This document shows positions 1 to 64,000 of a stretch of 64,000 bases of DNA, piece after piece. The stretch is from Opitutia bacterium ISCC 52 (GTDB taxonomy: Bacteria; Verrucomicrobiota; Verrucomicrobiia; Opitutales; UBA2995): contig CP076040.1 of the NCBI GenBank assembly GCA_014529675.2, positions 2,995,894 through 3,059,893 on the forward strand, given 5' to 3'. The position numbers were made by a program, and so were the translations under genes. How positions within the stretch are numbered: position 1 is the stretch's first letter; each line of letters opens with the position of its first letter. The notes beneath the pieces are model-generated. The model did no database searches. It was given only the letters and a program-made list of their open reading frames with translations, and was not told where the DNA came from.

Positions 1-1061
1 TTTTTCCAACCAACCTGGAGACCAACACCACCTATTTCTGGCGGGTAGACTCAGAGAACTCCACCGGAACAACCCTAGGAGATGTGTGGAGATTCAAGAC
101 CTCCACACCCGCATTTTTTGAACTCGCGACCCTTGTGACCCTCAACCTTGGATCTGGCGCCACTTCGGCGGCGGAAGGCGTTTCTTCGCATACAGCAATT
201 TCGGACAATATTCTGGTAGCAACCGGTGCCCATACAGTCGAATTACATATCACGGGATCCAGCGATGGTAGCGAAGCCAATATTCGTAAAGTTCCGTCAG
301 GAGTTGCAGCCAATGGACTGGTGGTTGTCGATGGGAACCTTAACGATCTCGGCGTCGGTGAAAGTCTTCACTTTGACTTGCAAGTCAAACGTGGTGAACA
401 GCCCGCGCACAGCGGCATGTTTCAGATGCTCGATTTCAGCTACAAAGGCAGAACAAACAACGATCAACGTGACTACACGATTACCGATAGTTCAGGGACG
501 GTACTGGTAGAAGAAACTAATTTCGACCCAATCAATTACGATCCCACAACGCCAAGGCTTCCATTCTCTCCCGGCGAAGGACTTGATTTCAGTTGGAACC
601 GCACCGGTGCTGGCGGAGCGATCCTCTCCATAGAGACAATCACTCTTCTCATTACCGAGGTCTTTGACGAAGAACCCACTTTCACGGCTCAAGGAACACC
701 GCACAGCTACCTAGAGCTATACTATAGCGGACTGGACGCGGACGAAGATTACGCAATAGCAGAACTTTCCGACTCGGATGGAGATGGACTCCGCGTATGG
801 GAAGAGTACCAGTTCGGGACTAACCCGCTAGATGGCACTTCAGTCACACGGATCATCCGTACCGATCTAACGGATACCAATCAGCTCAAACTGCACTGGA
901 AATCCAAACTGGGCAAATCCTACAGCATCTACCGAAATAGTTCTTTGGACGAAAACGGCTGGCATCTTATTGATTCAGGAATCGAGTCAACACCCCCCGA
1001 GAACGAGAGAGTCATTACCCTCAGCGAACGCCCTCGGTTCATAAGAATCTCTTCGGAATAA
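1..1061 (+). CDS. Secreted multidomain protein, 5' end outside window
   Basis: The reading frame is open from base 3, and the start lies upstream of the window; 352 residues are visible. The first ~30 residues (TTYFWRVDSEN, GDVWRFKT) read like the end of a fibronectin type III-like domain. A beta-rich segment of ~200 residues follows that I do not recognise. Near the C-terminus is the calcium-loop-like motif SDSDGDGL...EYQFGTNPLDG, then a ~70-residue tail (GKSYSIYRNSSL) of a kind often found at the end of secreted Verrucomicrobia proteins. It is probably extracellular and may belong to the polysaccharide locus downstream. It converges on the symporter gene with only 17 bases between the stops. 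Catalytic function cannot be judged without the N-terminus. Confidence 0.7.
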   Translation, partial: FPTNLETNTTYFWRVDSENSTGTTLGDVWRFKTSTPAFFELATLVTLNLGSGATSAAEGVSSHTAISDNILVATGAHTVELHITGSSDGSEANIRKVPSGVAANGLVVVDGNLNDLGVGESLHFDLQVKRGEQPAHSGMFQMLDFSYKGRTNNDQRDYTITDSSGTVLVEETNFDPINYDPTTPRLPFSPGEGLDFSWNRTGAGGAILSIETITLLITEVFDEEPTFTAQGTPHSYLELYYSGLDADEDYAIAELSDSDGDGLRVWEEYQFGTNPLDGTSVTRIIRTDLTDTNQLKLHWKSKLGKSYSIYRNSSLDENGWHLIDSGIESTPPENERVITLSERPRFIRISSE

Positions 1062-1078
1062 GTAGACCACATATTGAA

Positions 1079-2842
1079 CTAGCTCGCAGTTTTATTCGTT
1101 CCCATTCGGCGCAGAAAATAGCCGATGCCGCCGATCACCAAGCCACAAAAGAGGAAGCTGATTCGACCCGACATACTGTTTGGAATAATAACTCCAAGTA
1201 GTCCGATAAAGATTCCGTAGATCAGGCAAAGTATGCCCATGGCTTTACCCTGGTTATTGTCGCTGTCTTTCCCACCTTCACCATCGTGGTCTACAGGACG
1301 GTTCTGATTTCTGAAAAACTCCTCCACATGTTCCTCGGGTTGGTAGTTATTCAAACGGCCAATCCAGACAGTAATAAAAAACCAGATGCTACAAATGACT
1401 ATGTTTCCGAGACCGGAGAAGAAATATAGGAAGTCGGACTTTTCACGACCTGCAAGTTCTCCTAATCCAAACCAACCATACTGTTCAACAAGCTTGGAAA
1501 ATATCGAGAAGGCAAAACCGACCAATACGGTACTCCAAGCTGACCAACGCGGTGCTCCCTTTATAAACAGTCCCCATACCAGCGGCATAGCAATCGGTAT
1601 GGCGATCATCGAACCGAATACAGTCATGATCTCGAACAAATCCCAGTCTTTGAGATTCAGCCAAAGTAAACCCGCCAAAATAATGAGAACCCCAAAAACA
1701 GCGGACATGATTTTGCCGACCAGGAGAAGCTCCTTATCCCCTGCATTTTTGCGCAAGATTGGTTTGTAGAAATTACTAACAATGATCCCAGCATTTACAT
1801 TCAATCCGCTGTCCATGGAAGACATGGTAGCAGCAAATAAACTACAGACAAGTAGCCCAATCATTCCAACCGGAAGCACTTCCATACCCATGTAAACAAA
1901 GGCACCCTCGGCTGGGTTCGCTAAGTCCGGAAATACAGAACCCATGTCCGGTTGAAGAACACGCGCAGCCATAGGCGGGATAAACCAGATGACGGGACCG
2001 ACAAACATTAGAAAACAGGCCATCAAACTCGCCTTCTTCGCCTGTTTATCATCCTTCACACACAGGTAACGGTAAGAATCAAACATGTTGTTGAGCTTAA
2101 ATGCCTGCACCACAAACGCCGTGAATATCCAAATATACACAAAGCGAGAATTCTCCGCCAAACTAAAAGAGAAATGATGATCAGGAACTTTATCGATCAA
2201 CCCGCTAAAACCACCGATGGCTGGATGCGACAGCGCTAGAACGCAAGTGACGATACTGATACACATAAGCAGTAACACTTGAATAAAATCCGAAGCGATT
2301 ACGGCCCAAGCTCCTCCTGCCACAGACATCACTAATACTGAAATGCCAACGACCCAAACGGTAATTACGGGATCGATCTTGAAAATACTGGAAACGACAA
2401 TAGCCAGTCCGTTCAACCAGATGCCCCCATACAAAACGCGAGAAGGTATCTGCGTCCATGTAAACAATTGTTCATTCAGAGCCCCAAACCGCTTCAAGAC
2501 AGAATCGATGGGCGTTACCACACGCATTCTCCTAAACCGATAGCTGGTCACCAAGTAGTTTAGGAAGTACCCGACGGCATTGCCAAAAAAGATCATCGAT
2601 ACCAGTGCGCCGTCCGTGTAGGCCTTGCCTGCCGCGCCCGTGAAAGTCCAGGCGCTAAACTGCGTCATGAATGCAGATGCACCGACCATCCACCAGAGCA
2701 TGCTTCCACCACCGCGAAAGTAATCACTCGAGTCGCTACTGAAACTTTTGTAGACGAATCCGATGGCGAACATAAACACCACGTAGAAGGCCAAAACGGC
2801 CAAATCCCACATGGTCAGGTTAGTTCCAAATACAGTATCCAT
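1079..2842 (-). CDS. Sodium:solute symporter (SSS family)
   Basis: This 587-residue protein is almost entirely hydrophobic, with about 13-14 predicted membrane segments. It starts with a typical SSS first helix (WDLAVLAFYVVFMFAIGF) and contains the family-like stretch SSMDSGLNVNAGI. A hydrophilic loop near residue 520 is rich in D, G and N. SSS transporters couple sodium to uptake of sugars, uronates and other solutes at the inner membrane; in marine alginate degraders SSS proteins carry unsaturated uronate products. It is the last gene after a GntR regulator and an unknown protein on the same strand, so uptake of the locus end product is the likely role. The substrate is inferred from neighbours, not from sequence. 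Confidence 0.9.
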   Translation of the reverse strand: MDTVFGTNLTMWDLAVLAFYVVFMFAIGFVYKSFSSDSSDYFRGGGSMLWWMVGASAFMTQFSAWTFTGAAGKAYTDGALVSMIFFGNAVGYFLNYLVTSYRFRRMRVVTPIDSVLKRFGALNEQLFTWTQIPSRVLYGGIWLNGLAIVVSSIFKIDPVITVWVVGISVLVMSVAGGAWAVIASDFIQVLLLMCISIVTCVLALSHPAIGGFSGLIDKVPDHHFSFSLAENSRFVYIWIFTAFVVQAFKLNNMFDSYRYLCVKDDKQAKKASLMACFLMFVGPVIWFIPPMAARVLQPDMGSVFPDLANPAEGAFVYMGMEVLPVGMIGLLVCSLFAATMSSMDSGLNVNAGIIVSNFYKPILRKNAGDKELLLVGKIMSAVFGVLIILAGLLWLNLKDWDLFEIMTVFGSMIAIPIAMPLVWGLFIKGAPRWSAWSTVLVGFAFSIFSKLVEQYGWFGLGELAGREKSDFLYFFSGLGNIVICSIWFFITVWIGRLNNYQPEEHVEEFFRNQNRPVDHDGEGGKDSDNNQGKAMGILCLIYGIFIGLLGVIIPNSMSGRISFLFCGLVIGGIGYFLRRMGTNKTAS

Positions 2843-2907
2843 AGTTTGTAGTAATTAAGCAAATACAGGCATCCGACTGATGCCCAGTACTGGATGATAA
2901 AATCCGA

Positions 2908-4011
2908 TTATAAGCGATCAGGGATGGAGGTCCTCATTCGAGTTCGCACGAAGGGTCTATAGGCCCACTCTTCGGAACCAATCCACAATAAGGGGCGCGT
3001 AAGAACATGCGATTCAAAAGGTCTGCTATTGGACCGGCCTTCCAAGCCTTCAATCCAGCAATCAATGATATCGGGTTTGTCCATTTCCTCTCCCAGTAAA
3101 AGTAATAAGGAGGTATCTCTAAGTATTGTCTCGAATTTAGACTCTTTTCTGGGTTGAACCCAGGCACCTCTGGGAATGCTAGCCGAGCTGTGATCACACA
3201 GCTTGGATTGTAATTTGTTGAAAGTATTTGTCAGAAGTTGACCTTCACCCCCCTGGCCTTGGTCAATCCAATAACAAAGAGCAAAGTAAACCTCCAAACA
3301 ACTAATCGATTCTTCTCCTGCCAAATGAGCTAGATGACCCTTTTGAAATTGGTAACTGGCTTTATCAAAAGTTTCGTTTTCAGCCAAAAATAGGGAGATT
3401 AGGATTCTTTCAAGCAGACAGCCTAGCTGCTCCAGCAGGCTTAAGCTACCCACACTTTTTCTTTCTAAGGCTCTTAATCGCCTGCTTAGAGCATAAGATA
3501 ATTCCTTCGTTAGTTTACTGCCGAGTAACCCAAGTCCTTGAATCATTTCAAGACCCAGGATAACTTCAGCCATAAGACTGTGAGTTTCATGTTCTGTGGA
3601 AGATATCCCCTGAAGACTGAATGAGCCATTCAGCTCATCTATAGATAGAAGCCCATTAGCAATGATCTCCTGCCCCACCAACTGCTCGGCGAATTCTGCG
3701 AAAGGCTCATAATTTGAAATTACATAAGCCAAACTCATTTGCCCTAAAGAGTCCCTCACTTCCTTGATAGCATGAGTACGAGAACAACTGTCGGCGTGAC
3801 CACTCCTACTTCCTGCCATAGGATAAATATTTTGAACAGAGGACTTTCGATTAGCCTTCTCCATGTGATATGATAAGCTTTGCTCGACTCCTTCGCTAAA
3901 GAGTGAGCTCACATCTTCACTTATATCACGCTTAGTTAGTTGCTGAGAAGCACCAACAATCGCCCGAGGCAGCTCACGGTCCAGAAGTTGATAAAATGTA
4001 TAATGTTTCAT
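2908..4011 (-). CDS. Hypothetical protein of unknown family
   Basis: I do not recognise this 367-residue protein. It has no signal peptide or membrane segment. From residue ~85 on it looks largely helical, with leucine-rich stretches (LLEQLGCLLERILISLFL) and a cluster of S, H and C residues (SGHADSCSRTH) near residue 70. The helical layout could fit an alpha/alpha-barrel, but no catalytic motif is clear. It lies between the GntR regulator (22-base gap) and the SSS symporter (65-base gap) and is probably co-transcribed with them. The frame is open over its full length and codon use looks like that of its neighbours, so it is probably a real gene. Confidence 0.6.
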   Translation of the reverse strand: MKHYTFYQLLDRELPRAIVGASQQLTKRDISEDVSSLFSEGVEQSLSYHMEKANRKSSVQNIYPMAGSRSGHADSCSRTHAIKEVRDSLGQMSLAYVISNYEPFAEFAEQLVGQEIIANGLLSIDELNGSFSLQGISSTEHETHSLMAEVILGLEMIQGLGLLGSKLTKELSYALSRRLRALERKSVGSLSLLEQLGCLLERILISLFLAENETFDKASYQFQKGHLAHLAGEESISCLEVYFALCYWIDQGQGGEGQLLTNTFNKLQSKLCDHSSASIPRGAWVQPRKESKFETILRDTSLLLLLGEEMDKPDIIDCWIEGLEGRSNSRPFESHVLTRPLLWIGSEEWAYRPFVRTRMRTSIPDRL

Positions 4012-4033
4012 AGGGTATGGGACGAAATGGACA

Positions 4034-5110
4034 TCAAGTTGAGTGTCTTGAGATAAGTCTTACACGGCTATCGCCAGGATTGGTAACTTCACCTGATTGA
4101 GATTGGTTCAACAGAGCATCCAAACACCTGCGACCGTCTTCAAAGAGTGGAATGGATATAGAAGATATATTTGGGTACACCATGTTACAAAACGGATAAT
4201 CATTAATCCCCAATATAGCCAATTCGTCGGGTATTCCAATTCCGGCACGCAGCGCAGCATTGTGAAACAGCAGTGCGAATCTATCATCCACACAGAAAAT
4301 GGATCTTGCTTGTCCTTTAATCTGCTGGACATAACTGAAAGCTTCCACATGCAAGGTCGCATCGTACAGATTACTGGCATCAGATAATTCTATAACTTCA
4401 GGATGAAGCTCATGCTCTTCCATCCATTCTCGATAAAGGCGTACCCGATTTTCAAAGACTCGAATATGAGGATTAAATACGAAGGCTATATTATCTCCGT
4501 ATAGTTCCCTTAGATGCCTTAACCCAATATCAATTATTTTGGCCTCAGGATAGAAGCAAGAAGGTCTTCCTTCGACTTGATCGCGAATGGAATCAGAGCC
4601 ATAGAACACATAAGGGATGCCTTCATCTTCAAGATACTGGTAAGTCGACCTAACAACCCCGTAATCCCTAAAGAATAATACACCCTTTGCGTTTGGGTAG
4701 TAGTGTTTTAGATCAGCAGCAATTTCAGTAAAGTTTTGCGAGTTCATCGGAACGGGCATCAAGGGCTGCGCATAGGCTGCTGAGTCGCCGATCAGACTCT
4801 GGGCAAAACTCACGATTCCGAATTCGCGCGAAGGCAACGACTCTTGGAACCGACCCACAATCAATACCTGATGCCGGACGGTTGGAGGAGAAATAAAGGT
4901 TCCCTTGCCATGCTCACGGTAAATCCTCCCATCCTGAATGAGCTCCTTAAGCGCCATACGAATCGTAGGAACACTGACGCGAAACCGCTCTTTCAGCTCA
5001 CTTTCGGAGTAAAAACGCGCATGAGGCTCCATACGGCGCTCCTCCATTTCGGACACCAAAATACGCATGATCTGCTTATATTTCGGAGCATCTGACAGGG
5101 TAACTTTCAT
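4034..5110 (-). CDS. GntR-family regulator with LacI-type effector domain
   Basis: The 358-residue protein has an N-terminal winged helix (residues ~15-75: ESELKERFRVSVPTIRMAL, then the GKGTFI wing) and a C-terminal periplasmic-binding-protein-like domain (residues ~90-350), the AraR-type layout. A longer frame starting with GTG at 5158 exists, but its first 16 codons would run through a promoter and an 18-bp palindrome, so ATG at 5110 is chosen. It probably senses a sugar or uronate derivative and controls its own unit plus the transporter downstream. The palindrome upstream suggests autoregulation. No strong Shine-Dalgarno is visible. Confidence 0.9.
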   Translation of the reverse strand: MKVTLSDAPKYKQIMRILVSEMEERRMEPHARFYSESELKERFRVSVPTIRMALKELIQDGRIYREHGKGTFISPPTVRHQVLIVGRFQESLPSREFGIVSFAQSLIGDSAAYAQPLMPVPMNSQNFTEIAADLKHYYPNAKGVLFFRDYGVVRSTYQYLEDEGIPYVFYGSDSIRDQVEGRPSCFYPEAKIIDIGLRHLRELYGDNIAFVFNPHIRVFENRVRLYREWMEEHELHPEVIELSDASNLYDATLHVEAFSYVQQIKGQARSIFCVDDRFALLFHNAALRAGIGIPDELAILGINDYPFCNMVYPNISSISIPLFEDGRRCLDALLNQSQSGEVTNPGDSRVRLISRHST

Positions 5111-5123
5111 TGAGAAAGGGCAC

Positions 5124-5151
5124 ACATTAACTCCTATATAGGAGTTGTCAA
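5124..5151 (-). promoter_or_regulatory. Promoter with embedded 18-bp operator palindrome
   Basis: Read on the minus strand, a perfect -35 box TTGACA (5151-5146) is followed by a 16-base spacer and a -10-like TAATGT (5129-5124). The spacer and its edges contain the perfect inverted repeat AACTCCTATATAGGAGTT (5129-5146). A repressor bound there would block both promoter boxes. The adjacent gene is a GntR-type regulator, so this is very likely its autoregulatory operator. The start codon follows at 5110. Confidence 0.75.
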
Positions 5152-5202
5152 TTAACACCGGTAAATTATTTCTCTAACAACTAACCTTCAAGAAGATAGA
5201 GA

Positions 5203-6300
5203 TTATTCGTACTCGAAAATCATGCCTAAAATAGAGTCCGGATCCTGGGTTATTTGCTTGGTTTCCTCCTCGAGCTGACCAAATGGCACGCGATGAGTTG
5301 TGAGTTTCTCCACAGCAATTTTTCCTTCGGCTACTAAACGCAAACAAAGCTCCAAGTTACTCTTGGTGTCCCAGCGCACGAAAACGTCATCATGGTTTCT
5401 CCCTCGCTCCCAGGCCTTATCATGATAACCAGCACCTGTTCTTGATGAACGGCGCACATCCATATTCGTGAGCGATCGGGTAAAAGGAAACTCTGCCCCG
5501 CCAACAATAACCATCGTTCCCATAGCATGGCCATCCCCCGTCACCTTCATGCACTTCTCCAATGCATGGGCTGGTCTGGTAGCATCTCCACCCAACGCAA
5601 CCACACTGATATCCAGTCCACGACCGCGGGTAAACGCCTTCGTTCTCTCAATTTCATCTTCGACAAGGACTTGAGCTGTCTCGTCGATTCCCAAATCCTT
5701 GGCCAACTGCAATCGACTATCGATCGTATCCCAACCTATAGCATAGCAACCAGCGATCTGAAATAAGCGTGCGGTCAAAAAACCCACAATGCCCATACCG
5801 GCCACTGCTACATATTCACCCATCTTCGGATCTCCCCGGCGTAAGGCCTGCATTCCGGTCGCAAGCAACATGCCATAGGCGCCCTGCTCATAGCTGGCTT
5901 CCTCAGGTAGTGATACGACCAGATTCTGAGGAACGACAGAGTAATCCGAATGCTGGGCATACCCTGCTCCAATCGAAGCTACTCGATCGCCCTCCTTCAA
6001 TCCATGCACCTCTGCACCTACAGCTCCAACTATGCCCGCATTAGCATAGCCGAACGGTTTCGGCTTTAATGACTCATCAGGATTCAGTTGAAGTTCACGA
6101 AGCCCTCTCCAACCACCTGCAGCTTTGCTTCCACGGGAAACGGGTCCCTTGAGTTCCGTCCCCGGACTAACCAGTGAGGCCTTGGCCTTGATTAACACCA
6201 TGCCCGGACCGAGTTCTGGCATGTCGCTTTCCATCCGACGGAAACTACCATCGCCATGAAGAGTTAATACGGTCCTACTAGTAGGGATTTTTGTACTCAT
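5203..6300 (-). CDS. Medium-chain (zinc-type) alcohol dehydrogenase-like oxidoreductase
   Basis: The protein has 365 residues: an N-terminal GroES-like domain (residues ~1-150) and a Rossmann domain with VAVAGMGIVGFLTARLF around residue 165. The N-terminal domain has the VSPGTEL motif, seen in the MDR subgroup that often lacks the catalytic zinc site; the usual GHE zinc ligand region reads GYANAG here. Members act on sugar or polyol alcohols with NAD(P). It lies 26 bases downstream of a TIM-barrel isomerase and 92 bases upstream of the GntR start, in the same block as the PL6 lyase, so oxidation or reduction of a lyase-derived sugar acid is plausible. The exact substrate is unknown. Confidence 0.85.
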   Translation of the reverse strand: MSTKIPTSRTVLTLHGDGSFRRMESDMPELGPGMVLIKAKASLVSPGTELKGPVSRGSKAAGGWRGLRELQLNPDESLKPKPFGYANAGIVGAVGAEVHGLKEGDRVASIGAGYAQHSDYSVVPQNLVVSLPEEASYEQGAYGMLLATGMQALRRGDPKMGEYVAVAGMGIVGFLTARLFQIAGCYAIGWDTIDSRLQLAKDLGIDETAQVLVEDEIERTKAFTRGRGLDISVVALGGDATRPAHALEKCMKVTGDGHAMGTMVIVGGAEFPFTRSLTNMDVRRSSRTGAGYHDKAWERGRNHDDVFVRWDTKSNLELCLRLVAEGKIAVEKLTTHRVPFGQLEEETKQITQDPDSILGMIFEYE

Positions 6301-6326
6301 AATTTTGATACGGCTATAGTTTCCGT

Positions 6327-7157
6327 TTAGTAATGTTGATCGATCAACTCCTTTAAGAATTTCAAATCGTCTTTTAGATGTAGAATGACGTCATTCCCAG
6401 ACAGTCCTTTCCTCGCCTCATCTTTGTACTCACAGGTAATGCAAATCGGCAATGAGTAAGAACGGCGCCCAAGCTCAGCGATTGCTTTATTCCAGGAGGT
6501 ATACCCTTCCCTACCAGGAACCCAGGTACGGTTCCAAATAGTCGCTCCAAAATCATCTTTCCCATCGGGGTAACGGATAGCATTCTTCAAATTGACGAGC
6601 GAAAGGCGAGACCAGGCAATATCGATGGCGATTTCCTCAACCTCGCCATCCAATCCCGTATGCCCCAGGTCCAGCACGGCAGTCACTTCCTCATTGGGAA
6701 GCCCCTCGATGGCATGCATCATTCCAATAGAGCTGGTAACAAACTCATCGCAGTGGTTTTGCAGACCAATGGTTGTTGCTGACCCAGCAAGAGCTTCTCC
6801 CAGTTCCAAACAAAGTGTACGAAATTCTTCAACGTGCTCTTGGTAAGATTTTTCAGGCGTAATCTTAAGCATGGTTCTCAGAACAGGAACTCCGGCCTGG
6901 GCGCAGGCTCGAGCTGTTTTTACATCCATGTCTCCAGCCACGCTGTAGATAGTCAACCCACAAGCTTTGAAAACATCAACGGCATGACCCAAGGTTTCCT
7001 CAATCGTATCCGGCTCAACCTGGAACCCCGGACGAACCGGTAATTCTATACCATCAAATCCCAGCTCAGCGATCAGGTCTGCCAGTGCCGAAATTTCTAA
7101 ATCTTTCCAAGGCTTCGTAAATACCGTAATCGGTGGAGTGTCGTTAGCTTGGGTCAT
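6327..7157 (-). CDS. Sugar phosphate isomerase/epimerase-like TIM barrel
   Basis: This 276-residue protein has the AP-endonuclease-2/xylose isomerase-like layout: a DGIELPVRPG strand near residue 40, an acidic metal-ligand region (AVLDLGHTG) near residue 165, and a final CITCEYKDE strand near residue 245. There is no signal peptide, so it is cytoplasmic. Proteins of this family isomerise or epimerise sugars and sugar acids using a divalent metal. It lies between the PL6-cytochrome gene (22-base gap) and the dehydrogenase gene (26-base gap), so it is in the same probable operon. The substrate cannot be assigned from sequence alone. Confidence 0.85.
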   Translation of the reverse strand: MTQANDTPPITVFTKPWKDLEISALADLIAELGFDGIELPVRPGFQVEPDTIEETLGHAVDVFKACGLTIYSVAGDMDVKTARACAQAGVPVLRTMLKITPEKSYQEHVEEFRTLCLELGEALAGSATTIGLQNHCDEFVTSSIGMMHAIEGLPNEEVTAVLDLGHTGLDGEVEEIAIDIAWSRLSLVNLKNAIRYPDGKDDFGATIWNRTWVPGREGYTSWNKAIAELGRRSYSLPICITCEYKDEARKGLSGNDVILHLKDDLKFLKELIDQHY

Positions 7158-7179
7158 AAATAGTTTTGGTCATTCTCGA

Positions 7180-10100
7180 TTATCGCTCTTCACCTAGAAC
7201 CCTATAAAATTGGCTCGCTCCGGACCCTGAAGCCACATCGAGTAATACATCGAGGGTATCCTTCCCTCCCGGGACGGTGAGCATTTGTCCGTGCTCACCA
7301 GCTAAAGGACGCCAATTCTCTAAGTTTTCACTGGTCTCAATCCAGTAATTTGCAAAAGGCCCACCAGGGACTTTCAAATTCAAGACACCATTTGCGTGCG
7401 CCAAGTGCACTCGACCCGTTTCATTTCCGGACAGAGGATTGGTTCGATTAATAAATTCGACCTCATTGGTATTCCCATCCAAATCCGGGTCATCATCCCT
7501 GCCTCCAATCGAATCCTTCAGTTCACCAAATTGCGTCTCCTGCCATTCGTCGTAGCTCAGATATACAGCGAGTCCTTCTTCAATCCAACGCCGGATCAAC
7601 TCAGTTCCTTCGGGATCAATTTCACTGGAGCCCAGCGGAGGCATCCGTGTCTCCCCTACTTCTGCAAGCATCCGCAGTAGTAATACTGAATTGTCTGCGT
7701 CGCCTCGTGTCACCAAATCCTTTTCCGGATCCGAGGAGGTACCATCGATCAATCGCGTCCGGCCCAAGATTCGCTTAGGCCGGATATCAAAAGGATCCGT
7801 TTCGGTTCCACCCGCTTGATGGCAATTCACGCAATTGGCCGCCAAATAAGAGCGCGCCTTGAAATCAATACTCGCATTGGGATCATCCAATTTGGCAAAG
7901 CGAGGCATGGTGCGTGCATCTTCAACTTCTTCTTCGAAGAACTGGTGCTTACTCAAGTATTCCAAATAATTCACTTCCTCACCACCCACGTTGACCGAGT
8001 GGTTTAATTGATAAGTGTTGAAGCTGAGTGCAAAGCCCCCGCTTATAGTGTGACAAGCCAGACAATCCGCTCGGCTAGGAATCGACCAAGTCTGAGTCTT
8101 CTGCTCTCCCCCATCGGTAATACTCAAATCGAATGATACTCCATCTTCACCAACCAAGGTGGCTTCTGTCCCAGCTTCGTTCCAACGATAAGCGACTCCA
8201 TAGGTACTGAATTCCGTTTTCACCAAGAAGCGCGTTTCAAGTCGTATAGCTGTGTCAGGATTACCACGCTCCAACTCAATATCAAAGTGCTTTACCCACA
8301 CTGAACCCTTAGGAAACGTCCAGTTTTCTGTATCAGAGAATCCCATATTTGAACCCATTGGAATATAAAACCAACGGCTCTTCTTCGCATAGTCTGACCA
8401 AAAACTGATGGCGGGTTCATAAGACCAAATACCGCCCTCGGGTTGTAGGGACTGCAAATCCTGGAAAGCACCCGTTTCACTCAACAAATTCGGCCACCCA
8501 TCCACGGCGAACGGTACATTCAGAGTGTAGTTTAGGGGTCGTCGTCCCGGGGCATAACTCGGACCCACATCACCTGCTTCGAGTGGACCATTTGTAAACG
8601 CAGCTGCCTCTGAATACTCATCAGCCCCTGTGTCGGAAATACCTTCGCGTATTTGTCCATCAATATCCAGTAGAACATCAGCCACTACATTTGAAGACGC
8701 ATTCACCGCGGGACTATTTTCAGAAAGCCTTTGGATCCCTGCATCCGGATCGAACATGAACTCTGGATTAAGAATCGTGAAACCTTCGGTCACCTCTCCG
8801 CCCATAGGCCTACCAAAAATCAGGTTTCCTGCCCAAGTTTGAGCCGTTGGGTTTTCACCTGAAATAAAGCTGCCGCTGGTTTTCGATCCAGCATGTAAGA
8901 TGTTGTTAGCTACTGTGATTCCCGTAGGCACAATCGTTCGGTCGCGAGAGCCAAACCCTCTTCCCACACTGATGAGTGGCCCCGAGTTATTATAAAAAGT
9001 GTTGAAAGCAACCACAGCGTTGTGGGCAGCATCATACTCGTTCAACTTGGCGCCAGGCACACCGGCGTAGAGTGTAATTACTGCATCATCTCGGGCTGTA
9101 GTACTCTCAAAATAATTATTTATGACGCGGTGATCCTCACCAATGACCCGGACCCCACCGGATTCCGCCTGAAAGTTGCCAATAAAATAATTCCCCTCAA
9201 CCACACAGCGGTGACCATGACGCAGGGTGAGGGTGCCTCGACACTCCAGGAATGTGTTATAGCGATAGATATTCTCACCTGACTTGTTAGAAATAATTTC
9301 AATCTCTCCATCCACCTCGGAGAAAAGGTTATACTCTACGGTAGTACGAGAGTTCGAGAGAGACGTATCACTCGTCCCGATACGGATCGTTTCCCAACCA
9401 TTTTGACCACCACTATCTATACGATTGGCAAAATGATTGTGATCAATTCGGTGATAATCCGGTTCTCCGTCTAACCAGGCAACCAAAGTGACTCCTTCCA
9501 CATTATGGCCCGAAAAGTAACAATGATCCACCCGGTTGCGCATCCCTCTAAGAGAAACCCACATCGTCTTGGCACCGTCCTCAGGAACGTAGTCGATAAT
9601 GGATACATTCGTCACCCTACAGTCGACCGCATCTTCTCCTCCGGATCTGAACTGAATAATTTCATCGTCGTTTCCAGAATAAGGTCCGGCAAATATCAAT
9701 CCTTCCAATATCAGCCAGCTCCCCCCCATCTGCACTCGGGATTCTTCGGTAAGAATGACCTCCCCTGGTGCTTCAGCCTTGAGCGTTATGGGTGCATTCT
9801 CAAGGCCGTGGCCCTCCAATCGAATCACCAAATCTGAATAGATACCGTTTGGAATTACCAGCGTATCGCCAGGCAGGGCTGTTTCCAGAGCATCCTCGAC
9901 TTCGTTGGAAGTGGTCACATTCGTTGTGATTCCATCCCTTACATCCACAGCAAAGCTGTCACTGTCTACCTCTCCTTCATTATTGGAAACTCGAACCCAA
10001 AAACTGATATCCACCGTTAAAGGACTGCTCACATAGGAAGTATCGGTAGCACCTGCTATGGGTTTTGAAACATCCCCCGCATTGCCCTCATACCACTGGA

Positions 10101-11301
10101 AGGTTAAGGGGTCGCGTCCCAGTGCCTCCACTGCAAAGGACGCCGTGTTCCCAGTCACCGCAATGGAGTCTCCCTCTGAACTTAGAATAATAGGCAGCAC
10201 CTGCTCAGGAGTCGTTACTTCAAGCTCATTACTTGGATCTGACTTGAACCCGTTGTCAGCAATCACCCGGTAGGTATAGCTATTTTCCGGCTCCACCGAC
10301 TCGTCCAAGTAGCTAGTTACATTCGAGGTCACGTTGACCAACATTTCAAATGGTCCTTCTGCTCCAGCCTTTCGCTCAATGATGAAACCGATCTCGTCGT
10401 CCGAAGCATCGACCCAGGAAAGTTCAACTGACAAGGGAAAGGCCTCAACCAAGGCCAATGTATTGGGCGCCACCGACGGGCCGAAAATTTCATTTATAGG
10501 GGCAAGTATTATATTATCGAATACAATACCGCCTTGACGCTTGGAATCCTGATAAAAGGCAATTTGCCCCAAGTCATCATCCTGCTCGTTAAATTTTACC
10601 TGAGGTGCGTTTGCCGGATCTGGAGTAATATGAAAGTCATACTCACCTAATTTCACCTCATCCAAAAAGAGATGGAGTGTATTCGGGCTAATCGCACCCA
10701 CTCCCAACCCAGGCAGATCATAAGCAACCGAGTTAGTGTCGTGAGAATTTGCCAGAATATCTATTCTGTTGCGGTTGTCGGTATCATAAGAAGCAACTGT
10801 GGACGATCCACTAAGCGAATTCAGAATCAGATCTCCATTGTTATGAATCCGAAGCTCGAATGGGCGAAAGTCTGAATTATTCAAAGAATCATCAACACGT
10901 CCCAGTGCAACATGCACACGCATGTCGGTATCCAATTCTTCAGACGCGAACGCCCGCTGAAAATCAAACCCCAAGCGAACTTCAGTTCGATTCGTTTCCT
11001 CATTGAATGGAAATCGCATATGAGTGGGATTCCCATTAGTGAGATCACCATTCAAATCATACACATAAAGACTCTTACCGCCCAAAGGATTAGCTGGATT
11101 TGCCCCTCCATCAATCACAACGGCTCCATTCGTGGAATCATTCGAGCTGGGCGAGAACTTTACGTTGTCGATACCTGCTAATTCCGGCTGTTCGCCAACC
11201 GTATCCGTTTCAAAGTCCAAATTGACCAAAATTTCTGAATGCACCACACAGCATGAGCTCAACAGCAATAGTAGAAATCCAAACGTTTTAAATGGGCTCA
11301 T
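7180..11301 (-). CDS. Secreted PL6-type polysaccharide lyase fused to a diheme cytochrome c domain
   Basis: This 1373-residue protein starts with a signal peptide (FLLLLLSSCC). The order is: a LamG-like beta domain (~25-270), a fibronectin type III domain (~276-367), an Ig-like domain (~368-455), a PL6 beta-helix (~455-890), a cytochrome c region (~905-1260) and a short C-terminal module (~1265-1373). In the beta-helix, NKSGEN (Lys ~673) and TLRHG (Arg ~694) match the base and acid of chondroitinase B, with the same 21-residue spacing; the GEIEI acidic pair just before fits the calcium site. PL6 enzymes cleave alginate or dermatan sulfate. The cytochrome part has CLACH (~1078) and CVNCH (~1155) heme motifs and a late MPPLG. 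It resembles the SO2930/HNE_0200 diheme family, which is sometimes fused to PQQ sugar dehydrogenases. A lyase-cytochrome fusion is unusual. Confidence 0.88.
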   Translation of the reverse strand: MSPFKTFGFLLLLLSSCCVVHSEILVNLDFETDTVGEQPELAGIDNVKFSPSSNDSTNGAVVIDGGANPANPLGGKSLYVYDLNGDLTNGNPTHMRFPFNEETNRTEVRLGFDFQRAFASEELDTDMRVHVALGRVDDSLNNSDFRPFELRIHNNGDLILNSLSGSSTVASYDTDNRNRIDILANSHDTNSVAYDLPGLGVGAISPNTLHLFLDEVKLGEYDFHITPDPANAPQVKFNEQDDDLGQIAFYQDSKRQGGIVFDNIILAPINEIFGPSVAPNTLALVEAFPLSVELSWVDASDDEIGFIIERKAGAEGPFEMLVNVTSNVTSYLDESVEPENSYTYRVIADNGFKSDPSNELEVTTPEQVLPIILSSEGDSIAVTGNTASFAVEALGRDPLTFQWYEGNAGDVSKPIAGATDTSYVSSPLTVDISFWVRVSNNEGEVDSDSFAVDVRDGITTNVTTSNEVEDALETALPGDTLVIPNGIYSDLVIRLEGHGLENAPITLKAEAPGEVILTEESRVQMGGSWLILEGLIFAGPYSGNDDEIIQFRSGGEDAVDCRVTNVSIIDYVPEDGAKTMWVSLRGMRNRVDHCYFSGHNVEGVTLVAWLDGEPDYHRIDHNHFANRIDSGGQNGWETIRIGTSDTSLSNSRTTVEYNLFSEVDGEIEIISNKSGENIYRYNTFLECRGTLTLRHGHRCVVEGNYFIGNFQAESGGVRVIGEDHRVINNYFESTTARDDAVITLYAGVPGAKLNEYDAAHNAVVAFNTFYNNSGPLISVGRGFGSRDRTIVPTGITVANNILHAGSKTSGSFISGENPTAQTWAGNLIFGRPMGGEVTEGFTILNPEFMFDPDAGIQRLSENSPAVNASSNVVADVLLDIDGQIREGISDTGADEYSEAAAFTNGPLEAGDVGPSYAPGRRPLNYTLNVPFAVDGWPNLLSETGAFQDLQSLQPEGGIWSYEPAISFWSDYAKKSRWFYIPMGSNMGFSDTENWTFPKGSVWVKHFDIELERGNPDTAIRLETRFLVKTEFSTYGVAYRWNEAGTEATLVGEDGVSFDLSITDGGEQKTQTWSIPSRADCLACHTISGGFALSFNTYQLNHSVNVGGEEVNYLEYLSKHQFFEEEVEDARTMPRFAKLDDPNASIDFKARSYLAANCVNCHQAGGTETDPFDIRPKRILGRTRLIDGTSSDPEKDLVTRGDADNSVLLLRMLAEVGETRMPPLGSSEIDPEGTELIRRWIEEGLAVYLSYDEWQETQFGELKDSIGGRDDDPDLDGNTNEVEFINRTNPLSGNETGRVHLAHANGVLNLKVPGGPFANYWIETSENLENWRPLAGEHGQMLTVPGGKDTLDVLLDVASGSGASQFYRVLGEER

Positions 11302-11597
11302 TGTCGAAGTCGTATAAAGGGAATATATCGGGCTTTATTTATATTTATAAGTCATTTTAGACAGGTTCTTATTTCTAATCGGGTCAATGGAAAAATCGCT
11401 TCACAACACAATGAAACTTTAAATAATCACTCGTGAAAAACCTACTTTCCCCTTACGTTCATTATTATTAGAGATGCTGTCAGAAGCAAAGGATAGGAAC
11501 AGTATCTAACTACAAAAGTCTAAGTTTCTCCTACATCACCTGCTATTTTCTAAAATATGAGGTTGATAATAAATTTATATTTATTAATTTACCCACA
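11302..11597. promoter_or_regulatory. Divergent promoter region
   Basis: This 296-base AT-rich spacer lies between the PL6 lyase gene (minus) and the isomerase gene (plus) and must hold promoters for both blocks. A 20-base inverted repeat, TAATAAATTTATATTTATTA (8-base arms, 4-base spacer), sits at 11567-11586, 11 bases before the plus-strand start codon, a good place for a repressor site. AT-rich palindromes arise easily by chance. I see no convincing -35/-10 pair on either strand. Confidence 0.45.
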
Positions 11598-12431
11598 ATG
11601 CAATCAAACAATTTGCTCTATCCGGGATTCAAATGGTCTTTTTCTACGCTCGGTTGTCCAGAAATGACGCTGGATGAAATCTGTGAACTAGCTCGTACCT
11701 TTGGCCTTCCATATGCGGAACTCCGCGCCACGGAGCAACGAGTGGACTTGCCTACTCTCTTTCAGGAGCAGTTTGATTCACCGGAATCATTAGCCAGCTA
11801 TCTCAAGGATCAGAAAATCGGTATCAGTTGCTTCGACACCTCCCTGAAAATGGTTGGCAATTCCACCGAAGATCGAATCGCCTTCCTGGAATTTCTTCCT
11901 TGGGCTGAAGCTACGGGCACTCAATTTCTACGTGTTTTTGATGGTGGAACGGTGGATACGGCGCTCAATGACATCGCTTACGGAATCGCCTGCGATACCA
12001 TCGAATGGTGGTTAGAGGAAAGAGACAAGAGCGGCTGGAAAGCCGACATCGCCATTGAGACGCACGACTGCCTGGTTCATATCGAATCTCATCAACGTCT
12101 CGCAGCGAAATACCCGGAGCTTAAGATCATTTGGGATACACACCACACCTGGAAGAAAGGGAATGTGGCCGTTGAAGCCAGTTGGGATCAACTCTCTCAA
12201 AACACTTGTAGCGTTCACGTAAAAGACAGTATTTCGGAACCGTCCGCACGCCACCCATTCACTTATGTCAACCTGGGTGATGGAGAGTTCCCTCTAGCTA
12301 CGACCCTCGACCTCTTAAAAGACAACCACTATCAAGGGTTTGTGACTATCGAGTGGGAACGCATGTGGCATCCCTACCTACCTGAACTTAAAGAAGCTTT
12401 CACAAGAGCCAGAGAACTCAACTGGTTTTAA
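11598..12431 (+). CDS. Sugar phosphate isomerase/epimerase-like TIM barrel
   Basis: This 277-residue cytoplasmic protein has the AP-endonuclease-2-like fold, with metal-site strands DIAIETHDC (~150), IIWDTHHTW (~180), CSVHVKDS (~208) and FVTIEWERMW (~256). It is the first gene of the plus-strand block and is followed 11 bases later by an SDR reductase and then a secreted lyase. A role in rearranging the monomer released by the lyases is likely but inferred. It is clearly distinct from the other isomerases in the window, with little similarity beyond the fold, so it probably acts on a different intermediate. Confidence 0.85.
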   Translation: MQSNNLLYPGFKWSFSTLGCPEMTLDEICELARTFGLPYAELRATEQRVDLPTLFQEQFDSPESLASYLKDQKIGISCFDTSLKMVGNSTEDRIAFLEFLPWAEATGTQFLRVFDGGTVDTALNDIAYGIACDTIEWWLEERDKSGWKADIAIETHDCLVHIESHQRLAAKYPELKIIWDTHHTWKKGNVAVEASWDQLSQNTCSVHVKDSISEPSARHPFTYVNLGDGEFPLATTLDLLKDNHYQGFVTIEWERMWHPYLPELKEAFTRARELNWF

Positions 12432-12442
12432 ATCTCCATCGG

Positions 12443-13207
12443 ATGAACGAAAAATTAAAAAACAAACGCGTACTAGTAACAGCCGGAGCCCAGGGAATTG
12501 GCGAAGCCATTTCAAGGACGCTTCTCGAAGCCGGAGCACATGTAGCCATTCACTACTTTTCCAGTTCAGCCAATGCTGAAAAAATTGCTGAAGATGCCAA
12601 CGGCAAGGGTCAAACGGTATACACCCTTGGCGGTGACTTGACCGATGCAGACAAAGCAAAGGAAACCGTCGAGAACGCAGTCGCCCATTTGGGTGGGCTG
12701 GACATCTTGATCAATAACGCCGGCTCACTGGTAGACCGAAAATGGGTGGGAGAGATCGACGCCGAATTCTGGCGTAAGGTCATCGACATCAACATGAGCT
12801 CCATGATGTTTGTTTCCCAGGCAGCAGCCGCACATCTGGCGAAAAACGAAACCAGCAGCATGGTAAACCTGGCATCACTAGCTGGTCGCAAAGGCGGACA
12901 CCCAGGATCCTTAGTTTATTCGACTACCAAAGGAGCCATTCTCACCTTCACCCGTGCACTCGCCGTTGAACTCGCTCCACAAGGCACTCGCGTAAATGCG
13001 GTTGCCCCGGGACTCATCCTTGGCACATCATTTCACAGCACACACACAAGCGAGGAATCCGCCAACGAAACGATCAAAGGCATACCTCTGGGACGTGCCG
13101 GAAATCCTGACGACGTAGCTCGAGTGGTTGAGTACCTGGCTTCAGAATACGATGGTTTTGTCACCGGTGCCACGATAGACATAAATGGTGGAGTCTACTC
13201 CGCCTAA
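12443..13207 (+). CDS. SDR-family oxidoreductase, candidate uronate reductase
   Basis: This 254-residue classical SDR has the cofactor loop TAGAQGIG (residues ~13-20), NNAGS near residue 92, and the catalytic triad Ser145, Tyr159 and Lys163 (YSTTK). The C-terminal stretch GATIDINGGVYSA is typical of the FabG-like group. In alginate-degrading bacteria an SDR reduces the unsaturated-uronate product DEH to KDG with NADPH or NADH. The position between an isomerase and a lyase gene fits such a role, but SDRs are too diverse to assign it from sequence. The preceding gap is 11 bases and the next gene starts 5 bases after the stop. Confidence 0.88.
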   Translation: MNEKLKNKRVLVTAGAQGIGEAISRTLLEAGAHVAIHYFSSSANAEKIAEDANGKGQTVYTLGGDLTDADKAKETVENAVAHLGGLDILINNAGSLVDRKWVGEIDAEFWRKVIDINMSSMMFVSQAAAAHLAKNETSSMVNLASLAGRKGGHPGSLVYSTTKGAILTFTRALAVELAPQGTRVNAVAPGLILGTSFHSTHTSEESANETIKGIPLGRAGNPDDVARVVEYLASEYDGFVTGATIDINGGVYSA

Positions 13208-13212
13208 ATAAA

Positions 13213-15633
13213 ATGACACAGCTTTTTCACAGAGTAACAATCCTTGCGATCAGTCTGGCGAGTGCCGCCACTCTCCAGGCTGGCAAGGATTTTCTCAACG
13301 CCAATTGGGAATCCCATTCCGGATTCCGAGTCTCCACTGAAGCCGTACTTCCCGAAAAGGAGATCCATCCTTCCCTTTGGTTCAGCGAAGAAGGTCTGGC
13401 GGCATTTAAAACCCAACTGAATGCCGATGCCACCATTCGCGAATATTGGACCAAAGTTAAGAATCACCCATTGCTTACCGCCCCCTTCCCAGAAGTTATC
13501 CCAGATGAAGAGCTCTGGATCCCCGAACTCGCAAGTGCCAATAACAAGCGAATTCACAAGTACTACGGCGAAATGACCCAGATCCCACTCTACGCTGGGT
13601 TCATGGCGTGGATGACGGATGATCCGCAAGAGAAACAAGCCTACATCGACCGGGCAAAAGCGGCATTAATGCGAGCCTTCGATGGACCGTTCTTCGATCT
13701 CGATCCCAGAGGCTCTGGCGTCGACAAATCGGTGGACGAAATTTACCAAGGCATCTGGTCGCAATCCATCTGTGCCGCCTACGACTTTGTGCAACCCTTT
13801 CTCAGTAAGGAGGAAGATAAGATCATCCGAGCACGCCTACTCAAAGTGGCTCGCTACACTCATGAGAACCTTGATTCTTGGGCGAGTGGACCTCATAACC
13901 ATCTGTCCAAACCGGCTTGGGGATTAGCTGCCTATGCGCTGACCTTTACAGACGATCCCGATGCAGCTGATTGGTTTCAAAATGCCATGGAGGCAGCCAA
14001 CAGGAACACGCATTACCACTTCAGTGCCGATGGAATTTATCGTGAAGGCGGCATGTATTATATCTTCTCATGGCTGAATTACGTACCTTTCCTCTATCAC
14101 TACAAAAATGTTTCGGGCGTAGATTACTTTGAAGATTTCAAAGAGTCTTTTGAGTGGGGAGTCATAGGAAGAAATGCTAAGGGCTGGATCATGAACGTGG
14201 AAGACTCATTCATTCGTCCCGTTCCTACCCAGATGGTAGCCAAGGCCTTTGCCGATCATCGTTCTTTCCTCGCCCCCGATGTTCCATTCTCGCAGATACT
14301 CCAATGGAATTTTCAAACCACCGACTATCAACCCTACCGCGACATTGAAAAGATCAGCGGCTTCAACTACACCGGAGCCACTTGGGATTATCCGAAGGAA
14401 CTCTACGAACTGATTTCTTACGATCCAGACATCCAAGCGCGTGCTCCAACGACTGATCCAACCATTTTTATGGATGGAGGACAGACCTTCTTCCGCGATC
14501 GCTGGACTCATGGAGAAAAAAATCAATCTTACTTGCTTTTTCATAGCGTACCACAAGCTGACAACCACGACCACAATGATACACTGAGCTTCATTCTCTA
14601 CTCAAAAAATCAGATGATGGCCTCTGATAGTGGTTATACGCGCTCTAGCTACGGAGAAGACATTCGCTATACTTACTACCGTCGCCCACAGGCGCACAAC
14701 ACCCTCACTTTTGACGATATTCCCTTAGGAGACTTCGTGGAAAACACACCCAATCCATCAGAGGATAAACTAAACACGTCCTTCTTTGATCTCGAAAAAA
14801 AGACGGCACCTTTCCGTCGCTACCTCGGAGAGATACAGGGTTCAGCCAACCGAACCATAGCCTTTATCCAAGGTGACTACTTCCTCATTCTGGATGAAGC
14901 AAAGGGGCACGACAATGGACAGAAGCTGGACGGAAAATTCGACGTCTATTTTCACGGTGGACGCAGCTCGGTTCATCGCGAGGGAAATCAATTCACATGG
15001 TCGTATGAGAAAGATCGGTACGGTGATGCAGCAAAATTAATCAGCTATCAACTCACTCCAGGATCTGAGACCATAATCAACAACACCGAGAGCACTTATA
15101 TCAAGGCCGACTGCGACTCCTTCCCCTCCCTTCAAACATCAAAGGCCGGCAGCAGTGCATTGTTTGGACAAATTCTTTTTCCTCTTGGTGAGAGCGAGAA
15201 GGCTCCGATCATAGAAGACATTTCCAGTGAGAAACTCCTGGGAGCAAAAATCACACAAGGCAATACCACGGACCTTTTTCTAAAATCACATTCCGACAAG
15301 AAGAGTTCCAAGGAAGGCATTCAGCTTGATGGTGACTTTTCTTGGACGAGACACGAGTCAGGTAAATTGACTCAAGTGGTTGGCCAATCCGTCAAACTAG
15401 TTAACATAGAAAATTCGAGTTTCCTTACAGCGGACGAGCGCCTCACCTTTGCTCTCGAAATGGGCAAAACCATCAGCCTCGCTATCGATATTGAAAAGCC
15501 AACCGAAGTCCACTTAAAATTACCCAAGAAGATTCAGTCGGTCATGCTTGATGGCAGAAAGGTCCCATTCAAATCAACTGACTCAGGGCTTATTATTCGA
15601 TTCGAAGAAGACGGTAATTATTTACTGAATTAG
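13213..15633 (+). CDS. Secreted heparinase II/III-type polysaccharide lyase
   Basis: The protein has 806 residues with a signal peptide (ILAISLASAATLQA). The N-terminal half is an alpha/alpha-toroid typical of heparinase II/III and alginate lyase proteins, with SGPHNHLSKPAWG near residue 230 (candidate catalytic His) and REGGMYYIFSWLNY near 275 (candidate Tyr). The second half is beta-rich, with DNHDHNDTLSFILYS near 450 and RRPQAHNTLTF near 490, hallmarks of the metal and active-site region in PL15, PL17 and PL39-like lyases. Such enzymes often release unsaturated monomers from oligouronates in the periplasm. The exact PL family and substrate are not settled from sequence. It is the third gene of the plus-strand block. 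Confidence 0.85.
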   Translation: MTQLFHRVTILAISLASAATLQAGKDFLNANWESHSGFRVSTEAVLPEKEIHPSLWFSEEGLAAFKTQLNADATIREYWTKVKNHPLLTAPFPEVIPDEELWIPELASANNKRIHKYYGEMTQIPLYAGFMAWMTDDPQEKQAYIDRAKAALMRAFDGPFFDLDPRGSGVDKSVDEIYQGIWSQSICAAYDFVQPFLSKEEDKIIRARLLKVARYTHENLDSWASGPHNHLSKPAWGLAAYALTFTDDPDAADWFQNAMEAANRNTHYHFSADGIYREGGMYYIFSWLNYVPFLYHYKNVSGVDYFEDFKESFEWGVIGRNAKGWIMNVEDSFIRPVPTQMVAKAFADHRSFLAPDVPFSQILQWNFQTTDYQPYRDIEKISGFNYTGATWDYPKELYELISYDPDIQARAPTTDPTIFMDGGQTFFRDRWTHGEKNQSYLLFHSVPQADNHDHNDTLSFILYSKNQMMASDSGYTRSSYGEDIRYTYYRRPQAHNTLTFDDIPLGDFVENTPNPSEDKLNTSFFDLEKKTAPFRRYLGEIQGSANRTIAFIQGDYFLILDEAKGHDNGQKLDGKFDVYFHGGRSSVHREGNQFTWSYEKDRYGDAAKLISYQLTPGSETIINNTESTYIKADCDSFPSLQTSKAGSSALFGQILFPLGESEKAPIIEDISSEKLLGAKITQGNTTDLFLKSHSDKKSSKEGIQLDGDFSWTRHESGKLTQVVGQSVKLVNIENSSFLTADERLTFALEMGKTISLAIDIEKPTEVHLKLPKKIQSVMLDGRKVPFKSTDSGLIIRFEEDGNYLLN

Positions 15634-15714
15634 GGGGCCTTATTTCCTGCCTGCTTCTTTGCTTCAACAATCAATCGAAGTACTATCCCAGCATAACTGG
15701 AGGATACTACTTTG

Positions 15715-17259
15715 ATGAACACGAAACATCTCTCTGTTGGACTGATTGCTGCACTAATCACCGTAAACACCTGGGCAAATGATGAGCTCGCAATAAAACT
15801 AAACGATGCACTCGAGTTTGCAGAGCAACCCCTGACTGGCCTCGCTGAAGAAGTCCTCGATAACACTAATCAATTCGTAGACTACTCTAACACTGCCGGA
15901 CAATGGAATGTCAAAAACAGTAGCACTTGGTGCAGTGGATTCGTTCCGGGTCTGTTCTGGTATATGTACGACCACACCGGAGAACTGGTCTGGTCACAAC
16001 GCGCTCGCCTTTGGACTAATGGTGTGAGGTCCCGGTCTACTGCTGCTGACAACGATACTGGATTCCAAATATTCGACAGTTTTGGACTCGGGTATTTGAT
16101 TCTGGGAGAGTCAAACGAGGATTACCTTAACGTTATGCGAACAGCAACCAACACGTTTTCAACTCAACGATATAACCCAATCATCGGTTGCTACAGAGCG
16201 TGGACCAACCACTCCTCAAATCCTGTTACAAACCCGAGCATCACAGCTAGCACCACAAATCCGAACGACATGGTATTTGAGGTCAACATCGACATGCTGA
16301 TGAACTTGGAGCTCCCGCTATTTATTGGATACCGAGACTCAAACCAGAACTATATTGATGAATCGATTTCTCATGCGGACATATCCTGGAGGGATCTAGT
16401 GCGAGAAGACGGAAGCACGTACCACGTAGTTGGATACAAACCTGATGGATCGGTGGACTACAAACGTACCCATCAGGGATGGATAACGGATTCCACCTGG
16501 TCACGGGGTCAGGCATGGGCCGTCTATGGCTATACGATGGTTTATCGCTATACACAATTGCTGCGTATGCTGGATCGCGCAGAAGCCTGTTTCGACTACT
16601 TTGTTACTGCAACTGATATTCAAAGCTCAGATGCTATCCCCTACTCTGACTTTGATGCGGCACTCAACTCGCAAAACCCTCGAGATTCATCCGCTGCGGC
16701 CATTGTCGCATCAGCTGCCCTTGAACTGTACGATATGACCGAAGATGAAAAATACCTAATTCGGGCCTCCGCCATTCTAAATTCACTAGCCAGCACGGAA
16801 TACCTTTCAAGAGGCACGAACTACGAATCCATTCTCCGAAAGGCATCTAGCAAATGGGGCGACCCTGAAACGGCTGCCATTTTCGCCGACTATTTCTTTG
16901 TAGAAGCCGGCCTTCGCTACCTGGAAATGTTTCCCTTGGATCCGACTACTGGAAAGCCAGTCAATATTTCAACAAGAGGTCACGTTGGAACAGGAGATCA
17001 AATTCTCATAGCTGGCTTTGTCATCTCAAAAGGAGCACAACAAGTTATTGTTCAGGCATTGGGCCCAGAGCTTTCGACGGAAGGCATTGATAACTTTCTA
17101 TCAGACCCGGCGCTAACCATCTTTGATGCAAACGAGGAAGCATTAGCTACCAATGACAACTGGGAAGACGATGATAAGCAAGTAATCATCATCAGTGACC
17201 TTTGGAATGGTTCACCTCCCATGGATCCAGACAGCAATAGGCTATCGCGATTACCCTAG
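15715..17259 (+). CDS. GH88 unsaturated uronyl hydrolase with truncated C-terminal module
   Basis: The product is 514 residues with an N-terminal signal peptide (HLSVGLIAALITVNTWA). ATG at 15715 is preferred over TTG three bases earlier because GGAGG lies ~10 bases upstream. GH88 hallmarks are clear: WCSGFVPGLFWYMYD (~72), DNDTGF with candidate Asp114, NIDMLMNLELP with candidate Asp193, TWSRGQAWAVYGY (~262) and DSSAAAIVASAALEL (~325). GH88 enzymes hydrate and remove the unsaturated uronic acid left at chain ends by lyases. From residue ~420 on comes the C-terminal module shared with two other proteins here (NISTRGHVGTGD). This module is cut short by a frameshift at ~17239, giving a seven-residue foreign tail. 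Confidence 0.9.
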   Translation: MNTKHLSVGLIAALITVNTWANDELAIKLNDALEFAEQPLTGLAEEVLDNTNQFVDYSNTAGQWNVKNSSTWCSGFVPGLFWYMYDHTGELVWSQRARLWTNGVRSRSTAADNDTGFQIFDSFGLGYLILGESNEDYLNVMRTATNTFSTQRYNPIIGCYRAWTNHSSNPVTNPSITASTTNPNDMVFEVNIDMLMNLELPLFIGYRDSNQNYIDESISHADISWRDLVREDGSTYHVVGYKPDGSVDYKRTHQGWITDSTWSRGQAWAVYGYTMVYRYTQLLRMLDRAEACFDYFVTATDIQSSDAIPYSDFDAALNSQNPRDSSAAAIVASAALELYDMTEDEKYLIRASAILNSLASTEYLSRGTNYESILRKASSKWGDPETAAIFADYFFVEAGLRYLEMFPLDPTTGKPVNISTRGHVGTGDQILIAGFVISKGAQQVIVQALGPELSTEGIDNFLSDPALTIFDANEEALATNDNWEDDDKQVIIISDLWNGSPPMDPDSNRLSRLP

Positions 17260-17342
17260 CCCCCGGAAGGTACACCGCAGTGATCAATGGGTCCAGCAAC
17301 ACCCAAGGTGTTGCGTTGGTAGAAGTCTATGAAGTCGACTAA
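17241..17342 (+). pseudogene. Out-of-frame remainder of the GH88 C-terminal module
   Basis: In the frame starting at 17241, the DNA reads AIAITLAPGRYTAVINGSSN and then TQGVALVEVYEVD before a stop at 17340-17342. This matches, in order, the ends of the same module in the proteins at 23897-25768 and 25902-28805 (GTYTATISGVGDTTGVALIEVYELD style). It is therefore the missing end of the GH88 protein, displaced by one lost base, or two gained, near 17239-17240. It is either a real mutation or an assembly error. Confidence 0.85.
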
Positions 17343-17343
17343 G

Positions 17344-19809
17344 TTACTCCCGGTTATCCAGGTAATCTCCGGATTCATCTCCTAAATCTACAGGAGATTC
17401 GTTCCCCCTAAGATCGTTATTAATAATCCGATAGTCTAACAAGTCACCCGACGTACGAACACCTATCTCATTTCCATTAATAAAGTTTCCATCCACGAAC
17501 AATCCGGCGGATCCTCGTTCAGCATCCACGCCTACCCCACTTCCAGAAATCGTATTACAGCGAATCCAAACACTGTTTCCACTGCCATTGTGCAGCCTGA
17601 TTCCAGCAACTGGATTATCGTAGAGCTTGTTGGCATCGAGGAACACAATGTGAGACTGTTGAACGACTTCTATCCCGAGTTGATAACCCATTACTTCATT
17701 ATGATGAATCCAATTTCCTGGACCTGAGCGATCATGGGTCGCTCCGGTATTGCCTACACCAAACCCAGATGGAGATCCAAAGGGTGCAGAATCGTCATCC
17801 CAATAAGCCAAGTTGAAGCGAAGTTCGTTGGCATACTCATCCTCTCCGTGCAGGTCATAAGCATCCTCCGTTGTTTCGAAACAGGTGTTTTTTTCGACCA
17901 AATTATTGTGCGCAGAAAATTGCAATAACACTCCATGCCGTATGACTGGACCAATCACGTTCCCGGTAATCCAGTTTTGTTCGCATGCAGCACCGTGTAA
18001 TTCAACCGCATAACCACGGCCTCCACCCCCCAGATCAGTGGCGTTAAGAATTCTACATCCTTCCACCTTTACATATTTCGTGGAGCGGAGTCGAATTCCC
18101 TGACGCGCAAATCCTTCGATTCTAAGGTCCTTCAACCAAATCCGTTCAGGGCTCGTAGAATTAGTCGCACCCACCTCAACTCCGTAGTTGAGCGCTGTGT
18201 CACTACCAACAATGGCTAAGCCATCCAAGGTCACATCTGTAACCCCCGGAGCTAAGCGGAATCCTGCTGCTATTCCAACCGTCTCAAACTCAACAGCTTC
18301 GCCCTCAGCAGCTCGGATGCTTACTCCTGAAGGTACGCTGATAGTCGTTTTCAAATGATAAACCCCGCCTTCCACATTCAAGATACCACCTTCCGTCAAG
18401 GAATTGATAGCTGTTTGCAAACCTGGCGAATCGTTGTCGTCCGGATTTCCCGGAGTCACACTAAAGTCTGATAAATTTAGAGAAGCTCCCGTTCCATTGA
18501 CCGGCATCTGGAACGATTCTGACAGCCCAATGGGTATCGGTGGCAGCGAAAAGCGACTGCCAATCACACGAGCGAAATTTCGCCCTGACTCATCGGGCTC
18601 AATCAGGACACTCAAGTCACCTGCTTCGGTCTGATGAAACTGCTCGAAATGCTTCCAATCCGCGAGATCGTTAGACGATTGAACTTCATAGCTCGCCGCT
18701 TGCTCACCAGTAAAGCTCAGGCGGAGCGCATTACCCTGGCGACTTGATTCAATAGCAGGAGCCGACAAAGGCAGCGGATCAGCATAAGCTTGAGTAGCAG
18801 AACTCACATCCGAGAGCAGTTCATCACCGCCCAAGGCTACAACGCGGTACTCATAAAGCGTAGCAAGCGTTCCGGTAGCATCCAAAAAATGGGTACGATT
18901 CGAGGACACCGTTCCTAGATCTTCGAACTCCGTGCCACCAGACAGGCGTCGTTCGATACGAAACCCCGTTTCGCTATCCGAATTATCTTCCCAGTTGACG
19001 GATACACCGGCTCCTGGCACTCCAGACACAGTCAATCCGGAGGGTGGTAAATCAGGAGGTGCTTCAAAATCTCCAAAGGTTCGGGTAACTGCCATATTAT
19101 CGATACGAAAAATCCCGATATTTACCCCTTCTTCTGATTCATCGCGATGGCGAACAGCCACTCCTTTTATTCCGAGAAAACTTCCGTCATCGGCCACTAC
19201 ATGCGTGTCCTCTTCCGTTTCCGGATTAATGTATAAAGAAACGGTCTCTCCATCAAAATCACTTTTTACGAGAACGGTGAGCTTAGTTCCCTCTGCCCAA
19301 TCCTCAGGATAGTAGACCGCATCAAAACGACTGCCCGATTGCTTAGTTATACCTAGGCGAAACCGTCCGGGAATAATTCCTCCGTTACCATTTGGAACCG
19401 CAGCAATAAAGGTTCGCGAGCGATTACCGCCGCTACCATTCCACATAGTGAAAAAGATACCAGCCGTATTCTCCCCGCCAATGGGGGCTTTTATCACTTC
19501 CAAATCAAAGTAACTAAACAATACACCGGAACTGATACCCGAGTTATCAAAGATGGCACCATAATAGCCATTATTTACCGGGTCAGGAATCGGTCCCGTA
19601 AAATCCCACTTTAGCTGATTATCCACGACAAACAGGTTGGGATTTCTGGAATCGGATGTCGTAGGCAACCAACGATTATCCGAAGCTTCATTCAACTCGC
19701 CGTTTTCATAATCAAAGCGTTCGACAAATAGCGCTTCACCGAGAAGTAAGTGAGAAGCCGAACCCCATAAAGCGGCAACTAAGCATCCTTTAAACAGACC
19801 TCTCAACAT
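17344..19809 (-). CDS. Secreted right-handed beta-helix protein
   Basis: This 821-residue protein has a signal peptide (GCLVAALWGSASHLLLG). A LamG-like beta domain comes first (~25-245), then a fibronectin type III domain (~250-345), a short linker domain (~350-425), and a right-handed parallel beta-helix (~440-815) with pectate-lyase-like repeats (WITGNVIG, NLVEKNTCF, WIHHNEVMG, FVDGNFINGNEIGVR). The PGLQTAINSLTEGGILNVEGG start is the usual cap strand. Beta-helix proteins of this kind include PL6 and PL31 lyases and epimerases. I see no clear PL6 Lys/Arg pair, so the activity is open. It is the last gene of the minus-strand block, 11 bases after the DUF2264 gene, and nearly touches the GH88 remnant. 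Confidence 0.82.
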   Translation of the reverse strand: MLRGLFKGCLVAALWGSASHLLLGEALFVERFDYENGELNEASDNRWLPTTSDSRNPNLFVVDNQLKWDFTGPIPDPVNNGYYGAIFDNSGISSGVLFSYFDLEVIKAPIGGENTAGIFFTMWNGSGGNRSRTFIAAVPNGNGGIIPGRFRLGITKQSGSRFDAVYYPEDWAEGTKLTVLVKSDFDGETVSLYINPETEEDTHVVADDGSFLGIKGVAVRHRDESEEGVNIGIFRIDNMAVTRTFGDFEAPPDLPPSGLTVSGVPGAGVSVNWEDNSDSETGFRIERRLSGGTEFEDLGTVSSNRTHFLDATGTLATLYEYRVVALGGDELLSDVSSATQAYADPLPLSAPAIESSRQGNALRLSFTGEQAASYEVQSSNDLADWKHFEQFHQTEAGDLSVLIEPDESGRNFARVIGSRFSLPPIPIGLSESFQMPVNGTGASLNLSDFSVTPGNPDDNDSPGLQTAINSLTEGGILNVEGGVYHLKTTISVPSGVSIRAAEGEAVEFETVGIAAGFRLAPGVTDVTLDGLAIVGSDTALNYGVEVGATNSTSPERIWLKDLRIEGFARQGIRLRSTKYVKVEGCRILNATDLGGGGRGYAVELHGAACEQNWITGNVIGPVIRHGVLLQFSAHNNLVEKNTCFETTEDAYDLHGEDEYANELRFNLAYWDDDSAPFGSPSGFGVGNTGATHDRSGPGNWIHHNEVMGYQLGIEVVQQSHIVFLDANKLYDNPVAGIRLHNGSGNSVWIRCNTISGSGVGVDAERGSAGLFVDGNFINGNEIGVRTSGDLLDYRIINNDLRGNESPVDLGDESGDYLDNRE

Positions 19810-19820
19810 CCGATAACTTT

Positions 19821-21737
19821 CTATGCTAATTTTGGCAGTGATTCATCTTCGATAACCCAAGCGCCCAATTTACAATGCTCGAGCTCCCACCGGCCGCTCT
19901 CGAGAGAGATCACCTCCCATGCGATGGATTCGGATTGATTACTACCTGCCCAACTTAAGCAAGCCAGGTAACCTTGTTCGCGGCCCACGCTCCTATCAAG
20001 AGTCCGCAGAACATGGAATGGACCTTGGATGTGTTCCCTAGGACCATCCTCTTCCGACAAACGGTCATGGCTGAAAATTCCCTGAAATCCATGCAAGGCC
20101 TGCACAGCTATACCTTTACCAGACTCAAAAATGCTCACATAGAAGTCATCGATTTTATTTTCTACAAGATCACCCGCCTCATCAACGGACAGCGCGTATG
20201 TCCCATGCCGCAAGAGACAGTCTTGATGAGAAATATATCGATGTAAAATCAACTGCCACCCTGACTTCCACCACAGGCGGGTCTCGACGGAAACTTGTGA
20301 TTGTTCAGTTTTGTGGCCCAGGCTGTACAAACAGGCCATTCCATCCTCCTCCATTTTAACCGGTGCGGTATAGTGACGCCCAAGAATTAGATTTCCACTA
20401 GAATTCGTCGCGGTCAGACCTGCGTCCAAAGGATATTGATTTGGATCCCTTGAGATTAAGAAACCTATACTGGAGCAGTAACTTAGCTTACCCCACTTCC
20501 AAGTTCCAAAACGAATATTACAAGAAGCAATCTGTGAACCAACGTTGATAATCTCCGATTCGCCTCCAACGGTTCGAACAATCAACCCTGGAGATGCGAA
20601 AGCGACCACCTGATCTGAAGATTCCGCCGGAATAGCTTCAGAAGAAGCCGTCCAAAAAGGATCGTCCAAAGGTATTAAAAGTGGAGAAAATGCTTTAGCC
20701 GCCCAGTAAGGAGAACCACCACAACTGTAGGATTCCACCATATCCTCAAATATATCATACCAACCCATAGAAAGGCAGCCCTGTGATTGGTATATTGGTT
20801 TCTCCAAAAAGAAATCCATATTCCGTTCGCAGATCGTTCGAGCCAACCCAGGCATTGTCGGACTTATCCCAAGCAACTGAGCCATGCCAAAAGGAGCGGT
20901 GGCGTTGAAACGATATGTAATCGATCGACCAAAGGCTGCTTGCTCACCTTGGGAGCTGAAAAACAATTCATAGTTTTCCAGAAACAGCTTAGTTTTGTCC
21001 TTCCACCATTCGCAACGCTCGGGACTGGCCTCGCCATAGAGACGAATCCACCAAAGACTGTAGTAGTGCCAGGCATAGGCGTTATAAAAATCTACGGATT
21101 GATTCATACCGTCCATAAACCAACCTTCCCCCGAATACATATCCTCAAGATCACCGTAATAGCGATCGATCACAGCTCGGTAAGACGGAAAGCCTCGTCC
21201 CTCCCTTACCAAGAATTCCATTACAAAAATCCCAAAGAACATATGATTGTTCCAATGGTGCCCATTCCCAATATCCGACTCCAACCAAGATAGCACTTGT
21301 TGTTGATCAGCCTGACTAATCGAATCCCACAACCAATCGCGACTCAGCTCCAATCCTATTACCATCAATCCCATTTCAACGGAGTGCTGATGAAAGTTTG
21401 AGGACCATCCCCAAAAGTGTTCCGAGCTACTATCAGTTCCTAGAAGTAGAGCCTGACGGAACCATTGCCCCATCCGTTCTGCTTTTTCAAGATCTCCTTC
21501 TTCCGTGTTTTGACTCAATGAGTAACGCCAGTGCGCGAATAAAAGCAGAGGACGAGCAAAGGATTCAACTCGGTCTGCATTCAGATCATGATCACTGGCT
21601 TTGCCTTCGATAGGAAGATCGGCCCGCCCGGACTCCATAAGATTCTCCAAGGGAGCCAGTAATTTCCAGGCACGATCTTGCCAACCACGGTACGCGGCGA
21701 GTGCCGACGAATTCTCAACAACAGGTGAGCGGCTCAT
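19821..21737 (-). CDS. DUF2264-family protein
   Basis: The protein has 638 residues and no signal peptide. The N-terminal ~400 residues look like the alpha/alpha-toroid of the DUF2264 family (HFWGWSSNFHQHSVEMGL; NHMFFGIFVMEFL; GWFMDGMNQSVDFYNAYAWH; GRSITYRFNATAPFG). The rest is beta-rich. DUF2264 proteins occur in many polysaccharide loci and resemble lyases or hydrolases in fold, but their activity is poorly defined. The lack of a signal peptide suggests a cytoplasmic step on imported oligosaccharides. The start codon follows the stop of the hydroxyacid dehydrogenase after one base, pointing to translational coupling. Confidence 0.8.
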   Translation of the reverse strand: MSRSPVVENSSALAAYRGWQDRAWKLLAPLENLMESGRADLPIEGKASDHDLNADRVESFARPLLLFAHWRYSLSQNTEEGDLEKAERMGQWFRQALLLGTDSSSEHFWGWSSNFHQHSVEMGLMVIGLELSRDWLWDSISQADQQQVLSWLESDIGNGHHWNNHMFFGIFVMEFLVREGRGFPSYRAVIDRYYGDLEDMYSGEGWFMDGMNQSVDFYNAYAWHYYSLWWIRLYGEASPERCEWWKDKTKLFLENYELFFSSQGEQAAFGRSITYRFNATAPFGMAQLLGISPTMPGLARTICERNMDFFLEKPIYQSQGCLSMGWYDIFEDMVESYSCGGSPYWAAKAFSPLLIPLDDPFWTASSEAIPAESSDQVVAFASPGLIVRTVGGESEIINVGSQIASCNIRFGTWKWGKLSYCSSIGFLISRDPNQYPLDAGLTATNSSGNLILGRHYTAPVKMEEDGMACLYSLGHKTEQSQVSVETRLWWKSGWQLILHRYISHQDCLLRHGTYALSVDEAGDLVENKIDDFYVSIFESGKGIAVQALHGFQGIFSHDRLSEEDGPREHIQGPFHVLRTLDRSVGREQGYLACLSWAGSNQSESIAWEVISLESGRWELEHCKLGAWVIEDESLPKLA

Positions 21738-21738
21738 A

Positions 21739-22746
21739 TCAAGATGCCCGATCGTACATGCCTAGGTCGTAAGGATCGACCAATTCCTCACCGGCGAGAT
21801 AGCGCCGCAAATTAGCCAATCCATGCTCTCCGGCATCACACCTTCTATCGATGGTTGGACCGCCTAAGTGAGGCAAAAGCATCACATTCTTCATCCCCCT
21901 GAATGGAGAATCCTTGGGCAGCGGCTCGATGCCATACACATCCAGAGCCACTTGAATATCTTCTCGCTCAGTAGCCACTCTGGCCAACGCATCTTCATCA
22001 ACCACGGCCCCACGACCTACGTTCACAAAGGCAGCTCCTTGGGGCATCATGCGTAAATGCGCTTCCGTAACCATGCCCGTGGTCTTGGGAGTCAGCGCAG
22101 CCAGTTCTATGATCACATCGTTCTCGGAAAACAGTTCTTCCAGAGAGTTACTCCGACCAACTCCTAACGATTCATAAATGGAGTCAGGAACGCTGGGAGA
22201 AAAGGCAGTGATATTATTGGTAAACGGTTTTAGCAGATCGACTAATTTTTGAGAGATTAACCCCAGACCATGTAGTCCTACTCGGCGCTCGAACAAAGAC
22301 TGTGTCTCCGTACTTTGATCCTTCCACCCGCCATTGAAATGCATCTCTTCCGTCCAATAGCGCACACGACGCATGCAGGTGAGCGCGAGCAACAATGCAC
22401 ATTCAGAAATAGTGCGACTCACTGATGAACTCCAACTGGTTACCAAGAGACCTTCTTCAATGGCTTTTCGAGGCACGAGTTTTCGAATCGATCCCGGCAA
22501 GTAGCATACATACTTTAGTCGAGGAGCAACTTCTGATAAATTCTCAGGTAGTGGCGGCGTTTTCCATCCGGCCATCAAAACTTCTGGATTTCGATCACGC
22601 AGCAAATTCAACCATTCGTCTTCGTTTTCAAAAGCGAGAGGATCGAACGACTCAGATGTTTGCATGAGCGACATAGCATCGTTCAATTGCCCGTTAGGAA
22701 AGAAAGTCTCTATCTCTCTTTCAGTTAAGCAGACTATATTCTCCAT
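21739..22746 (-). CDS. D-isomer-specific 2-hydroxyacid dehydrogenase
   Basis: The 335-residue protein starts MENIVCLTEREIE. A longer frame reaches back to 22929, but its first 61 residues would overlap the upstream gene, so ATG at 22746 is chosen, leaving a 22-base gap. Family signs are the NAD-binding region (GLHGLGLISQKLVDLL, ~160), NVGRGAVVDEDAL with its Arg (~240), an acidic residue in ALDVYGIEPLP (~265) and LLPHLGG with the catalytic His (~290). It probably interconverts a 2-keto acid and a hydroxy acid with NAD(H), which suits uronate breakdown. The substrate is not known. Confidence 0.87.
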   Translation of the reverse strand: MENIVCLTEREIETFFPNGQLNDAMSLMQTSESFDPLAFENEDEWLNLLRDRNPEVLMAGWKTPPLPENLSEVAPRLKYVCYLPGSIRKLVPRKAIEEGLLVTSWSSSVSRTISECALLLALTCMRRVRYWTEEMHFNGGWKDQSTETQSLFERRVGLHGLGLISQKLVDLLKPFTNNITAFSPSVPDSIYESLGVGRSNSLEELFSENDVIIELAALTPKTTGMVTEAHLRMMPQGAAFVNVGRGAVVDEDALARVATEREDIQVALDVYGIEPLPKDSPFRGMKNVMLLPHLGGPTIDRRCDAGEHGLANLRRYLAGEELVDPYDLGMYDRAS

Positions 22747-22768
22747 GATAAATATTTGATTTAAAATT

Positions 22769-23890
22769 TCAGTTTGAACCTGGATAGCATTCGAGGACGA
22801 CAAGCTCATCCTCACTATCATAAATGATTTCTTTGACTCCAGCGGGGCAGAAAAAACGATCCCATTGATCCAAAGGCGCCTCAAGGCCATCGATAGAGAC
22901 ACTGCCCTTCCCAGCAGCAACCACACCAATAAATCCTTGGATTAACGTTTTTCTCATCTGCCCATGAGCGATACTTCTTTCCACTCTAAAGCAAGAGGTC
23001 TGCTTAGCACCAATGAGTTCTTCTACTCGTCCCGCGCTACCCGCATCGTGAATCACGCTCGGCTCACATCGAAAACACGAATCGATAGCGTCATCTCCAA
23101 CCACCTCAAAGTTAAATACGTCGAGCGAAGTTTCGATATCTCTCCCCATGAATCGCGCTTCCTCAGGAATCACAAAGCCACCCCGTTCAAACTCAAATCG
23201 AACAGCGAGATCGGATGCTTCCATGATCTCCAGCATGAGAATGCCTTCTCCCAGCGCATGAGGTCTACCTCCAGGAATGAAGAATACATCTCCAGGCTTT
23301 ACTTGGATTGGAGTAAAACAACGTTCAATGGCCTCGATATTCTGATCAAGAATCCATTGCTTCAATTGCTCGCGTTCGGGTGGTCGTTGAAATCCGGCGT
23401 ATATGTAGGGATTATCAATGCCCTCACGGACAGCCAAGATGACATACGCTTCCGTCTTACCACGATTGGCATTCAAACGTTCACGAGCAAATGCAGCAGT
23501 GGGATGAACCTGGAAGTGCAAGCGGGTAGCACTATCAAGGTATTTGACCAATGGTAGTCGGTCTAAGTCCTCCGAACTTGCTCCCTCTTCAATATGGAAT
23601 TCTGGCGATGCTGATACCATATCGCGGAATGTGAAAACTTCTCCAGAGTCGCTCTTCACCAAAGACAAGCCTTCATCCTGCTCTTCTCGGCCCGGATTTC
23701 TAGCTTCGGTAACAGAACCAATCCAGTCTTCCGGAAAATGTGAATCTTCAACGGTTTCTTTTCCTTCAATCTGATCCAGGACCTTACCTCCCTGATAAGT
23801 ACGCCAAACACGATTAGGCTCAAACTTTAGTATGCCAGTTTTCGTGTTCACGACTGATTTTGGATCAATTTGAAAGGTCCCCAATTCCAT
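22769..23890 (-). CDS. Type I phosphomannose isomerase-like cupin protein
   Basis: This 373-residue protein carries the type I mannose-6-phosphate isomerase layout: HFQVHP (~125) with zinc-binding His, GKTEAY (~144) with a Glu ligand, and PGDVFFIPGGRPHALG (~200) with a second His. Type I enzymes interconvert mannose-6-phosphate and fructose-6-phosphate. Here it sits inside a uronate locus, 6 bases downstream of the PQQ dehydrogenase gene and 22 bases upstream of a hydroxyacid dehydrogenase, so it may act on another sugar or sugar acid rather than in general mannose metabolism. I give no symbol because a dedicated role in the locus is more likely. Confidence 0.85.
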   Translation of the reverse strand: MELGTFQIDPKSVVNTKTGILKFEPNRVWRTYQGGKVLDQIEGKETVEDSHFPEDWIGSVTEARNPGREEQDEGLSLVKSDSGEVFTFRDMVSASPEFHIEEGASSEDLDRLPLVKYLDSATRLHFQVHPTAAFARERLNANRGKTEAYVILAVREGIDNPYIYAGFQRPPEREQLKQWILDQNIEAIERCFTPIQVKPGDVFFIPGGRPHALGEGILMLEIMEASDLAVRFEFERGGFVIPEEARFMGRDIETSLDVFNFEVVGDDAIDSCFRCEPSVIHDAGSAGRVEELIGAKQTSCFRVERSIAHGQMRKTLIQGFIGVVAAGKGSVSIDGLEAPLDQWDRFFCPAGVKEIIYDSEDELVVLECYPGSN

Positions 23891-23896
23891 ACACCA

Positions 23897-25768
23897 TTAC
23901 TCGACCTCGTAAACTTCAATTAATGCGACACCGGTCGTGTCCCCTTTTCCTGAAATTACAGCCGTGTAACTTCCTTGGTTGAGCATAAGAATAATTCCAG
24001 AGCTCGAGCTTCCGTCAGCAAAAGGTAAGGCTCCACCCCACAAATCCCTAATCTTGGTTGCGGATTCAGCATCGTCCTCCCAGTCATCATTCGTTCCCAA
24101 AGAAGCATTTCCTGCATCGAAAACTTCAAGAACAGGATCAGCAAGAGCTCCTGTAACACCGTTGTTCGTCAACTCAGGACCGATTGCTTGTATGAGAACT
24201 TTTTGAGAATTGTGCCCAATTACAAATCCACCAATCAGAACATCATCCCCTGTTCCAACTTGACTACGTGTCGAAAGATTAACGAGTTTTCCACCGGTGG
24301 CAGGATCCCTTCCTCCGTTATTGTTCTCATCAACCGCTTCAACCACTTTGTAGATCATACCTTTTCGTTTTTCTAACAAGTATAGCTCTTGGTCATCATC
24401 GATGCCGAAACGGATGTCCGCTCGTTCATTATTCCCAGCCAATTCAAACATCGTAGTGGGTTGACCATCGAGCTCTAGATTGAGCACTTCGATGTCGGAC
24501 TGCGTTCCCTGAGATAGAGAATCAGCATCGACGATCCAAAGATCCCCAAACTTGATATCGCCAAAAATAAATTTTCCCGCCATCGCAGGTAGATCAGATC
24601 CTCGGTAAACATAACCACTCACGATGGCCACACCTACGTGACGTCCAAACTGAGCGACAGGGTAAGTATAGCCTAATTCTGCATCGTTTGCCGGTAGCTC
24701 AAAGACCTCTTCTCTATCACCACTGTTGGGATCATTTTCAAAATTTGGATTAATTCGGAAGGTTCCTTCCCGAACATTCCAACCGTAATTATTTCCAGGT
24801 TCGATCAAATTGAGCTCTTCAATTTGTTTCTCTCCAATATCACCAGAAAGCATTTTCCCATCACCTGCTGTATCCCAACTGATACGGTGTGGATTACGAA
24901 AACCGTAAGCCCAAATTTCGTCGAAAGTGTCAGGATCGCCATCATCAGCAAATGGGTTGTCTGCAGGAACGCCATATTGCCCGTTTGGACTATTATTACC
25001 TGCGGTATCGATTCTTAAAATGGTTCCTAAAACAGAGTTCAGTAACTGAGTATTTCCTGGATAGCCTTCAATCGTTGTACCGCCATCGCCAATACAAATG
25101 TAAAGGTACCCGTAGTCATCATCGGTAGAAACTGAGTTTGGATTAAAAGAGATTTCTTGCATCCCATGAATCGTATGCACGAGGTCCACCCGCATAATTT
25201 CCCGGCTTGTTCCTGAAAAGGTCGCAGCGGCAGGATCTGTCGCTGTCCATTCCATAACAACACCCTGTAGAGCAACTGGAGAATTTACAGGTCTAGTAAA
25301 ATCGGCCGTGCCCGAACCTGGACCTTCTGAGTGAGCGGTATAAAATTTGCCGTTATTGGCAAAGTCAGGATGAAAATCAAAAGAACCAAAACCGGTTCCA
25401 AGACCGGGAGTGGTAGTAAATGCAGGAACCTCAGTATCTAAATCAAGATACAAGGCGACTTGCTGACCATCGATCACGTGGAGAGGTCCATTCAAGTCAT
25501 TGACCATAAGTCGACCTGCAGCATCGTGCATTGGCTTCAGGTGATTAATTCGCGCCAAAGGAACTGAACCTGAACTCGCGGGTATTCGCACAAAAGACTC
25601 AATCTTAAGCGTGATACCACTTGGCTCTGGAATATCCGGAACAGGGTTATTGACCTGAGCATTGCCGACAGAGGCAATCAGTGCAGATATAGAAATCCAA
25701 AAAGCGGTCTTAAGAGAGTGCTTGGATGCGTTCAAAGCTAGGGGAGAGGACATAGTATGAGTGGGCAT
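23897..25768 (-). CDS. Secreted PQQ-dependent sugar dehydrogenase (GSDH type) with C-terminal module
   Basis: The protein has up to 623 residues, starting at ATG 25768 (a second ATG is at 25753), with a signal peptide ending near VGNAQ. Residues ~45-480 form a six-bladed propeller of the glucose/sorbosone dehydrogenase type, with the family-like stretches GFGSFDFHPDF, DDYGYLYICIGDGG, WAYGFRNPHRISWD, GDIGEKQIEELNLI and YGWNVREG. These enzymes oxidise sugars in the periplasm using PQQ and pass electrons to a cytochrome. Residues ~500-623 are the same C-terminal module seen in the GH88 protein and in the triple-repeat protein (NLSTRSQVGTGDDVLIGGFV ... GVALIEVYEVE). A terminator-like hairpin separates it from the gene upstream. 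Confidence 0.88.
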   Translation of the reverse strand: MPTHTMSSPLALNASKHSLKTAFWISISALIASVGNAQVNNPVPDIPEPSGITLKIESFVRIPASSGSVPLARINHLKPMHDAAGRLMVNDLNGPLHVIDGQQVALYLDLDTEVPAFTTTPGLGTGFGSFDFHPDFANNGKFYTAHSEGPGSGTADFTRPVNSPVALQGVVMEWTATDPAAATFSGTSREIMRVDLVHTIHGMQEISFNPNSVSTDDDYGYLYICIGDGGTTIEGYPGNTQLLNSVLGTILRIDTAGNNSPNGQYGVPADNPFADDGDPDTFDEIWAYGFRNPHRISWDTAGDGKMLSGDIGEKQIEELNLIEPGNNYGWNVREGTFRINPNFENDPNSGDREEVFELPANDAELGYTYPVAQFGRHVGVAIVSGYVYRGSDLPAMAGKFIFGDIKFGDLWIVDADSLSQGTQSDIEVLNLELDGQPTTMFELAGNNERADIRFGIDDDQELYLLEKRKGMIYKVVEAVDENNNGGRDPATGGKLVNLSTRSQVGTGDDVLIGGFVIGHNSQKVLIQAIGPELTNNGVTGALADPVLEVFDAGNASLGTNDDWEDDAESATKIRDLWGGALPFADGSSSSGIILMLNQGSYTAVISGKGDTTGVALIEVYEVE

Positions 25769-25819
25769 AGGTAATTAAGTCGTCCAAATTAAACGGACCT
25801 TTTATAGCTAAAAATGAAA

Positions 25820-25849
25820 TAGCTGGGCGGGATTCCGCCCACCCAGCTA
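25820..25849 (-). terminator. Hairpin downstream of the triple-repeat gene
   Basis: On the minus strand TAGCTGGG...CGG pairs with CCGCCCAGCTA around a short loop, with a 4-base bulge, and is followed by a T-rich run. It lies ~53 bases after the stop of the triple-repeat gene and ~52 bases before the sugar dehydrogenase start. It probably limits read-through, so the lower genes may be expressed less than the receptor and repeat protein. Confidence 0.65.
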
Positions 25850-25901
25850 TCATTTAGAAATCAAACAAATGTTGAAATTCTATGAGTGCTAAAGGTTAGA
25901 C

Positions 25902-28805
25902 TTAGTCTAACTCGTAAACTTCGATGAGTGCTACACCGGTTGTATCACCGACACCTGAAATGGTAGCAGTGTAGGTTCCCGGTTCCAGTGTGACTACGGC
26001 CGCAGCACTTAAGCTTTGGTCAGCCAATGGTGGAGCACCTCCCCACAAATCAGTAATCAACTGACCTTGGGAATCCTGCCAATTATCATTGGTCATAATA
26101 ACGGTGTTAACACCTCCTGTGGTATTGGTAATTGTCAGAAGCGGATCGAGTAGAGGCCCGGAAACGCCAGAGTTTTCCAACTCAGGACCCACTGCTTGGA
26201 TAAGCACTTCTTGCGTAGCATTACCAACCACAAAACCACCGATCAATACATCGTCTCCAATGCCTACCTGACTACGAGTCGATAGGTTGACGAGCTGACC
26301 AAGTGTGATGTCGACTGTATTGTCTTCTACGAACGTCAACTGACTATTCGCAGGGACCGCAGCTGATGTTGGAGCTTCAAAAGTAATAACGCGCCCAGCA
26401 ATAGAGGCGATTTTACCGAGTTCAGTTCCATCGTTCAGGAAAACCAGTTTTCCAGCTTCAACTTCAGGTCCTGGATCCATAGTCATGGTAATCATAGTAA
26501 CTCCAGCATCTGCGGCTTCGGAGCGAGGCGTCGTATCCACAATAGGAGCACCCGGTGAAGTCAGATTTACACCTTGTGCTATGTAGAAGGAACGCAGGTA
26601 AGTATCATCCTTACCTTTTACTTCATCAATGGTTCCGGCAGAAGTGATGAACAGCATCGTATCCAGATTGTTTAAAGTCTGGTTACGGTAGTTTGCATCC
26701 TGATAGACCATGGTCTGTGTTGGGAAATCTCCACCACCTTTGACGTATTGTGTGAAAGTGTTGTTGAAGTGATCCACTACAAACCAGAATTCATACCAGG
26801 TTTGTGTATCGATGGCTGAAGCAGCCAGATCGATGTAATCACCGCCATCACGAATATCGATGATACCGTTGGTTTCAATACGACCTAATACAGAGTAAGT
26901 GCCATACCCCAAAGGAGCGGTAGGCTCAGAACGTGCCGTAGAATCAGCCAAGCCCCAAGTGATGTCAGCTTCTCCAGGAACACCTTCAACCGTTGGGCGA
27001 GCCATTTGGAAGTAGAAGGTGACGGGATCAGATTCCGTAAGCGGATCACTAATCTGTAGAGCTTCTGGAATAGCGAATTCAACTGTCTGGTTCAAAGCAT
27101 CGGTGGTAGATGGAACACCAGGATTGATGGCCAGTGCATTTCCTCCGCTTCCAAATGGATCAGCAACTACAGTCGTGCTTGGTGAAGTGGCAAAGTTGCC
27201 TTCTTCCTGAATTACGGTGAATCCAGCGGGAAGTTCCGTATCACTATCGAGGTCTACAATCTCTTCCCACTCAGCTGCAGCCGGCGGCGGTGGTGAGCTC
27301 AGGTTTACACCTGGAGACATTTGGAAATTACGCACGAAGGTATCATCCTTACCTTTAACTTCATCAACGGTACCAGCTGATGTAATAAACAGCATCGTAT
27401 CAAGATTGTTCACCGTCGCGTTACGGTAATCCGCCGTTTCATAAACCATAGTCTGACCCGGAAAGTCAGATCCACCTTTGATATACTGAGTAAAGGTATT
27501 AGTGAAATGATCCACTACGAACCAAATCTCATACCAAGTCTGAGTTTCGATGGCTTCCGTAGTGAGGTCGATATAATTACCTCCGTCGCGGATGTCGGGA
27601 ATTCCGTTTGTTTCAATACGGCCCAATACAGAATAGGTGCCGTAGCCCAAAGGAGCAGTCGGCTCGGAGCGAGCAGTTGAATCTGCCAAGCCCCAAGTGA
27701 TATCGGCTTCACCAGGAACGCCTTCAACCGTTGGCCGTGCCAACTGGAAATAGAAGGTCACCGGCATGGATTCCGTGATGGGATCCGTTACTTGCAGAGC
27801 TTCTGGAATGGTAAACTCAATGGTTTGATTCAAAGCATCCGTAGTAGAAGGAACACCAGGATTGATTGCCAATGCATTGCCGCCGTCGCCAAATGGATCA
27901 GCAACCACAGTGGTGCTTGGTGAGGTCGCAAAATTACCTTCTTCTTGGATTACGGTGAATCCAGCAGGAAGTTCAGTTCCACTATCGAGGTCTACGATTT
28001 CAGCCCAATCAGCAGGATCACCAGCAGAGGGCGAATCCAAATTGATGCCATCTAAATCGATATAAAGGTCATCAATGTAGGTATCATCTTTTCCTTTAAC
28101 TTCATCAACAGTTCCTGCGGAAGTAATGAAGAGAACCGTATCAAGTGGATTTACGGTTACATTACGGTAGTTGGCATTTTCATACACCATGGTTTGGGTA
28201 GGAAAATCGCTTCCACCTTTGACGTACTGAGTGAACGTACTGGTGAAGTGATCGACAACGAACCAGAACTCATACCAAGTCTGTGTTTCGATAGCTTCGG
28301 TCGTCAGGTCGATATAGTCACCGCCATCACGGATGTCGGGAATACCATTGGTTTCAATACGACCTAATACAGAATAGGTGCCATAGCCCAATGGTGCAGT
28401 TGACTCGGAACGAGCAGTCGAGTCAGCCATTCCCCAAGTAATGTCAGCTTCACCCGGAACGCCTTCGACCGTTGGTCGTGCCATTCTAAAGTAAAAAGTG
28501 ACCGGCTTCGATTCGGTAATAGGGTCGGTAACTTGTAGGCCCTCTGCCAAAGCATATTCAACCGTCTGGTTCAATGCATCGGTTGTAGAAGGAACTCCAG
28601 GGTTGATTGCCAGCACGTTTCCTTGGCCAGCATCAAATGGATCGGCAACAATGGTCGTACTCGGGGAAGTAGCAAAATTACCCTCCTCCTGAATGACCGT
28701 AATTGAATCGGATAATCCCGACTCAAAGTCATCGATCTTCTGGAAAGTCGCGGATAGCGAACCAACAACAAAGATCGAACTCAATGTTAGTAGTATTTTT
28801 TTCAT
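25902..28805 (-). CDS. Secreted protein with three ~245-residue repeats and C-terminal module
   Basis: This 967-residue protein has a signal peptide (ILLTLSSIFVVGSLSA). Residues ~20-755 are three near-copies of one unit (VIQEEGNFATSPSTT ... GEADITWG ... GTYSVLGRIETNGI ... WYEFWFVVDHF ... FITSAGTVDEVKGKDDT). The unit looks like a jelly-roll/LamG-type beta domain and could bind a polysaccharide, but I do not recognise a named family. The copies are ~740 bases apart and highly alike in DNA, suggesting recent duplication. After a spacer (~755-860) comes the C-terminal module shared with the sugar dehydrogenase and GH88 proteins. Being directly downstream of the TonB receptor, it could be a surface sugar-binding partner. 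Confidence 0.85.
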   Translation of the reverse strand: MKKILLTLSSIFVVGSLSATFQKIDDFESGLSDSITVIQEEGNFATSPSTTIVADPFDAGQGNVLAINPGVPSTTDALNQTVEYALAEGLQVTDPITESKPVTFYFRMARPTVEGVPGEADITWGMADSTARSESTAPLGYGTYSVLGRIETNGIPDIRDGGDYIDLTTEAIETQTWYEFWFVVDHFTSTFTQYVKGGSDFPTQTMVYENANYRNVTVNPLDTVLFITSAGTVDEVKGKDDTYIDDLYIDLDGINLDSPSAGDPADWAEIVDLDSGTELPAGFTVIQEEGNFATSPSTTVVADPFGDGGNALAINPGVPSTTDALNQTIEFTIPEALQVTDPITESMPVTFYFQLARPTVEGVPGEADITWGLADSTARSEPTAPLGYGTYSVLGRIETNGIPDIRDGGNYIDLTTEAIETQTWYEIWFVVDHFTNTFTQYIKGGSDFPGQTMVYETADYRNATVNNLDTMLFITSAGTVDEVKGKDDTFVRNFQMSPGVNLSSPPPPAAAEWEEIVDLDSDTELPAGFTVIQEEGNFATSPSTTVVADPFGSGGNALAINPGVPSTTDALNQTVEFAIPEALQISDPLTESDPVTFYFQMARPTVEGVPGEADITWGLADSTARSEPTAPLGYGTYSVLGRIETNGIIDIRDGGDYIDLAASAIDTQTWYEFWFVVDHFNNTFTQYVKGGGDFPTQTMVYQDANYRNQTLNNLDTMLFITSAGTIDEVKGKDDTYLRSFYIAQGVNLTSPGAPIVDTTPRSEAADAGVTMITMTMDPGPEVEAGKLVFLNDGTELGKIASIAGRVITFEAPTSAAVPANSQLTFVEDNTVDITLGQLVNLSTRSQVGIGDDVLIGGFVVGNATQEVLIQAVGPELENSGVSGPLLDPLLTITNTTGGVNTVIMTNDNWQDSQGQLITDLWGGAPPLADQSLSAAAVVTLEPGTYTATISGVGDTTGVALIEVYELD

Positions 28806-28861
28806 AATGTAACTGATGTGTTTTTCGTGATTTCGCTTAGTTATATCCCTTGCGATGAAAA

Positions 28862-31800
28862 TTAGAAATCGATGCCGAACGAAAGTCGGTAACTGCGGGG
28901 TGCGTAGAAGTTCTCTGTGCGGCGTTTGAGAGGAACGCCATCATCTACATAGTGAGCAATGCTCAGACCTTCTGTATCATCTAATACATTGTAGATATTC
29001 AGACGCGCAGTCAGGTAGAGGTCGTTGATAGTCCAGCTGTAGCGAAGAGAAGCATTCATATTCCAGCGTTCTTCCGTCTCAGGTGTACCAAATCGGTTCG
29101 CCGCTAAATCAGTGCCTCCAATAGGAATGGATGTAGCAGCAGGTCCTGTATAGATAACTCCGAGCCCCGCACCCAGCCCATCAAAAACTCCTTCAGTAAA
29201 CCGGTAATTGCTCCACATCGAAGCAGCGTCCTCGGATCCCGTATATAAGCTGGCACCTTGCAGGCCTCCTATCAGGTCAAGAGGACTCACATCACCCATA
29301 GAGATGGGTTGACCATCCTTAGTCACGGTATCAATCACTCCATCGCCGTTGGTATCGGTTTCTTCCAAGCCAAATGCTTCACGACCAAAGGTACGCACCC
29401 AGACATCGTACTCAGTGCCAAAAGCAACCCCTGTTTCTGGGTCAACGACATCAACCAGATTGAAAGAACCGGTGGCTTCCCTCTCCGTATGAGCATAAGC
29501 AAATATCAACTGCCAATTTTCAAGAGGAGAATAAATAAACTGCATGTCATAACCCGTTGCCTCATCGGTATAGGTGACATTCGCTCCTCTGGAATTATTG
29601 ATCGAAGTATTTAATCCGAGCAGAGTTCCTCGTGTTCTACCCCAAAGCATGGGGTCAAAATCATCCGGTCCTGCCTGTGCATTAAAAACTGAGGAACTTC
29701 TTTCGCGATCAGCAAAAGCCTTTTCCAAGTAATAGCGCCATGGCTGTCCCGTAGGATCCCCATTCTTGTCAATAGCGGGCATGTCCAGTTTATCATACTG
29801 TAGATAAACCGCGTTTCTGGGATTAGTCGTATCCGAGAATGTTCCTTCAATGCCAAGTAAGCCTTCTGGCCAGTCAAACTGACGACCAACAATATTTCCT
29901 TCATCATCCCGGATAAACTGTAAGACCTTTTGAATTTCGATACCATCTTCGTCGAAATAGTGACGATCGATTGAATAAGACAACGGCGCCACATCATCTG
30001 TGATGAGTCTCGGATCAAACCCTGTATCTTCGTTGGCTTCTTCGTCGATTGCATTGACGCCACCAACCCAGCGAGCAGGGGCTGGTGCTCCCTGAAATCT
30101 CCAAACCGCATTTTCACGCTCAATCCTGTAGGCAGATATCGTTCCGCTAAATTTTCCGTCGTTGATATCAAACTTGATACCGATCTCTTCACTTGTACTG
30201 GTTTCAGAAGGAAGGCCGAGCAGGTTTCCATCGCGAGCACCTGTGTTGGGTGTCAGGCCCTCTGCACGAACTCCGTAAATGGTAATATCATCCGTAAGAC
30301 GGTAATTAAGAGCTAATGTCTTGGTAGTCGTTTTCTCAGCCTCATCAGCATTTGGAATATATTCACTCACACCATCAGGTAAGGGGAAGAAACCAAATGT
30401 TTCATTATTTGGATTGCTTACAATATCACTGGCAGGTGCGATCTCCAAAGCTGGACCATCGTAGTCCGGACCAAACTCAGCAAACTCATCGAATCGATCC
30501 CACAAACGATCTCTAGAGTGAAAGCGATCATGCCGAGCACCGGCGATAATACCAATTTTTTCGTCCCATATTTGCCCTTGATAGAGAGCGTAGTGGCCTG
30601 TGAACCACACCTCCGCATTGCGGTACTGTCTACCAGGCATTCCGAGTGGCTCGCCATTATAACGGATTACGCTTTGGTCATTGATGTTGCGTACTTGCAA
30701 TTGGTCATTGTCAGCAATTTCGAGTTTATCCGCGTATTGCCAATTAATGCGAGGATTCCCGATCGTAAAGTCAGCTTCGTCTTTAATATCATGCCGACCA
30801 ACCAGGAAGGTGTGTTTGTGATTTTTACCAAACAACTCTGTTTCGAAATTGTAGGTTGCACGCAAACGATACTGTTCAGTGGTCGTATCCTCAGGATCAT
30901 TCTCCCACCAGTAGCGAACCATTCGATAGTCCCTTAGATCACGACGATCGCCTTCAGGAGAAGGAACATGCTCGTTTTGAAATATTGTCACGTTCTCGTC
31001 TAACCAGTCGATGATCGCCTGCGGATTCTCCGTATTGGGATCATTCGGACGCTCAGTAAGCACACCTTTTAATTGCAGAGCGCGCTCCGTGTTAACCAGT
31101 GTTGAAATGTTTACATCGAACTGATCTTCACGTGCATCCGTCATGAACATTCCGGCTGAGATCGTCAAATTCTCAATCGGAGTGATGTCGAGGTTGGCCA
31201 TGAAATTCGATTCACGACGTTGGTGATAGGTATCCGGTCCAGTGATACGATAAGTTTGAGGCAACCCCCCGTATGCTTGATTCTTGGTCCAGCTGATTTG
31301 TTCACCAAATTCGTTACGGAAATTCTGATCGATGGCTGCATTCACATTATCATAGATAAACTGGTCACCAATACCGGTCTCAATCTGGTCAGCGTATTGA
31401 CCTTCCAGAAACAATGAGAGCTTTTCGGTCTGCCAGGTCAGCTGTCCTACATAGTACTCTAGCTCCTTACCTCTCCAGTCAGTCCAATGATCGCGTTCTT
31501 CATAAGCAGTCGCAAATCGGTAGTTGAGCTGACCACCCAGAAAATTTTCTGCCAACGGACCGGTCACATCGATCGTGCTTCTAAGATAGCCTTCGCTGCC
31601 GATCCCAAAGGTAACCTCTTGTACCGGTGCAGAAAGGGGACGCTTCGGAATCACGTTTACGATACCGGACAATACACCAATACCATATAAGAGTGAGTTC
31701 GGGCCGCGGACCACTTCCATGCGCTCAACATTGGCCGTATCAATGATTCCCCCAAGGATCGTTCCGTACTGCGCAATAAGTCCACCGTAGCGAAAACCAT

Positions 31801-32293
31801 CCCGGTTTTGAAAAGGAACATTAAATCCACGAATGATTGTTACATTGGCAAAGCGACCTCCTGTGCCCCCACGAGATGAAGGAGATCGGTCAGCACTATC
31901 CACTTCATTGGCACCTGGCGTGTTAGCTCCATCTGTGCTCACACCATCGCCAGCAGAAAATTCTTGTAGGAAAACACCTGCTGAATAAGCCAGCGCTTCG
32001 TCAAAGTTTGTGGCACCGGTATCCTCAATAAATTCCGCATTAAGAACCTCAATCGCCATGGGTATATCCTTTATAGCGGTATTGAGACTGGTTCCAGAAG
32101 TTGAGTTCGTGGACCGGTAACCATCATCCGTGGATACATCCACTGTGAAGGGTGATAACTGGTAAATATCACCTTCAACTTCTTCATCCTCATTCTGAGC
32201 GAATGCGGAGTGAGTCAGTCCAAACAACAAATAAGCTCCAACTGCCGCCAAGCAAGTAGTTCGGAATCGGGGAGGTAGAATAGGATTTTGCAT
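28862..32293 (-). CDS. TonB-dependent outer membrane receptor
   Basis: The product is 1143 residues from ATG at 32293, chosen because it gives a clean signal peptide (TTCLAAVGAYLLFGLTHSAFA); ATG at 32347 would add 18 residues. After the signal come the SPFTVDVSTDDGY segment typical of Opitutae receptors, a plug domain (~60-210; ERMEVVRGPNSLLYG is the classic plug end), and a large beta-barrel. The last residues, YRLSFGIDF, end in Phe as barrel proteins do. It should import large oligosaccharides across the outer membrane with TonB energy. It heads the minus-strand block and is divergent from the LacI regulator, which probably controls it. Confidence 0.93.
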   Translation of the reverse strand: MQNPILPPRFRTTCLAAVGAYLLFGLTHSAFAQNEDEEVEGDIYQLSPFTVDVSTDDGYRSTNSTSGTSLNTAIKDIPMAIEVLNAEFIEDTGATNFDEALAYSAGVFLQEFSAGDGVSTDGANTPGANEVDSADRSPSSRGGTGGRFANVTIIRGFNVPFQNRDGFRYGGLIAQYGTILGGIIDTANVERMEVVRGPNSLLYGIGVLSGIVNVIPKRPLSAPVQEVTFGIGSEGYLRSTIDVTGPLAENFLGGQLNYRFATAYEERDHWTDWRGKELEYYVGQLTWQTEKLSLFLEGQYADQIETGIGDQFIYDNVNAAIDQNFRNEFGEQISWTKNQAYGGLPQTYRITGPDTYHQRRESNFMANLDITPIENLTISAGMFMTDAREDQFDVNISTLVNTERALQLKGVLTERPNDPNTENPQAIIDWLDENVTIFQNEHVPSPEGDRRDLRDYRMVRYWWENDPEDTTTEQYRLRATYNFETELFGKNHKHTFLVGRHDIKDEADFTIGNPRINWQYADKLEIADNDQLQVRNINDQSVIRYNGEPLGMPGRQYRNAEVWFTGHYALYQGQIWDEKIGIIAGARHDRFHSRDRLWDRFDEFAEFGPDYDGPALEIAPASDIVSNPNNETFGFFPLPDGVSEYIPNADEAEKTTTKTLALNYRLTDDITIYGVRAEGLTPNTGARDGNLLGLPSETSTSEEIGIKFDINDGKFSGTISAYRIERENAVWRFQGAPAPARWVGGVNAIDEEANEDTGFDPRLITDDVAPLSYSIDRHYFDEDGIEIQKVLQFIRDDEGNIVGRQFDWPEGLLGIEGTFSDTTNPRNAVYLQYDKLDMPAIDKNGDPTGQPWRYYLEKAFADRERSSSVFNAQAGPDDFDPMLWGRTRGTLLGLNTSINNSRGANVTYTDEATGYDMQFIYSPLENWQLIFAYAHTEREATGSFNLVDVVDPETGVAFGTEYDVWVRTFGREAFGLEETDTNGDGVIDTVTKDGQPISMGDVSPLDLIGGLQGASLYTGSEDAASMWSNYRFTEGVFDGLGAGLGVIYTGPAATSIPIGGTDLAANRFGTPETEERWNMNASLRYSWTINDLYLTARLNIYNVLDDTEGLSIAHYVDDGVPLKRRTENFYAPRSYRLSFGIDF

Positions 32294-32628
32294 AGAAAAT
32301 GCTTCGTTGCGCTTATTTAACGCTGTTCGAAACGTCTCCCTAACCATAGGAAGACAGTGTTTAGAGAGTGGTTCTAGAATGGGGTTTATGTACTGATATT
32401 AAATAATTAACAACGATTAATTAATAATTATTAATTGCACTCAAGAAAAAAATCTGCATATTTTTCATTATTCTCAATTATTAACCATCGTCATTCCTGA
32501 TAGTTATCATGCCACCAACAATGGTAAACATCTACTTATTAATAATCCTTAAAGACTGAGTTCGAACTTGATTAATAAGTATTATAAATTTTAAATTATA
32601 ACTTACTCTTTTATAGGATCAACTCTAC
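32294..32628. promoter_or_regulatory. Divergent promoter region with AT-rich inverted repeats
   Basis: This 335-base spacer separates the TonB receptor (minus) from the LacI regulator (plus). It is very AT-rich from 32390 on. An 11-base perfect inverted repeat, TACTTATTAAT (32533-32543) and ATTAATAAGTA (32571-32581), lies 48 bases before the regulator start. A third related block, GATTAATTAATAATTATTAA, sits at 32415-32434. These are candidate operators for the LacI protein. I cannot point to a firm promoter pair. Confidence 0.5.
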
Positions 32629-33702
32629 ATGTCCTCCCAACCCTCGAAGCGGATTTCGCAGACCCAAATTGCTAGGGAATTAGGCTATTCCCAGGCTTTG
32701 GTATCGATGGTTCTCAATGGGCGCAAACAAGGCATTTCCGAGGAAGCCTATAAGCGCATCTGGGATTACGCTATTACCCATGGCTACTCTCCACGCGGTA
32801 TGAATATTGATACCGTTCGGGAATCAGCCTCAACGACCACCGTTGGCTACATTTTAAGATCTCCTCTTAAACTGGCAACCAAGAGTAACTTTTTCAGTCA
32901 CGTACACCAGGGCATGTATAACCAGCTCGACCAACATGGAATCAAGATGGTGTTTCTCGGTTCTGAGGATGACATCGAAATTGATAAACTTCCTGAGTTC
33001 AAGGCCATGACCAATACCGTGAAAGGTATCGTCATCATGGGAGAAGTTCAACCTGCCTTCCTGGAAGAAGTGCGAAAACTGGATCTTCCCATCACCTACA
33101 CTTCGGCGAGGGCGACCGGCAAATGCCATTCAGTCCTTTCCAACGAACAAGAAAGCGGTTCCATGCTCGTAGACCACCTCTACGAATTGGGCCATAGAAA
33201 ATTCGCTTGGCTCGGAGGAAACAAATTTATGGGTCGCCACAAGGAACGTTTCGAAGGGGTTGTAGAGGCATTGACCGGATACGATCTTTCGATAGACCCT
33301 GATGCAATCGCCCGCCTCAAAGGTGCGGACCGCATGGAGGGCTCGAATGCAGCCAAACAAATTATTGAAGCCAATAAAGACAATCTCCCAACGGCATGGA
33401 TTTGCCTCAACAGCCTTATGGCACGCGGCGCAATCAGCTATCTCTTTCAACATGGTTATCGCATTCCTGAAGATGTGAGCCTAGCCGCCATTGATATGAC
33501 CAACGTCTGCACGGAAGAAAATCCACAAATCACCAGTGCAAGTGCTCTCCCAGAGGACATGGGATCCGAAGCGGCCAGAATCTTACTAGATTCTATCAAT
33601 GGATCTGTTCGTTCTCTAATGGACGTGACCCTCCCCTCTCAGCTCCGAGTGCTCGACTCGACCGGCCCAGTATCGAATTCGGTAGTCAAGGAAGAAGCCT
33701 AA
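32629..33702 (+). CDS. LacI-family transcriptional regulator
   Basis: This 357-residue protein has an N-terminal LacI helix-turn-helix (RISQTQIARELGYSQALVSM, residues ~8-27, then VLNGRKQGISEEAYKRI) and a C-terminal sugar-binding domain of the periplasmic type (residues ~70-345; VGYILRSP, GIVIMGEVQPAF, HLYELGHRKFAWLGG, VSLAAIDM). It is divergent from the TonB receptor gene with AT-rich inverted repeats between them, so it probably represses or activates the receptor operon and itself. The inducer is likely a breakdown product of the locus substrate; that is inference. Confidence 0.93.
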   Translation: MSSQPSKRISQTQIARELGYSQALVSMVLNGRKQGISEEAYKRIWDYAITHGYSPRGMNIDTVRESASTTTVGYILRSPLKLATKSNFFSHVHQGMYNQLDQHGIKMVFLGSEDDIEIDKLPEFKAMTNTVKGIVIMGEVQPAFLEEVRKLDLPITYTSARATGKCHSVLSNEQESGSMLVDHLYELGHRKFAWLGGNKFMGRHKERFEGVVEALTGYDLSIDPDAIARLKGADRMEGSNAAKQIIEANKDNLPTAWICLNSLMARGAISYLFQHGYRIPEDVSLAAIDMTNVCTEENPQITSASALPEDMGSEAARILLDSINGSVRSLMDVTLPSQLRVLDSTGPVSNSVVKEEA

Positions 33703-33907
33703 CAGTTTAGGGCAAAAGCCCCCAATTCTAGGCGAATTCGTATTAATTCGACCCCCTTTCTCCTCTGCTCATGACGCTTAGAGCAGAAATATTTCTCATA
33801 AATCGAGAAGAATCTTGCATGGGCAAGGATTCCATTTAGCGGTATTAGTGACATCCACGGGCCTATAATAGGACATTCGATTCAAACGATTCTTCCTCGT
33901 TACCACC

Positions 33908-35281
33908 ATGAATAAGAAAGCCATTTTTTCTCGCCGCAAGTTCCTGGCTGCTTCCGCAGCCACAGTCGCCTTTCCGACTATCATCCCTTCTAGTGCTCTT
34001 GGGGCAGGCGATAAGCTGGCTCCATCTAATCGCATCAATGTGGCTTGCTTGGGCTTTGGAACGATTGCCTATACGACGGTGCCCAATTTTCTGAATAACG
34101 ACAGTGTTCAGGTCGTAGCCATGGCCGATGCCAACCGTCATTCAGGCAATTATGGATACCAGGGCGAGAAAATGGGTGGCCGTTTGGCTGGCATGCAGAT
34201 GGTCAATGAGCACTATGCTAAATCTACGGGGATGCTTAATTATCAGGGTTGTCGGGCCTATGAAGATTTTCGTGAGCTTCTGGATAATGAGGATGTCGAT
34301 GCGGTTAACATCTCTACCCCTGATCATTGGCACGCCGTCATGGCTATCTACTGCGCCAACAAAAAGATCCACGTATATGGCCAAAAACCATTATCAGTGA
34401 CTGTTGAAGAAGGGCGCGCCATGGCTAATGCCATTGCTAAAAATGGAGTAACCTTTCAAACCGGCAGCCAACAACGCTCCGAATCCCAATTTAGAGAAGC
34501 GGTGGAATTTGTCCGTAATGGTCGCATCGGAAACCTAAAGAAGATCCATATCAAAATCCCAGGTGGACACTCCAATTGGAATCAGATGGGGAAGCGCAAA
34601 AAACCAGAGGAGATTCCAGTTGGCCTCAACTACGACCTATGGGAAGGCCCAGCTCCGCACCGTGAGTATCGACCCGCAACTCTCCCCCTCAATTGGCGTC
34701 ACAATTTCGATTACTCGGGCGGCATGATCACCGATTGGGGTGCTCATCATGTGGACATTTCACAATGGGCCATGGGCATGGATAAGAGTGGTCCCACGCA
34801 AATCGACATTGATCACGCAAAACTACCCGATGAAGACGACCTCTACAATACCGCAACTGCCTTCAAGTTTACCTGCACCTATGAAAGCGGCGTTCAAATG
34901 ATCGTCCAAGATAACCGAGGTGACCCCAATGGAATCACCTTTGAAGGCGATAACGGAAAGAAAATCATGGTTCGCCGTGGAAGCATCACAATGGATCCGG
35001 TAGTCCTCCGTCGTGAGCGCATCCAAAACAATGAATGGCATGCTTACAAAAGCAGCGATCATGTCGGCAATTTCATTGATTGTATCAAAAGCGGGAAACA
35101 AACCGTTGCTCCTGTGGAAGCTGCTCACCGCACCATTTCCATCTGCCACCTGGCCAACATCGCTATCCGCCTTGGTCGCAAAACGCTCAAGTGGAATCCA
35201 AAGCGAGAAAAGATCATTGGTGATAAAGAAGCTAGCCAGTACCTAAGCAAACCGATTCGAGGTAATTGGCGCCTAAGGTAG
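33908..35281 (+). CDS. Gfo/Idh/MocA-family oxidoreductase with Tat signal
   Basis: The protein has 457 residues and starts with a twin-arginine signal (FSRRKFLAASAATVAF), so it is exported folded. A Rossmann NAD(P)-binding domain follows (VACLGFGTIAYTTVPNFL, ~42; NISTPDHWHAVMAIYC, ~135; YGQKPLSVTVEEG with Lys ~155). The C-terminal half is the usual beta domain (DYSGGMITDWGAHHVDISQW). Exported members with a bound cofactor are common in Verrucomicrobia and Planctomycetes and act on sugars, often as redox-neutral hydrolases or dehydrogenases. It is downstream of the LacI gene with a 205-base gap, so may have its own promoter. Confidence 0.88.
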   Translation: MNKKAIFSRRKFLAASAATVAFPTIIPSSALGAGDKLAPSNRINVACLGFGTIAYTTVPNFLNNDSVQVVAMADANRHSGNYGYQGEKMGGRLAGMQMVNEHYAKSTGMLNYQGCRAYEDFRELLDNEDVDAVNISTPDHWHAVMAIYCANKKIHVYGQKPLSVTVEEGRAMANAIAKNGVTFQTGSQQRSESQFREAVEFVRNGRIGNLKKIHIKIPGGHSNWNQMGKRKKPEEIPVGLNYDLWEGPAPHREYRPATLPLNWRHNFDYSGGMITDWGAHHVDISQWAMGMDKSGPTQIDIDHAKLPDEDDLYNTATAFKFTCTYESGVQMIVQDNRGDPNGITFEGDNGKKIMVRRGSITMDPVVLRRERIQNNEWHAYKSSDHVGNFIDCIKSGKQTVAPVEAAHRTISICHLANIAIRLGRKTLKWNPKREKIIGDKEASQYLSKPIRGNWRLR

Positions 35282-35360
35282 GCTGTGGCTTTCAGTCTAC
35301 TACCCTTGTGATTGCCGGAATATTGATTTCCAGCGATGTTGATTCAGTCACTCTAATCCC

Positions 35361-36215
35361 CTACCCGACTTCGGGACTGGCGAGAGTGAATTGACAGTCT
35401 GGCAAACCCGGAAATGGATTCTTATTTAAATACATCCGATAGAACGGACGCTGAGTTTCGAAACCGAGTGACAGGAGGAATTCCCTGAACGCCGATTTAC
35501 TGGTGTGGATATCCACTGTTACCGGGTTATCCTCCAGGTGTTTAGCTGTCAGTGAAAAGAGCTGGCACGCGAGCGCCTCCGATTGAGCAAAGAGCGGCCC
35601 AACTTGGTGATAGAGCGTTCCTTCACGAATGAGTAAGAAGCCTGTGACCTCACCCTGGCATCTGGCAATCCATCCAACATCCAGGCGACTTCCGGCCAAA
35701 TAATGAATCAGGCCTACCCTACTCGCTCCAAACGTTTGCGAATCAAATTCAATGAGATCCGGTATATCCGATTCCTGGATACGCTGGATTAAATCCTTGG
35801 AAGGAGACCCGACGGGCGCACTGAGCGAAGTTGCAATCATCCGTTGGAGTTCCAACTCCACAACAAACCCGAGTTTCTCATATACATGACTTCCGGCGGG
35901 GGAAGCATCGAGTTTGATGGATTGGCAGTCTTTTAATCGAGTGATGACTTCATTCAACAAAGCAGTGCTGACTCCGTATTTACGGTACGGTTTCTCCACA
36001 ATCATCATACCAATCCAAGCGACTTGGTTGTTGTAGTTGATCGCCATGACCGTACCCACCACTTGGTCATCTACTTCGGCAACTAGACAAAGACCAGGAT
36101 CGTGCTTTAAGTAGAAGGCCCAATCGGCCACCTTTTGATTCCAGCCCTCGGCATTCTTCAGGCGCATAGCAGCCGGAAGATCTGTCTCGCGCATTTGCCT
36201 GATTGAGAAATCCAT
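35361..36215 (-). CDS. GNAT-family N-acetyltransferase, two-domain
   Basis: The protein has 284 residues. Residues ~3-140 form a GNAT domain (FSIRQMRETDLPAAMRL start; acetyl-CoA loop region VEKPYRKYGVSTALL, ~75; VYEKLGFV, ~112). Residues ~150-270 look like a second, more divergent domain of the type found in YitH-like acetyltransferases (RIQESDIPDLIEFD; GFLLIREGTLYHQVGPLF; LLSLGFETQRPFYRMY). The CoA loop is less canonical than RGxGIG, but the layout is clear. It converges on the oxidoreductase gene with a 79-base gap. The substrate is unknown. Confidence 0.85.
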   Translation of the reverse strand: MDFSIRQMRETDLPAAMRLKNAEGWNQKVADWAFYLKHDPGLCLVAEVDDQVVGTVMAINYNNQVAWIGMMIVEKPYRKYGVSTALLNEVITRLKDCQSIKLDASPAGSHVYEKLGFVVELELQRMIATSLSAPVGSPSKDLIQRIQESDIPDLIEFDSQTFGASRVGLIHYLAGSRLDVGWIARCQGEVTGFLLIREGTLYHQVGPLFAQSEALACQLFSLTAKHLEDNPVTVDIHTSKSAFREFLLSLGFETQRPFYRMYLNKNPFPGLPDCQFTLASPEVG

Positions 36216-36240
36216 AAGGTGTTTTTGAGAGTTTTTAGGC

Positions 36241-36317
36241 GGCGGAGCAAGGATGCTCTCGCCCTACCGTTGACACAATATCTTAGATGGTAGGGCTACA
36301 GCGTCCTCGCAGTGCCG
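36241..36317. repeat. REP-like palindromic repeat, copy A
   Basis: The core is GCCCTACC, ~17 bases, GGTAGGGC, flanked by GGATGCTCT on the left and GCGTCCTCGCAGTGCCG on the right. A second copy in opposite orientation lies at 39555-39626. The palindromic core and intergenic position fit a dispersed REP-type element. Confidence 0.7.
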
Positions 36318-36344
36318 TTTTTCGAATTCGTTTAAAAGTCCTGC

Positions 36345-37409
36345 TTAGCTCAACCACCGGTGGAGGTTTTCACTAACAAACGAATCATCGTTCAATTCTG
36401 GATAGGCTTGGTAAACACGATCGATCTCAGCTCTTTGCTGCGGTTTAAGCACTTCCTTTTCATTCAAGGTCCAAACCCCTTCTAGCAATCCTTGCCTTCT
36501 CAGGACTTCGTGCAGACCAACAATGCAACCAGCAAAGTTGTTGGCCGCATCAAAGAATGCAGCGTTGGAGTCGGTAATTTGGTTGGCCACGGCGAGTGCC
36601 TCAACGGTGTTGGATGCGAATGCTCCAGATTTTACCTGCTCAACCAATTCAACCGCACTCTTAGCCCAAACAGCCCAATGCCCGAGCAATCCACCCGCAA
36701 TGCGCTTGGTAACATAGTCGCCCTCGTGTTCGATTCTATATTCACTCAGTAGATCGACCAGGATATTATCATCGTTCCCAGTGTACAAAGCGATTTCGGA
36801 AGCTCGTCCCGACTCCACAACTCCACGAACCACATCCAAGGTTTTGTAACGATCAAAGGGAGCCGTTTTTATGGCGACCACATTTTCGATCTGAGCAAAC
36901 TCACGCCAGAAATCCACATCGAGATTTGGGCCACCAATAACCGTCTGAAGATAGAAGCCAAAGATCGGCATCACCTCGGCCACCGCACGACAATGCTGGA
37001 TGAGCTCTTTGTTCGTTGCATCTTTCAACGCTGTTAAACTCAGTAGCACAACATCGTATCCAAGCTCAGCTGCGACCTCTGCCTCGGAAACGGCTTGTGC
37101 AGTTTGACCAACCACCCCGGCTACGCGCACAACTGGACGGCCATTGGTTTCATGGTAGGCATCAAGCTCTTCCTTTGCCAGAGTTAGGACTGGCTTATAG
37201 AGCCCGATCTCAGGTTTCCGAATCTCAAACTGTGTGGTGTGCACACCCACAGCTAATCCACCCACTCCAGAGTCCAGATAATAGCGAGAGAGTGCGCGTT
37301 GTCGTCTTTCGTCGAGCTTGCGGTTTTGATCCACCGCCAACGGGTGCGCAGGAATAACGGTTCCGTCATTCAGATGTGTTCGAATTTTGTATGTTAAGAT
37401 TTTACTCAT
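36345..37409 (-). CDS. DapA-like aldolase/lyase family protein
   Basis: This 354-residue protein is of the dihydrodipicolinate synthase/N-acetylneuraminate lyase superfamily. Family signs are the early GGLAVGVHTTQ strand (~50), VVGQTAQAVSEAEVAAELGYD (~95-115; usual helix after the pyruvate-binding region) and the Schiff-base candidate Lys in VVAIKTAPFDRYK (~180). The protein is longer than DapA (~290), with an extended C-terminus. Relatives cleave or form 2-keto acids of sugars, such as 2-keto-3-deoxy-gluconate. With kinase and isomerase genes close by it may be the carbon-cleaving step of a sugar pathway. The housekeeping DapA role is unlikely. Confidence 0.8.
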   Translation of the reverse strand: MSKILTYKIRTHLNDGTVIPAHPLAVDQNRKLDERRQRALSRYYLDSGVGGLAVGVHTTQFEIRKPEIGLYKPVLTLAKEELDAYHETNGRPVVRVAGVVGQTAQAVSEAEVAAELGYDVVLLSLTALKDATNKELIQHCRAVAEVMPIFGFYLQTVIGGPNLDVDFWREFAQIENVVAIKTAPFDRYKTLDVVRGVVESGRASEIALYTGNDDNILVDLLSEYRIEHEGDYVTKRIAGGLLGHWAVWAKSAVELVEQVKSGAFASNTVEALAVANQITDSNAAFFDAANNFAGCIVGLHEVLRRQGLLEGVWTLNEKEVLKPQQRAEIDRVYQAYPELNDDSFVSENLHRWLS

Positions 37410-37419
37410 TTAATGTGCC

Positions 37420-37661
37420 AATCTGCATTTTCACGGAGTTGAGATGTTGAGGATGACGAACGAATGGTGAGGGCACGCACGTCTGTGCGTAACCGAAACA
37501 AGAAGGAGGAACACTCGGCATGTCAGCCCGAAGATGGGTGCTCTTAGATATTCAAAGGCTTGATGCATACCCATATGCACCAGCAATGATCTAATCGCAT
37601 ATTGTAACATTCTACTTTTAAAAATCTCCTTCTTAGCACCCATCTGTTGAAAATGCAGATT
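37420..37661. mobile_element. MITE-like element with 14-bp terminal inverted repeats
   Basis: Perfect inverted repeats AATCTGCATTTTCA (37420-37433) and TGAAAATGCAGATT (37648-37661) bound 242 bases that fill nearly the whole gap between two genes; the right repeat begins in the stop codon region of the epimerase. Inside are further inverted pieces: AAGAAGGAG (37500-37508) with CTCCTTCTT (37626-37634), GATGGGTGCT (37533-37542) with AGCACCCATC (37635-37644), and hairpins at 37475-37490 and 37564-37579. There is no transposase. A 70-codon open frame inside has no recognisable product. Confidence 0.6.
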
Positions 37662-38697
37662 AGTATTGTCCGTCCCTCACTTCAAAATGCGTGGGCTTTC
37701 CCAACTGCCTACCTCCATCGCGAATCCATTGAGCGGTCCACTCTATGACTTGCTCAACGGGGATGGATGGCTTTCCCATTCTCTCAAACATAAGAGAAGC
37801 ATTAGAAAGCAGCGCAGAGGGAGCTTCTTCTCCAACAAGCTTTGGCTCTTTCCCGAGAAGCCGACCAAACCGTTCAGCTACAGATCGGATGGATAGAGTT
37901 TCCGGTCCCGTCACATTCAGATGCCGGGCAGGACTCCTGCATAAATCGAAAGCTCTTAGGATGAGTGCATTCGCATCTCCCTGCCAAATGACATTCGCGT
38001 AACCCATTGTTACGTCGATGGTTTCGTCCCCCCAAACTTTCGTAGCTATGTCGGCCAGCACCCCATAACGCATTTCCACAGCGTAGTTTAGCCTGATTAA
38101 AACCACGGGAGCATCATGAGAGGTACTTCCGAATTCGAACATGCGCTCACGGCCTAAACAAGACTGGGCATACTCTCCTATCGGTCCCACCTCATCACTT
38201 TCGACAGATCCTCCAGATTCCATATTCACGAGCGGATACACACATCCTGTAGACAAAGCGACTATCCGAGCGGACTTGAACCGTTCCGCTATCAGACCCG
38301 GCAGATAGGCATTCATAGCCCAGGTGTAGGCTTCATTCCCCTGAGTTCCAAATTTCGTTCCAGCTAAATAAACCATATTCTCACATTCCGGAAGCGAAGA
38401 TAAGAATTGCTGGTCCAGTAGATCGCCAGCGATCGTCTCGATTTCGAGACCTTCGAGGTATTCACGATTCGCAGCATTACTGAACCTGGACACACCGATC
38501 ACTCGTTTCTCTACCCCAGCTTGCTGGCAGGCTCGTTTGGCCATACTAGCCATAGAGATACCCATCTTCCCGGATACACCCAGAAATAGAATATCACCAT
38601 CCAAGCGCTCCATGAATTCAACAAGCTCAGGAGTAGGTCGAGACAACGCTTCCTCAAGCGTTTCCTCATTTTCAAAAGCTGTAGGGTACGACTCCAT
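37660..38697 (-). CDS. NAD-dependent epimerase/dehydratase family protein
   Basis: This 345-residue protein has the extended-SDR fold: cofactor loop LGVSGKMGISMA (~37-48), VIGVSRFSN (~67), NMVYLAGTKFG (~108), ALSTGCVYPL (~145) and LNVTGPETLSI (~270). The usual YxxxK is replaced by Tyr176 and Cys180 (EYAQSC), so it may lack normal SDR chemistry or use another base. It probably acts on a nucleotide sugar or free sugar. Neighbours are the DapA-like gene downstream, beyond the MITE-like element, and dhaL upstream, about 200 bases away. Confidence 0.82.
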   Translation of the reverse strand: MESYPTAFENEETLEEALSRPTPELVEFMERLDGDILFLGVSGKMGISMASMAKRACQQAGVEKRVIGVSRFSNAANREYLEGLEIETIAGDLLDQQFLSSLPECENMVYLAGTKFGTQGNEAYTWAMNAYLPGLIAERFKSARIVALSTGCVYPLVNMESGGSVESDEVGPIGEYAQSCLGRERMFEFGSTSHDAPVVLIRLNYAVEMRYGVLADIATKVWGDETIDVTMGYANVIWQGDANALILRAFDLCRSPARHLNVTGPETLSIRSVAERFGRLLGKEPKLVGEEAPSALLSNASLMFERMGKPSIPVEQVIEWTAQWIRDGGRQLGKPTHFEVRDGQY

Positions 38698-38829
38698 AAC
38701 GATAAATTGCTATGGCTTCTACCAAAGCGCAACACCAAGACAATTGAGAATCGGCTCTACTGTAAACAGGTAGAATTCTACAGGCGAGAGACTAGAGAAC
38801 AGAGGCAGAGAGGGAGCTTGGTTGGAGTC

Positions 38830-38882
38830 GACGCTGTCACCAGCGTCGCTACTTTTTTGTAGCCACGGTCGTGAGACCGTGG
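38830..38882. repeat. Two intergenic hairpins, REP-like
   Basis: GACGCTG tcac CAGCGTC (38830-38847) is followed by CTAC and TTTTTT, and CCACGGTC gtga GACCGTGG spans 38863-38882. Both are perfect stems with 4-base loops. Each reads like a dispersed palindromic repeat. The T-run means the first could also end plus-strand transcripts. They lie between dhaL and the epimerase gene. Confidence 0.6.
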
Positions 38883-38898
38883 AAGTCAGCGATCAAGC

Positions 38899-39525
38899 CT
38901 ACTTCCCAGTCGCAAACTCGCTCATCCTTTTAAAGATGATGGAAACAGATACCGCTCCGGCATCGGGATGACCAATACACTTTTCACCTAAGGTTCGGGC
39001 ACGGCCATGTTGAGCAATCATGTCTTTGCTCTTTTCCATGCCTACGCGGGCTCCTTCCGCAGCTGCGGCAAGCGCTTCTGCTATGGTTCCATCTTTGGCA
39101 TTGGCAGCAGCTTCCTGGGCCGGAACAAGCGCATCCACCATGGTTTTGTCACCTGGTTTTGCTTTGCCGATATTCATTACCCCTTGAGCAGAAGCTTCCA
39201 GGAATGTAGCAAGCGAGGCAGCGGCCAATCCTTCAGCTGAAGCGATGGCCATGCCTCCACTCTGAAACATCATACCAAAGACCGCACCCGAGGCACCACC
39301 CATGGTACTCATAAGCGCCATACCCGTCGTGGTGAATACCTGGCTCACCGATGTGGGCTCAAGTGCTTCCAATTGCGCTTTGGCGGCAGTGAATCCTTTG
39401 GTCATTCCAATACCATGATCTCCATCACCGAGTTGGCGATCGGCTTCACCAAGAATATCTTCATTTGCAATCACCGTATCTGCTACGGCAATAAGCATAG
39501 CTTTAACTTCTTCTGCGTTTAGCAT
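38899..39525 (-). CDS. dhaL: Dihydroxyacetone kinase-type subunit L
   Basis: This 208-residue protein matches the length and pattern of DhaL: an early EADRQLGDGDHGIGM (~24-38) that binds the nucleotide and magnesium, GGASGAVFGMMF (~75), KPGDKTMVDALVPA (~120) and a closing GHPDAGAVSVS (~186). DhaL carries ADP/ATP and phosphorylates the sugar held by DhaK. The matching DhaK gene lies upstream on the same strand, 142 bases away across a REP-like repeat. No DhaM phosphotransferase gene is seen in the window. The pair may phosphorylate dihydroxyacetone or a tetrulose. Confidence 0.88.
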   Translation of the reverse strand: MLNAEEVKAMLIAVADTVIANEDILGEADRQLGDGDHGIGMTKGFTAAKAQLEALEPTSVSQVFTTTGMALMSTMGGASGAVFGMMFQSGGMAIASAEGLAAASLATFLEASAQGVMNIGKAKPGDKTMVDALVPAQEAAANAKDGTIAEALAAAAEGARVGMEKSKDMIAQHGRARTLGEKCIGHPDAGAVSVSIIFKRMSEFATGK

Positions 39526-39554
39526 AATTCTTTCTTAAAACTTGAGTATCATTG

Positions 39555-39626
39555 CGGCACTGCGAGGACGCAGTAGCCCTACCCTCTAATCAGAAATGGT
39601 AGGGCAAGAGCATCCCTACTCTGCCG
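39555..39626. repeat. REP-like palindromic repeat, copy B (inverted)
   Basis: This is the reverse complement of copy A at 36241-36317: CGGCACTGCGAGGACGC, then GCCCTACC and GGTAGGGC, then AGAGCATCC. The two copies flank the DapA-like, epimerase and dhaL genes and point in opposite directions. It splits dhaK from dhaL. Confidence 0.7.
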
Positions 39627-39667
39627 TTCGTTGGTTTGGATCAATTAGAAAATGAGATTCAATAAAA

Positions 39668-40663
39668 CTATAGCTTGGTGTATCCCAAGGATGAACAAGG
39701 CATGTCCCAGAGGGGTTTTAATTCGTCGTCCAATTTCGTAAGACTGATTGAGAGCCCGGCCATTTCCTGACAGGTCACTAAATTACCGGCGATGATGTCG
39801 TGAATTTTTACGCCACGCTCACTGAGGATCTGCTTCACTTTCTTCAGTACGATGAGGCATTCCATCAATGTGGTAGATCCAAGACTATTGACCAAGACGA
39901 CAACTTCATCGCCCGATTCGAAAGAAAGATCATCACCGAAAATCAGATCCATCATTTTGACGGTCAAATCGTCGGCAGACATCATTGGCTCAACACCGAC
40001 GCCCTGCTCACCATGAATACCCATACCAATTCCGATGGAATCTTCATCGAGCTCGAATGTAGGTAGCCCTGAGGCAGGAATCGAACCGGGAGCCAATGCC
40101 ACACCAATAGAGCGTGTGTTATCACGAGCCTTGGTTGTAAGACGAACAAGCTCCTCGAGCGTATCAACCGCATTCGAAGCAGCACCAGCTAGCTTTACGA
40201 TAGGAATGAGCCCAGCAATACCACGACGCTTTTCTTTTTCGTCGGGCGGCGCGGAAGCCACATCATCATAGATCAAAACGGTCTCAACATTGATTCCTTC
40301 TGCACGAGCCAATTGCTCGGCGATATTGAAGTTCATCACATCACCTGCGTAATTGCCGTAGAGATACATAACTCCATTGCCTTTATTTACAGCACGAGTG
40401 GCATCCAACATAATGTTGGGCGGCGGAGCAGCAAAGATATCTCCACAGGCAGCACCATCAGCAAAGTTCTTACCAACCAACCCATGATAAATGGGTTCAT
40501 GGCCCGCGCCACCGGCAACGAGCAGTGTCACTTTATCGTCAGGAATGTCATTCATGGCGATTACACCAGGAGATACCAAAGAAGCATCACCGTTATAGTA
40601 ATCCACCAATCCACCCAATAGCTCTGTAGCTACCGTATTGGGATCGTTTATAATTTTCTTCAT
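39668..40663 (-). CDS. dhaK: Dihydroxyacetone kinase-type subunit K
   Basis: This 331-residue protein starts MKKIINDPNTVATE. An ATG six codons earlier exists, but this start is chosen because DhaK proteins begin this way and GGA lies upstream. Family signs are LLVAGGAGHEPIYHGLVG (~50-67), GDIFAAPPP (~75), YLYGNYAGDVMNF (~98), GVALAPGSIPASG (~190) and GMGIHGEQGV, whose His (~217) forms the covalent bond to the ketone substrate. It works with the DhaL encoded downstream. Neighbouring TIM-barrel isomerases suggest the substrate could be a four-carbon ketose rather than dihydroxyacetone; that is inference. Confidence 0.88.
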   Translation of the reverse strand: MKKIINDPNTVATELLGGLVDYYNGDASLVSPGVIAMNDIPDDKVTLLVAGGAGHEPIYHGLVGKNFADGAACGDIFAAPPPNIMLDATRAVNKGNGVMYLYGNYAGDVMNFNIAEQLARAEGINVETVLIYDDVASAPPDEKEKRRGIAGLIPIVKLAGAASNAVDTLEELVRLTTKARDNTRSIGVALAPGSIPASGLPTFELDEDSIGIGMGIHGEQGVGVEPMMSADDLTVKMMDLIFGDDLSFESGDEVVVLVNSLGSTTLMECLIVLKKVKQILSERGVKIHDIIAGNLVTCQEMAGLSISLTKLDDELKPLWDMPCSSLGYTKL

Positions 40664-40699
40664 AGAATGTTCCGGAAGCATCCGGTCAGAAAAGCTTAG

Positions 40700-41518
40700 T
40701 TATGAAATAATAGGGACCAACTTCTCTTTGCAGTATTCTCCATCGTGTAGAGTCACACCATCTGGATCTTCAATCGCGGCATCGGCTTCGTCTTCGCACA
40801 TGATCCAACCTTCGAAACCTTCGTCGACCAGCCATTGAGTGATCTCAATGAAATCAATTTTACCTTCGCCCATAAGTGCCCACTCTGGATTTCCATCCCA
40901 ATCTTTATAGTGAATGTGATTAATAAGCGGACGGAACTCAGCCATCTTTTCCAAGATATTCATACCCCCGTTGCGGATGTGACCCACATCAGGAGTCCAA
41001 CCAGTGACGGATGCGTCCAGACCGTTTAGGATGACATCATAATCTTCAGCGGTGCGGTTGATCGACTCATGGGGAGAATTGGGGTGAAACGAACATTCCA
41101 CACCTGCATCGACTGCGCGCTTAGAAACGGCATTGACGCAAGAGACCAAATTCAAGCGACGTTGCTCGAGATCGTGACGTCCGGTTGGCATTTGCACGGT
41201 GCAGAGCTTGGACCCTGGAAATTGCGTCAGGAGTTCAATACATGCATTTGCTCCCGCGACTTCCTCGACGGTTTCCTCAGGATTATTCCAGTCATGAACC
41301 AGCGCGATGCCGGACAGCTGAACATTGTTTTTATCTAAACTCTCTTTCAAGAGGCCAGGATCGGTGAGGTCGCCCATCCAGAAATGCATCGGCTCAATGC
41401 CGGTGAATCCAGATTTGTTGCACATCTCAATCATGTGACCGAGTTGATTTTCGTAAGCGGCTCCTGATTCGCGCATGAACCAGGTGTAAACTTCTGCTCC
41501 TAGGGATATATTTGCCAT
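40700..41518 (-). CDS. Sugar phosphate isomerase/epimerase-like TIM barrel
   Basis: This 272-residue AP-endonuclease-2-like protein has GIEPMHFWMGDL near residue 40, ECSFHPNSPHES (~140), TPDVGHIRNGG (~175), NHIHYKDWDG (~195) and the last strand GWIMCEDEADA (~240). These carry the usual Glu, Asp and His metal ligands. It is 36 bases upstream of dhaK and 36 bases downstream of another such gene on the same strand, so all probably belong to one operon that isomerises and phosphorylates a sugar. The substrate is unknown. Confidence 0.85.
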   Translation of the reverse strand: MANISLGAEVYTWFMRESGAAYENQLGHMIEMCNKSGFTGIEPMHFWMGDLTDPGLLKESLDKNNVQLSGIALVHDWNNPEETVEEVAGANACIELLTQFPGSKLCTVQMPTGRHDLEQRRLNLVSCVNAVSKRAVDAGVECSFHPNSPHESINRTAEDYDVILNGLDASVTGWTPDVGHIRNGGMNILEKMAEFRPLINHIHYKDWDGNPEWALMGEGKIDFIEITQWLVDEGFEGWIMCEDEADAAIEDPDGVTLHDGEYCKEKLVPIIS

Positions 41519-41554
41519 GGTGGTAACTATTGAATGATTAAGGGTTGAAAGTAA

Positions 41555-42589
41555 TTATTCAGACGCGCCGTGTGCTTGTTGAACATCGATCATGGAACTT
41601 AGAATCGTGTTCCAAGTGTCCGGGTTTTCCAGCGTAGCATTCGGAAACATGCAACCATCCCAGCAGATGTGCTTGATGCCGCGGCTTTGGTAATCCTTCA
41701 GCCAGTAGCCCGAACAACGGGTGATGTCCAGTTTGCCGTTGGGATCGTCTGCGGGACAATGTTTGCCCGTCTTATCGTGCGAACCGGCGCCATGCACTTC
41801 GCCATCGTTTTGGGCGACGTGGAAATCGATGGTCCAGGGGCGTAGTTTGTCAGTCATTTGCTCGTAGGCGGCCCAGAACTCGTCTTCGGAATAGCCCTCC
41901 TTGAGCAGGGCGTGTTCCGGAGCGTTATAACCGAGGGTGTAAAGATAGGTGTGGGCAAGGTCAGCTTGAAACCCGAAAGTTTCTGGCATACCAACACCTT
42001 CAAGTAAGTCCAGCATGTCCTTCCAGGAATGCATGCCCGCCCAACAGATTTCACCCTCTGCAGCCAGCCGTTCGCCGTGGTCAGCAGCGATCTGGGAGGC
42101 CTTTTTGAAAGTGTCTACAATACGGGCGGTGCCTGCGCTCTTGTCTTCACGCCACTTTTCCACACCGAATTCAGCTGAATCGATACGAATGGCGCCATAT
42201 TTGCGAACACCGTGCTCGTTAAAGACTTTAGCGACACGGCAGGCCATCTTGACGGCGCTGAGGAATTTTTCCACCTGCTCGTCGGTGCCCATAGCGGAAT
42301 CACCAATGGTGCCTGGCCAAACGGGGGCCACCAAAGATCCAACATCGAATCCTTTGCTAGCGATCAGATCGGCGATCTCTTTCAATTCATTGTCACTGGC
42401 CTCTGGATTCGTGTGGGGCAGGAAGAGAAAGTAGTCGATGCCGTCGAATTTCTGACCGTTCACTTCCGCAGCAGCGGTGAGGTCGAGCATCTTTTCAAGG
42501 CTGATGGGCGGTTCCTGACCTTCGTCGGTTCCTTTGCCGACGAGACCGGGCCACATTGCGTTGTGAAGTTTAGGGTAAGAATTGCTCAT
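41555..42589 (-). CDS. Xylose isomerase-like TIM barrel protein
   Basis: The protein has 344 residues. Metal-site-like strands are [12 protein letters not shown] (~48), [16 protein letters not shown] (~173), [14 protein letters not shown] (~205), [10 protein letters not shown] (~255) and [11 protein letters not shown] (~308). This is the same superfamily as the neighbour, but it is longer and only distantly related. A long stretch [20 protein letters not shown] (~266) is unusual for the family. It is the first gene of the minus-strand run toward dhaK. A sugar or sugar-phosphate isomerase role is likely. Confidence 0.82.
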
Positions 42590-42821
42590 AGAAGGAAAAT
42601 GAGAAGGGTTAATGGATTATGCGAAACGCCGTCAGGGGCGCAGAAGATATGTAGTATTTTACTTTTCGCAGAATGGCCCAGACTAAAATGACAATTCAGG
42701 CATTTTTTTGTGATCATTTTCCGTCTGGTTGTATGTTTCCTCACAATAATCCTACTAAGGAATAGCGAATCGAAGGATCTCCTTGAAATTAATCGGGATT
42801 CCATTTTTATCGTCCATCCAA

Positions 42822-43634
42822 ATGACCATTCCATTTACAAAGATGCACGGAGCCGGAAACGACTTTGTAGTGATAGATAATCTCGACGGACAATATGACC
42901 TGACCACCGAGCAAATCGCCTATTTATGTGACCGCCGATTTGGAGTCGGAGCGGACGGGCTTTTACTTCTCGAAAAAGGTCCCACGGAGAACCTGGATGC
43001 ACAAATGCTCTATTACAACGCCGATGGATCACGCGCGGAAATGTGCGGTAATGGTGCACGCTGCTTTATCTCTTTTGCTCTCGCCCATCAATTGGGTCTG
43101 GATGGTCGCCTCAAGTTCCGCACCGACGCTGGGGATATGGAAGGCGTTGCAGAAAACGGTCATATAACCGTACAAATGACTCCTGCCTTGGACACCCAAT
43201 TGAGTTTGCGAGTCAATCTGAACGATGGACCTTCTACTGTTCACTATACCGATACGGGAGTTCCACACGTCGTAAAGTTCGTCGACGACATCTCGACTGT
43301 TGATATCAAACCAGAAGGTTCCGAGCTGCGTTTCCACGATGCGTTCCAACCTCGAGGAGCGAACGTCAATTTTGCCCAGCTAGATGGGGATCAAGTTTTG
43401 GTCCGCACCTACGAACGCGGTGTTGAAGATGAAACCCTGGCCTGTGGCACCGGAGTCACAGCGGTTGCCATCCTATCTCATTTGGTTAACGGTGTAGAAA
43501 AGCCGATCAACCTTAAGGTAGCAGGTGGAGATACGCTCGGCGTGGACTTCAATGTCGACGGAGATGAGATAGACCAAGTAACCCTGACAGGGCCCGCGAA
43601 GGTTGTTTATACCGGAAGTATTGAGCTGCCGTAA
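42822..43634 (+). CDS. dapF: Diaminopimelate epimerase
   Basis: The 270-residue protein starts MTIPFTKMHGAGNDF; a TTG 13 codons upstream is less likely. The two active-site cysteines are clear: Cys75 in GSRAEMCGNGARC and Cys208 in ACGTGVTAV. The enzyme converts LL- to meso-diaminopimelate for lysine and peptidoglycan synthesis. Length and motifs are standard for DapF. It is divergent from the isomerase gene and converges on pyrD. Confidence 0.96.
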   Translation: MTIPFTKMHGAGNDFVVIDNLDGQYDLTTEQIAYLCDRRFGVGADGLLLLEKGPTENLDAQMLYYNADGSRAEMCGNGARCFISFALAHQLGLDGRLKFRTDAGDMEGVAENGHITVQMTPALDTQLSLRVNLNDGPSTVHYTDTGVPHVVKFVDDISTVDIKPEGSELRFHDAFQPRGANVNFAQLDGDQVLVRTYERGVEDETLACGTGVTAVAILSHLVNGVEKPINLKVAGGDTLGVDFNVDGDEIDQVTLTGPAKVVYTGSIELP

Positions 43635-43828
43635 GTGTTTCGCCGTTCTTCCTACAGTACACATTCGAATAATAATGGCAGAATGGGAGCTTGGCCCCGA
43701 TTTATGGGCCTGGAGGCCAAGGAACATGAATGGCAGAGGAAGAGTAAGAGTGTCCTACTATCACCAAGGGTGTTCGATCATCGCATAGGTAGCTGAACAC
43801 CGAACGCTGAAACCTGAACACTCCAAAA
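43635..43828. other. Convergent spacer with hairpin and short GTTCAG-type repeats
   Basis: CTTGGCC (43690-43696) and GGCCAAG (43715-43721) can pair across a loop. Near 43792-43826 the sequence carries short repeated units (CTGAACACCGAA, GCTGAAAC, CTGAACACTCC) of the kind often found near four-helix-bundle genes. I see no gene here. It separates dapF and pyrD, which converge. Confidence 0.4.
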
Positions 43829-44896
43829 TCAGAACCACTCACGGTGACCATGGGACAGTGCCATGGCGACATCACGTGGAAACAAGGGCCCTCTATATAT
43901 GAAGCCGGTGTAAATCTGGACGAGTGATGCTCCAGCTGCGATTTTGTCGCCTGCCGATTTAGCATCCATGATTCCTCCTACTCCAATGATGGGTAATTTA
44001 GATTCGGTAGATCGGCTGATGTATCGAATGATGTCGGTCGACTTCTTATCCACTGGCCTTCCGCTAAGCCCGCCAGCCTGATCTACATCTGCAAATGGTC
44101 CAGGACGAGCGAGAGTTGTATTCGTTGCAATGATACCATCGTAACCTAGCGCCAACATGGTTTCTAAAATGCCATCAATCTCGCGGTAGCTCAGGTCAGG
44201 TGCGATCTTTAATAGAATCGGCAGTCGACCAACCCCCAGCCTTTCACTGCGGTCATTGTTGGCATCGGCCAAAACCTTGAGTAAAGTCGGCAAATGCTCC
44301 GATCCCTGAAGCTTTCTTAAGTCAGGAGTATTTGGACTACTTACATTGATCGTGAAATAGTCCGCATACTCGGCGAGTAAGTTAAATGATTTCAAATAAT
44401 CGTCGGCCGCATCTTCAATCGAAGTCTTCTTCGACTTTCCGATATTAATACCTAAAGGGATTCTCCGCTTGAGGCCTTTGTTTTGTTTTGCCAATCGGGC
44501 GGCAACAAACTCGGCCCCTTCATTATTGAAACCCATCCGATTGATGACCGCTTCATGCTCTGGGTATCGAAAGACTCGAGGTCGAGGATTTCCAGGTTGG
44601 CGATGATAAGTGATAGTCCCGATCTCTACATGGCCAAAACCAAAGGCTGCTGCTGCAGGCCAACAGGCTGCGTTCTTATCCATTCCTGCGGCTAGACCCA
44701 CACGGTTTGGAAACTCTAAACCAAACAATTTGATAGGCTCTGAATGTGGAGGTCGCAAATTGCGTGATTCCATCAAACGGCAAAACCAGGGCAACCTACC
44801 CATAAACCGCATGAAAGCTACACCTTGTTCATGTGCAGTTTCGGCATCTTGTCGAAATAATGTCGGCCGAATTACCGACTCGTAGAACTTACCCAT
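43829..44896 (-). CDS. pyrD: Dihydroorotate dehydrogenase (quinone), class 2
   Basis: This 355-residue protein matches class 2 PyrD: an N-terminal extension that targets the membrane (MGKFYESVIRPTLFRQDAE), GLAAGMDKNAACWPA (~70), TINVSSPNTPDLRKLQG (~185) with the active Ser, and a late FMN loop (GVGGIMDAKSAGDKIAAGA, ~300). It oxidises dihydroorotate to orotate in pyrimidine synthesis using quinone. It faces the divergent acidic-protein gene across a 187-base gap. Confidence 0.95.
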   Translation of the reverse strand: MGKFYESVIRPTLFRQDAETAHEQGVAFMRFMGRLPWFCRLMESRNLRPPHSEPIKLFGLEFPNRVGLAAGMDKNAACWPAAAAFGFGHVEIGTITYHRQPGNPRPRVFRYPEHEAVINRMGFNNEGAEFVAARLAKQNKGLKRRIPLGINIGKSKKTSIEDAADDYLKSFNLLAEYADYFTINVSSPNTPDLRKLQGSEHLPTLLKVLADANNDRSERLGVGRLPILLKIAPDLSYREIDGILETMLALGYDGIIATNTTLARPGPFADVDQAGGLSGRPVDKKSTDIIRYISRSTESKLPIIGVGGIMDAKSAGDKIAAGASLVQIYTGFIYRGPLFPRDVAMALSHGHREWF

Positions 44897-45083
44897 CTAA
44901 TATTGATTCATGATCATAATACTCTCAGCACTTTACCGCGGAGAATGTTTTTGCAAAATATGGAAGAAAGTTTCAAAAAAAACTTGTCTTTATTGGGGGA
45001 CGAACAAATTGAAAGATACTTAATAATACAAAGGTAAAAATCCTCCACCTCATATACAACCAGATTCCACTCATCCAAAGCTC

Positions 45084-45830
45084 ATGGCATCCAAATCCAG
45101 TAAGTTAGAATGGCTCGTCGCTTCCCTCCAAGACGATATGAACTGGTGGGTGATCGAAGTTAGTAAAGACATCCCTTGGGACCTCGACGGCCTAGGCATT
45201 ATCGATCCCAAACAATGGTCCTTTTTAGTCGACCTCCTGGATCCACTCCGAGAATACGGATTAGACATTGATATAGTAGAGGATGCATTTGTTTCTTATG
45301 GAATCGATAAGGATCTCGGTGACCAAAAGATCCGCATGGTCCCAAACACTGAGTCGCTCTTTGAAACAGAAGAAATCATATTCGTACTCCCAGATGTTCT
45401 GGATGATGATGAAACCGGACCCTATGCCGATTTCCTAGACCACATCACGACTCTCCGCGTGAAGTTGCTGAACGATCTAATCGATTTTGAGCAAAGCATG
45501 TCTACCAGCGAACTGGAAGAAGACTTGCGAGACGAGTTGAACAATATGCATTTCGAAGGTAAAAACCTTCACTACTTCACCGAAATTACCTCCATCCTGG
45601 ATTACACTCCCGCTGGCTACAGCCTGGACGATGATGTCGATGACGACGACGAAAAATCATCTGACAATGATGAGGAAGTGGTAGAAGACATTCCGGACCT
45701 CGAAGAAGCCAATGAAGTCATCAAAGAAGATGATACCATGAAGTGGGAAGAGGAGGAAGAGGAAGAAGACCTTGAGGAACCCACTGCTCCGCCTGATCTA
45801 GCGGAAGAGGATATGGACCCTAAGGTTTAG
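45084..45830 (+). CDS. Acidic protein of unknown function
   Basis: I do not recognise this 248-residue protein. The first ~175 residues look folded, with W-rich helix starts (LEWLVASLQDDMNWWVIEV) and a predicted DSI-like acidic character. The last ~75 residues are nearly all D, E and S (residues ~180-205, ~225-237), probably disordered. There is no signal peptide or membrane segment. A perfect-stem hairpin (one mismatch) overlaps the stop codon. It is divergent from pyrD, with an AT-rich 187-base spacer. Confidence 0.7.
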   Translation: MASKSSKLEWLVASLQDDMNWWVIEVSKDIPWDLDGLGIIDPKQWSFLVDLLDPLREYGLDIDIVEDAFVSYGIDKDLGDQKIRMVPNTESLFETEEIIFVLPDVLDDDETGPYADFLDHITTLRVKLLNDLIDFEQSMSTSELEEDLRDELNNMHFEGKNLHYFTEITSILDYTPAGYSLDDDVDDDDEKSSDNDEEVVEDIPDLEEANEVIKEDDTMKWEEEEEEEDLEEPTAPPDLAEEDMDPKV

Positions 45831-45848
45831 GCACGCAGTGCCAAAACC
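45824..45848 (+). terminator. Hairpin at end of the acidic protein gene
   Basis: GGTTTAGGCAC, loop GCA, GTGCCAAAACC pair with one mismatch and overlap the stop codon. There is no T-tract after it, so termination strength is uncertain. It lies directly before the inverted repeat that bounds the four-helix-bundle gene. Confidence 0.45.
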
Positions 45849-45849
45849 T

Positions 45850-45895
45850 GAGTGGTCGGTGATCAGTGATCTGTAGTTAGTCGTCGGTGATGGTT
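45850..45895. repeat. Left imperfect inverted repeat of four-helix-bundle module
   Basis: Reading rightward it begins GAGTGGTCGGTGATCAGTGA. The right copy at 46370-46414, read on the minus strand, begins GAGTGGTCAGTAATCGGTGG. About 32 of 42 aligned columns match, with one gap. It also encodes the last codons of the small gene. Confidence 0.6.
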
Positions 45896-46311
45896 GCCGT
45901 GTATTCTATTGAATCCTCCTTTATTCGGTAGCCCGGGGATGCGAATGTATCGGCCCTTCGAATCATAGCACCTAGCATCCGGCCAATTTCTTCACATTTT
46001 TTAGTCAGATCTTCGGATTCATTTCGGGAAAGGTAATTGCAATCAAGGGCTTCATTGAGCCAATGTTGAGTTTCAAGTTGCTCGCCATCAGCATCCGTGA
46101 GTTTGCTAATGAAGTGCTTTGGATAAAGACGCTTCGCCCACGCTTCCGCAATTTGTGCACCGACAGATCTCGAAGACCGACGGATTTGATCTATAAGAGC
46201 GAATTTCTCCTCATAAGGAAAATTCTTTGAAAGCCGAAAGACTTCTATTGAGACCTCCCGTTGCTTTTTATAAACCTCTAAATCTCGAAAGTGCTCCACA
46301 TAACTGCTCAT
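45877..46311 (-). CDS. Four-helix-bundle protein (23S rRNA intervening-sequence S23 type)
   Basis: This 144-residue protein has the S23/TIGR02436 pattern: FRDLEVYKKQREVSIEVF at the start, LSKNFPYEEKFALIDQIRRS (~28-47), SRSVGAQIAEAWAKR (~47-61) and a helical C-terminus with EIGRMLGAMIRRA (~108). These proteins fold as a helical bundle, and similar ORFs sit inside rRNA intervening sequences; their function is unknown and the fold is like the Avd accessory protein of diversity-generating elements. Here it is free-standing and bounded by inverted repeats, which also contribute its last codons. Confidence 0.85.
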   Translation of the reverse strand: MSSYVEHFRDLEVYKKQREVSIEVFRLSKNFPYEEKFALIDQIRRSSRSVGAQIAEAWAKRLYPKHFISKLTDADGEQLETQHWLNEALDCNYLSRNESEDLTKKCEEIGRMLGAMIRRADTFASPGYRIKEDSIEYTATITDD

Positions 46312-46369
46312 GGTAACTTATTACTAGCAGCCAGTAACACCCTTTGTCACCAATTACTGGTCGCCAACT

Positions 46370-46414
46370 ACTAATTACCGACACTGAATACTGGCCACCG
46401 ATTACTGACCACTC
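46370..46414. repeat. Right imperfect inverted repeat of four-helix-bundle module
   Basis: This repeat directly abuts the hemB stop codon at 46415-46417. Read on the minus strand it contains repeated units such as GGTCAGTAATCGGT and GGCCAGTATTCAGT, and it is the partner of the left copy at 45850. Further such units continue to ~46330, just upstream of the start of the small gene. Confidence 0.6.
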
Positions 46415-47422
46415 TCAAAGAGCCTTCGCGATGTCCTTGGCGAAATAGGTCAGGATCATGTCAGCTCCGGCGCGTTTGATGCCGAGGAGGGACTCGTCCC
46501 GCGTCTTTTCGAGATCGAGCCAACCTAACTGGGCGGCGGCATGGATCTGTGCGTATTCTCCGGAAACCTGGTATGCTGCGATGGGAAGCTCTGTATTGTT
46601 TCGTAAATCCCGGATTATATCGAGGTAGGGTCCGGCGGGTTTGACCATCAAGATGTCTGCCCCTTCAACCACATCCAGCTGAGCTTCCATAGAAGCCTCA
46701 TTCCGATTGGCGGGGTTCAGTTGATAGGTCTTCTTGTCCAAGCCAGTGGTTCCAGCAGCTTGGGCACTGCCCACCGCTTCACGGAAAGGACCATAGTAAG
46801 CCGATGCAAACTTCGCGGAGTAAGCCATGATTCCGGTTTCGGAAAATCCTGTTTCATCCAGAGCCTCACGCATAGCCCCCACTCGACCATCCATCATATC
46901 GGAAGGAGCGACCAAGTCTACCCCTGCTTCGGCTTGCTGTTGTGCCATGCGACAAAGCACCTCAACGGTGGGATCGTTAAGAATTACCTGCCCTGATTCA
47001 TCTAGAAGTCCATCATGACCATGGGTCGTATAAGGATCGAGGGCTACATCCGTGATGACGATGAGCTCAGGCAGAGCTTCCTTCAGCTTCCGAACGGTAC
47101 GAAGCACCAAATTGTTTTCCTGTGTAGCTTCCGTGGCCTGATCATTTTTAAAAGAGGGATCCACCTGAGGAAACAGGGCCACCGCGGGTACGCCCAACTT
47201 GAGTAATTCTTCGCACTCCCTGACCAAGTCGGACAAATTGTGACGAAACACGCCTGGCATAGATTCAACCGGCTCGGGCTCTCCTACCCCTTCTTTGACA
47301 AAAAGTGGGGCGATTAGGTCGTTCACACCCAGAGTGGTCTCCTGGATCATATTGCGGATTCCAGCAGAACGGCGTAGTCGACGAGGTCTGCGTTGCAGGT
47401 TTAATTCAAATTCGGTTTCCAT
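46415..47422 (-). CDS. hemB: Delta-aminolevulinic acid dehydratase (porphobilinogen synthase)
   Basis: The 335-residue protein starts METEFELNLQRRPRRLRRS. A longer frame back to 47539 is unlikely, since HemB is ~320-340 residues. Family signs are DLIAPLFVKEG (~35), DPSFKNDQATEATQ (~90), an aspartate metal region (DLVAPSDMMDGRVGA, ~165), AYSAKFASAYYGPF (~195) and MVKPAGPYLDIIRD (~260) with active lysines. It joins two ALA molecules for heme, consistent with the c-type cytochrome elsewhere. It is divergent from cysS. Confidence 0.95.
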   Translation of the reverse strand: METEFELNLQRRPRRLRRSAGIRNMIQETTLGVNDLIAPLFVKEGVGEPEPVESMPGVFRHNLSDLVRECEELLKLGVPAVALFPQVDPSFKNDQATEATQENNLVLRTVRKLKEALPELIVITDVALDPYTTHGHDGLLDESGQVILNDPTVEVLCRMAQQQAEAGVDLVAPSDMMDGRVGAMREALDETGFSETGIMAYSAKFASAYYGPFREAVGSAQAAGTTGLDKKTYQLNPANRNEASMEAQLDVVEGADILMVKPAGPYLDIIRDLRNNTELPIAAYQVSGEYAQIHAAAQLGWLDLEKTRDESLLGIKRAGADMILTYFAKDIAKAL

Positions 47423-47526
47423 TCGATCGCTAAACAATGGGATTGATTCACAGAATGCAAATCCTGATAGTGCTCCGTTTTCTAAATCGCCGCAATTGAA
47501 AATCTGCTCAGGACTCATTCCCAAGC

Positions 47527-48972
47527 ATGGAAATATCACTTCATCTTCACGACACTATGACCCGCAGTATTCAGCCTTTAAAAGCTGAAGACGGAAAACA
47601 ATTTAGATTCTATTGTTGCGGGCCTACCGTTTATGGACCGGCACATATCGGAAACTTTCGCGCGTTTCTGGTGCAAGATGTCCTCCGGAGAGCTCTCGAG
47701 GTAGCTGGATTGAACCCCTACCACGTCCGCAATCTTACCGATGTAGACGATAAGACCATTCGGACGTCCCAAGCGGAAGGAAAATCCCTGGGCGAATTTA
47801 CCCGCTTCTGGACAGAAAAATTCCATGAAGACTCGGAGGCCCTCAATATTCTCCCTCCTCACAAAGAACCCAAGGCCACGGAACACATCCCACAACAGAT
47901 CCTGCTTGTGGAGCGACTGGCTGCAAAGGGTCTGGCCTATGCGGCCAATGATGGCTCCGTCTACTTCAAAGTTTCAGCCTACGAACCCTATGGGAAACTG
48001 AGTCGCCTCAAAGAACGGGAGATTTCCACTCAGTCCACCACCAGTTCCGGTGAACAAAACGATGCGGACGAGTATGATCGCGAATCCGTAGCGGACTTCG
48101 CTTTGTGGAAATCTCGCAAGCCGGATGATGGTGATAATTTCTGGGAAAGCCCCTGGGGTGAAGGCCGTCCTGGCTGGCACCTCGAATGCTCGGCCATGAG
48201 TCAGGAATACCTGGGTGACAGCTTCGACCTCCACGGCGGAGGCATCGACCTTTGCTTCCCGCATCACGAAAACGAGATCGCACAAAGTGAGGGTGCAACC
48301 GGCAAACCATTCGCCCGGCACTGGTTTCACAATGCTCACCTGATGGTCGAAGGACAAAAGATGAGTAAGAGCCTTGGCAACCTTTATACCTTAGAAGACT
48401 TAAAGGACAAAGGGTTCACACCTATGGAGGTGCGTTACACACTCATTTCCGGCCATTACAAGCAGCAGTTAAATTTCACCTTTGCGTCCTTAAAGGCCGG
48501 CAGAAGCGCCATGAAGAAAATGGAGAAGGCGGTCACGAAGTATCTGGAACAGGCTGGACTGACCGAAGAAGATTTCCTCGCATTCGCTCAGGCCCCCTAC
48601 CCTACAGAGTTTGGTTACTTCCAACGAGCTTGGGACGGAATCGCCAATGACCTCAATGTTTCCCAGGCTACCGGCGGCATATTTGCAGGTTTCGCCCAGT
48701 TGGAAAAAGTAAAACTCGATGCGGACTCGATTCTAAAAGAACTCAAGGCGCTAGCGAACGTGCTTTATGCCATTGGTATTCAACTTTTCCAGAAGGTTGA
48801 AGAAACTATCATTGAAATCCCGGATGAGGTACAAGTCCTGGGCCAGGAACGTTGGCAGGCCAAACAAGCCCGCGACTGGGAAAAAGCGGATGCTCTCCGC
48901 AACCAGCTTCAGGAAGCAGGATGGCAAAGCCTTGACCGGAAGGACGGCTACGATCTGACTCCCATCTATTAG
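47527..48972 (+). CDS. cysS: Cysteinyl-tRNA synthetase
   Basis: This 481-residue protein has FYCCGPTVYGPAHIGN (~29-44) with zinc Cys and the HIGN motif, WHLECSAMS (~217) with another zinc Cys, and KMSKSLGN (~278). It charges tRNA-Cys. The length and both signature motifs are standard, and ATG 47527 gives the expected N-terminus. It is followed 34 bases later by thrS on the same strand. Confidence 0.96.
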   Translation: MEISLHLHDTMTRSIQPLKAEDGKQFRFYCCGPTVYGPAHIGNFRAFLVQDVLRRALEVAGLNPYHVRNLTDVDDKTIRTSQAEGKSLGEFTRFWTEKFHEDSEALNILPPHKEPKATEHIPQQILLVERLAAKGLAYAANDGSVYFKVSAYEPYGKLSRLKEREISTQSTTSSGEQNDADEYDRESVADFALWKSRKPDDGDNFWESPWGEGRPGWHLECSAMSQEYLGDSFDLHGGGIDLCFPHHENEIAQSEGATGKPFARHWFHNAHLMVEGQKMSKSLGNLYTLEDLKDKGFTPMEVRYTLISGHYKQQLNFTFASLKAGRSAMKKMEKAVTKYLEQAGLTEEDFLAFAQAPYPTEFGYFQRAWDGIANDLNVSQATGGIFAGFAQLEKVKLDADSILKELKALANVLYAIGIQLFQKVEETIIEIPDEVQVLGQERWQAKQARDWEKADALRNQLQEAGWQSLDRKDGYDLTPIY

Positions 48973-49006
48973 AACTTATCTTGCTGACACCACGCTTTAT
49001 TAGACG

Positions 49007-50836
49007 ATGAAAGACATGTCTCCACTCGAAGAAATCCGACATTCGTCGGCTCATATACTCGCGACAGCCGTATTGCGGTTATTCCCAGAAGCCAAACTCG
49101 ACATTGGCCCTCCGACGGATACCGGCTTTTATTACGATTTTGATATCGCACACAAGTTCACCGCGGATGACCTGGAAGCCATCGAGGCGGAGATGAAGAA
49201 GGTCATTAATGAGAATCAACGGTTCGAACGTTTCGAGAAGACACGGGAAGAAGCCATCGAATTGGTCAAGGAAATCGGTCAGGACGAGTACAAGTTGGGC
49301 CGCTTGGAGGATATTCCCGAAGGTGACACCATCAGCTTTTACCGAAACGGTGAGTTTGTAGACCTGTGTGCAGGCACGCATGTAAACTACAGTAAGAAGA
49401 TCAAAGCGTTTAAGCTGTTGAGTGTGGCTGGTGCCTATCACCGTGGTGACGAGAACAATAAGCAACTACAACGTATCTACGGTACCGCCTTCGCTACCAA
49501 AGATGAGCTACAGCAGTATCTTGATCAGCAGGAGGAAGCCCGGAAACGTGATCACCGCAAAATCGGCAAGGACATGGAGCTTTTCCATATCGATGAGCAT
49601 GTGGGACAAGGCCTCGTTCTCTGGACAGCCAAAGGTTCGATCATTCGTAACGAGCTACAGAATTTCATTTCAGAAGAACTTCGTAAACAAGGCTACGACC
49701 AGGTCTACACTCCGCACATCGGCAAGTTGGATCTCTACAAGACTTCTGGTCACTTCCCCTACTACCAGGATTCTCAGTATCCACCTGTAATCGATCGCCA
49801 GTCATTAGCTGATCTGGCGGAGGAGGACAAGACCTGCTCCGACCTTACGAACCTGCTCGAAGAAGGACAAATCGAAGGCTACTTGCTCAAGCCAATGAAT
49901 TGCCCCATGCACATCAAACTCTTCGACTCGCAACATCACTCTTACCGTGACCTGCCGGTTCGCTTTGCAGAGTTTGGAACGGTTTATCGTTGGGAACAAT
50001 CAGGAGAACTGAGTGGCATGACTCGCGTGCGTGGGTTCACTCAAGATGATGCCCACCTCTTTTGCACCGACGAGCAACTTCAGGATGAGATCAACGGATG
50101 CCTAGGCCTTGTGAAAACTGTGTTCAGCGTACTTGGCATAGAAGACTACCGAGTTCGAGTAAGCTTGCGTGATCCCAATTCGGACAAGTATGTCGGATCA
50201 CCCGAGAACTGGGAGAAAGCAGAAGCCGCACTACGAGTCGCCGCAGAAACGTTAGGTGTCCCCTTCTCAGAAGAGGAAGGAGAAGCCGCCTTCTATGGCC
50301 CAAAGATCGACTTTGTTGTAAAAGACGTCATCGGCCGCGAATGGCAATTGGGAACCGTTCAAGTGGACTACAATCTACCTGAGCGCTTCGACCTTAGCTA
50401 CATCGGCTCTGACAACAAACCACACCGACCTGTGATGGTCCACCGCGCTCCCTTCGGATCCATGGAACGTTTTTGTGGTGTATTGATTGAACACTTTGCC
50501 GGCAACTTTCCAACCTGGTTGGCTCCTGAACAGGTTCGTCTACTTCCTATCAATGATGCGGTTCTACCGTTTGCCGAAGAAGTTGCTTCAAAACTCAAGG
50601 TAGCCAAGGTCCGCGTAACGATTGATGGCGCTTCCGAAAAGCTGGGAGCCAAGATCCGCCGTGCTGAAATCGATAAGGTTCCTTTCGTCGGAGTCATCGG
50701 AGGGCGCGAAGCAGAAGAAGGCAATGTAACGGTTCGCTCGCGTGTAGCCAAGAGCAAGGAAGGCACGTACCCGGTCGCCGAATACTTGGATCTTATACTC
50801 AGCGAAATTGCGAACAAGACCCTGCCTGAGGGGTAA
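49007..50836 (+). CDS. thrS: Threonyl-tRNA synthetase lacking the TGS domain
   Basis: This 609-residue protein begins directly with the editing domain (HSSAH at residues ~12-16), so the ~60-residue TGS domain usual in bacterial ThrS is absent. The editing domain ends with VDLCAGTH (~126). Catalytic-core signs are KPMNCPMHI (~297), TVYRWEQSGELSGMTRVRGF (~325-344) and the anticodon-binding C-terminus (VRLLPINDAVLPFAEEVA, ~510). A ~30-residue insertion (~247-290) lies before KPMNCP. It charges tRNA-Thr. Confidence 0.94.
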   Translation: MKDMSPLEEIRHSSAHILATAVLRLFPEAKLDIGPPTDTGFYYDFDIAHKFTADDLEAIEAEMKKVINENQRFERFEKTREEAIELVKEIGQDEYKLGRLEDIPEGDTISFYRNGEFVDLCAGTHVNYSKKIKAFKLLSVAGAYHRGDENNKQLQRIYGTAFATKDELQQYLDQQEEARKRDHRKIGKDMELFHIDEHVGQGLVLWTAKGSIIRNELQNFISEELRKQGYDQVYTPHIGKLDLYKTSGHFPYYQDSQYPPVIDRQSLADLAEEDKTCSDLTNLLEEGQIEGYLLKPMNCPMHIKLFDSQHHSYRDLPVRFAEFGTVYRWEQSGELSGMTRVRGFTQDDAHLFCTDEQLQDEINGCLGLVKTVFSVLGIEDYRVRVSLRDPNSDKYVGSPENWEKAEAALRVAAETLGVPFSEEEGEAAFYGPKIDFVVKDVIGREWQLGTVQVDYNLPERFDLSYIGSDNKPHRPVMVHRAPFGSMERFCGVLIEHFAGNFPTWLAPEQVRLLPINDAVLPFAEEVASKLKVAKVRVTIDGASEKLGAKIRRAEIDKVPFVGVIGGREAEEGNVTVRSRVAKSKEGTYPVAEYLDLILSEIANKTLPEG

Positions 50837-50843
50837 AGCAGAA

Positions 50844-50864
50844 CAGGCTTCCAGCCTGCTTTTA
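50844..50864 (+). terminator. Terminator-like hairpin after thrS
   Basis: CAGGCT, loop TCC, AGCCTG is followed by CTTTTACT, eight bases after the thrS stop. The stem is short and GC-rich with a modest T-run. Confidence 0.5.
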
Positions 50865-51037
50865 CTCCAAGTGGATTCAGTCGCGACTTCCGTCCTTCGC
50901 CGAAAGGCTATGGAGGACACGAAAGTTGCTCCTACAGAATAACTATCGAAACCTAACTGTAGGTGATGAGCAGTTCCAGTTTGGGAGCAAGCTCCCTTCC
51001 TACCTTTGGCGAGCTGGGGCTCGGGCGTTCCCTGGAC
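50865..51037. other. Spacer with REP-like palindrome
   Basis: GGGAGC, aa, GCTCCC forms a short stem at 50983-50996. The surrounding sequence (TTCCTACCTTTGGCGAGC) resembles dispersed intergenic repeats. I see no gene here. Confidence 0.4.
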
Positions 51038-51070
51038 ACAAAAAAGCCCTGCCTCGAGAGGCAGGGCTCT
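51038..51070 (-). terminator. Rho-independent terminator of the PII/Amt operon
   Basis: On the minus strand AGCCCTGCCT, loop CTCG, AGGCAGGGCT (51068-51045) is a perfect 10-bp stem followed by a T-run (TTTTTTG). It lies ~30 bases after the PII stop codon. Confidence 0.85.
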
Positions 51071-51097
51071 TTAAATGCTTTGATATTAAGCGATCAA

Positions 51098-51451
<354 letters not shown>

Positions 51452-51486
51452 TTAAATTATTTAGTGATTGTTTATGTGAACTAGAT

Positions 51487-52887
51487 TCAACGACTGGCAG
51501 GGGCGAAGTCGGGATAAGCTTCCTGACCATGTTCACCAATGTCCAGACCTTCGTCTTCTTCTTCAGCAGAAACGCGGATTCCCATGGCTGCCTTCACAAT
51601 CAGGCAAATAATGAAAGTTCCAACGAAAGCGAATATGGCAACCGAGAGGGTTCCAATCAACTGTGTGAAGAAACTGAGGTCTTCGTTTCCACCATTAAAG
51701 AATGGAAGTCCAACAGCCAAGGTTCCCCAGATTCCACAAATACCATGCACAGAGATGGCACCTACGGGATCGTCAATTTTGATTTTGTCGAAGAACAGAA
51801 TCGAAACAACTACCAGGATACCTGCAATAAGACCAATGACAACGGAGGACCAAAGTGTTACCGAGTCGGCTCCAGCGGTGATACCAACGAGACCGGCCAA
51901 AATACCATTGAGGGCCATGGAAAGATCAGGCTTTTTAAGCAGCATCCAGGAAAAGAAGATGGAAGAGAATCCACCAGCAGCGGCTGCGAGTGCAGTTGTT
52001 ACAAAGACAAAGGATACTCCTTCAGGAGCAGCACTTAAGACCGAACCACCGTTAAATCCGAACCATCCGAGGAAAAGTAAGAATACACCAATCGTAGCGA
52101 GAGGCATGCTGTGCCCCAGGATTGGACGGATGCGTCCTCCTTCCAAATATTTACCCCTACGTGGCCCTAAAACTATGACCGCGGCCAAGGCAGCAAAACC
52201 ACCAAATGCATGAACAAGTGTAGAACCGGCAAAGTCATAGAAACCCATGCCGTCCAACCAGCCTGCTCCCCATTTCCAGGAACCGGATATTGGATATAAG
52301 AACAATACCAAAAGCGTTCCAACGACCATAAAACTACCGAGCTTGATACGCTCAGCAACAGCACCAGAAACGATAGTCGCAGCGGTAGCAGCAAACATGG
52401 CTTGGAAAATAAAGTCAGCCCAACCGGTCATGGCCAGTGCAGTTCCACCATAAGAAAAGTCCGTATTTCCATAGGCCTCCATGGTGAGTGGCGAACCCAT
52501 TGCAAAAAAACCAGAGCCATCCCAGCCCGGATACATGGCATTGAATCCCCAAACCGCATAGGTCAAGAGACCCATACAAATAATAAAGACGTTCTTGAAG
52601 AGTATGTTGACAGTATTTTTAGACTGGGTCAGACCCGCTTCAAGAGTAGCAAATCCCAAGTGCATGATAAACACGAGGCCAGCTGCAATTAATGTCCAAA
52701 GCACACTAGTAGTGAAGAAATCAAAGGTTTCTCCATACTGCGCTTTGAGCGCCAAGTAATCTTCGTCGGGAGCAGCGGCCTCAACGGCGGCAGCAACAGC
52801 CTCTTCCTGAGCAAATCCGTGAATTGCAGGTCCGAAGACCCCCAACAACACAAGAGCGGTGAATAATAGTGATTTTTTTAACTTCAT
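51487..52887 (-). CDS. amt: Ammonium transporter
   Basis: The protein has 466 residues with an N-terminal signal-like stretch (LLFTALVLLGVFGPAIHGFA), followed by a ~30-residue periplasmic segment and ~11 membrane helices. Amt signs are GFATLEAGL (~83), FMHMVGV-like GFAALAAVIVLGPRRGKYLEG (~230), LGWFGFNGGS (~270) and DDPVGAISVHGICGIWG (~380) with a pore His. It imports ammonium at low levels and is blocked by PII, whose gene follows. A sigma-54 promoter lies upstream, so it is probably switched on by nitrogen limitation. Confidence 0.95.
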   Translation of the reverse strand: MKLKKSLLFTALVLLGVFGPAIHGFAQEEAVAAAVEAAAPDEDYLALKAQYGETFDFFTTSVLWTLIAAGLVFIMHLGFATLEAGLTQSKNTVNILFKNVFIICMGLLTYAVWGFNAMYPGWDGSGFFAMGSPLTMEAYGNTDFSYGGTALAMTGWADFIFQAMFAATAATIVSGAVAERIKLGSFMVVGTLLVLFLYPISGSWKWGAGWLDGMGFYDFAGSTLVHAFGGFAALAAVIVLGPRRGKYLEGGRIRPILGHSMPLATIGVFLLFLGWFGFNGGSVLSAAPEGVSFVFVTTALAAAAGGFSSIFFSWMLLKKPDLSMALNGILAGLVGITAGADSVTLWSSVVIGLIAGILVVVSILFFDKIKIDDPVGAISVHGICGIWGTLAVGLPFFNGGNEDLSFFTQLIGTLSVAIFAFVGTFIICLIVKAAMGIRVSAEEEDEGLDIGEHGQEAYPDFAPASR

Positions 52888-53206
52888 AATTAGATCGGTT
52901 AGCTATCGAGATAAGAGTGGTTATATGCCGATATTTAGCCCTCTTTAAGCAACCGGTGTGCCAATGGCTGGATGAATTTGCGGAAAACTCCATCTGCGTT
53001 CCCCTAATCCTTTATTCTTCAATCACTTAAGATTCTAAAAAAGATATAAGGTAAAAATCCCTTCCAAGCGGATAGTGAAAAAATCCCCTCTTCGAATTCA
53101 ATGAATGAAGCATCCCTGTGCTAAATAGTATTCGAATTGACCGATCCCTTTTGGTCCTAGACCGGGCCCTGTACAAAAATGTACAATGCCCTTTATAAGG
53201 CGGATA
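52888..53206 (-). promoter_or_regulatory. Upstream region of amt
   Basis: This spacer holds the sigma-54 promoter at 52949-52963. Farther up, TGTACA, AAAA, TGTACA is a palindrome at 53170-53185, a possible regulator site. No clear NtrC box was found by eye. No gene is seen in this stretch. Confidence 0.5.
52949..52963 (-). promoter_or_regulatory. Sigma-54 (-24/-12) promoter of amt
   Basis: On the minus strand the sequence is TGGCACACCGGTTGC, matching the TGGCAC-N5-TTGC consensus exactly. A start site ~12 bases downstream would give a leader of ~50 bases before the ATG at 52887. This fits NtrC-type nitrogen control of amt and the PII gene. Confidence 0.85.
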
Positions 53207-53239
53207 ACAAAAAGGCCCCACCCGTTCAAGGTGAGGCCT
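53207..53239 (-). terminator. Terminator of aspS
   Basis: On the minus strand AGGCCTCACC, loop TTGAACG, GGTGGGGCCT pair with one mismatch and are followed by TTTTTG. It lies ~20 bases after the aspS stop codon. Confidence 0.75.
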
Positions 53240-53260
53240 GATATTAGAATTTAAAATCTA

Positions 53261-55057
53261 CTACTGCTTATCCACAACAATGGTCTGGATATGCAAGTCA
53301 AGCAGCTGACGCTCGGTGGCTGGGCCCGGACTCTGAGACATCAAACATTGTCCCTTCTGAGTCTTTGGAAAAGCTATGACATCGCGAATACTGGGCGACC
53401 CTGTGAGGAGACCTACAATACGATCAAGTCCCAAAGCAATACCACCATGCGGGGGTGCACCGTAACGAAATGCCTGTACCATATACCCAAAGCGATCTTC
53501 GATCACCTCCTTGGGTAACTTGAGGACTTCTTCGAATACTTTCTGCTGAAGTTCGGGTTGGTGAATACGAATACTTCCACCACCAAGTTCCATCCCGTTC
53601 AATACGAGGTCGTAATGCTGACCCCGAACCTTACGAGGATCTTCATCCAGGTATTTGGCATCTTCGACTACCGGTGCGGTAAATGGGTGGTGAGCTGATA
53701 CAAAACGACCTTCCTCATCATCATAGACCATGAGTGGAAATTCGATTACCCAAAAGAAGTCCCACTGATCTTTGTCAATTGCGAGACGTCCACGCTTTTT
53801 CAAAAGCTCTGCCGCTTCGAGGCGAACCTTACCGAGGATAGAGCAGCTACGCTCCCACTCAGCCGCCATGAAGAAAACGATATCTCCGTCCTCAACATTG
53901 AGGCGCTCTTTGATCGCAGCCTTCTCTTCGTCACTAAAGAACTTCAAAATAGGTGACTTCCATTCTCCACTTTCACGGGCACGAATGAAAGCAAGCCCTT
54001 TGGCTCCCATCGCCACGGCCATATCGGTCAAGTATTTCAGCTCACCTTCAGTGAGGTCGGATAGCCCTTTGGCGTTAATGGCCTTTACACTACCGCCGCC
54101 TTTGATGACGGAATTGAATACCTTGAACTCCGAATTTTCGAATAAGTCATTCAGGTCGTTCAACTTCATGTCAAAGCGACGGTCAGGCCGGTCACTTCCG
54201 AAGTTATTCATGGCATCCTCATAGGGCATGCGCTCGAAAGGAGTCTGAATGTCGACATCGAGTGTTTCCTTCCAGAGGCGCTTCATCATGCCTTCGATCA
54301 GAGCATACATGTCTTCCCGATCAATGAAGGACATCTCCAGATCAACCTGAGTAAACTCGGGCTGACGATCAGCACGTCCATCTTCATCGCGAAAACAACG
54401 AGCCAATTGGAAATAACGCTCCACTCCGGCGACCATCAGCATTTGCTTGTACTGCTGAGGTGATTGAGCCAGGGCATAGAACTCACCTGGATTCACTCTA
54501 CTCGGCACCAGATACTCACGCGCTCCCTCGGGAGTACTTTTAAAGAGCATGGGCGTTTCTACTTCAAGAAAGCCTTCGTCATCCAGATAGTCGCGGATGA
54601 CCTTGGATGCACGGTGTCGGGTTTTCAGAGTGTTTAAATTCTTGGGGCGGCGAAGATCGAGATAGCGATAGGTAAGACGCAGGTCTTCATTCACCTTATC
54701 ACCTTTTTCATCATCGATTGGAAATGGAGGCGTCTCAGACGCATTGAGAATCTCAAATTCAGCACCGTGAACTTCCACTTTACCAGTCGCCAACCGCTCG
54801 TTGACCGTTTCATCTTCCCGGTTCAAAACTTCACCGGCGACAGCGATCACACTTTCAGACTTTAGGTGATGAAGAATCTTCGAGACTTCATCATTGGTAT
54901 TGGGATTGAAAACAACTTGTGTAATGCCTTCACGATCGCGCAAGTCGACGAATAATACGCCTCCTAGGTCACGAACGTTGTCAATCCAGCCAGTCAGAAC
55001 TGCTTGTGTACCAACGTCAGATGTTCTGAGTTCTCCGCAATGATGCGTACGTTTCAT
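53261..55057 (-). CDS. aspS: Aspartyl-tRNA synthetase
   Basis: This 598-residue protein has the bacterial layout: an OB-fold anticodon domain (VLTGWIDNVRDLGGVLFVDLRDREG, ~18-42), the class II core (FRDEDGRADRQPEFTQVDLE, ~222-241), an inserted GAD domain (~290-420), and GGIALGLDRIVGLLTG (~548). It charges tRNA-Asp, and may also charge tRNA-Asn where AsnS is missing. The length is standard. Confidence 0.96.
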   Translation of the reverse strand: MKRTHHCGELRTSDVGTQAVLTGWIDNVRDLGGVLFVDLRDREGITQVVFNPNTNDEVSKILHHLKSESVIAVAGEVLNREDETVNERLATGKVEVHGAEFEILNASETPPFPIDDEKGDKVNEDLRLTYRYLDLRRPKNLNTLKTRHRASKVIRDYLDDEGFLEVETPMLFKSTPEGAREYLVPSRVNPGEFYALAQSPQQYKQMLMVAGVERYFQLARCFRDEDGRADRQPEFTQVDLEMSFIDREDMYALIEGMMKRLWKETLDVDIQTPFERMPYEDAMNNFGSDRPDRRFDMKLNDLNDLFENSEFKVFNSVIKGGGSVKAINAKGLSDLTEGELKYLTDMAVAMGAKGLAFIRARESGEWKSPILKFFSDEEKAAIKERLNVEDGDIVFFMAAEWERSCSILGKVRLEAAELLKKRGRLAIDKDQWDFFWVIEFPLMVYDDEEGRFVSAHHPFTAPVVEDAKYLDEDPRKVRGQHYDLVLNGMELGGGSIRIHQPELQQKVFEEVLKLPKEVIEDRFGYMVQAFRYGAPPHGGIALGLDRIVGLLTGSPSIRDVIAFPKTQKGQCLMSQSPGPATERQLLDLHIQTIVVDKQ

Positions 55058-55215
55058 GTGATAATCTTTCGTTTCGAATGGTTTTTCCTCAGTGGGAAAA
55101 TGAAAAGCTGGCTATAAACCGATAGAAGAGACCAGAAATCAACACCAATTTTGCGCTCTCTGCAGGTAATATTATAAGTAGGTATTCTCAACAGAGGACT
55201 GTCAGCCTCGATGGC

Positions 55216-57426
55216 CTAGTCCATCCGACGGGTCAAAGCAGTCACATTCCCCACTTCATCTTCCACTTCCATGAGCAGACTTTGCCCAGAATCCTTGGGC
55301 GAATCCAGCTTTAGGATAAAGGTTTCCAGGCTTTCGTCCAAGATCCCGTCTTCTGGATGAATAGAATCCATATCGTTGCCATTGAGCCGATAAGTCGCCG
55401 AACGAATGAGACTCGTGCTATCAGATGCAGTTATCTCAAGGGTCACTTCATCTCCATCACGATCGTAGCTGCTTAAGAGAATAACTGGAGGTGTATTATC
55501 AATGAGAAACACTTCACTCACCTGTTCACCGGTTTTTGCTTCAGAAGCGGGATTTGAGGGGTCGTCAGTCACAGTAACTTTCAACCGGTAATAGCCGTCC
55601 GCGAATCCCTGAGTGGTATAAGACAAATAGGTTTCTTCAAGATCTTCAGCCAAGGTGACCCAGGTATCCTCTCCGAGAGCTGATAGTTTCACCGAGTAGC
55701 TGAGGTCATCCCCATTCCCGTCAATCGATCGCCACGCAACCGTTTGAGAGCCAGGCTTAGGAAACAATTTAACCTGCCGCGGTTTGTTTGCCAGTTTGGC
55801 AAATTCTGCTTCCACCCCGCTATTCAGGCTCCGGGCAAGATCTACGCTCGGATTGGTCGACTGAGTCGTAAAGGTGCGCGTTTCGTATCCTGAATCGAGA
55901 ATTTTGATAGTGGTAATGAGCGGGGCCAGATTTTGGGTCCTTGAGAAAAAGCGGACCTGATGAACGGGTGGCACAGCCCCATCCCCAAAAAGTAAGCGAT
56001 ATTGCATGAAACGCGAAGGTGGAAGTGAATTCAGGAATACACCATTTTCTCCTGCCAGCTCGGTCCACTCAGTCCACGTGCGGTCTGGGCTTTCAAGGTT
56101 TCCTCCACGAACTTCAACTCCGATCTGCGACCCTTCGCCGGGATTGCTGTAAACCTGGAAACTTCCAAATTTCGAGACGTGGTCGAAATCTACAACCTCA
56201 GATTGAAAATAGCCTTCCGATGATTCGTTAGTATCAAGTTTCAGGATGCGTCCTGGATTGCTACAGATAAGATAGTATACTCCCTCATCTCCAGCCGGAA
56301 TAACGCCTGTTATTTCACTACCCGCTTCTAGCGTGTGAAGCAGCGACCAATCGCCAGGATTTGAAACTTCGTATAAATGCCCTTTGCTGCCGGTGCCCAG
56401 AATCATATGACCATTCGGCATTTGAGCCAGTGAGTAGATTGAAATGTTATTCTCCAGCCACCAATTGGTAACGAAGCCTTCGGTGTCCATCCAATATAAG
56501 GATCCTGAATCACTTCCTCGGGCAGAAACTGTCATTGCGTAAAAAGGGGTCGGTTTCTGGTCACCGTTACTCGGTGTGTCTGTATCGGCAAAAAATGAAC
56601 TACCAGAGGAATTGCTCGATTGGCTACTGGAAGAAGAGGAAGAAGTCGGCTTCTTCAAACTGGAGGAACGACCCGGCTGATTAAAGGAGCTGAAAAAGAT
56701 GGTTCCGTCTTCCTGAGGAAGAATAGAGCGAACTTCCCGTTCTCCGGTAGAATAAATCACATTCCCCTCTCCCTCAGAATCAATACGATACAGGAGGCCA
56801 TGCGTTGCACTTCCCGCCAACAAGTTTCCATCGGCCTCAAATGCGAGCGCCGTAATATGTGTTTCCTCAGAGTCAAAGAACACTTCTGCCTCGGGATCTT
56901 TATCTCCGGTATCGATCCGATAAATTTTACCTTTCGACCCGGTTGCAAGGTAGAGATTTCCGTCTTCGCCAAAAACCATGTCCCAAACATATTCGTCCTC
57001 AAGCTTCAGAAATATTTCTACGCCTCCATCCCGATTGACTCGGTATAAGGTTCCGTCCGGAGACACAGCCACATACAATTGGTCACGACTATCGAGAGCA
57101 ATCGCCCGCGTCATGAGACGGTTAGGTTCAAAAACGGTTTCACTCTCACCTTCCGGTGTCACTTTAAAGACGGCACCTTGATTCCCCGTGCCAACGTAAA
57201 GGTTTCCCTTTGAATCGACTACCGCATCCCAGAGGATGGGAGCATCCAACTCAGCCAAGGTTTCCAAAGCTGGAGCAGCTAAAAGATATCCGTCGGTGTG
57301 CAGGGATATCTCATTCATCTCACCCTTACTGAAGTCATCAAATGATTGATGAGTCGTCTCGTGAGTTCGCGCCCCCAAGAAGGCGGTAGTAATAACAAAA
57401 ACCAGTGCGGTAGAAAAAAGTCTCAT
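55216..57426 (-). CDS. Secreted beta-propeller protein paired with an S55 peptidase-like protein
   Basis: The 736-residue protein has a signal peptide from ATG 57426 (LFSTALVFVITTAFLGA). A TTG three codons earlier overlaps the upstream stop; the ATG starts one base after it. Residues ~50-400 are propeller blades (DSKGNLYVGTGNQGAVFKV; DGTLYRVNRDG; DGNLYLATGSKGKIYRI), as in SMP-30/NHL-like proteins, with a Ser-rich linker (~255-285). The rest has beta domains (FN3-like). The tight junction suggests translation coupling with the S55 gene. No enzyme motif is recognised. Confidence 0.8.
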   Translation of the reverse strand: MRLFSTALVFVITTAFLGARTHETTHQSFDDFSKGEMNEISLHTDGYLLAAPALETLAELDAPILWDAVVDSKGNLYVGTGNQGAVFKVTPEGESETVFEPNRLMTRAIALDSRDQLYVAVSPDGTLYRVNRDGGVEIFLKLEDEYVWDMVFGEDGNLYLATGSKGKIYRIDTGDKDPEAEVFFDSEETHITALAFEADGNLLAGSATHGLLYRIDSEGEGNVIYSTGEREVRSILPQEDGTIFFSSFNQPGRSSSLKKPTSSSSSSSQSSNSSGSSFFADTDTPSNGDQKPTPFYAMTVSARGSDSGSLYWMDTEGFVTNWWLENNISIYSLAQMPNGHMILGTGSKGHLYEVSNPGDWSLLHTLEAGSEITGVIPAGDEGVYYLICSNPGRILKLDTNESSEGYFQSEVVDFDHVSKFGSFQVYSNPGEGSQIGVEVRGGNLESPDRTWTEWTELAGENGVFLNSLPPSRFMQYRLLFGDGAVPPVHQVRFFSRTQNLAPLITTIKILDSGYETRTFTTQSTNPSVDLARSLNSGVEAEFAKLANKPRQVKLFPKPGSQTVAWRSIDGNGDDLSYSVKLSALGEDTWVTLAEDLEETYLSYTTQGFADGYYRLKVTVTDDPSNPASEAKTGEQVSEVFLIDNTPPVILLSSYDRDGDEVTLEITASDSTSLIRSATYRLNGNDMDSIHPEDGILDESLETFILKLDSPKDSGQSLLMEVEDEVGNVTALTRRMD

Positions 57427-57427
57427 A

Positions 57428-59182
57428 TCATTCAACAGTTAGGGGTAGCAAAGCACTGCCTCTAAATTCCGAGTCCACAGGTATGCGCATCTCAAATCCG
57501 CTTTGCTTGCTGGTATCCTTATCAATTTTTAAGCCCTTTGCGTTCTTAAGTAGCATAAGCGTGGAAGGAGGTAGTCCTGCCAGGTGCTGCCCCTCCAGAC
57601 TGATCCCGGGAGAGCGCCTCATCAGTTTGATGTAAATGTGATCTCGGCTCTTAAGCTCCTCAATACGCTTCAATAGATGCTCGAATTTAGTGGCTGTGTA
57701 AAAGCCTTCAAACTCAACCTTATCAACCGCTATCGCATCAGCTACTAATACTTCAACACGCTCTTTGCGTATTTCTTCCGGCAACACAAAGGATACTTGT
57801 TTTGAAAATCGCTCTCCCTGGTGAGTCTTCATCTGGAGCGTCAGGTTAACCGAACCTCCAGCGCTCACTTTCTCTTCATGCAAATAAACCGCTTCAAGGT
57901 AGGTGATGTCCGTCACCGGTCGCGCTTCAATCTCTACCTCCAAGGATTCAACGACGGGCGATTCGAAGGTATTATCTGTCAGCAATTGGTGGATTGCCAT
58001 TTGTTGAAAGGCCGCCGACGCAGCCACTCCGGCTCCTGAAAAAATGTCTCTCACCTCGACGGGATCGTAACCATCCAAATGGATTTTGGTTTTTATACGA
58101 AGCGTCTGCTCTTCCGAATATTCAATTCCACCTTGAAGTGCCTCCATAGTAGCCATGGCGCCCACCACTGGACTTAAACGTGGATGGCGAAACATTTTAG
58201 CTGAGAACGCTTTGTATTCGAAATCCGTATACGTTACTAAAATGGACAAATCCGACATGGGAGAGATCGGACCCAATTCGGCCGCAATGCCGGTCAATCG
58301 ATCCTGGTAAACGCGTCCGACGAAATCACCTGTATTGGATAACTTAAAGGAAGAAGGCATGGAGCGAACAATGGTTAACACTTCAGCCTGAGCCAGGGGC
58401 ATCTCTACAGATCCCCACTGAAAGAAAGGATGGCCAAAAGCCAGCAGCTGATCGCCTTCAACATAGGTCACTGTTCCGGTAGCACCAAAACTGAAATCTC
58501 CATGCATCAAAACCGCAGCCACTGCTGAGCCCGCCTCGATCTCACCGGTAAGCTCAGATGAAGCAGATCCACCGGGACCATTCATGACCTTCACGCCCAG
58601 CTCATCTAATGTTTCGCTAAATGCCTCGAGGGTGCGGTCAGATATACCAGCAGCAATCAAAGGTGCGGGTAATGGCTGAAGAACCGTTTGAAAATCATTC
58701 AGTCGACTACGACTGGCAGGCTCAACGGACTTCCAATAGGAATTGATAGAACCACTTGCGGCTACTTCTCCACCGCGATCCTCCAACACCGGCAACATGT
58801 TGTGAATGGGAGTTACTCCAATGATAGCCTGTTCCTTGGGCCAGGTGTATCCGTATGCATAAGCACCCACCAATTTTCCATCAATGAAGACCGGACTACC
58901 GCTCATTCCAGCAACAGGGCCAGATAGAATGTTTCGATCGTCGATGGCTTCGCAGATGATCACCGATTCGTTCGGCCCAATAAAGTGCTCAGCAATGCCG
59001 ATTACCCGAAGCGGAAACGTCTCCACCTCCGTACCAGACATTACAGTACGCCACTCCCCTTCCATGCCCGGCTTTACTTCCTCAAGGGGCATCAGTTCGT
59101 AAGCACTGTTTAATTGAGCACACAGACCTCCTGCTATGAAGAAGCTCACCAGGGTGAGGGCTGTGTTTAAAGCGAGGCGCAT
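57428..59182 (-). CDS. SpoIVB-type (S55) peptidase domain protein
   Basis: This 584-residue protein has a signal peptide (TALTLVSFFIAGGLCA). Residues ~30-270 fit the SpoIVB S55 region: ELMPLEEVKPGMEGEWRTVM (~30), SVIICEAIDD and the catalytic-serine motif AGMSGSPVFIDGKLVGAY (~93-110), and a second Gly-rich loop (DQLLAFGHPFFQWG, ~245). S55 peptidases are known in spore formers, but this family is also widespread in non-sporulating bacteria. Its natural target here is unknown. The gene downstream, a propeller protein, starts one base after this stop. Confidence 0.82.
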   Translation of the reverse strand: MRLALNTALTLVSFFIAGGLCAQLNSAYELMPLEEVKPGMEGEWRTVMSGTEVETFPLRVIGIAEHFIGPNESVIICEAIDDRNILSGPVAGMSGSPVFIDGKLVGAYAYGYTWPKEQAIIGVTPIHNMLPVLEDRGGEVAASGSINSYWKSVEPASRSRLNDFQTVLQPLPAPLIAAGISDRTLEAFSETLDELGVKVMNGPGGSASSELTGEIEAGSAVAAVLMHGDFSFGATGTVTYVEGDQLLAFGHPFFQWGSVEMPLAQAEVLTIVRSMPSSFKLSNTGDFVGRVYQDRLTGIAAELGPISPMSDLSILVTYTDFEYKAFSAKMFRHPRLSPVVGAMATMEALQGGIEYSEEQTLRIKTKIHLDGYDPVEVRDIFSGAGVAASAAFQQMAIHQLLTDNTFESPVVESLEVEIEARPVTDITYLEAVYLHEEKVSAGGSVNLTLQMKTHQGERFSKQVSFVLPEEIRKERVEVLVADAIAVDKVEFEGFYTATKFEHLLKRIEELKSRDHIYIKLMRRSPGISLEGQHLAGLPPSTLMLLKNAKGLKIDKDTSKQSGFEMRIPVDSEFRGSALLPLTVE

Positions 59183-59190
59183 TGAAGTAA

Positions 59191-60768
59191 CTATTCGATA
59201 ATTAGGTTTTGTCCGGTCATTTCTTCGGGCTGTTCCAAGCCTAACAAATGAAGAACGGTCGGGGCTATATCAGCTAGACGTCTATCTGACTGATTTAGTT
59301 TAAAACTTTCGCACCCTTTTCCATAAATGGCCAGTTCAACCGGATTCAAAGTATGCGCGGTATGGGGACCATCCACTGCGGGATCCCACATCTGATCGCA
59401 ATTTCCATGGTCGGCAGTTACCAAGGCAACGCCGTCTACTTCATCGATCGCATTCAGTAATTCACCCAAACAAGCGTCTACTTTGATACAAGCTTTCTCA
59501 ACTGCTTCCATCGAACCGGTGTGCCCAACCATATCGGGATTGGCGAAATTGACTAAGATAAAATCATACTTCCCGGAAAGAATGGCGTCTTTGGTAAATT
59601 CCTTTACCTCCTCAGCCGACATTTCGGGAGCGAGATCGTAGGTGTTTACTTTCGGACTGGGTGCCATGGCCCAGTCCTCACCAGGAAACGGTTCTTCTCG
59701 GTAGTCGTTAAAGAAAAAAGTCACATGCGGATACTTTTCAGTTTCGGCACACCTGAACTGAGTCTTGCCCTGATCGGCCAAATAGCCTCCTAGAATATTG
59801 GCCATTTTCTCAGCCCGTGGAAAAACGATGTGATCGAGCATGCCCTTCTTGTATTCCGTCATACCGGCGTAATAGAGATCCAACTTCTCTCCGCGATCGA
59901 AGTCATCAAAATCGTCTTCAATAAAAGCGCGGGTAATTTCACGAGGCCGGTCCCCCCGATAATTGTAGAAGACAACCGCATCGCCATTTCCAATCGTGGC
60001 AATGGGCTCACCACTTTCTCCAGTAATCCAGGTAGGCACGACGAACTCATCACCCTGCCGGGAACTATCGAGGGGATGGTCATAGTAATGCTGGACGGCC
60101 TCTGCGGCAGAACTGGCGGAATGATCCGCTTCTTTGCCTGTCAACAGATTGTAGCCTTTGGAAACGCGCTCCCATCGGTTGTCACGGTCCATACTCCAAA
60201 ATCGTCCACATACAGAGGCAATTTTTCCGATACCAAGCTCGGCACATTTGGCTTCGACTTGTTGAATGTAGCCCAGTCCGCTTTTGGGCGAGGTGTCCCG
60301 ACCATCCGTGAATGCATGGATATAGGCCTCTTCTACTCCAGCCGCTTTCGCTTCGATCAACACCCCATAAAGATGCTCCAGCAATCCATGGACTCCTGCA
60401 TCCGACACGATGCCCAACAAATGGAGCTTTCCCCCACTCTTGGCTCGGTTAAATGCTCCCTGAAGCGTTTCATTGCTGCGGATTGTGCCCGTATCGAAGG
60501 CCTTGGTGATCCGAACAACTTCCTGATCAACGATCCGTCCAGCACCGATATTCTGATGGCCCACCTCACTGTTTCCCATCACACCGACCGGCACTCCTAC
60601 ATCGAGCCCACAGGCTGCAAGCTCCGTTCGGGGCCAATTCTCCGTCAAATTGTCAGAAACGGCCGTTGGAGCGCGTTTAATGGCATTAAAGGAATCCTGG
60701 TCCGAGTTGTGGTTGGCTCCCCAACCGTCACGAATAACCAGAAGTACCGGGCGTTTTCCCTCTTTCAT
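59191..60768 (-). CDS. gpmI: 2,3-bisphosphoglycerate-independent phosphoglycerate mutase
   Basis: This 525-residue protein matches Gpm[11 protein letters not shown] (~8-17), [14 protein letters not shown] with the active Ser (~66), [14 protein letters not shown] (~151), [11 protein letters not shown] (~268), [12 protein letters not shown] (~424) and [10 protein letters not shown] (~464). It interconverts 3- and 2-phosphoglycerate in glycolysis with manganese. It is divergent from ileS. A long open frame on the opposite strand (59830-60840) is a shadow. Confidence 0.96.
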
Positions 60769-61064
60769 AAATTGGCAAATATCTTAGGTCCAAATGCTGC
60801 CCCATCCCGGGACAGAGAATCGCAAAGAATCGGGAAATAACCGTCCCAAGTCTAGAACTTATCTAAAAAATCTGCGACTCCGCGCACTGTACCCTTAGTC
60901 ACGGGAAAGCCTGCAAATCCAACGGTTTCTGCTCGACCAAGAACTGACGAAGAAACGCCAAATAAATTACCTACCTGAACGCTTGACTTGAAGGGATTAT
61001 ATAGGTTTCTTCCGGCGCTTATCGGCGACCTGTTTACTAGGAAACCTAGAATCCTTTTACTGTT
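60769..61064. other. Divergent spacer between gpmI and ileS
   Basis: This 296-base stretch must hold promoters for both genes. Toward ileS there is TTGACT followed by an AT-rich stretch (TTATATAG), but the spacing is not ideal. No T-box-type leader, tRNA or small gene is visible. Confidence 0.4.
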
Positions 61065-63860
61065 ATGCCCACCAAACTGAAAGATACTCTTACGCTTCCA
61101 TCGACCGAGTTCCCCATGCGGGCGAATCTCGTTCAACGTGAGCCCGAGCGCATTAAGCATTGGGAAAAGGAAGGATTGTATGAGAAAATTCAGGAGAAAA
61201 ACGCCGATAATCCATCTTTCATCCTGCATGACGGGCCTCCCTTCACGAGTGGGGATGTGCACATTGGCACAGCTTTAAACAAATGCCTCAAGGAATCCAT
61301 CATCCGCTACAAGTCGATGAAGGGATTTCGCGCACCTTACATTCCTGGCTGGGACTGTCACGGCCTACCCATTGAGCAACGCGTAACCCGCGAAATGCGG
61401 GAGCAGGGAAAAGACCTGCCTTCCTCAGAAATCCGCAATGCCTGCTCCGAATTTTCCATGAGATTCATGGATATCCAGCGGGAACAGTTTGTCCGCCTGG
61501 GAATTCTCGCCGACTGGGAACAAGAATACCGGACTCTCGACCCCGAGTATGAGGCAGACATTCTGCGCACCTTTTCCTCCTTTATCGATAAAGGCCTCGT
61601 CTATCGCAGCAAAAAGCCGGTTTACTGGTCCATCCCCTACAGAACGGCCCTGGCCGAAGCGGAAATTGAGTATAAGGACCACGTTAGTCCTTCCATCTGG
61701 GTAAAATTCAAACTACCCGACACGGGTGCACTCGCGATTGAAGGGGATGTATCCATCGTTATATGGACCACGACTCCCTGGACCATCCCTGCCAACTTGG
61801 CCTTAGCGCTTCATCCACGAGTACACTACGTGGTCATGGTCGCCGGGGACCAAAAACTGATTGTGGCCAAGGACTTGGCTGAATCCGTAGCCAAAAATGT
61901 AGAGCTCGGTGAATACACGATTGAGAAGGAGTTCAAAGGCGAAGCACTGGACGGTCTAATCAGTAAACACCCGTTCATCGACCGCGATAGCCCCATTCTT
62001 TTGGCTGACTATGTAACCACGGAAACTGGAACCGGCGCAGTTCACACCGCGCCGGGTCATGGTTTGGAGGATTATATGTCCGGGCTGAAATACGGTTTGG
62101 AAATTTACTGTCCGCTGGACAACGAAAGTAAGTACATCGACGACGGGCAGATTCCAGCTGAATTGGTCGGAGTATCCGTCCTGGAAAAGAAAGGACGAAG
62201 CCAGGCCAACGTCGAAGTCTTAAAGTTACTTGAAGACTCGGGTAATCTGCTTAAATTCGAAAAATTTGAGCACAGCTACCCACACTGCTGGCGCTCAAAG
62301 ACTCCCGTAATTTTCCGTGCTACGCCCCAGTGGTTTGTTTCCATGGATACAAACGGGTTCCGTGAACAAGCCCTGGAAGCTATCAGCAAAGTGGACTTTG
62401 TTCCAAGCTGGGGCGAAAACCGAATCCGCGGCGCAGTAGAGGGTCGACCGGATTGGTGCGTCAGTCGTCAACGGAGCTGGGGAGTTCCGATTCCCGCATT
62501 CTACGACGAAGAAGGCGAAGCCTACGTCGATGCAGAGGTGGTGAGAGCCATTGCTGCAAAAATTGAAAAAGAAGGAACCAATTACTGGTTCGAAAATGAT
62601 GCTGCGACCATTTTAGACGGTATTGATCTCCCAGAATCCTGGCAGGGCAAATCCTTAAGCTGTGGGAAAGACACTCTGGATGTTTGGATCGATTCAGGAT
62701 CCAGCCACCAAGCGGTTCTTAAGCGAAGAGATGCATTACAATTTCCAGCAGATCTCTATCTCGAAGGTAGTGACCAACATCGCGGATGGTTTCAATCGTC
62801 TCTATGGACTTCCATGGCGGCAGAGGGAAAACCACCTTACAAGGAAATCGTAACCCACGGATTTATTGTGCGGGGTGACGGCACGAAGATTAGCAAAAGT
62901 GATAATAAGGGAGGAAAACCTCAAACATCAGACGCCTACATCAAACAATATGGCGCAGATGTGATCCGACTGTGGATTGCATCTCAGGATTATCGCAACG
63001 ACATCCCCGTATCCGACGACATCATCAAACGTATTGTTGATAGCTATCGTCTAGTTAGAAATACCCTTCGGTTCCAGCTATCCAACTTGTTCGACTTTAA
63101 CGCTGAATCAGATGCAGTTGCCATTGAGGATCTGGACGTCATCGACCGCTGGGCCTTAAGTAAAACAGCTGAACTAATCGGTCCTGTTACCGAGGCCTAC
63201 GATAAATACGAATTCCACCGCGTCTATCAGCTGATTAATCAATTTTTCTCGGTTACATTGTCTGCGATGTATCACGACATGCTGAAGGATCGCCTTTATA
63301 CACTGGCGCCCGATTCAGCCTTACGCCGATCCTCTCAAACCGCTATTTATCAAATATTTAAGACCGTTTCTCGCTTATTGGCCCCCATTGTGGCGTTTAC
63401 GACCGATGAGGCCTGGAGTTACTTCAAAAATGGCGAGGAATACAGCTCAAGTTCAATACATCTAGAGGATTGGCCAGAAGCTCCCGAGAGCTGGAAATGG
63501 CCTGAGAATGTTGAAGAATTTGAAAATATATTAAAATTCAGAACCAGGGTGAATGAACTTCTTGAAAAGGCTCGACAAGGCAAAGAAATTGGAAAATCTC
63601 TCGACGCCGTCGTCAGCATTACAGGTTCAAACAACGATCCTCTCTTTCAAACTCTTCAAAAATACGAACCCAAGCTACCGGAAATATTTATTACTTCCCA
63701 AGTCTCTTTGGAACCAACTGAAATTGAAGCTGTATCTGTAACCATCCAACCAGCAAACGGGGAACGCTGCCCAAGATGCTGGAGAACTGTAGAATCACTT
63801 TTAGAAACCACTATCCAAGACAACTTATGCCCCCGCTGTAAGGAGGCATTGAACGCTTAA
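61065..63860 (+). CDS. ileS: Isoleucyl-tRNA synthetase
   Basis: This 931-residue class I synthetase has the HIGH-type motif HIGT at residues 66-69 (GPPFTSGDVHIGTALNK), the editing domain with VIWTTTPWTIPANLALAL (~229-246), and KMSKS-type KISKS near 608 (GDGTKISKSDNKGGKP). The C-terminus has paired CxxC zinc motifs (CPRCWRT and CPRCKEA). It charges tRNA-Ile and edits valine. The length and motif order are standard. Confidence 0.96.
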   Translation: MPTKLKDTLTLPSTEFPMRANLVQREPERIKHWEKEGLYEKIQEKNADNPSFILHDGPPFTSGDVHIGTALNKCLKESIIRYKSMKGFRAPYIPGWDCHGLPIEQRVTREMREQGKDLPSSEIRNACSEFSMRFMDIQREQFVRLGILADWEQEYRTLDPEYEADILRTFSSFIDKGLVYRSKKPVYWSIPYRTALAEAEIEYKDHVSPSIWVKFKLPDTGALAIEGDVSIVIWTTTPWTIPANLALALHPRVHYVVMVAGDQKLIVAKDLAESVAKNVELGEYTIEKEFKGEALDGLISKHPFIDRDSPILLADYVTTETGTGAVHTAPGHGLEDYMSGLKYGLEIYCPLDNESKYIDDGQIPAELVGVSVLEKKGRSQANVEVLKLLEDSGNLLKFEKFEHSYPHCWRSKTPVIFRATPQWFVSMDTNGFREQALEAISKVDFVPSWGENRIRGAVEGRPDWCVSRQRSWGVPIPAFYDEEGEAYVDAEVVRAIAAKIEKEGTNYWFENDAATILDGIDLPESWQGKSLSCGKDTLDVWIDSGSSHQAVLKRRDALQFPADLYLEGSDQHRGWFQSSLWTSMAAEGKPPYKEIVTHGFIVRGDGTKISKSDNKGGKPQTSDAYIKQYGADVIRLWIASQDYRNDIPVSDDIIKRIVDSYRLVRNTLRFQLSNLFDFNAESDAVAIEDLDVIDRWALSKTAELIGPVTEAYDKYEFHRVYQLINQFFSVTLSAMYHDMLKDRLYTLAPDSALRRSSQTAIYQIFKTVSRLLAPIVAFTTDEAWSYFKNGEEYSSSSIHLEDWPEAPESWKWPENVEEFENILKFRTRVNELLEKARQGKEIGKSLDAVVSITGSNNDPLFQTLQKYEPKLPEIFITSQVSLEPTEIEAVSVTIQPANGERCPRCWRTVESLLETTIQDNLCPRCKEALNA

Positions 63861-63881
63861 TACCAAACTATTCCAATTGTC

Positions 63882-64000
63882 ATGCCTCCTAAAAAAACCG
63901 CCGCAAAAAAAGCTACCAAAGCGAAACCTGCTGCTGAGAAAAAAACACACGCCAAATCAAAAGCCAGCAATGGAAAAGTTGCTGCCTTCACTTTGGATGA
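63882..64000 (+). CDS. Lysine/alanine-rich protein start (possibly DksA/TraR-type), 3' truncated
   Basis: ATG at 63882 opens a frame to the window edge, 39 full codons. The N-terminus is MPPKKTAAKKATKAK followed by more K and A, a histone-tail-like extension, then KVAAFTLD. It starts 21 bases after the ileS stop. In many Verrucomicrobia a DksA/TraR-family zinc-finger regulator with such a tail follows ileS, so that is my best guess. Too little is visible to confirm it. Confidence 0.45.
   Translation, partial: MPPKKTAAKKATKAKPAAEKKTHAKSKASNGKVAAFTLD

Follow-up and report, generated by a model that had tools for sequence, protein, structure and literature searches.

A family PL6 polysaccharide lyase fused to an SO2930-type diheme cytochrome module in Opitutia bacterium ISCC 52

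Described relatives and architecture of the fused protein

The closest described systems combine these parts in other ways. In the alginate lyase AlyGC (5gkd) a second large domain lies C-terminal of the lyase, and another PL6 protein with an extra domain carries a GH28 (PMC12028748). Diheme cytochromes of the SO2930 family (TIGR03806) adjoin a β-helix protein (TIGR03805) in the SO2929/SO2930 pair, where both are encoded by separate genes and the β-helix is not a PL6, and in Verrucomicrobiota they are fused to GSDH-type dehydrogenases. Heme domains are also found on secreted polysaccharide-directed proteins, namely Cbp2D and TERTU_2913 (PMC10916295) and the fungal CDH and AA12, but their partners there are binding or oxidoreductase domains rather than a polysaccharide lyase. 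The literature searched contained no lyase-cytochrome fusion and no polysaccharide lyase with a heme module; TIGR03806/SO2930 appeared in one network study, and no functional study was found. The available part of the description of Verruconatronum alginivorum, a member of the phylum that grows on alginate and has PL6 and PL39 enzymes, reports no such fusion.

In the window (the whole stretch of 64,000 nucleotides analysed here), a single open frame of 1373 residues joined lyase and cytochrome as initially annotated, running from an ATG at 11301 to a stop at 7180 (Table 1). The strand, which the initial annotation had not named, was minus. The source bacterium is uncultured. The fused protein is, judging from its sequence, exported. 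Of the accessory domains first proposed, the FN3 was recovered and the Ig-like domain was weakly supported, but the LamG-like domain had no profile support: residues 23-275 matched no family in the profile search, though this domain recurs in PL6 homologues.

Table 1. Features of the fused gene and of its neighbourhood (positions in the window; residues of the fused protein)
Feature	Positions	Strand	Remarks
Sodium:solute symporter	1079..2842	-	
GntR/LacI-like regulator	4034..5158	-	
Zinc-type alcohol dehydrogenase family protein	5203..6300	-	
Xylose-isomerase-like TIM barrel protein	6327..7157	-	next downstream
Fused gene, PL6 lyase and SO2930-type diheme module	7180..11301	-	1373 aa; conserved in G003, G004, G005, G006, G007
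Signal peptide, residues 1-22	11236..11301	-	sequence; homologues also with hydrophobic N-terminus
N-terminal domain, residues 23-275	10477..11235	-	unnamed in Pfam; one or several copies in PL6 homologues
FN3 domain, residues 278-368	10198..10470	-	matches 2dju (1.4e-4) and FN3con 4u3h
Ig-like domain (weak), residues 370-455	9937..10194	-	Ig_7, E 0.0074
PL6 β-helix lyase, residues 460-917	8551..9924	-	AF2 pLDDT 91; AlyGC Z 49.4, 1.8 Å over 425 residues
K673, catalytic lysine	9283..9285	-	aligns with AlyGC K220
R694, catalytic arginine	9220..9222	-	aligns with AlyGC R241
Fusion joint, residues ~917-921	8539..8553	-	homology boundaries to separate lyase and separate cytochrome
Heme-1 domain, residues ~933-1120	7942..8505	-	cytochrome P460/c'-β-like
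K1004, heme-lysine cross-link position of P460s	8290..8292	-	by alignment
E1022, candidate distal carboxylate	8236..8238	-	invariant, 99/99 sequences
CLACH, heme 1, at residue 1080	8050..8064	-	
Heme-2 domain, residues 1121-1245	7567..7941	-	class-I-like cytochrome c; FoxE match 6.2e-7
CVNCH, heme 2, at residue 1157	7819..7833	-	
M1220, probable distal ligand of heme 2, start of MPPLG	7642..7644	-	kept in 98/99 sequences
C-terminal tail	7183..7566	-	common to G648 stand-alone cytochrome
TIM barrel protein, divergent neighbour	11598..12431	+	syntenic in G003, G648, G380
Short-chain dehydrogenase, possible uronate reductase	12443..13207	+	
PL39-type alginate lyase	13213..15633	+	closest solved structure 6jph (presumably PL39), 3.9e-175, full length
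GH88-like unsaturated uronyl hydrolase homologue	15712..17259	+	3wiw, 1.7e-45
GSDH-type dehydrogenase without cytochrome	23897..25768	-	candidate partner
TonB-dependent receptor	28862..32347	-	

The lyase part and conservation of the fusion

The Chondroitinas_B profile matched residues 462-810 (E 3.9e-89; 300 bits vs. a cut-off of 24), and AlyGC, which shares the β-helix fold at 36% identity, matched the lyase part with E 2.6e-69. The catalytic lysine/arginine pair expected near residues 673 and 694 was borne out by this alignment: K673 and R694 are 21 residues apart, as K220 and R241 of AlyGC, the alanine of an AlyGC R241A mutant chain fell exactly beneath R694, and both residues were invariant across 39 PL6 domains. 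N634 and E668 (the latter invariant) showed the same spacing from K673 as the calcium-site residues N202 and E236 of MhAly6. The intact residues and the fold suggest that the substrate of this domain is an alginate-like uronate polymer, broken by calcium-assisted β-elimination; the substrate specificity of PL6 enzymes (alginate vs. dermatan sulfate) is not reliably predicted from sequence (PMC6879350). The main differences from AlyGC were the diheme module in the place of its second domain, and the additional N-terminal, FN3 and Ig domains.

The search for the same fusion in other genomes was successful: it was present in six of the eight genomes of the source family, the five other copies being 61-79% identical to the one studied, and it tracked the PL39 gene (all five family genomes with PL39 had the fusion, and the two genomes without the fusion also lacked PL39). 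The CxxCH pair, M1220 and the PL6 residues were kept in all fused copies reaching those positions. In G648, a genome from a different family, the corresponding syntenic position held two adjacent but separate genes, one for the same lyase and one for a stand-alone form of the same cytochrome, so that the association of both proteins is not confined to the fusion and a separate-gene form is available for comparison. Homology to the separate lyase stopped at residue ~928 and homology to the separate cytochrome began at 917; the joint thus defined by sequence comparison (~917-921) unites the lyase with a complete mature cytochrome. A merger of two genes at ~8600 by an assembly error, which the initial annotation had considered, was ruled out by the same fusion in five independent assemblies; GC was even along the gene and the whole genome was one contig, and the probability of such an error is negligible. 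The fusion is a real, conserved and new combination of known families. Elsewhere, no PL6-cytochrome fusion was found among the PL6 loci from 373 genomes of the order (excluding a few PL6 frames of 711-877 aa) or among the cytochrome loci from 388 genomes of the phylum, and no place in the plasmid collection covered 80% of the fused protein.

Origin and heme sites of the cytochrome module

The heme motifs CLACH and CVNCH and the MPPLG were found in the C-terminal region as predicted; when the protein was shuffled 20,000 times, two CxxCH never arose. The attribution to the SO2930 family was upheld by TIGR03806, which matched residues 937-1241 (E 2.9e-60; positions 2-312 of 314, with both CxxCH inside), though the score (204 bits) lay below the curated cut-off of 313. 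A decaying or purely structural cytochrome part would fit such a score, but it is very improbable: none of the 388 Verrucomicrobiota genomes sampled reached the cut-off (the positive control, Novosphingobium, scored 351), and every heme-binding residue was conserved across six genomes, with identities down to 61%.

A GSDH-type domain was present in 86 of the 101 cytochrome-bearing proteins surveyed, always N-terminal to the cytochrome, in agreement with the initial description of this family as stand-alone or fused to PQQ dehydrogenases. These dehydrogenase-borne relatives presumably accept the electrons of their PQQ-type sugar dehydrogenase. In the tree, the fused cytochromes and the G648 copy formed one clade (support 100/99) inside the dehydrogenase-borne cytochromes, and the lyase tree was consistent with it. 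This topology showed the descent of the fused cytochrome from a lineage that is elsewhere joined to PQQ-type sugar dehydrogenases: the GSDH fusions of the phylum represent the parent lineage, with a lyase here in place of the dehydrogenase. TIGR03805 and TIGR03806 proteins were encoded side by side in Novosphingobium. A relationship between the SO2929-type β-helix and PL6 was rejected: one search gave no Chondroitinas_B match, and the support in another was limited to a 60-residue stretch (E 0.007). TIGR03805 did not match the fused protein at E up to 1, nor any of the 388 genomes of the phylum in a search in which no positive control responded.

Cytochrome P460 proper has a covalent heme-lysine bond and a Soret band near 440-460 nm. 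In the structure comparison of the heme-1 half, 15 of the 16 top rows were cytochromes P460/c'-β (best Z 7.1, followed by a fall to 3.5), and the profile match was 93-94%; without the heme motif, the score was 35.0, and 100 shuffles of the columns reached at most 19.9. A lysine occupied position 1004 in 89 of 99 sequences. The predicted fold of the heme-1 domain appears to resemble that of P460/c'-β, and the domain may be more than a carrier, suggesting a way into the SO2930 family, the usual partner of which in the phylum is a sugar dehydrogenase. It shares with these cytochromes (PMC11928373) a CxxCH near the domain end and a lysine at the cross-link position, but here a second cytochrome c domain follows, the cross-link and the distal carboxylate are candidates only, and no hydroxylamine context is known for the fused protein.

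Heme 1 might be a P460-type active site with its own chemistry (of the peroxide, NO or hydroxylamine type, or oxidation of a sugar product), with heme 2 shuttling the electrons. The structural and profile matches, K1004 and the invariant E1022 speak for this reading, which is nevertheless unlikely: Z remained below 8, Foldseek gave E above 0.1, none of 40 members passed the Pfam PF16694 cut-off (weak matches in 13, best E 0.069), two fused copies (G006 and G007) had Q at position 1004, and heme 1 could have H1005 as a ligand, which would close its site. Its extension to the whole protein, a heme enzyme resembling P460, served by a cytochrome c relay of its own, that would oxidise the product of the uronate polymer cut by the lyase, or disarm a reactive small molecule, in place, is quite improbable; if true, this would be the first lyase-heme enzyme, a bifunctional one.

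Possible roles of the module on the lyase

The explanation favoured here, tentatively, is that the cytochrome module, carried by the lyase, relays electrons derived from sugar oxidation. The exported PL6 domain would cut an alginate-like uronate polymer by means of K673 and R694; the GSDH of the locus, or another oxidoreductase, would oxidise the sugar ends freed; electrons would pass to heme 1, to the Met-ligated heme 2 and to the respiratory chain; and the lyase with its N-terminal domains would hold the relay at the polymer. Whether sugars are oxidised outside the cell during alginate breakdown can now be addressed using three proteins encoded in a single locus. The recurrence of the fusion together with PL39, the separate adjacent genes of G648, the ancestry among dehydrogenase-borne cytochromes, the prevalence of GSDH partners and the conserved heme and PL6 residues were counted in favour of the relay, as were the cytochrome c assembly genes of the source genome, the PL39-type neighbour and the presence of a cytochrome-less GSDH in the loci of three genomes (G000, G003 and G380).

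Against the relay, no PqqE was found above the cut-off in the source genome, so either PQQ would have to come from outside the cell or the GSDH domain may not bind it; in G380, the stretch read of the syntenic locus contained a GSDH and a lyase but no cytochrome; and a distantly PQQ-dehydrogenase-like domain of a cytochrome-bearing Teredinibacter protein does not bind PQQ (PMC10916295). The potentials reported for the P460/c'-β superfamily are low (-205 and -340 mV; PMC11928373), which would be unfavourable for heme 1 accepting electrons from PQQH2, and a heme 1 of P460-like fold would be as compatible with ligand binding or catalysis as with a relay. An alternative in which the module is the redox partner of a copper monooxygenase (LPMO) on the same polymer, analogous to the modular redox proteins of fungi (CDH and AA12) and Cellvibrionales, is highly improbable and was rejected: no AA10, the LPMO family searched, was found in the source genome, and alginate is a soluble polymer accessible to lyases.

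The initial annotation held that joining a lyase to an electron carrier implies coupled cutting and oxidation of the polymer. The fusion by itself does not imply this, and such coupling is at present a hypothesis. The adjacent genes of G648 and the cytochrome-less GSDH of the locus were counted for coupling, and the lyase locus of G380, which had no cytochrome in the stretch read, and the lack of PqqE and AA10 matches against it. PL6 β-elimination needs no electrons; any coupling would thus operate by proximity or via the products rather than through cleavage itself. The same property would suit two independent functions tethered for co-localisation, with lyase products and heme reduction unlinked and the redox protein kept at the surface or polymer, for instance feeding a respiratory or extracellular acceptor. 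This possibility, rather unlikely in our estimation, agrees with the FN3, Ig and N-terminal domains (suited to a spacer or binding role), with the CBM-cytochrome precedents Cbp2D and TERTU_2913 (PMC10916295) and with G380 doing without the cytochrome, but is at variance with the occurrence of the cytochrome next to this lyase in one family and within the same protein in another, and with a GSDH in the same locus.

The fused gene and its joint

The initial annotation had proposed that one frame (P0001, see table) joins a lyase to a cytochrome. The fusion is genuine: it was present in 6 of the 8 family genomes surveyed, with 61-79% identity to P0001 in the five further copies. All five genomes with a neighbouring PL39-type gene carried it, and this gene was absent from both fusion-less genomes. 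The locus recurred in G648, a genome of the same order but a different family, again with TIM barrel, SDR, PL39-type lyase, beta-helix, DUF2264, hydroxyacid dehydrogenase, cupin-type isomerase and symporter. Its PL6 protein (1469 aa) had no heme motifs, and beside it lay a stand-alone 484-aa cytochrome that carried a signal peptide of its own. The G648 lyase aligned with P0001 residues 22-928, and residues 917-1373 aligned with the G648 cytochrome from residue 23, close to where its signal peptide stops, through to the C-terminus; the joint therefore lies at about residues 917-921 (window ~8539-8553), near the ~8600 where the initial annotation had considered an assembly merger.

Features of the fused gene and of related loci (window positions unless a locus or residues are named)
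Feature	Position	Details
Fused gene P0001	11301-7180	minus strand; 1373 residues
Signal peptide	before residue 23	N-terminal end
Unnamed domain	residues 23-275
FN3 domain	residues 278-368
Ig-like domain	residues 370-455	weak
PL6 domain	residues 460-917
Two-heme module	residues 932-1244	followed by C-terminal tail
GSDH protein (PQQ-type sugar dehydrogenase)	23897-25768	no cytochrome; PF07995, 90.5 bits
Gene adjoining GSDH	25902-28805	~250-residue domain, three near-identical copies
G648 PL6 lyase	L195:2356-6765
PL6 relative	L197:5243-10807
Own-genome half-module	G000:C1:551739-552515 (L002)	~329 aa; matches P0001 1076-1333
Own-genome half-module	G000:C1:2083037-2083645 (L004)	~325 aa; matches P0001 1134-1333
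Pseudoalteromonas plasmid protein	L208:3610-10083	2157 aa; annotated 'starch-binding'
Own-genome split GSDH copy	G000:C1:2011222-2012192 (L225)	two frames, in-frame TAG

The G648 and L197 relatives had the unnamed N-terminal domain two or three times in tandem, from which a polymer-binding role might be suggested.

The lyase and the two hemes

The PL6 part matched Pfam (3.9e-89) and AlyGC (2.6e-69). The Lys/Arg pair named in the initial annotation was borne out: K673 and R694 aligned with the catalytic residues K220 and R241 in AlyGC, and the alanine of the R241A chain fell on R694. Mutation of the AlyGC residues removed nearly 95% of its activity (PMC12028748). N634 and E668 were spaced as in the reported MhAly6 calcium site, and residues 456-1250, modelled with AlphaFold (mean pLDDT 91), superposed on AlyGC with a Z of 49.4. 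The active site looks intact; PL6 specificity is not revealed by sequence (PMC6879350).

TIGR03806, the SO2930 cytochrome profile, covered the whole heme module, yet its score of 204 bits fell short of the cut-off, 313. The proposed SO2930-type assignment held for the full-length match, but because of this score the module was not filed as a curated member. The cut-off was reached by no genome in the phylum sample and was passed by a Novosphingobium protein. Both CxxCH motifs and M1220 were kept in 98-99 of 99 sequences, and none of 20,000 shuffles of P0001 gave two CxxCH. The heme-2 half had FoxE as a sequence relative of known structure (6.2e-7). The own-genome half-modules matched only the second cytochrome part and tail, and lacked dehydrogenase or lyase; the Pseudoalteromonas protein combined a GSDH-like region and an SO2930-type cytochrome with additional regions that bear CxxCH.

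The component parts are known families, and the lyase-heme combination was not found in the literature searched. Among annotated precedents, the SO2929/SO2930 gene pair comes closest, neighbours in Novosphingobium, in which a beta-helix protein adjoins the same cytochrome, although that beta-helix is not a PL6. The secreted polysaccharide-directed cytochrome proteins Cbp2D and TERTU_2913 are functional analogues at most (PMC10916295).

The heme-1 domain looks like a cytochrome P460. The module modelled alone reached a pLDDT of 93.6, and P460/c'-beta proteins took the first eight structural rows and 15 of the first 16 for its first 190 residues, the remaining row being FoxE, which matched the second half. 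The best Z was 7.1, by itself in a range that may mean little (Foldseek E-values were above 0.1), with unrelated folds from 3.5 down. Against P460 proteins from this phylum, the profile comparison gave 93-94%, and without the heme motif the score was 35.0, versus at most 19.9 in 100 column-shuffled controls. K1004, in the shared FPxG strand, occupied the position of F61 in Methylococcus c'-beta (register fixed by the F61V chain 7zqz), a residue that a review treats as equivalent to the cross-linking lysine in P460s (PMC11928373). Heme 1 could be a P460-type active site, the least probable of three readings: K1004 was kept in 89 of 99 sequences, and E1022, T1023, Y1038 and W1040 in all 99, among them the canonical Novosphingobium protein, but two fused copies (G006, G007) had Q at 1004, so a heme-lysine cross-link cannot be general.

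Possible role of the heme part

The next lyase along the locus matched 6jph, a PL39 entry, over its full length (3.9e-175). The PL6, the PL39-type lyase, a GH88-like protein, SDR, symporter and TonB receptor are compatible with a locus for alginate or a related uronate. The lyase step itself uses no electrons, so the role of the heme part must lie either in a second reaction or in a location. The initial annotation described such cytochromes as stand-alone or fused to PQQ dehydrogenases, in agreement with the GSDH-type domain found in 86 of 101 collected cytochrome-bearing proteins, always ahead of the cytochrome. The window GSDH had orthologues in the G380 (syntenic) and G003 (same-family) loci, and the candidate catalytic histidine was conserved. 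An electron relay for sugar oxidation is our tentative first choice; the lack of a PqqE above the cut-off in the own genome, the low redox potentials reported for the P460 superfamily and the G380 locus, with a lyase and no cytochrome within the stretch read, count against it. Co-location of lyase and heme without coupling is ranked second, as less probable.

Origin of the cytochrome

In a maximum-likelihood tree of 39 sequences, the six fused cytochromes formed one clade (100/99), sister to the G648 stand-alone copy (100/99), and both nested within a group of mostly dehydrogenase-borne cytochromes. The PL6 tree independently placed the fused lyases beside those of G380 and G648. The simplest history from trees and synteny would be that a cytochrome first borne by a dehydrogenase lost that partner, came to lie next to a PL6 gene and, in one family, was fused to it.

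The G003 and G380 GSDH proteins each contained one unit of the ~250-residue domain that forms a separate gene in the window, which is a second fusion/fission in the locus. The split GSDH copy of the own genome adjoined an intact one and is an apparent pseudogene. A C-terminal tail domain of ~130 residues, possibly a sorting or surface signal, occurred in both the G648 lyase and the window GSDH and was missing from the fused lyase.

What the first reader, a model, noticed from the sequence alone, without database searches (positions are those of the whole stretch)
45850..46414. Four-helix-bundle (S23-type) gene bounded by inverted repeats, abutting hemB
A 565-base unit has imperfect inverted repeats (about 32 of 42 columns match) at its ends. 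The left repeat encodes the last codons of the small gene, and the right repeat touches the hemB stop codon. In rRNA intervening sequences, the same kind of ORF sits inside a stem formed by the ends. Here the same design occurs between protein genes, so it may be a mobile or self-folding RNA unit of undescribed type.
Basis: partly seen in the sequence, partly recalled or inferred. Interest (0 to 1): 0.65.

Follow-up and report, generated by a model that had tools for sequence, protein, structure and literature searches.

The report
S23 gene between inverted heptad arrays
A small bacterial gene of unknown function sits between two facing arrays of 7-base repeats; its relatives in many phyla sit the same way, and matching repeat arrays without the gene are scattered through genomes that carry it, so the gene's protein is probably the missing partner of these repeats.

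Summary
Observation confirmed: 45850-46414 is a PF05635 (S23) gene whose ends are inverted repeats (32 of 42 columns; 0 of 961 random placements score as high). The repeats are facing arrays of degenerate heptads (RGTNNNC). Of 88 close homologs, 74 have up/down inverted similarity above the 95th percentile of controls. Repeat type (RGT, RGA or 8-nt) follows the protein tree (12 changes; shuffles at least 18), also within phyla. Arrays without the gene are dispersed: 33 of 62 PF05635-positive genomes of the order have them, 2 of 70 negative ones. Their type matches the resident gene in 22 of 25 decided RGT and 10 of 12 RGA genomes. At this very site a congener has facing arrays but no gene. The protein is under purifying selection. 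Best reading: the S23 protein recognises the arrays; gene and arrays spread as one element, with gene-less pairs as dependents. Binding and movement are inferred, not shown. Published fragments (Coxiella rRNA intervening sequence, TAACTGA, GGGAATC, Geobacter paired heptamers) look like the same thing, unlinked in the papers I could search.

The parts
45850..45893 (+). left array, 5-6 degenerate heptads (AGTGGTC GGTGATC AGTGATC TGTAGTT AGTCGTC GGTGATG), pointing towards the gene; overlaps its last codons
   Evidence: consensus RGTNNNC as in relatives
45877..46311 (-). S23 / four helix bundle protein gene, 144 aa (PF05635, TIGR02436)
   Evidence: PDB relatives 2gsc and 2rld
46313..46381 (-). right array, block next to the gene start: degenerate heptads (about 5 recognisable: GGTAATT AGTAGTT GGCGACC AGTAATT GGTGAC), further decayed towards the start codon
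46382..46414 (-). right array, outer block: AGTGGTC AGTAATC GGTGGCC AGTATTC AGT; inverted partner of the left array; ends at the hemB stop codon
45820..45852 (+). short hairpin at the 3' end of the upstream ORF (15-nt arms, 87% complementary), flank only, kept at the gene-less congener site
   Evidence: I6; same sequence in L170
45084..45830 (+). flanking 248-aa ORF, no Pfam match; convergent with hemB
46415..47539 (-). flanking hemB (delta-aminolevulinic acid dehydratase)
   Evidence: PF00490, E 1.2e-134

Best explanation
The locus is a gene-bearing copy of a dispersed element made of two facing arrays of short tandem repeats (usually 7 nt, RGTNNNC or RGANNNC; sometimes 6 or 8 nt). The S23 protein encoded between the arrays is their cognate binding protein: as a ring of subunits it would contact successive repeat units on RNA or single-stranded DNA of one polarity. 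Gene and arrays travel as one unit (selfish or mobile element), and gene-less facing arrays elsewhere in the genome are its non-autonomous dependents, maintained in trans. Shown here: the architecture, its recurrence across phyla, the match of array type with protein lineage and with genome-wide arrays, dependence of dispersed arrays on presence of the family, difference of arrays between sister species, and purifying selection on the protein. Inferred: that the protein binds the arrays, that a pentamer does so, and that binding causes the spread. The step that makes new copies is unknown; no transposase or reverse transcriptase gene lies among the six neighbours of the window copy that were scanned.
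For: Inverted up/down similarity in 74 of 88 loci over the 95th and 64 of 88 over the 99th percentile of 536 shifted controls; cross-locus pairs exceed the 99th in 12%. Sense-oriented arrays of at least 3 heptads in both arms in 43 of 70 loci labelled RGT or RGA, antisense in 0 of 70. Type versus protein tree: RGT/RGA 6 changes, free shuffles at least 12, within-phylum shuffles at least 8, 0 of 500 each reach 6; three types 12 changes, shuffles at least 18. Base composition does not differ between the types (p 0.54). Dispersed arrays: 33 of 62 PF05635-positive genomes of the order, 2 of 70 negative. Type match genome-wide with the resident locus removed: RGT-gene genomes 22 RGT-dominant, 3 RGA-dominant, 4 undecided of 29; RGA-gene genomes 10 RGA-dominant, 2 RGT-dominant, 2 undecided of 14; same in the order, e.g. 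G000 18/0, G071 104/11, G013 1/654, G028 0/156 (RGT/RGA hits). Congener G064 has the facing arrays at this site without gene. Sister genomes differ in arrays. Gene-less pairs face inward 15 to 1. dN/dS 0.04-0.08 in the 6 of 12 close pairs where dS could be computed. 8 of 9 fetched cyanobacterial plasmid relatives also have inverted arrays.
Against: No binding or movement was observed. 14 of 88 loci do not exceed the 95th percentile for inverted similarity, and two further PF05635 genes of the window's own genome score only 15 and 12, so the arrays are not obligatory. 29 of 62 gene-positive genomes gave no array hit with this pattern. Three RGT-gene and two RGA-gene genomes are dominated by the other type, and genomes of 8-nt genes are mixed. 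The reversed control pattern is itself associated with the gene. The tree rests on 133 columns with 36 of 85 inner forks unresolved. Genomes are not independent and the p values are nominal. In Coxiella the ORF is reported to be decaying and probably not expressed (PMC4990558, passages). Five heptads per arm, which a pentamer would suggest, is the commonest count only if one mismatch per heptad is allowed (31 of 97 non-empty arms); without mismatches it is 3-4.
Confidence: 0.6

Rival explanations
1. Regulatory network: S23 is a host regulator of RNA or DNA. The arrays near 3' ends are its operator sites, and those around its own gene give autoregulation; there is no selfish spread.
For: In G013, 6 of 11 array starts lie within 30 nt of a stop codon against 11% of random positions; strong purifying selection; the G. 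metallireducens authors proposed unidentified global regulators for paired heptamer and octamer sites (PMC2700814, passages); MacGregor proposed translational regulation (PMC4679880, abstract).
Against: Arrays are present in one and absent in the other of two sister species at the same site, homologs of one clade cross phyla and lie on plasmids, which fits an element better than a stable regulon.
Confidence: 0.2
2. Passive repeats: the heptad arrays are slippage-prone microsatellites, and S23 genes merely survive in such spots.
For: Copy-number changes in heptad steps; heptamers are over-represented in bacteria generally (PMC4692102, passages).
Against: Does not explain the consistent facing orientation, the match of unit type with the protein tree and with genome-wide arrays, or the dependence on the gene.
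Confidence: 0.08
3. RNA element: the ends fold into a stem that is cut out by RNase III as in rRNA intervening sequences; the protein is incidental.
For: The ends pair in the predicted fold of the 565-nt unit (z -2.27) and of the gene-less congener site (z -3.51); the Coxiella IVS is cut by RNase III (PMC4990558, passages).
Against: Arms of gene-less pairs in G013 are no more alike within than between loci (median 0.43 and 0.44, 8 pairs); the protein is under strong purifying selection.
Confidence: 0.07
4. MITE-like cargo moved by an unrelated transposase in trans; S23 is a passenger.
For: Terminal inverted repeats, dispersed gene-less copies.
Against: Ends differ in sequence and period between genomes, yet track the S23 protein; no target duplication was evident in the one alignment read.
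Confidence: 0.05

Closest known systems
23S rRNA intervening sequence with S23 ORF (Coxiella burnetii IVS; PMC4990558)
   Same: S23-family ORF between complementary ends; [quoted passage not shown] RGANNNC), with number varying between strains (passages).
   Different: Lies in rRNA helix 45 and is excised by RNase III; here the unit lies between protein genes and gene-less arrays are dispersed. The passages seen do not connect the heptamers with a genome-wide family.
TAACTGA intergenic repeats of Beggiatoaceae, cyanobacteria, Bacteroidetes (MacGregor 2015, PMC4679880)
   Same: Reverse complement reads AGTTATC, i.e. RGTNNNC; patchy across phyla; author suggested that a repeat-binding protein could be the mobile element (section 24).
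   Different: No cognate gene named (0 occurrences of S23, 23S, four helix or intervening sequence); in the main genome mostly upstream of start codons.
GGGAATC heptamers of Xanthomonas (Rehm 2015, PMC4692102)
   Same: 186 dispersed arrays in X. campestris, 70 cases of two in convergent orientation, lengths differing between species (passages); X. campestris is also the source of the solved S23 relative XCC0516 (2gsc).
   Different: Unit is not exactly RGWNNNC; interpreted as G-quadruplexes; link to XCC0516 not tested here.
Paired heptamer/octamer sites of Geobacter metallireducens (PMC2700814)
   Same: Paired sites on opposite strands at variable distance; class 3: fifteen of 16 sites have five tandem heptamers, consensus MTYCTGA (passages).
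   Different: Assigned to unidentified global regulators or IHF/HU; no S23 link made in the passages seen.
REP sequences with RAYT transposases
   Same: Dispersed small palindromic gene-less units dependent on one cognate gene that is itself flanked by them (recalled).
   Different: RAYTs are Y1 transposases (recalled); S23 matches only PF05635 and bAvd, and the repeats are tandem arrays.
Avd of diversity-generating retroelements
   Same: Same superfamily (bAvd PF22296 45.5 bits, over its cut-off of 40).
   Different: Below the Avd equivalog cut-off (42.8 against 80 bits); no reverse transcriptase among the six neighbours scanned.

Membership tests
PF05635 / TIGR02436 S23 family | profile match over the curated cut-off | tested here: met
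   109.8 bits (cut-off 33.8), 102.2 bits (cut-off 24)
23S rRNA intervening sequence | located inside a 23S rRNA gene | tested here: not met
   between a 248-aa ORF and hemB; no Rfam rRNA match in 45000-47500
23S rRNA intervening sequence | complementary ends around an S23 ORF | tested here: met
   32 of 42 columns, 0 of 961 controls
23S rRNA intervening sequence | excision by RNase III | not testable with these tools
   needs RNA data
Diversity-generating retroelement Avd | Avd equivalog score | tested here: not met
   NF033474 42.8 bits, cut-off 80
Diversity-generating retroelement Avd | reverse transcriptase and TR/VR next to the gene | tested here: inconclusive
   none of 6 neighbouring ORFs matches an RT; TR/VR and the rest of the genome were not searched
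REP/RAYT | Y1 (REP-associated tyrosine) transposase | tested here: not met
   only PF05635 and bAvd match
REP/RAYT | dispersed gene-less copies of the flanking repeats | tested here: met
MITE / insertion sequence | target-site duplication | tested here: inconclusive
   none evident in the G000/G064 alignment; boundaries are blurred by the arrays
MITE / insertion sequence | transposase in the element | tested here: not met
   the only gene recognised in the unit is S23

The most novel reading that the evidence does not exclude
A two-component selfish system not described before: a non-enzymatic ring protein (S23) and facing arrays of 6-8-nt tandem repeats that serve as its recognition sites and as the ends of an element that spreads without a transposase or reverse transcriptase of its own. 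Repeat type co-evolves with the protein; rRNA intervening sequences and many unexplained heptamer repeat families (Beggiatoaceae, Xanthomonas, Geobacter, cyanobacteria) are its branches.
Probability: 0.4. Interest if true: 0.92.

Novelty: new variant of a known kind. Interest (0 to 1): 0.8.

Why it matters
S23 (PF05635) proteins are widespread and structurally solved but have no known function, and dispersed heptamer repeats in several bacteria have no known partner. The census here joins the two: the arrays occur almost only where the family occurs, face each other around its genes, and come in types that follow the protein. That turns both open questions into one simple binding test with ready-made substrates, and could explain where rRNA intervening sequences come from.

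Tried and rejected
A consensus taken from the window alone (GTRATYR) found arrays at only a few relatives; a consensus-free period test showed that they have arrays of other units. The idea that all S23 genes carry arrays fails for two genes of the own genome. Locus-specific stem pairing as the conserved feature was tested on 8 gene-less pairs of G013 and not supported. 'Five repeats for five subunits' is suggestive only. Base composition as the cause of the RGT/RGA split was rejected. Viral contigs gave only 3 distant relatives, phages 1; not a phage feature. Rfam gave nothing above threshold. Rows dropped before counts: partial or weaker homologs L012-L033 were left out of the 88-locus set; 4 of 88 loci had no unit label, and 3 six-nt and 1 odd locus were left out of the three-type test; 3 of 30 loci were not scorable; from the 80 loci, 50 genomes were taken (all 14 RGA, all 7 eight-nt, 29 of 52 RGT), chosen by flank label; dS was saturated for 6 of 12 pairs; 9 of 35 plasmid records were fetched.

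Full report
Observation. The 565-base unit 45850-46414 is real. It holds a 144-codon minus-strand gene of the S23 / four helix bundle family between ends that match in inverted orientation at 32 of 42 columns; 0 of 961 placements of the same geometry elsewhere in the window reach this score. The neighbours are ordinary: dapF, dihydroorotate dehydrogenase, a 248-aa ORF without Pfam match, hemB, and two tRNA synthetases. No RNA family is recognised. Read closely, each end is an array of degenerate heptads, AGTNATC or GGTGATC and the like, pointing towards the gene.

Homologs. Two other PF05635 genes of the same genome have no comparable ends (scores 15 and 12 against 20). In the order, a single-sequence search found PF05635-like genes in 52 of 132 genomes and the family profile in 62 of 132. 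Close relatives (44-50% identity) were aligned (A1) and used for one scan of the GTDB contigs: 563 confirmed loci, the best 80 kept, from Verrucomicrobiota, Chloroflexota, Bacteroidota, Planctomycetota, Thermodesulfobacteriota and others. They were chosen by protein similarity only.

Ends of homologs. In 35-nt windows with at least 24 self-matches at one period, arrays were found upstream in 44, downstream in 46 and on both sides in 30 of 80 loci, against 27, 30 and 3 of 533 shifted windows; period 7 dominates. With 8 loci of the order added (88, the window included), local similarity of upstream with reverse-complemented downstream flank has median 21.5 against 11 in 536 shifted controls and 11 in 1740 cross-locus pairs; 74 of 88 exceed the 95th and 64 of 88 the 99th percentile. 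Best period is 7 in 75, 8 in 10, 6 in 3 of 88. The usual unit is RGTNNNC or RGANNNC, read in the sense of the gene upstream and on the opposite strand downstream: at least three heptads in both arms in 43 of 70 labelled loci in this sense, 0 of 70 in the other. Other PF05635 subfamilies of the order show the same: 23 of 27 scorable loci score over 15, as do 8 of 9 fetched cyanobacterial plasmid relatives (17 or more). So this is a feature of much of the family.

Type follows the protein. On a protein tree of the 88 (quick method, weakly resolved) RGT against RGA changes 6 times; 500 free shuffles need at least 12 and 500 shuffles within phyla at least 8. Three types change 12 times against at least 19 and 18. 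Period 8 against 7 alone is weaker (7 against a mean of 9.6; 6 of 500 free shuffles reach it). One strongly supported clade (SH-aLRT 98) spans Thermodesulfobacteriota, Myxococcota, Planctomycetota, Ignavibacteriota and Verrucomicrobiota and is RGA in 7 of 8 rows, the eighth being AGGANNC-like. Base composition does not differ between RGT and RGA loci (p 0.54).

Arrays without the gene. In the own genome a heptad pattern with up to 3 mismatches gave 36 plus 22 hits against 11 and 0 for the reversed control; 18 fetched regions contain short arrays, mostly single, some as facing pairs. A generic pattern hit 35 of 132 genomes of the order (1438 hits, control 391): 33 of 62 with the PF05635 profile, 2 of 70 without (Fisher 1e-11; genomes of at least 2.5 Mb: 30 of 51 against 1 of 24, 3e-6). 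The two exceptions, G113 and G124, have more control hits than hits. The reversed control pattern is itself associated with the gene, perhaps because arrays of other units match it. In G013, 8 gene-less facing pairs have loops of 12-476 bases, and 6 of 11 array starts lie within 30 nt of a stop codon (11% for random positions). Gene-less neighbouring opposite arrays in the loci examined face inward 15 to 1.

Type match in trans. For RGT and RGA patterns (hits in that order), G000 has 18 and 0, G064 10 and 0, G071 104 and 11 (RGT arrays at this site or gene); G013 1 and 654, G028 0 and 156, G055 4 and 30 (RGA genes), G091 4 and 8 (nearest relative RGA); G041, whose gene has octads, 0 and 0. In 50 further genomes behind the homolog loci, with hits of the resident locus subtracted: RGT-gene genomes 22 RGT-dominant, 3 RGA-dominant, 4 undecided of 29; RGA-gene genomes 10 RGA-dominant, 2 RGT-dominant, 2 undecided of 14 (Fisher 4e-5). 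The 7 genomes with octad genes are mixed, 4 to 3.

Change over time. At the orthologous site congener G064 (87-90% identical flanks) has facing arrays, the left one of six GTGTTCA units, and no gene; G032 has a roughly 60-base facing pair; G048 and G089 have no facing arrays there. Over five other array spots, two differ in repeat number between G000 and G064, one has arrays only in G000, one only in G064 (G000 has another G-rich repeat there), one is conserved. Orthologous elements in Cognataquiflexum and Maribacter differ by indels of which several are 7 or 14 nt, while the protein is under strong purifying selection (dN/dS 0.04-0.08 in the 6 of 12 pairs where dS could be computed). Whether G000 gained or G064 lost the gene cannot be told.

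Structure. The folded unit pairs its ends (z -2.27), and the gene-less site folds too (z -3.51). But in G013 arms of one pair are no more alike than arms of different pairs (0.43 and 0.44, 8 pairs). What is kept is the unit and its orientation, as expected for a binding site. Solved relatives are 2gsc (XCC0516 of Xanthomonas campestris) and 2rld; the X. campestris protein is described as a ring of five four-helix bundles (PMC4990558 passage and a reference title in PMC10053308). Exactly five heptads is the commonest count per arm if one mismatch is allowed (31 of 97 non-empty arms) but not without mismatches.

Literature. Ten searches of the open PMC library listed no paper that joins S23 genes with dispersed repeats; subscription papers and preprints are not covered. 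Four papers, read in part, describe pieces. Coxiella IVS: tandem GACAGAT heptamers before the S23 start codon, varying between strains (passages). MacGregor 2015: TAACTGA arrays, no partner known, with the suggestion that a repeat-binding protein might be the mobile element (abstract, sections 10 and 24, passages). Rehm 2015: 186 GGGAATC arrays in X. campestris, 70 convergent pairs (passages). G. metallireducens genome: paired sites on opposite strands of tandem octamers or heptamers, one class with five heptamers (passages). The registers that place the first two in RGANNNC and RGTNNNC are my reading.

Conclusion. The best-supported account is a partnership: the S23 protein recognises the arrays, and gene plus arrays behave as an element with gene-less dependents. 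I hold the partnership at about 0.85, spread as an element at about 0.6, a ring-of-five mechanism at about 0.35. Direct binding, transposition and RNA processing remain untested.

Noticed in passing
L009 1201-1330, L011 1842-1900: In two congeners the downstream array of an S23 element is read as the N-terminal, signal-like stretch of a cytochrome-like gene (..CLLSSVSFLLASPRVEFLKEYCFQCHG): arrays may donate signal peptides.
   Followed up: partly
L007, L008, L010, L019: The open frame of several S23 relatives runs upstream into the array, giving repetitive N-terminal stretches such as GGRRSEVGGR or KAQRHKGTKAQRHKG.
   Followed up: no
L219 18073-18340 and 12511-12641: Another dispersed repeat family, many copies in G099, G048 and other congeners, apparently unrelated to the heptads.
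   Followed up: no
L263, L265, L266 (cyanobacterial plasmids): S23 genes lie directly upstream of a tyrosine recombinase/integrase, in two cases (L263, L266) downstream of a VapC/PilT-type gene.
   Followed up: no
L257 2414-2920 and 3800-4192; L258: Several S23 genes and arrays stand close together in G055:C31 and G071:C49, which look like serial insertions.
   Followed up: partly
L002 1483-1854 (own genome): A PF05635 gene without arrays stands in tight spacing between other genes; possibly a domesticated copy.
   Followed up: no
L064 247-412 (own genome C1:3860746-3860911): A near-perfect AGTGGTC array of about 12 units faces a degenerate array without gene; the sister genome has about 4 units.
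   Followed up: yes
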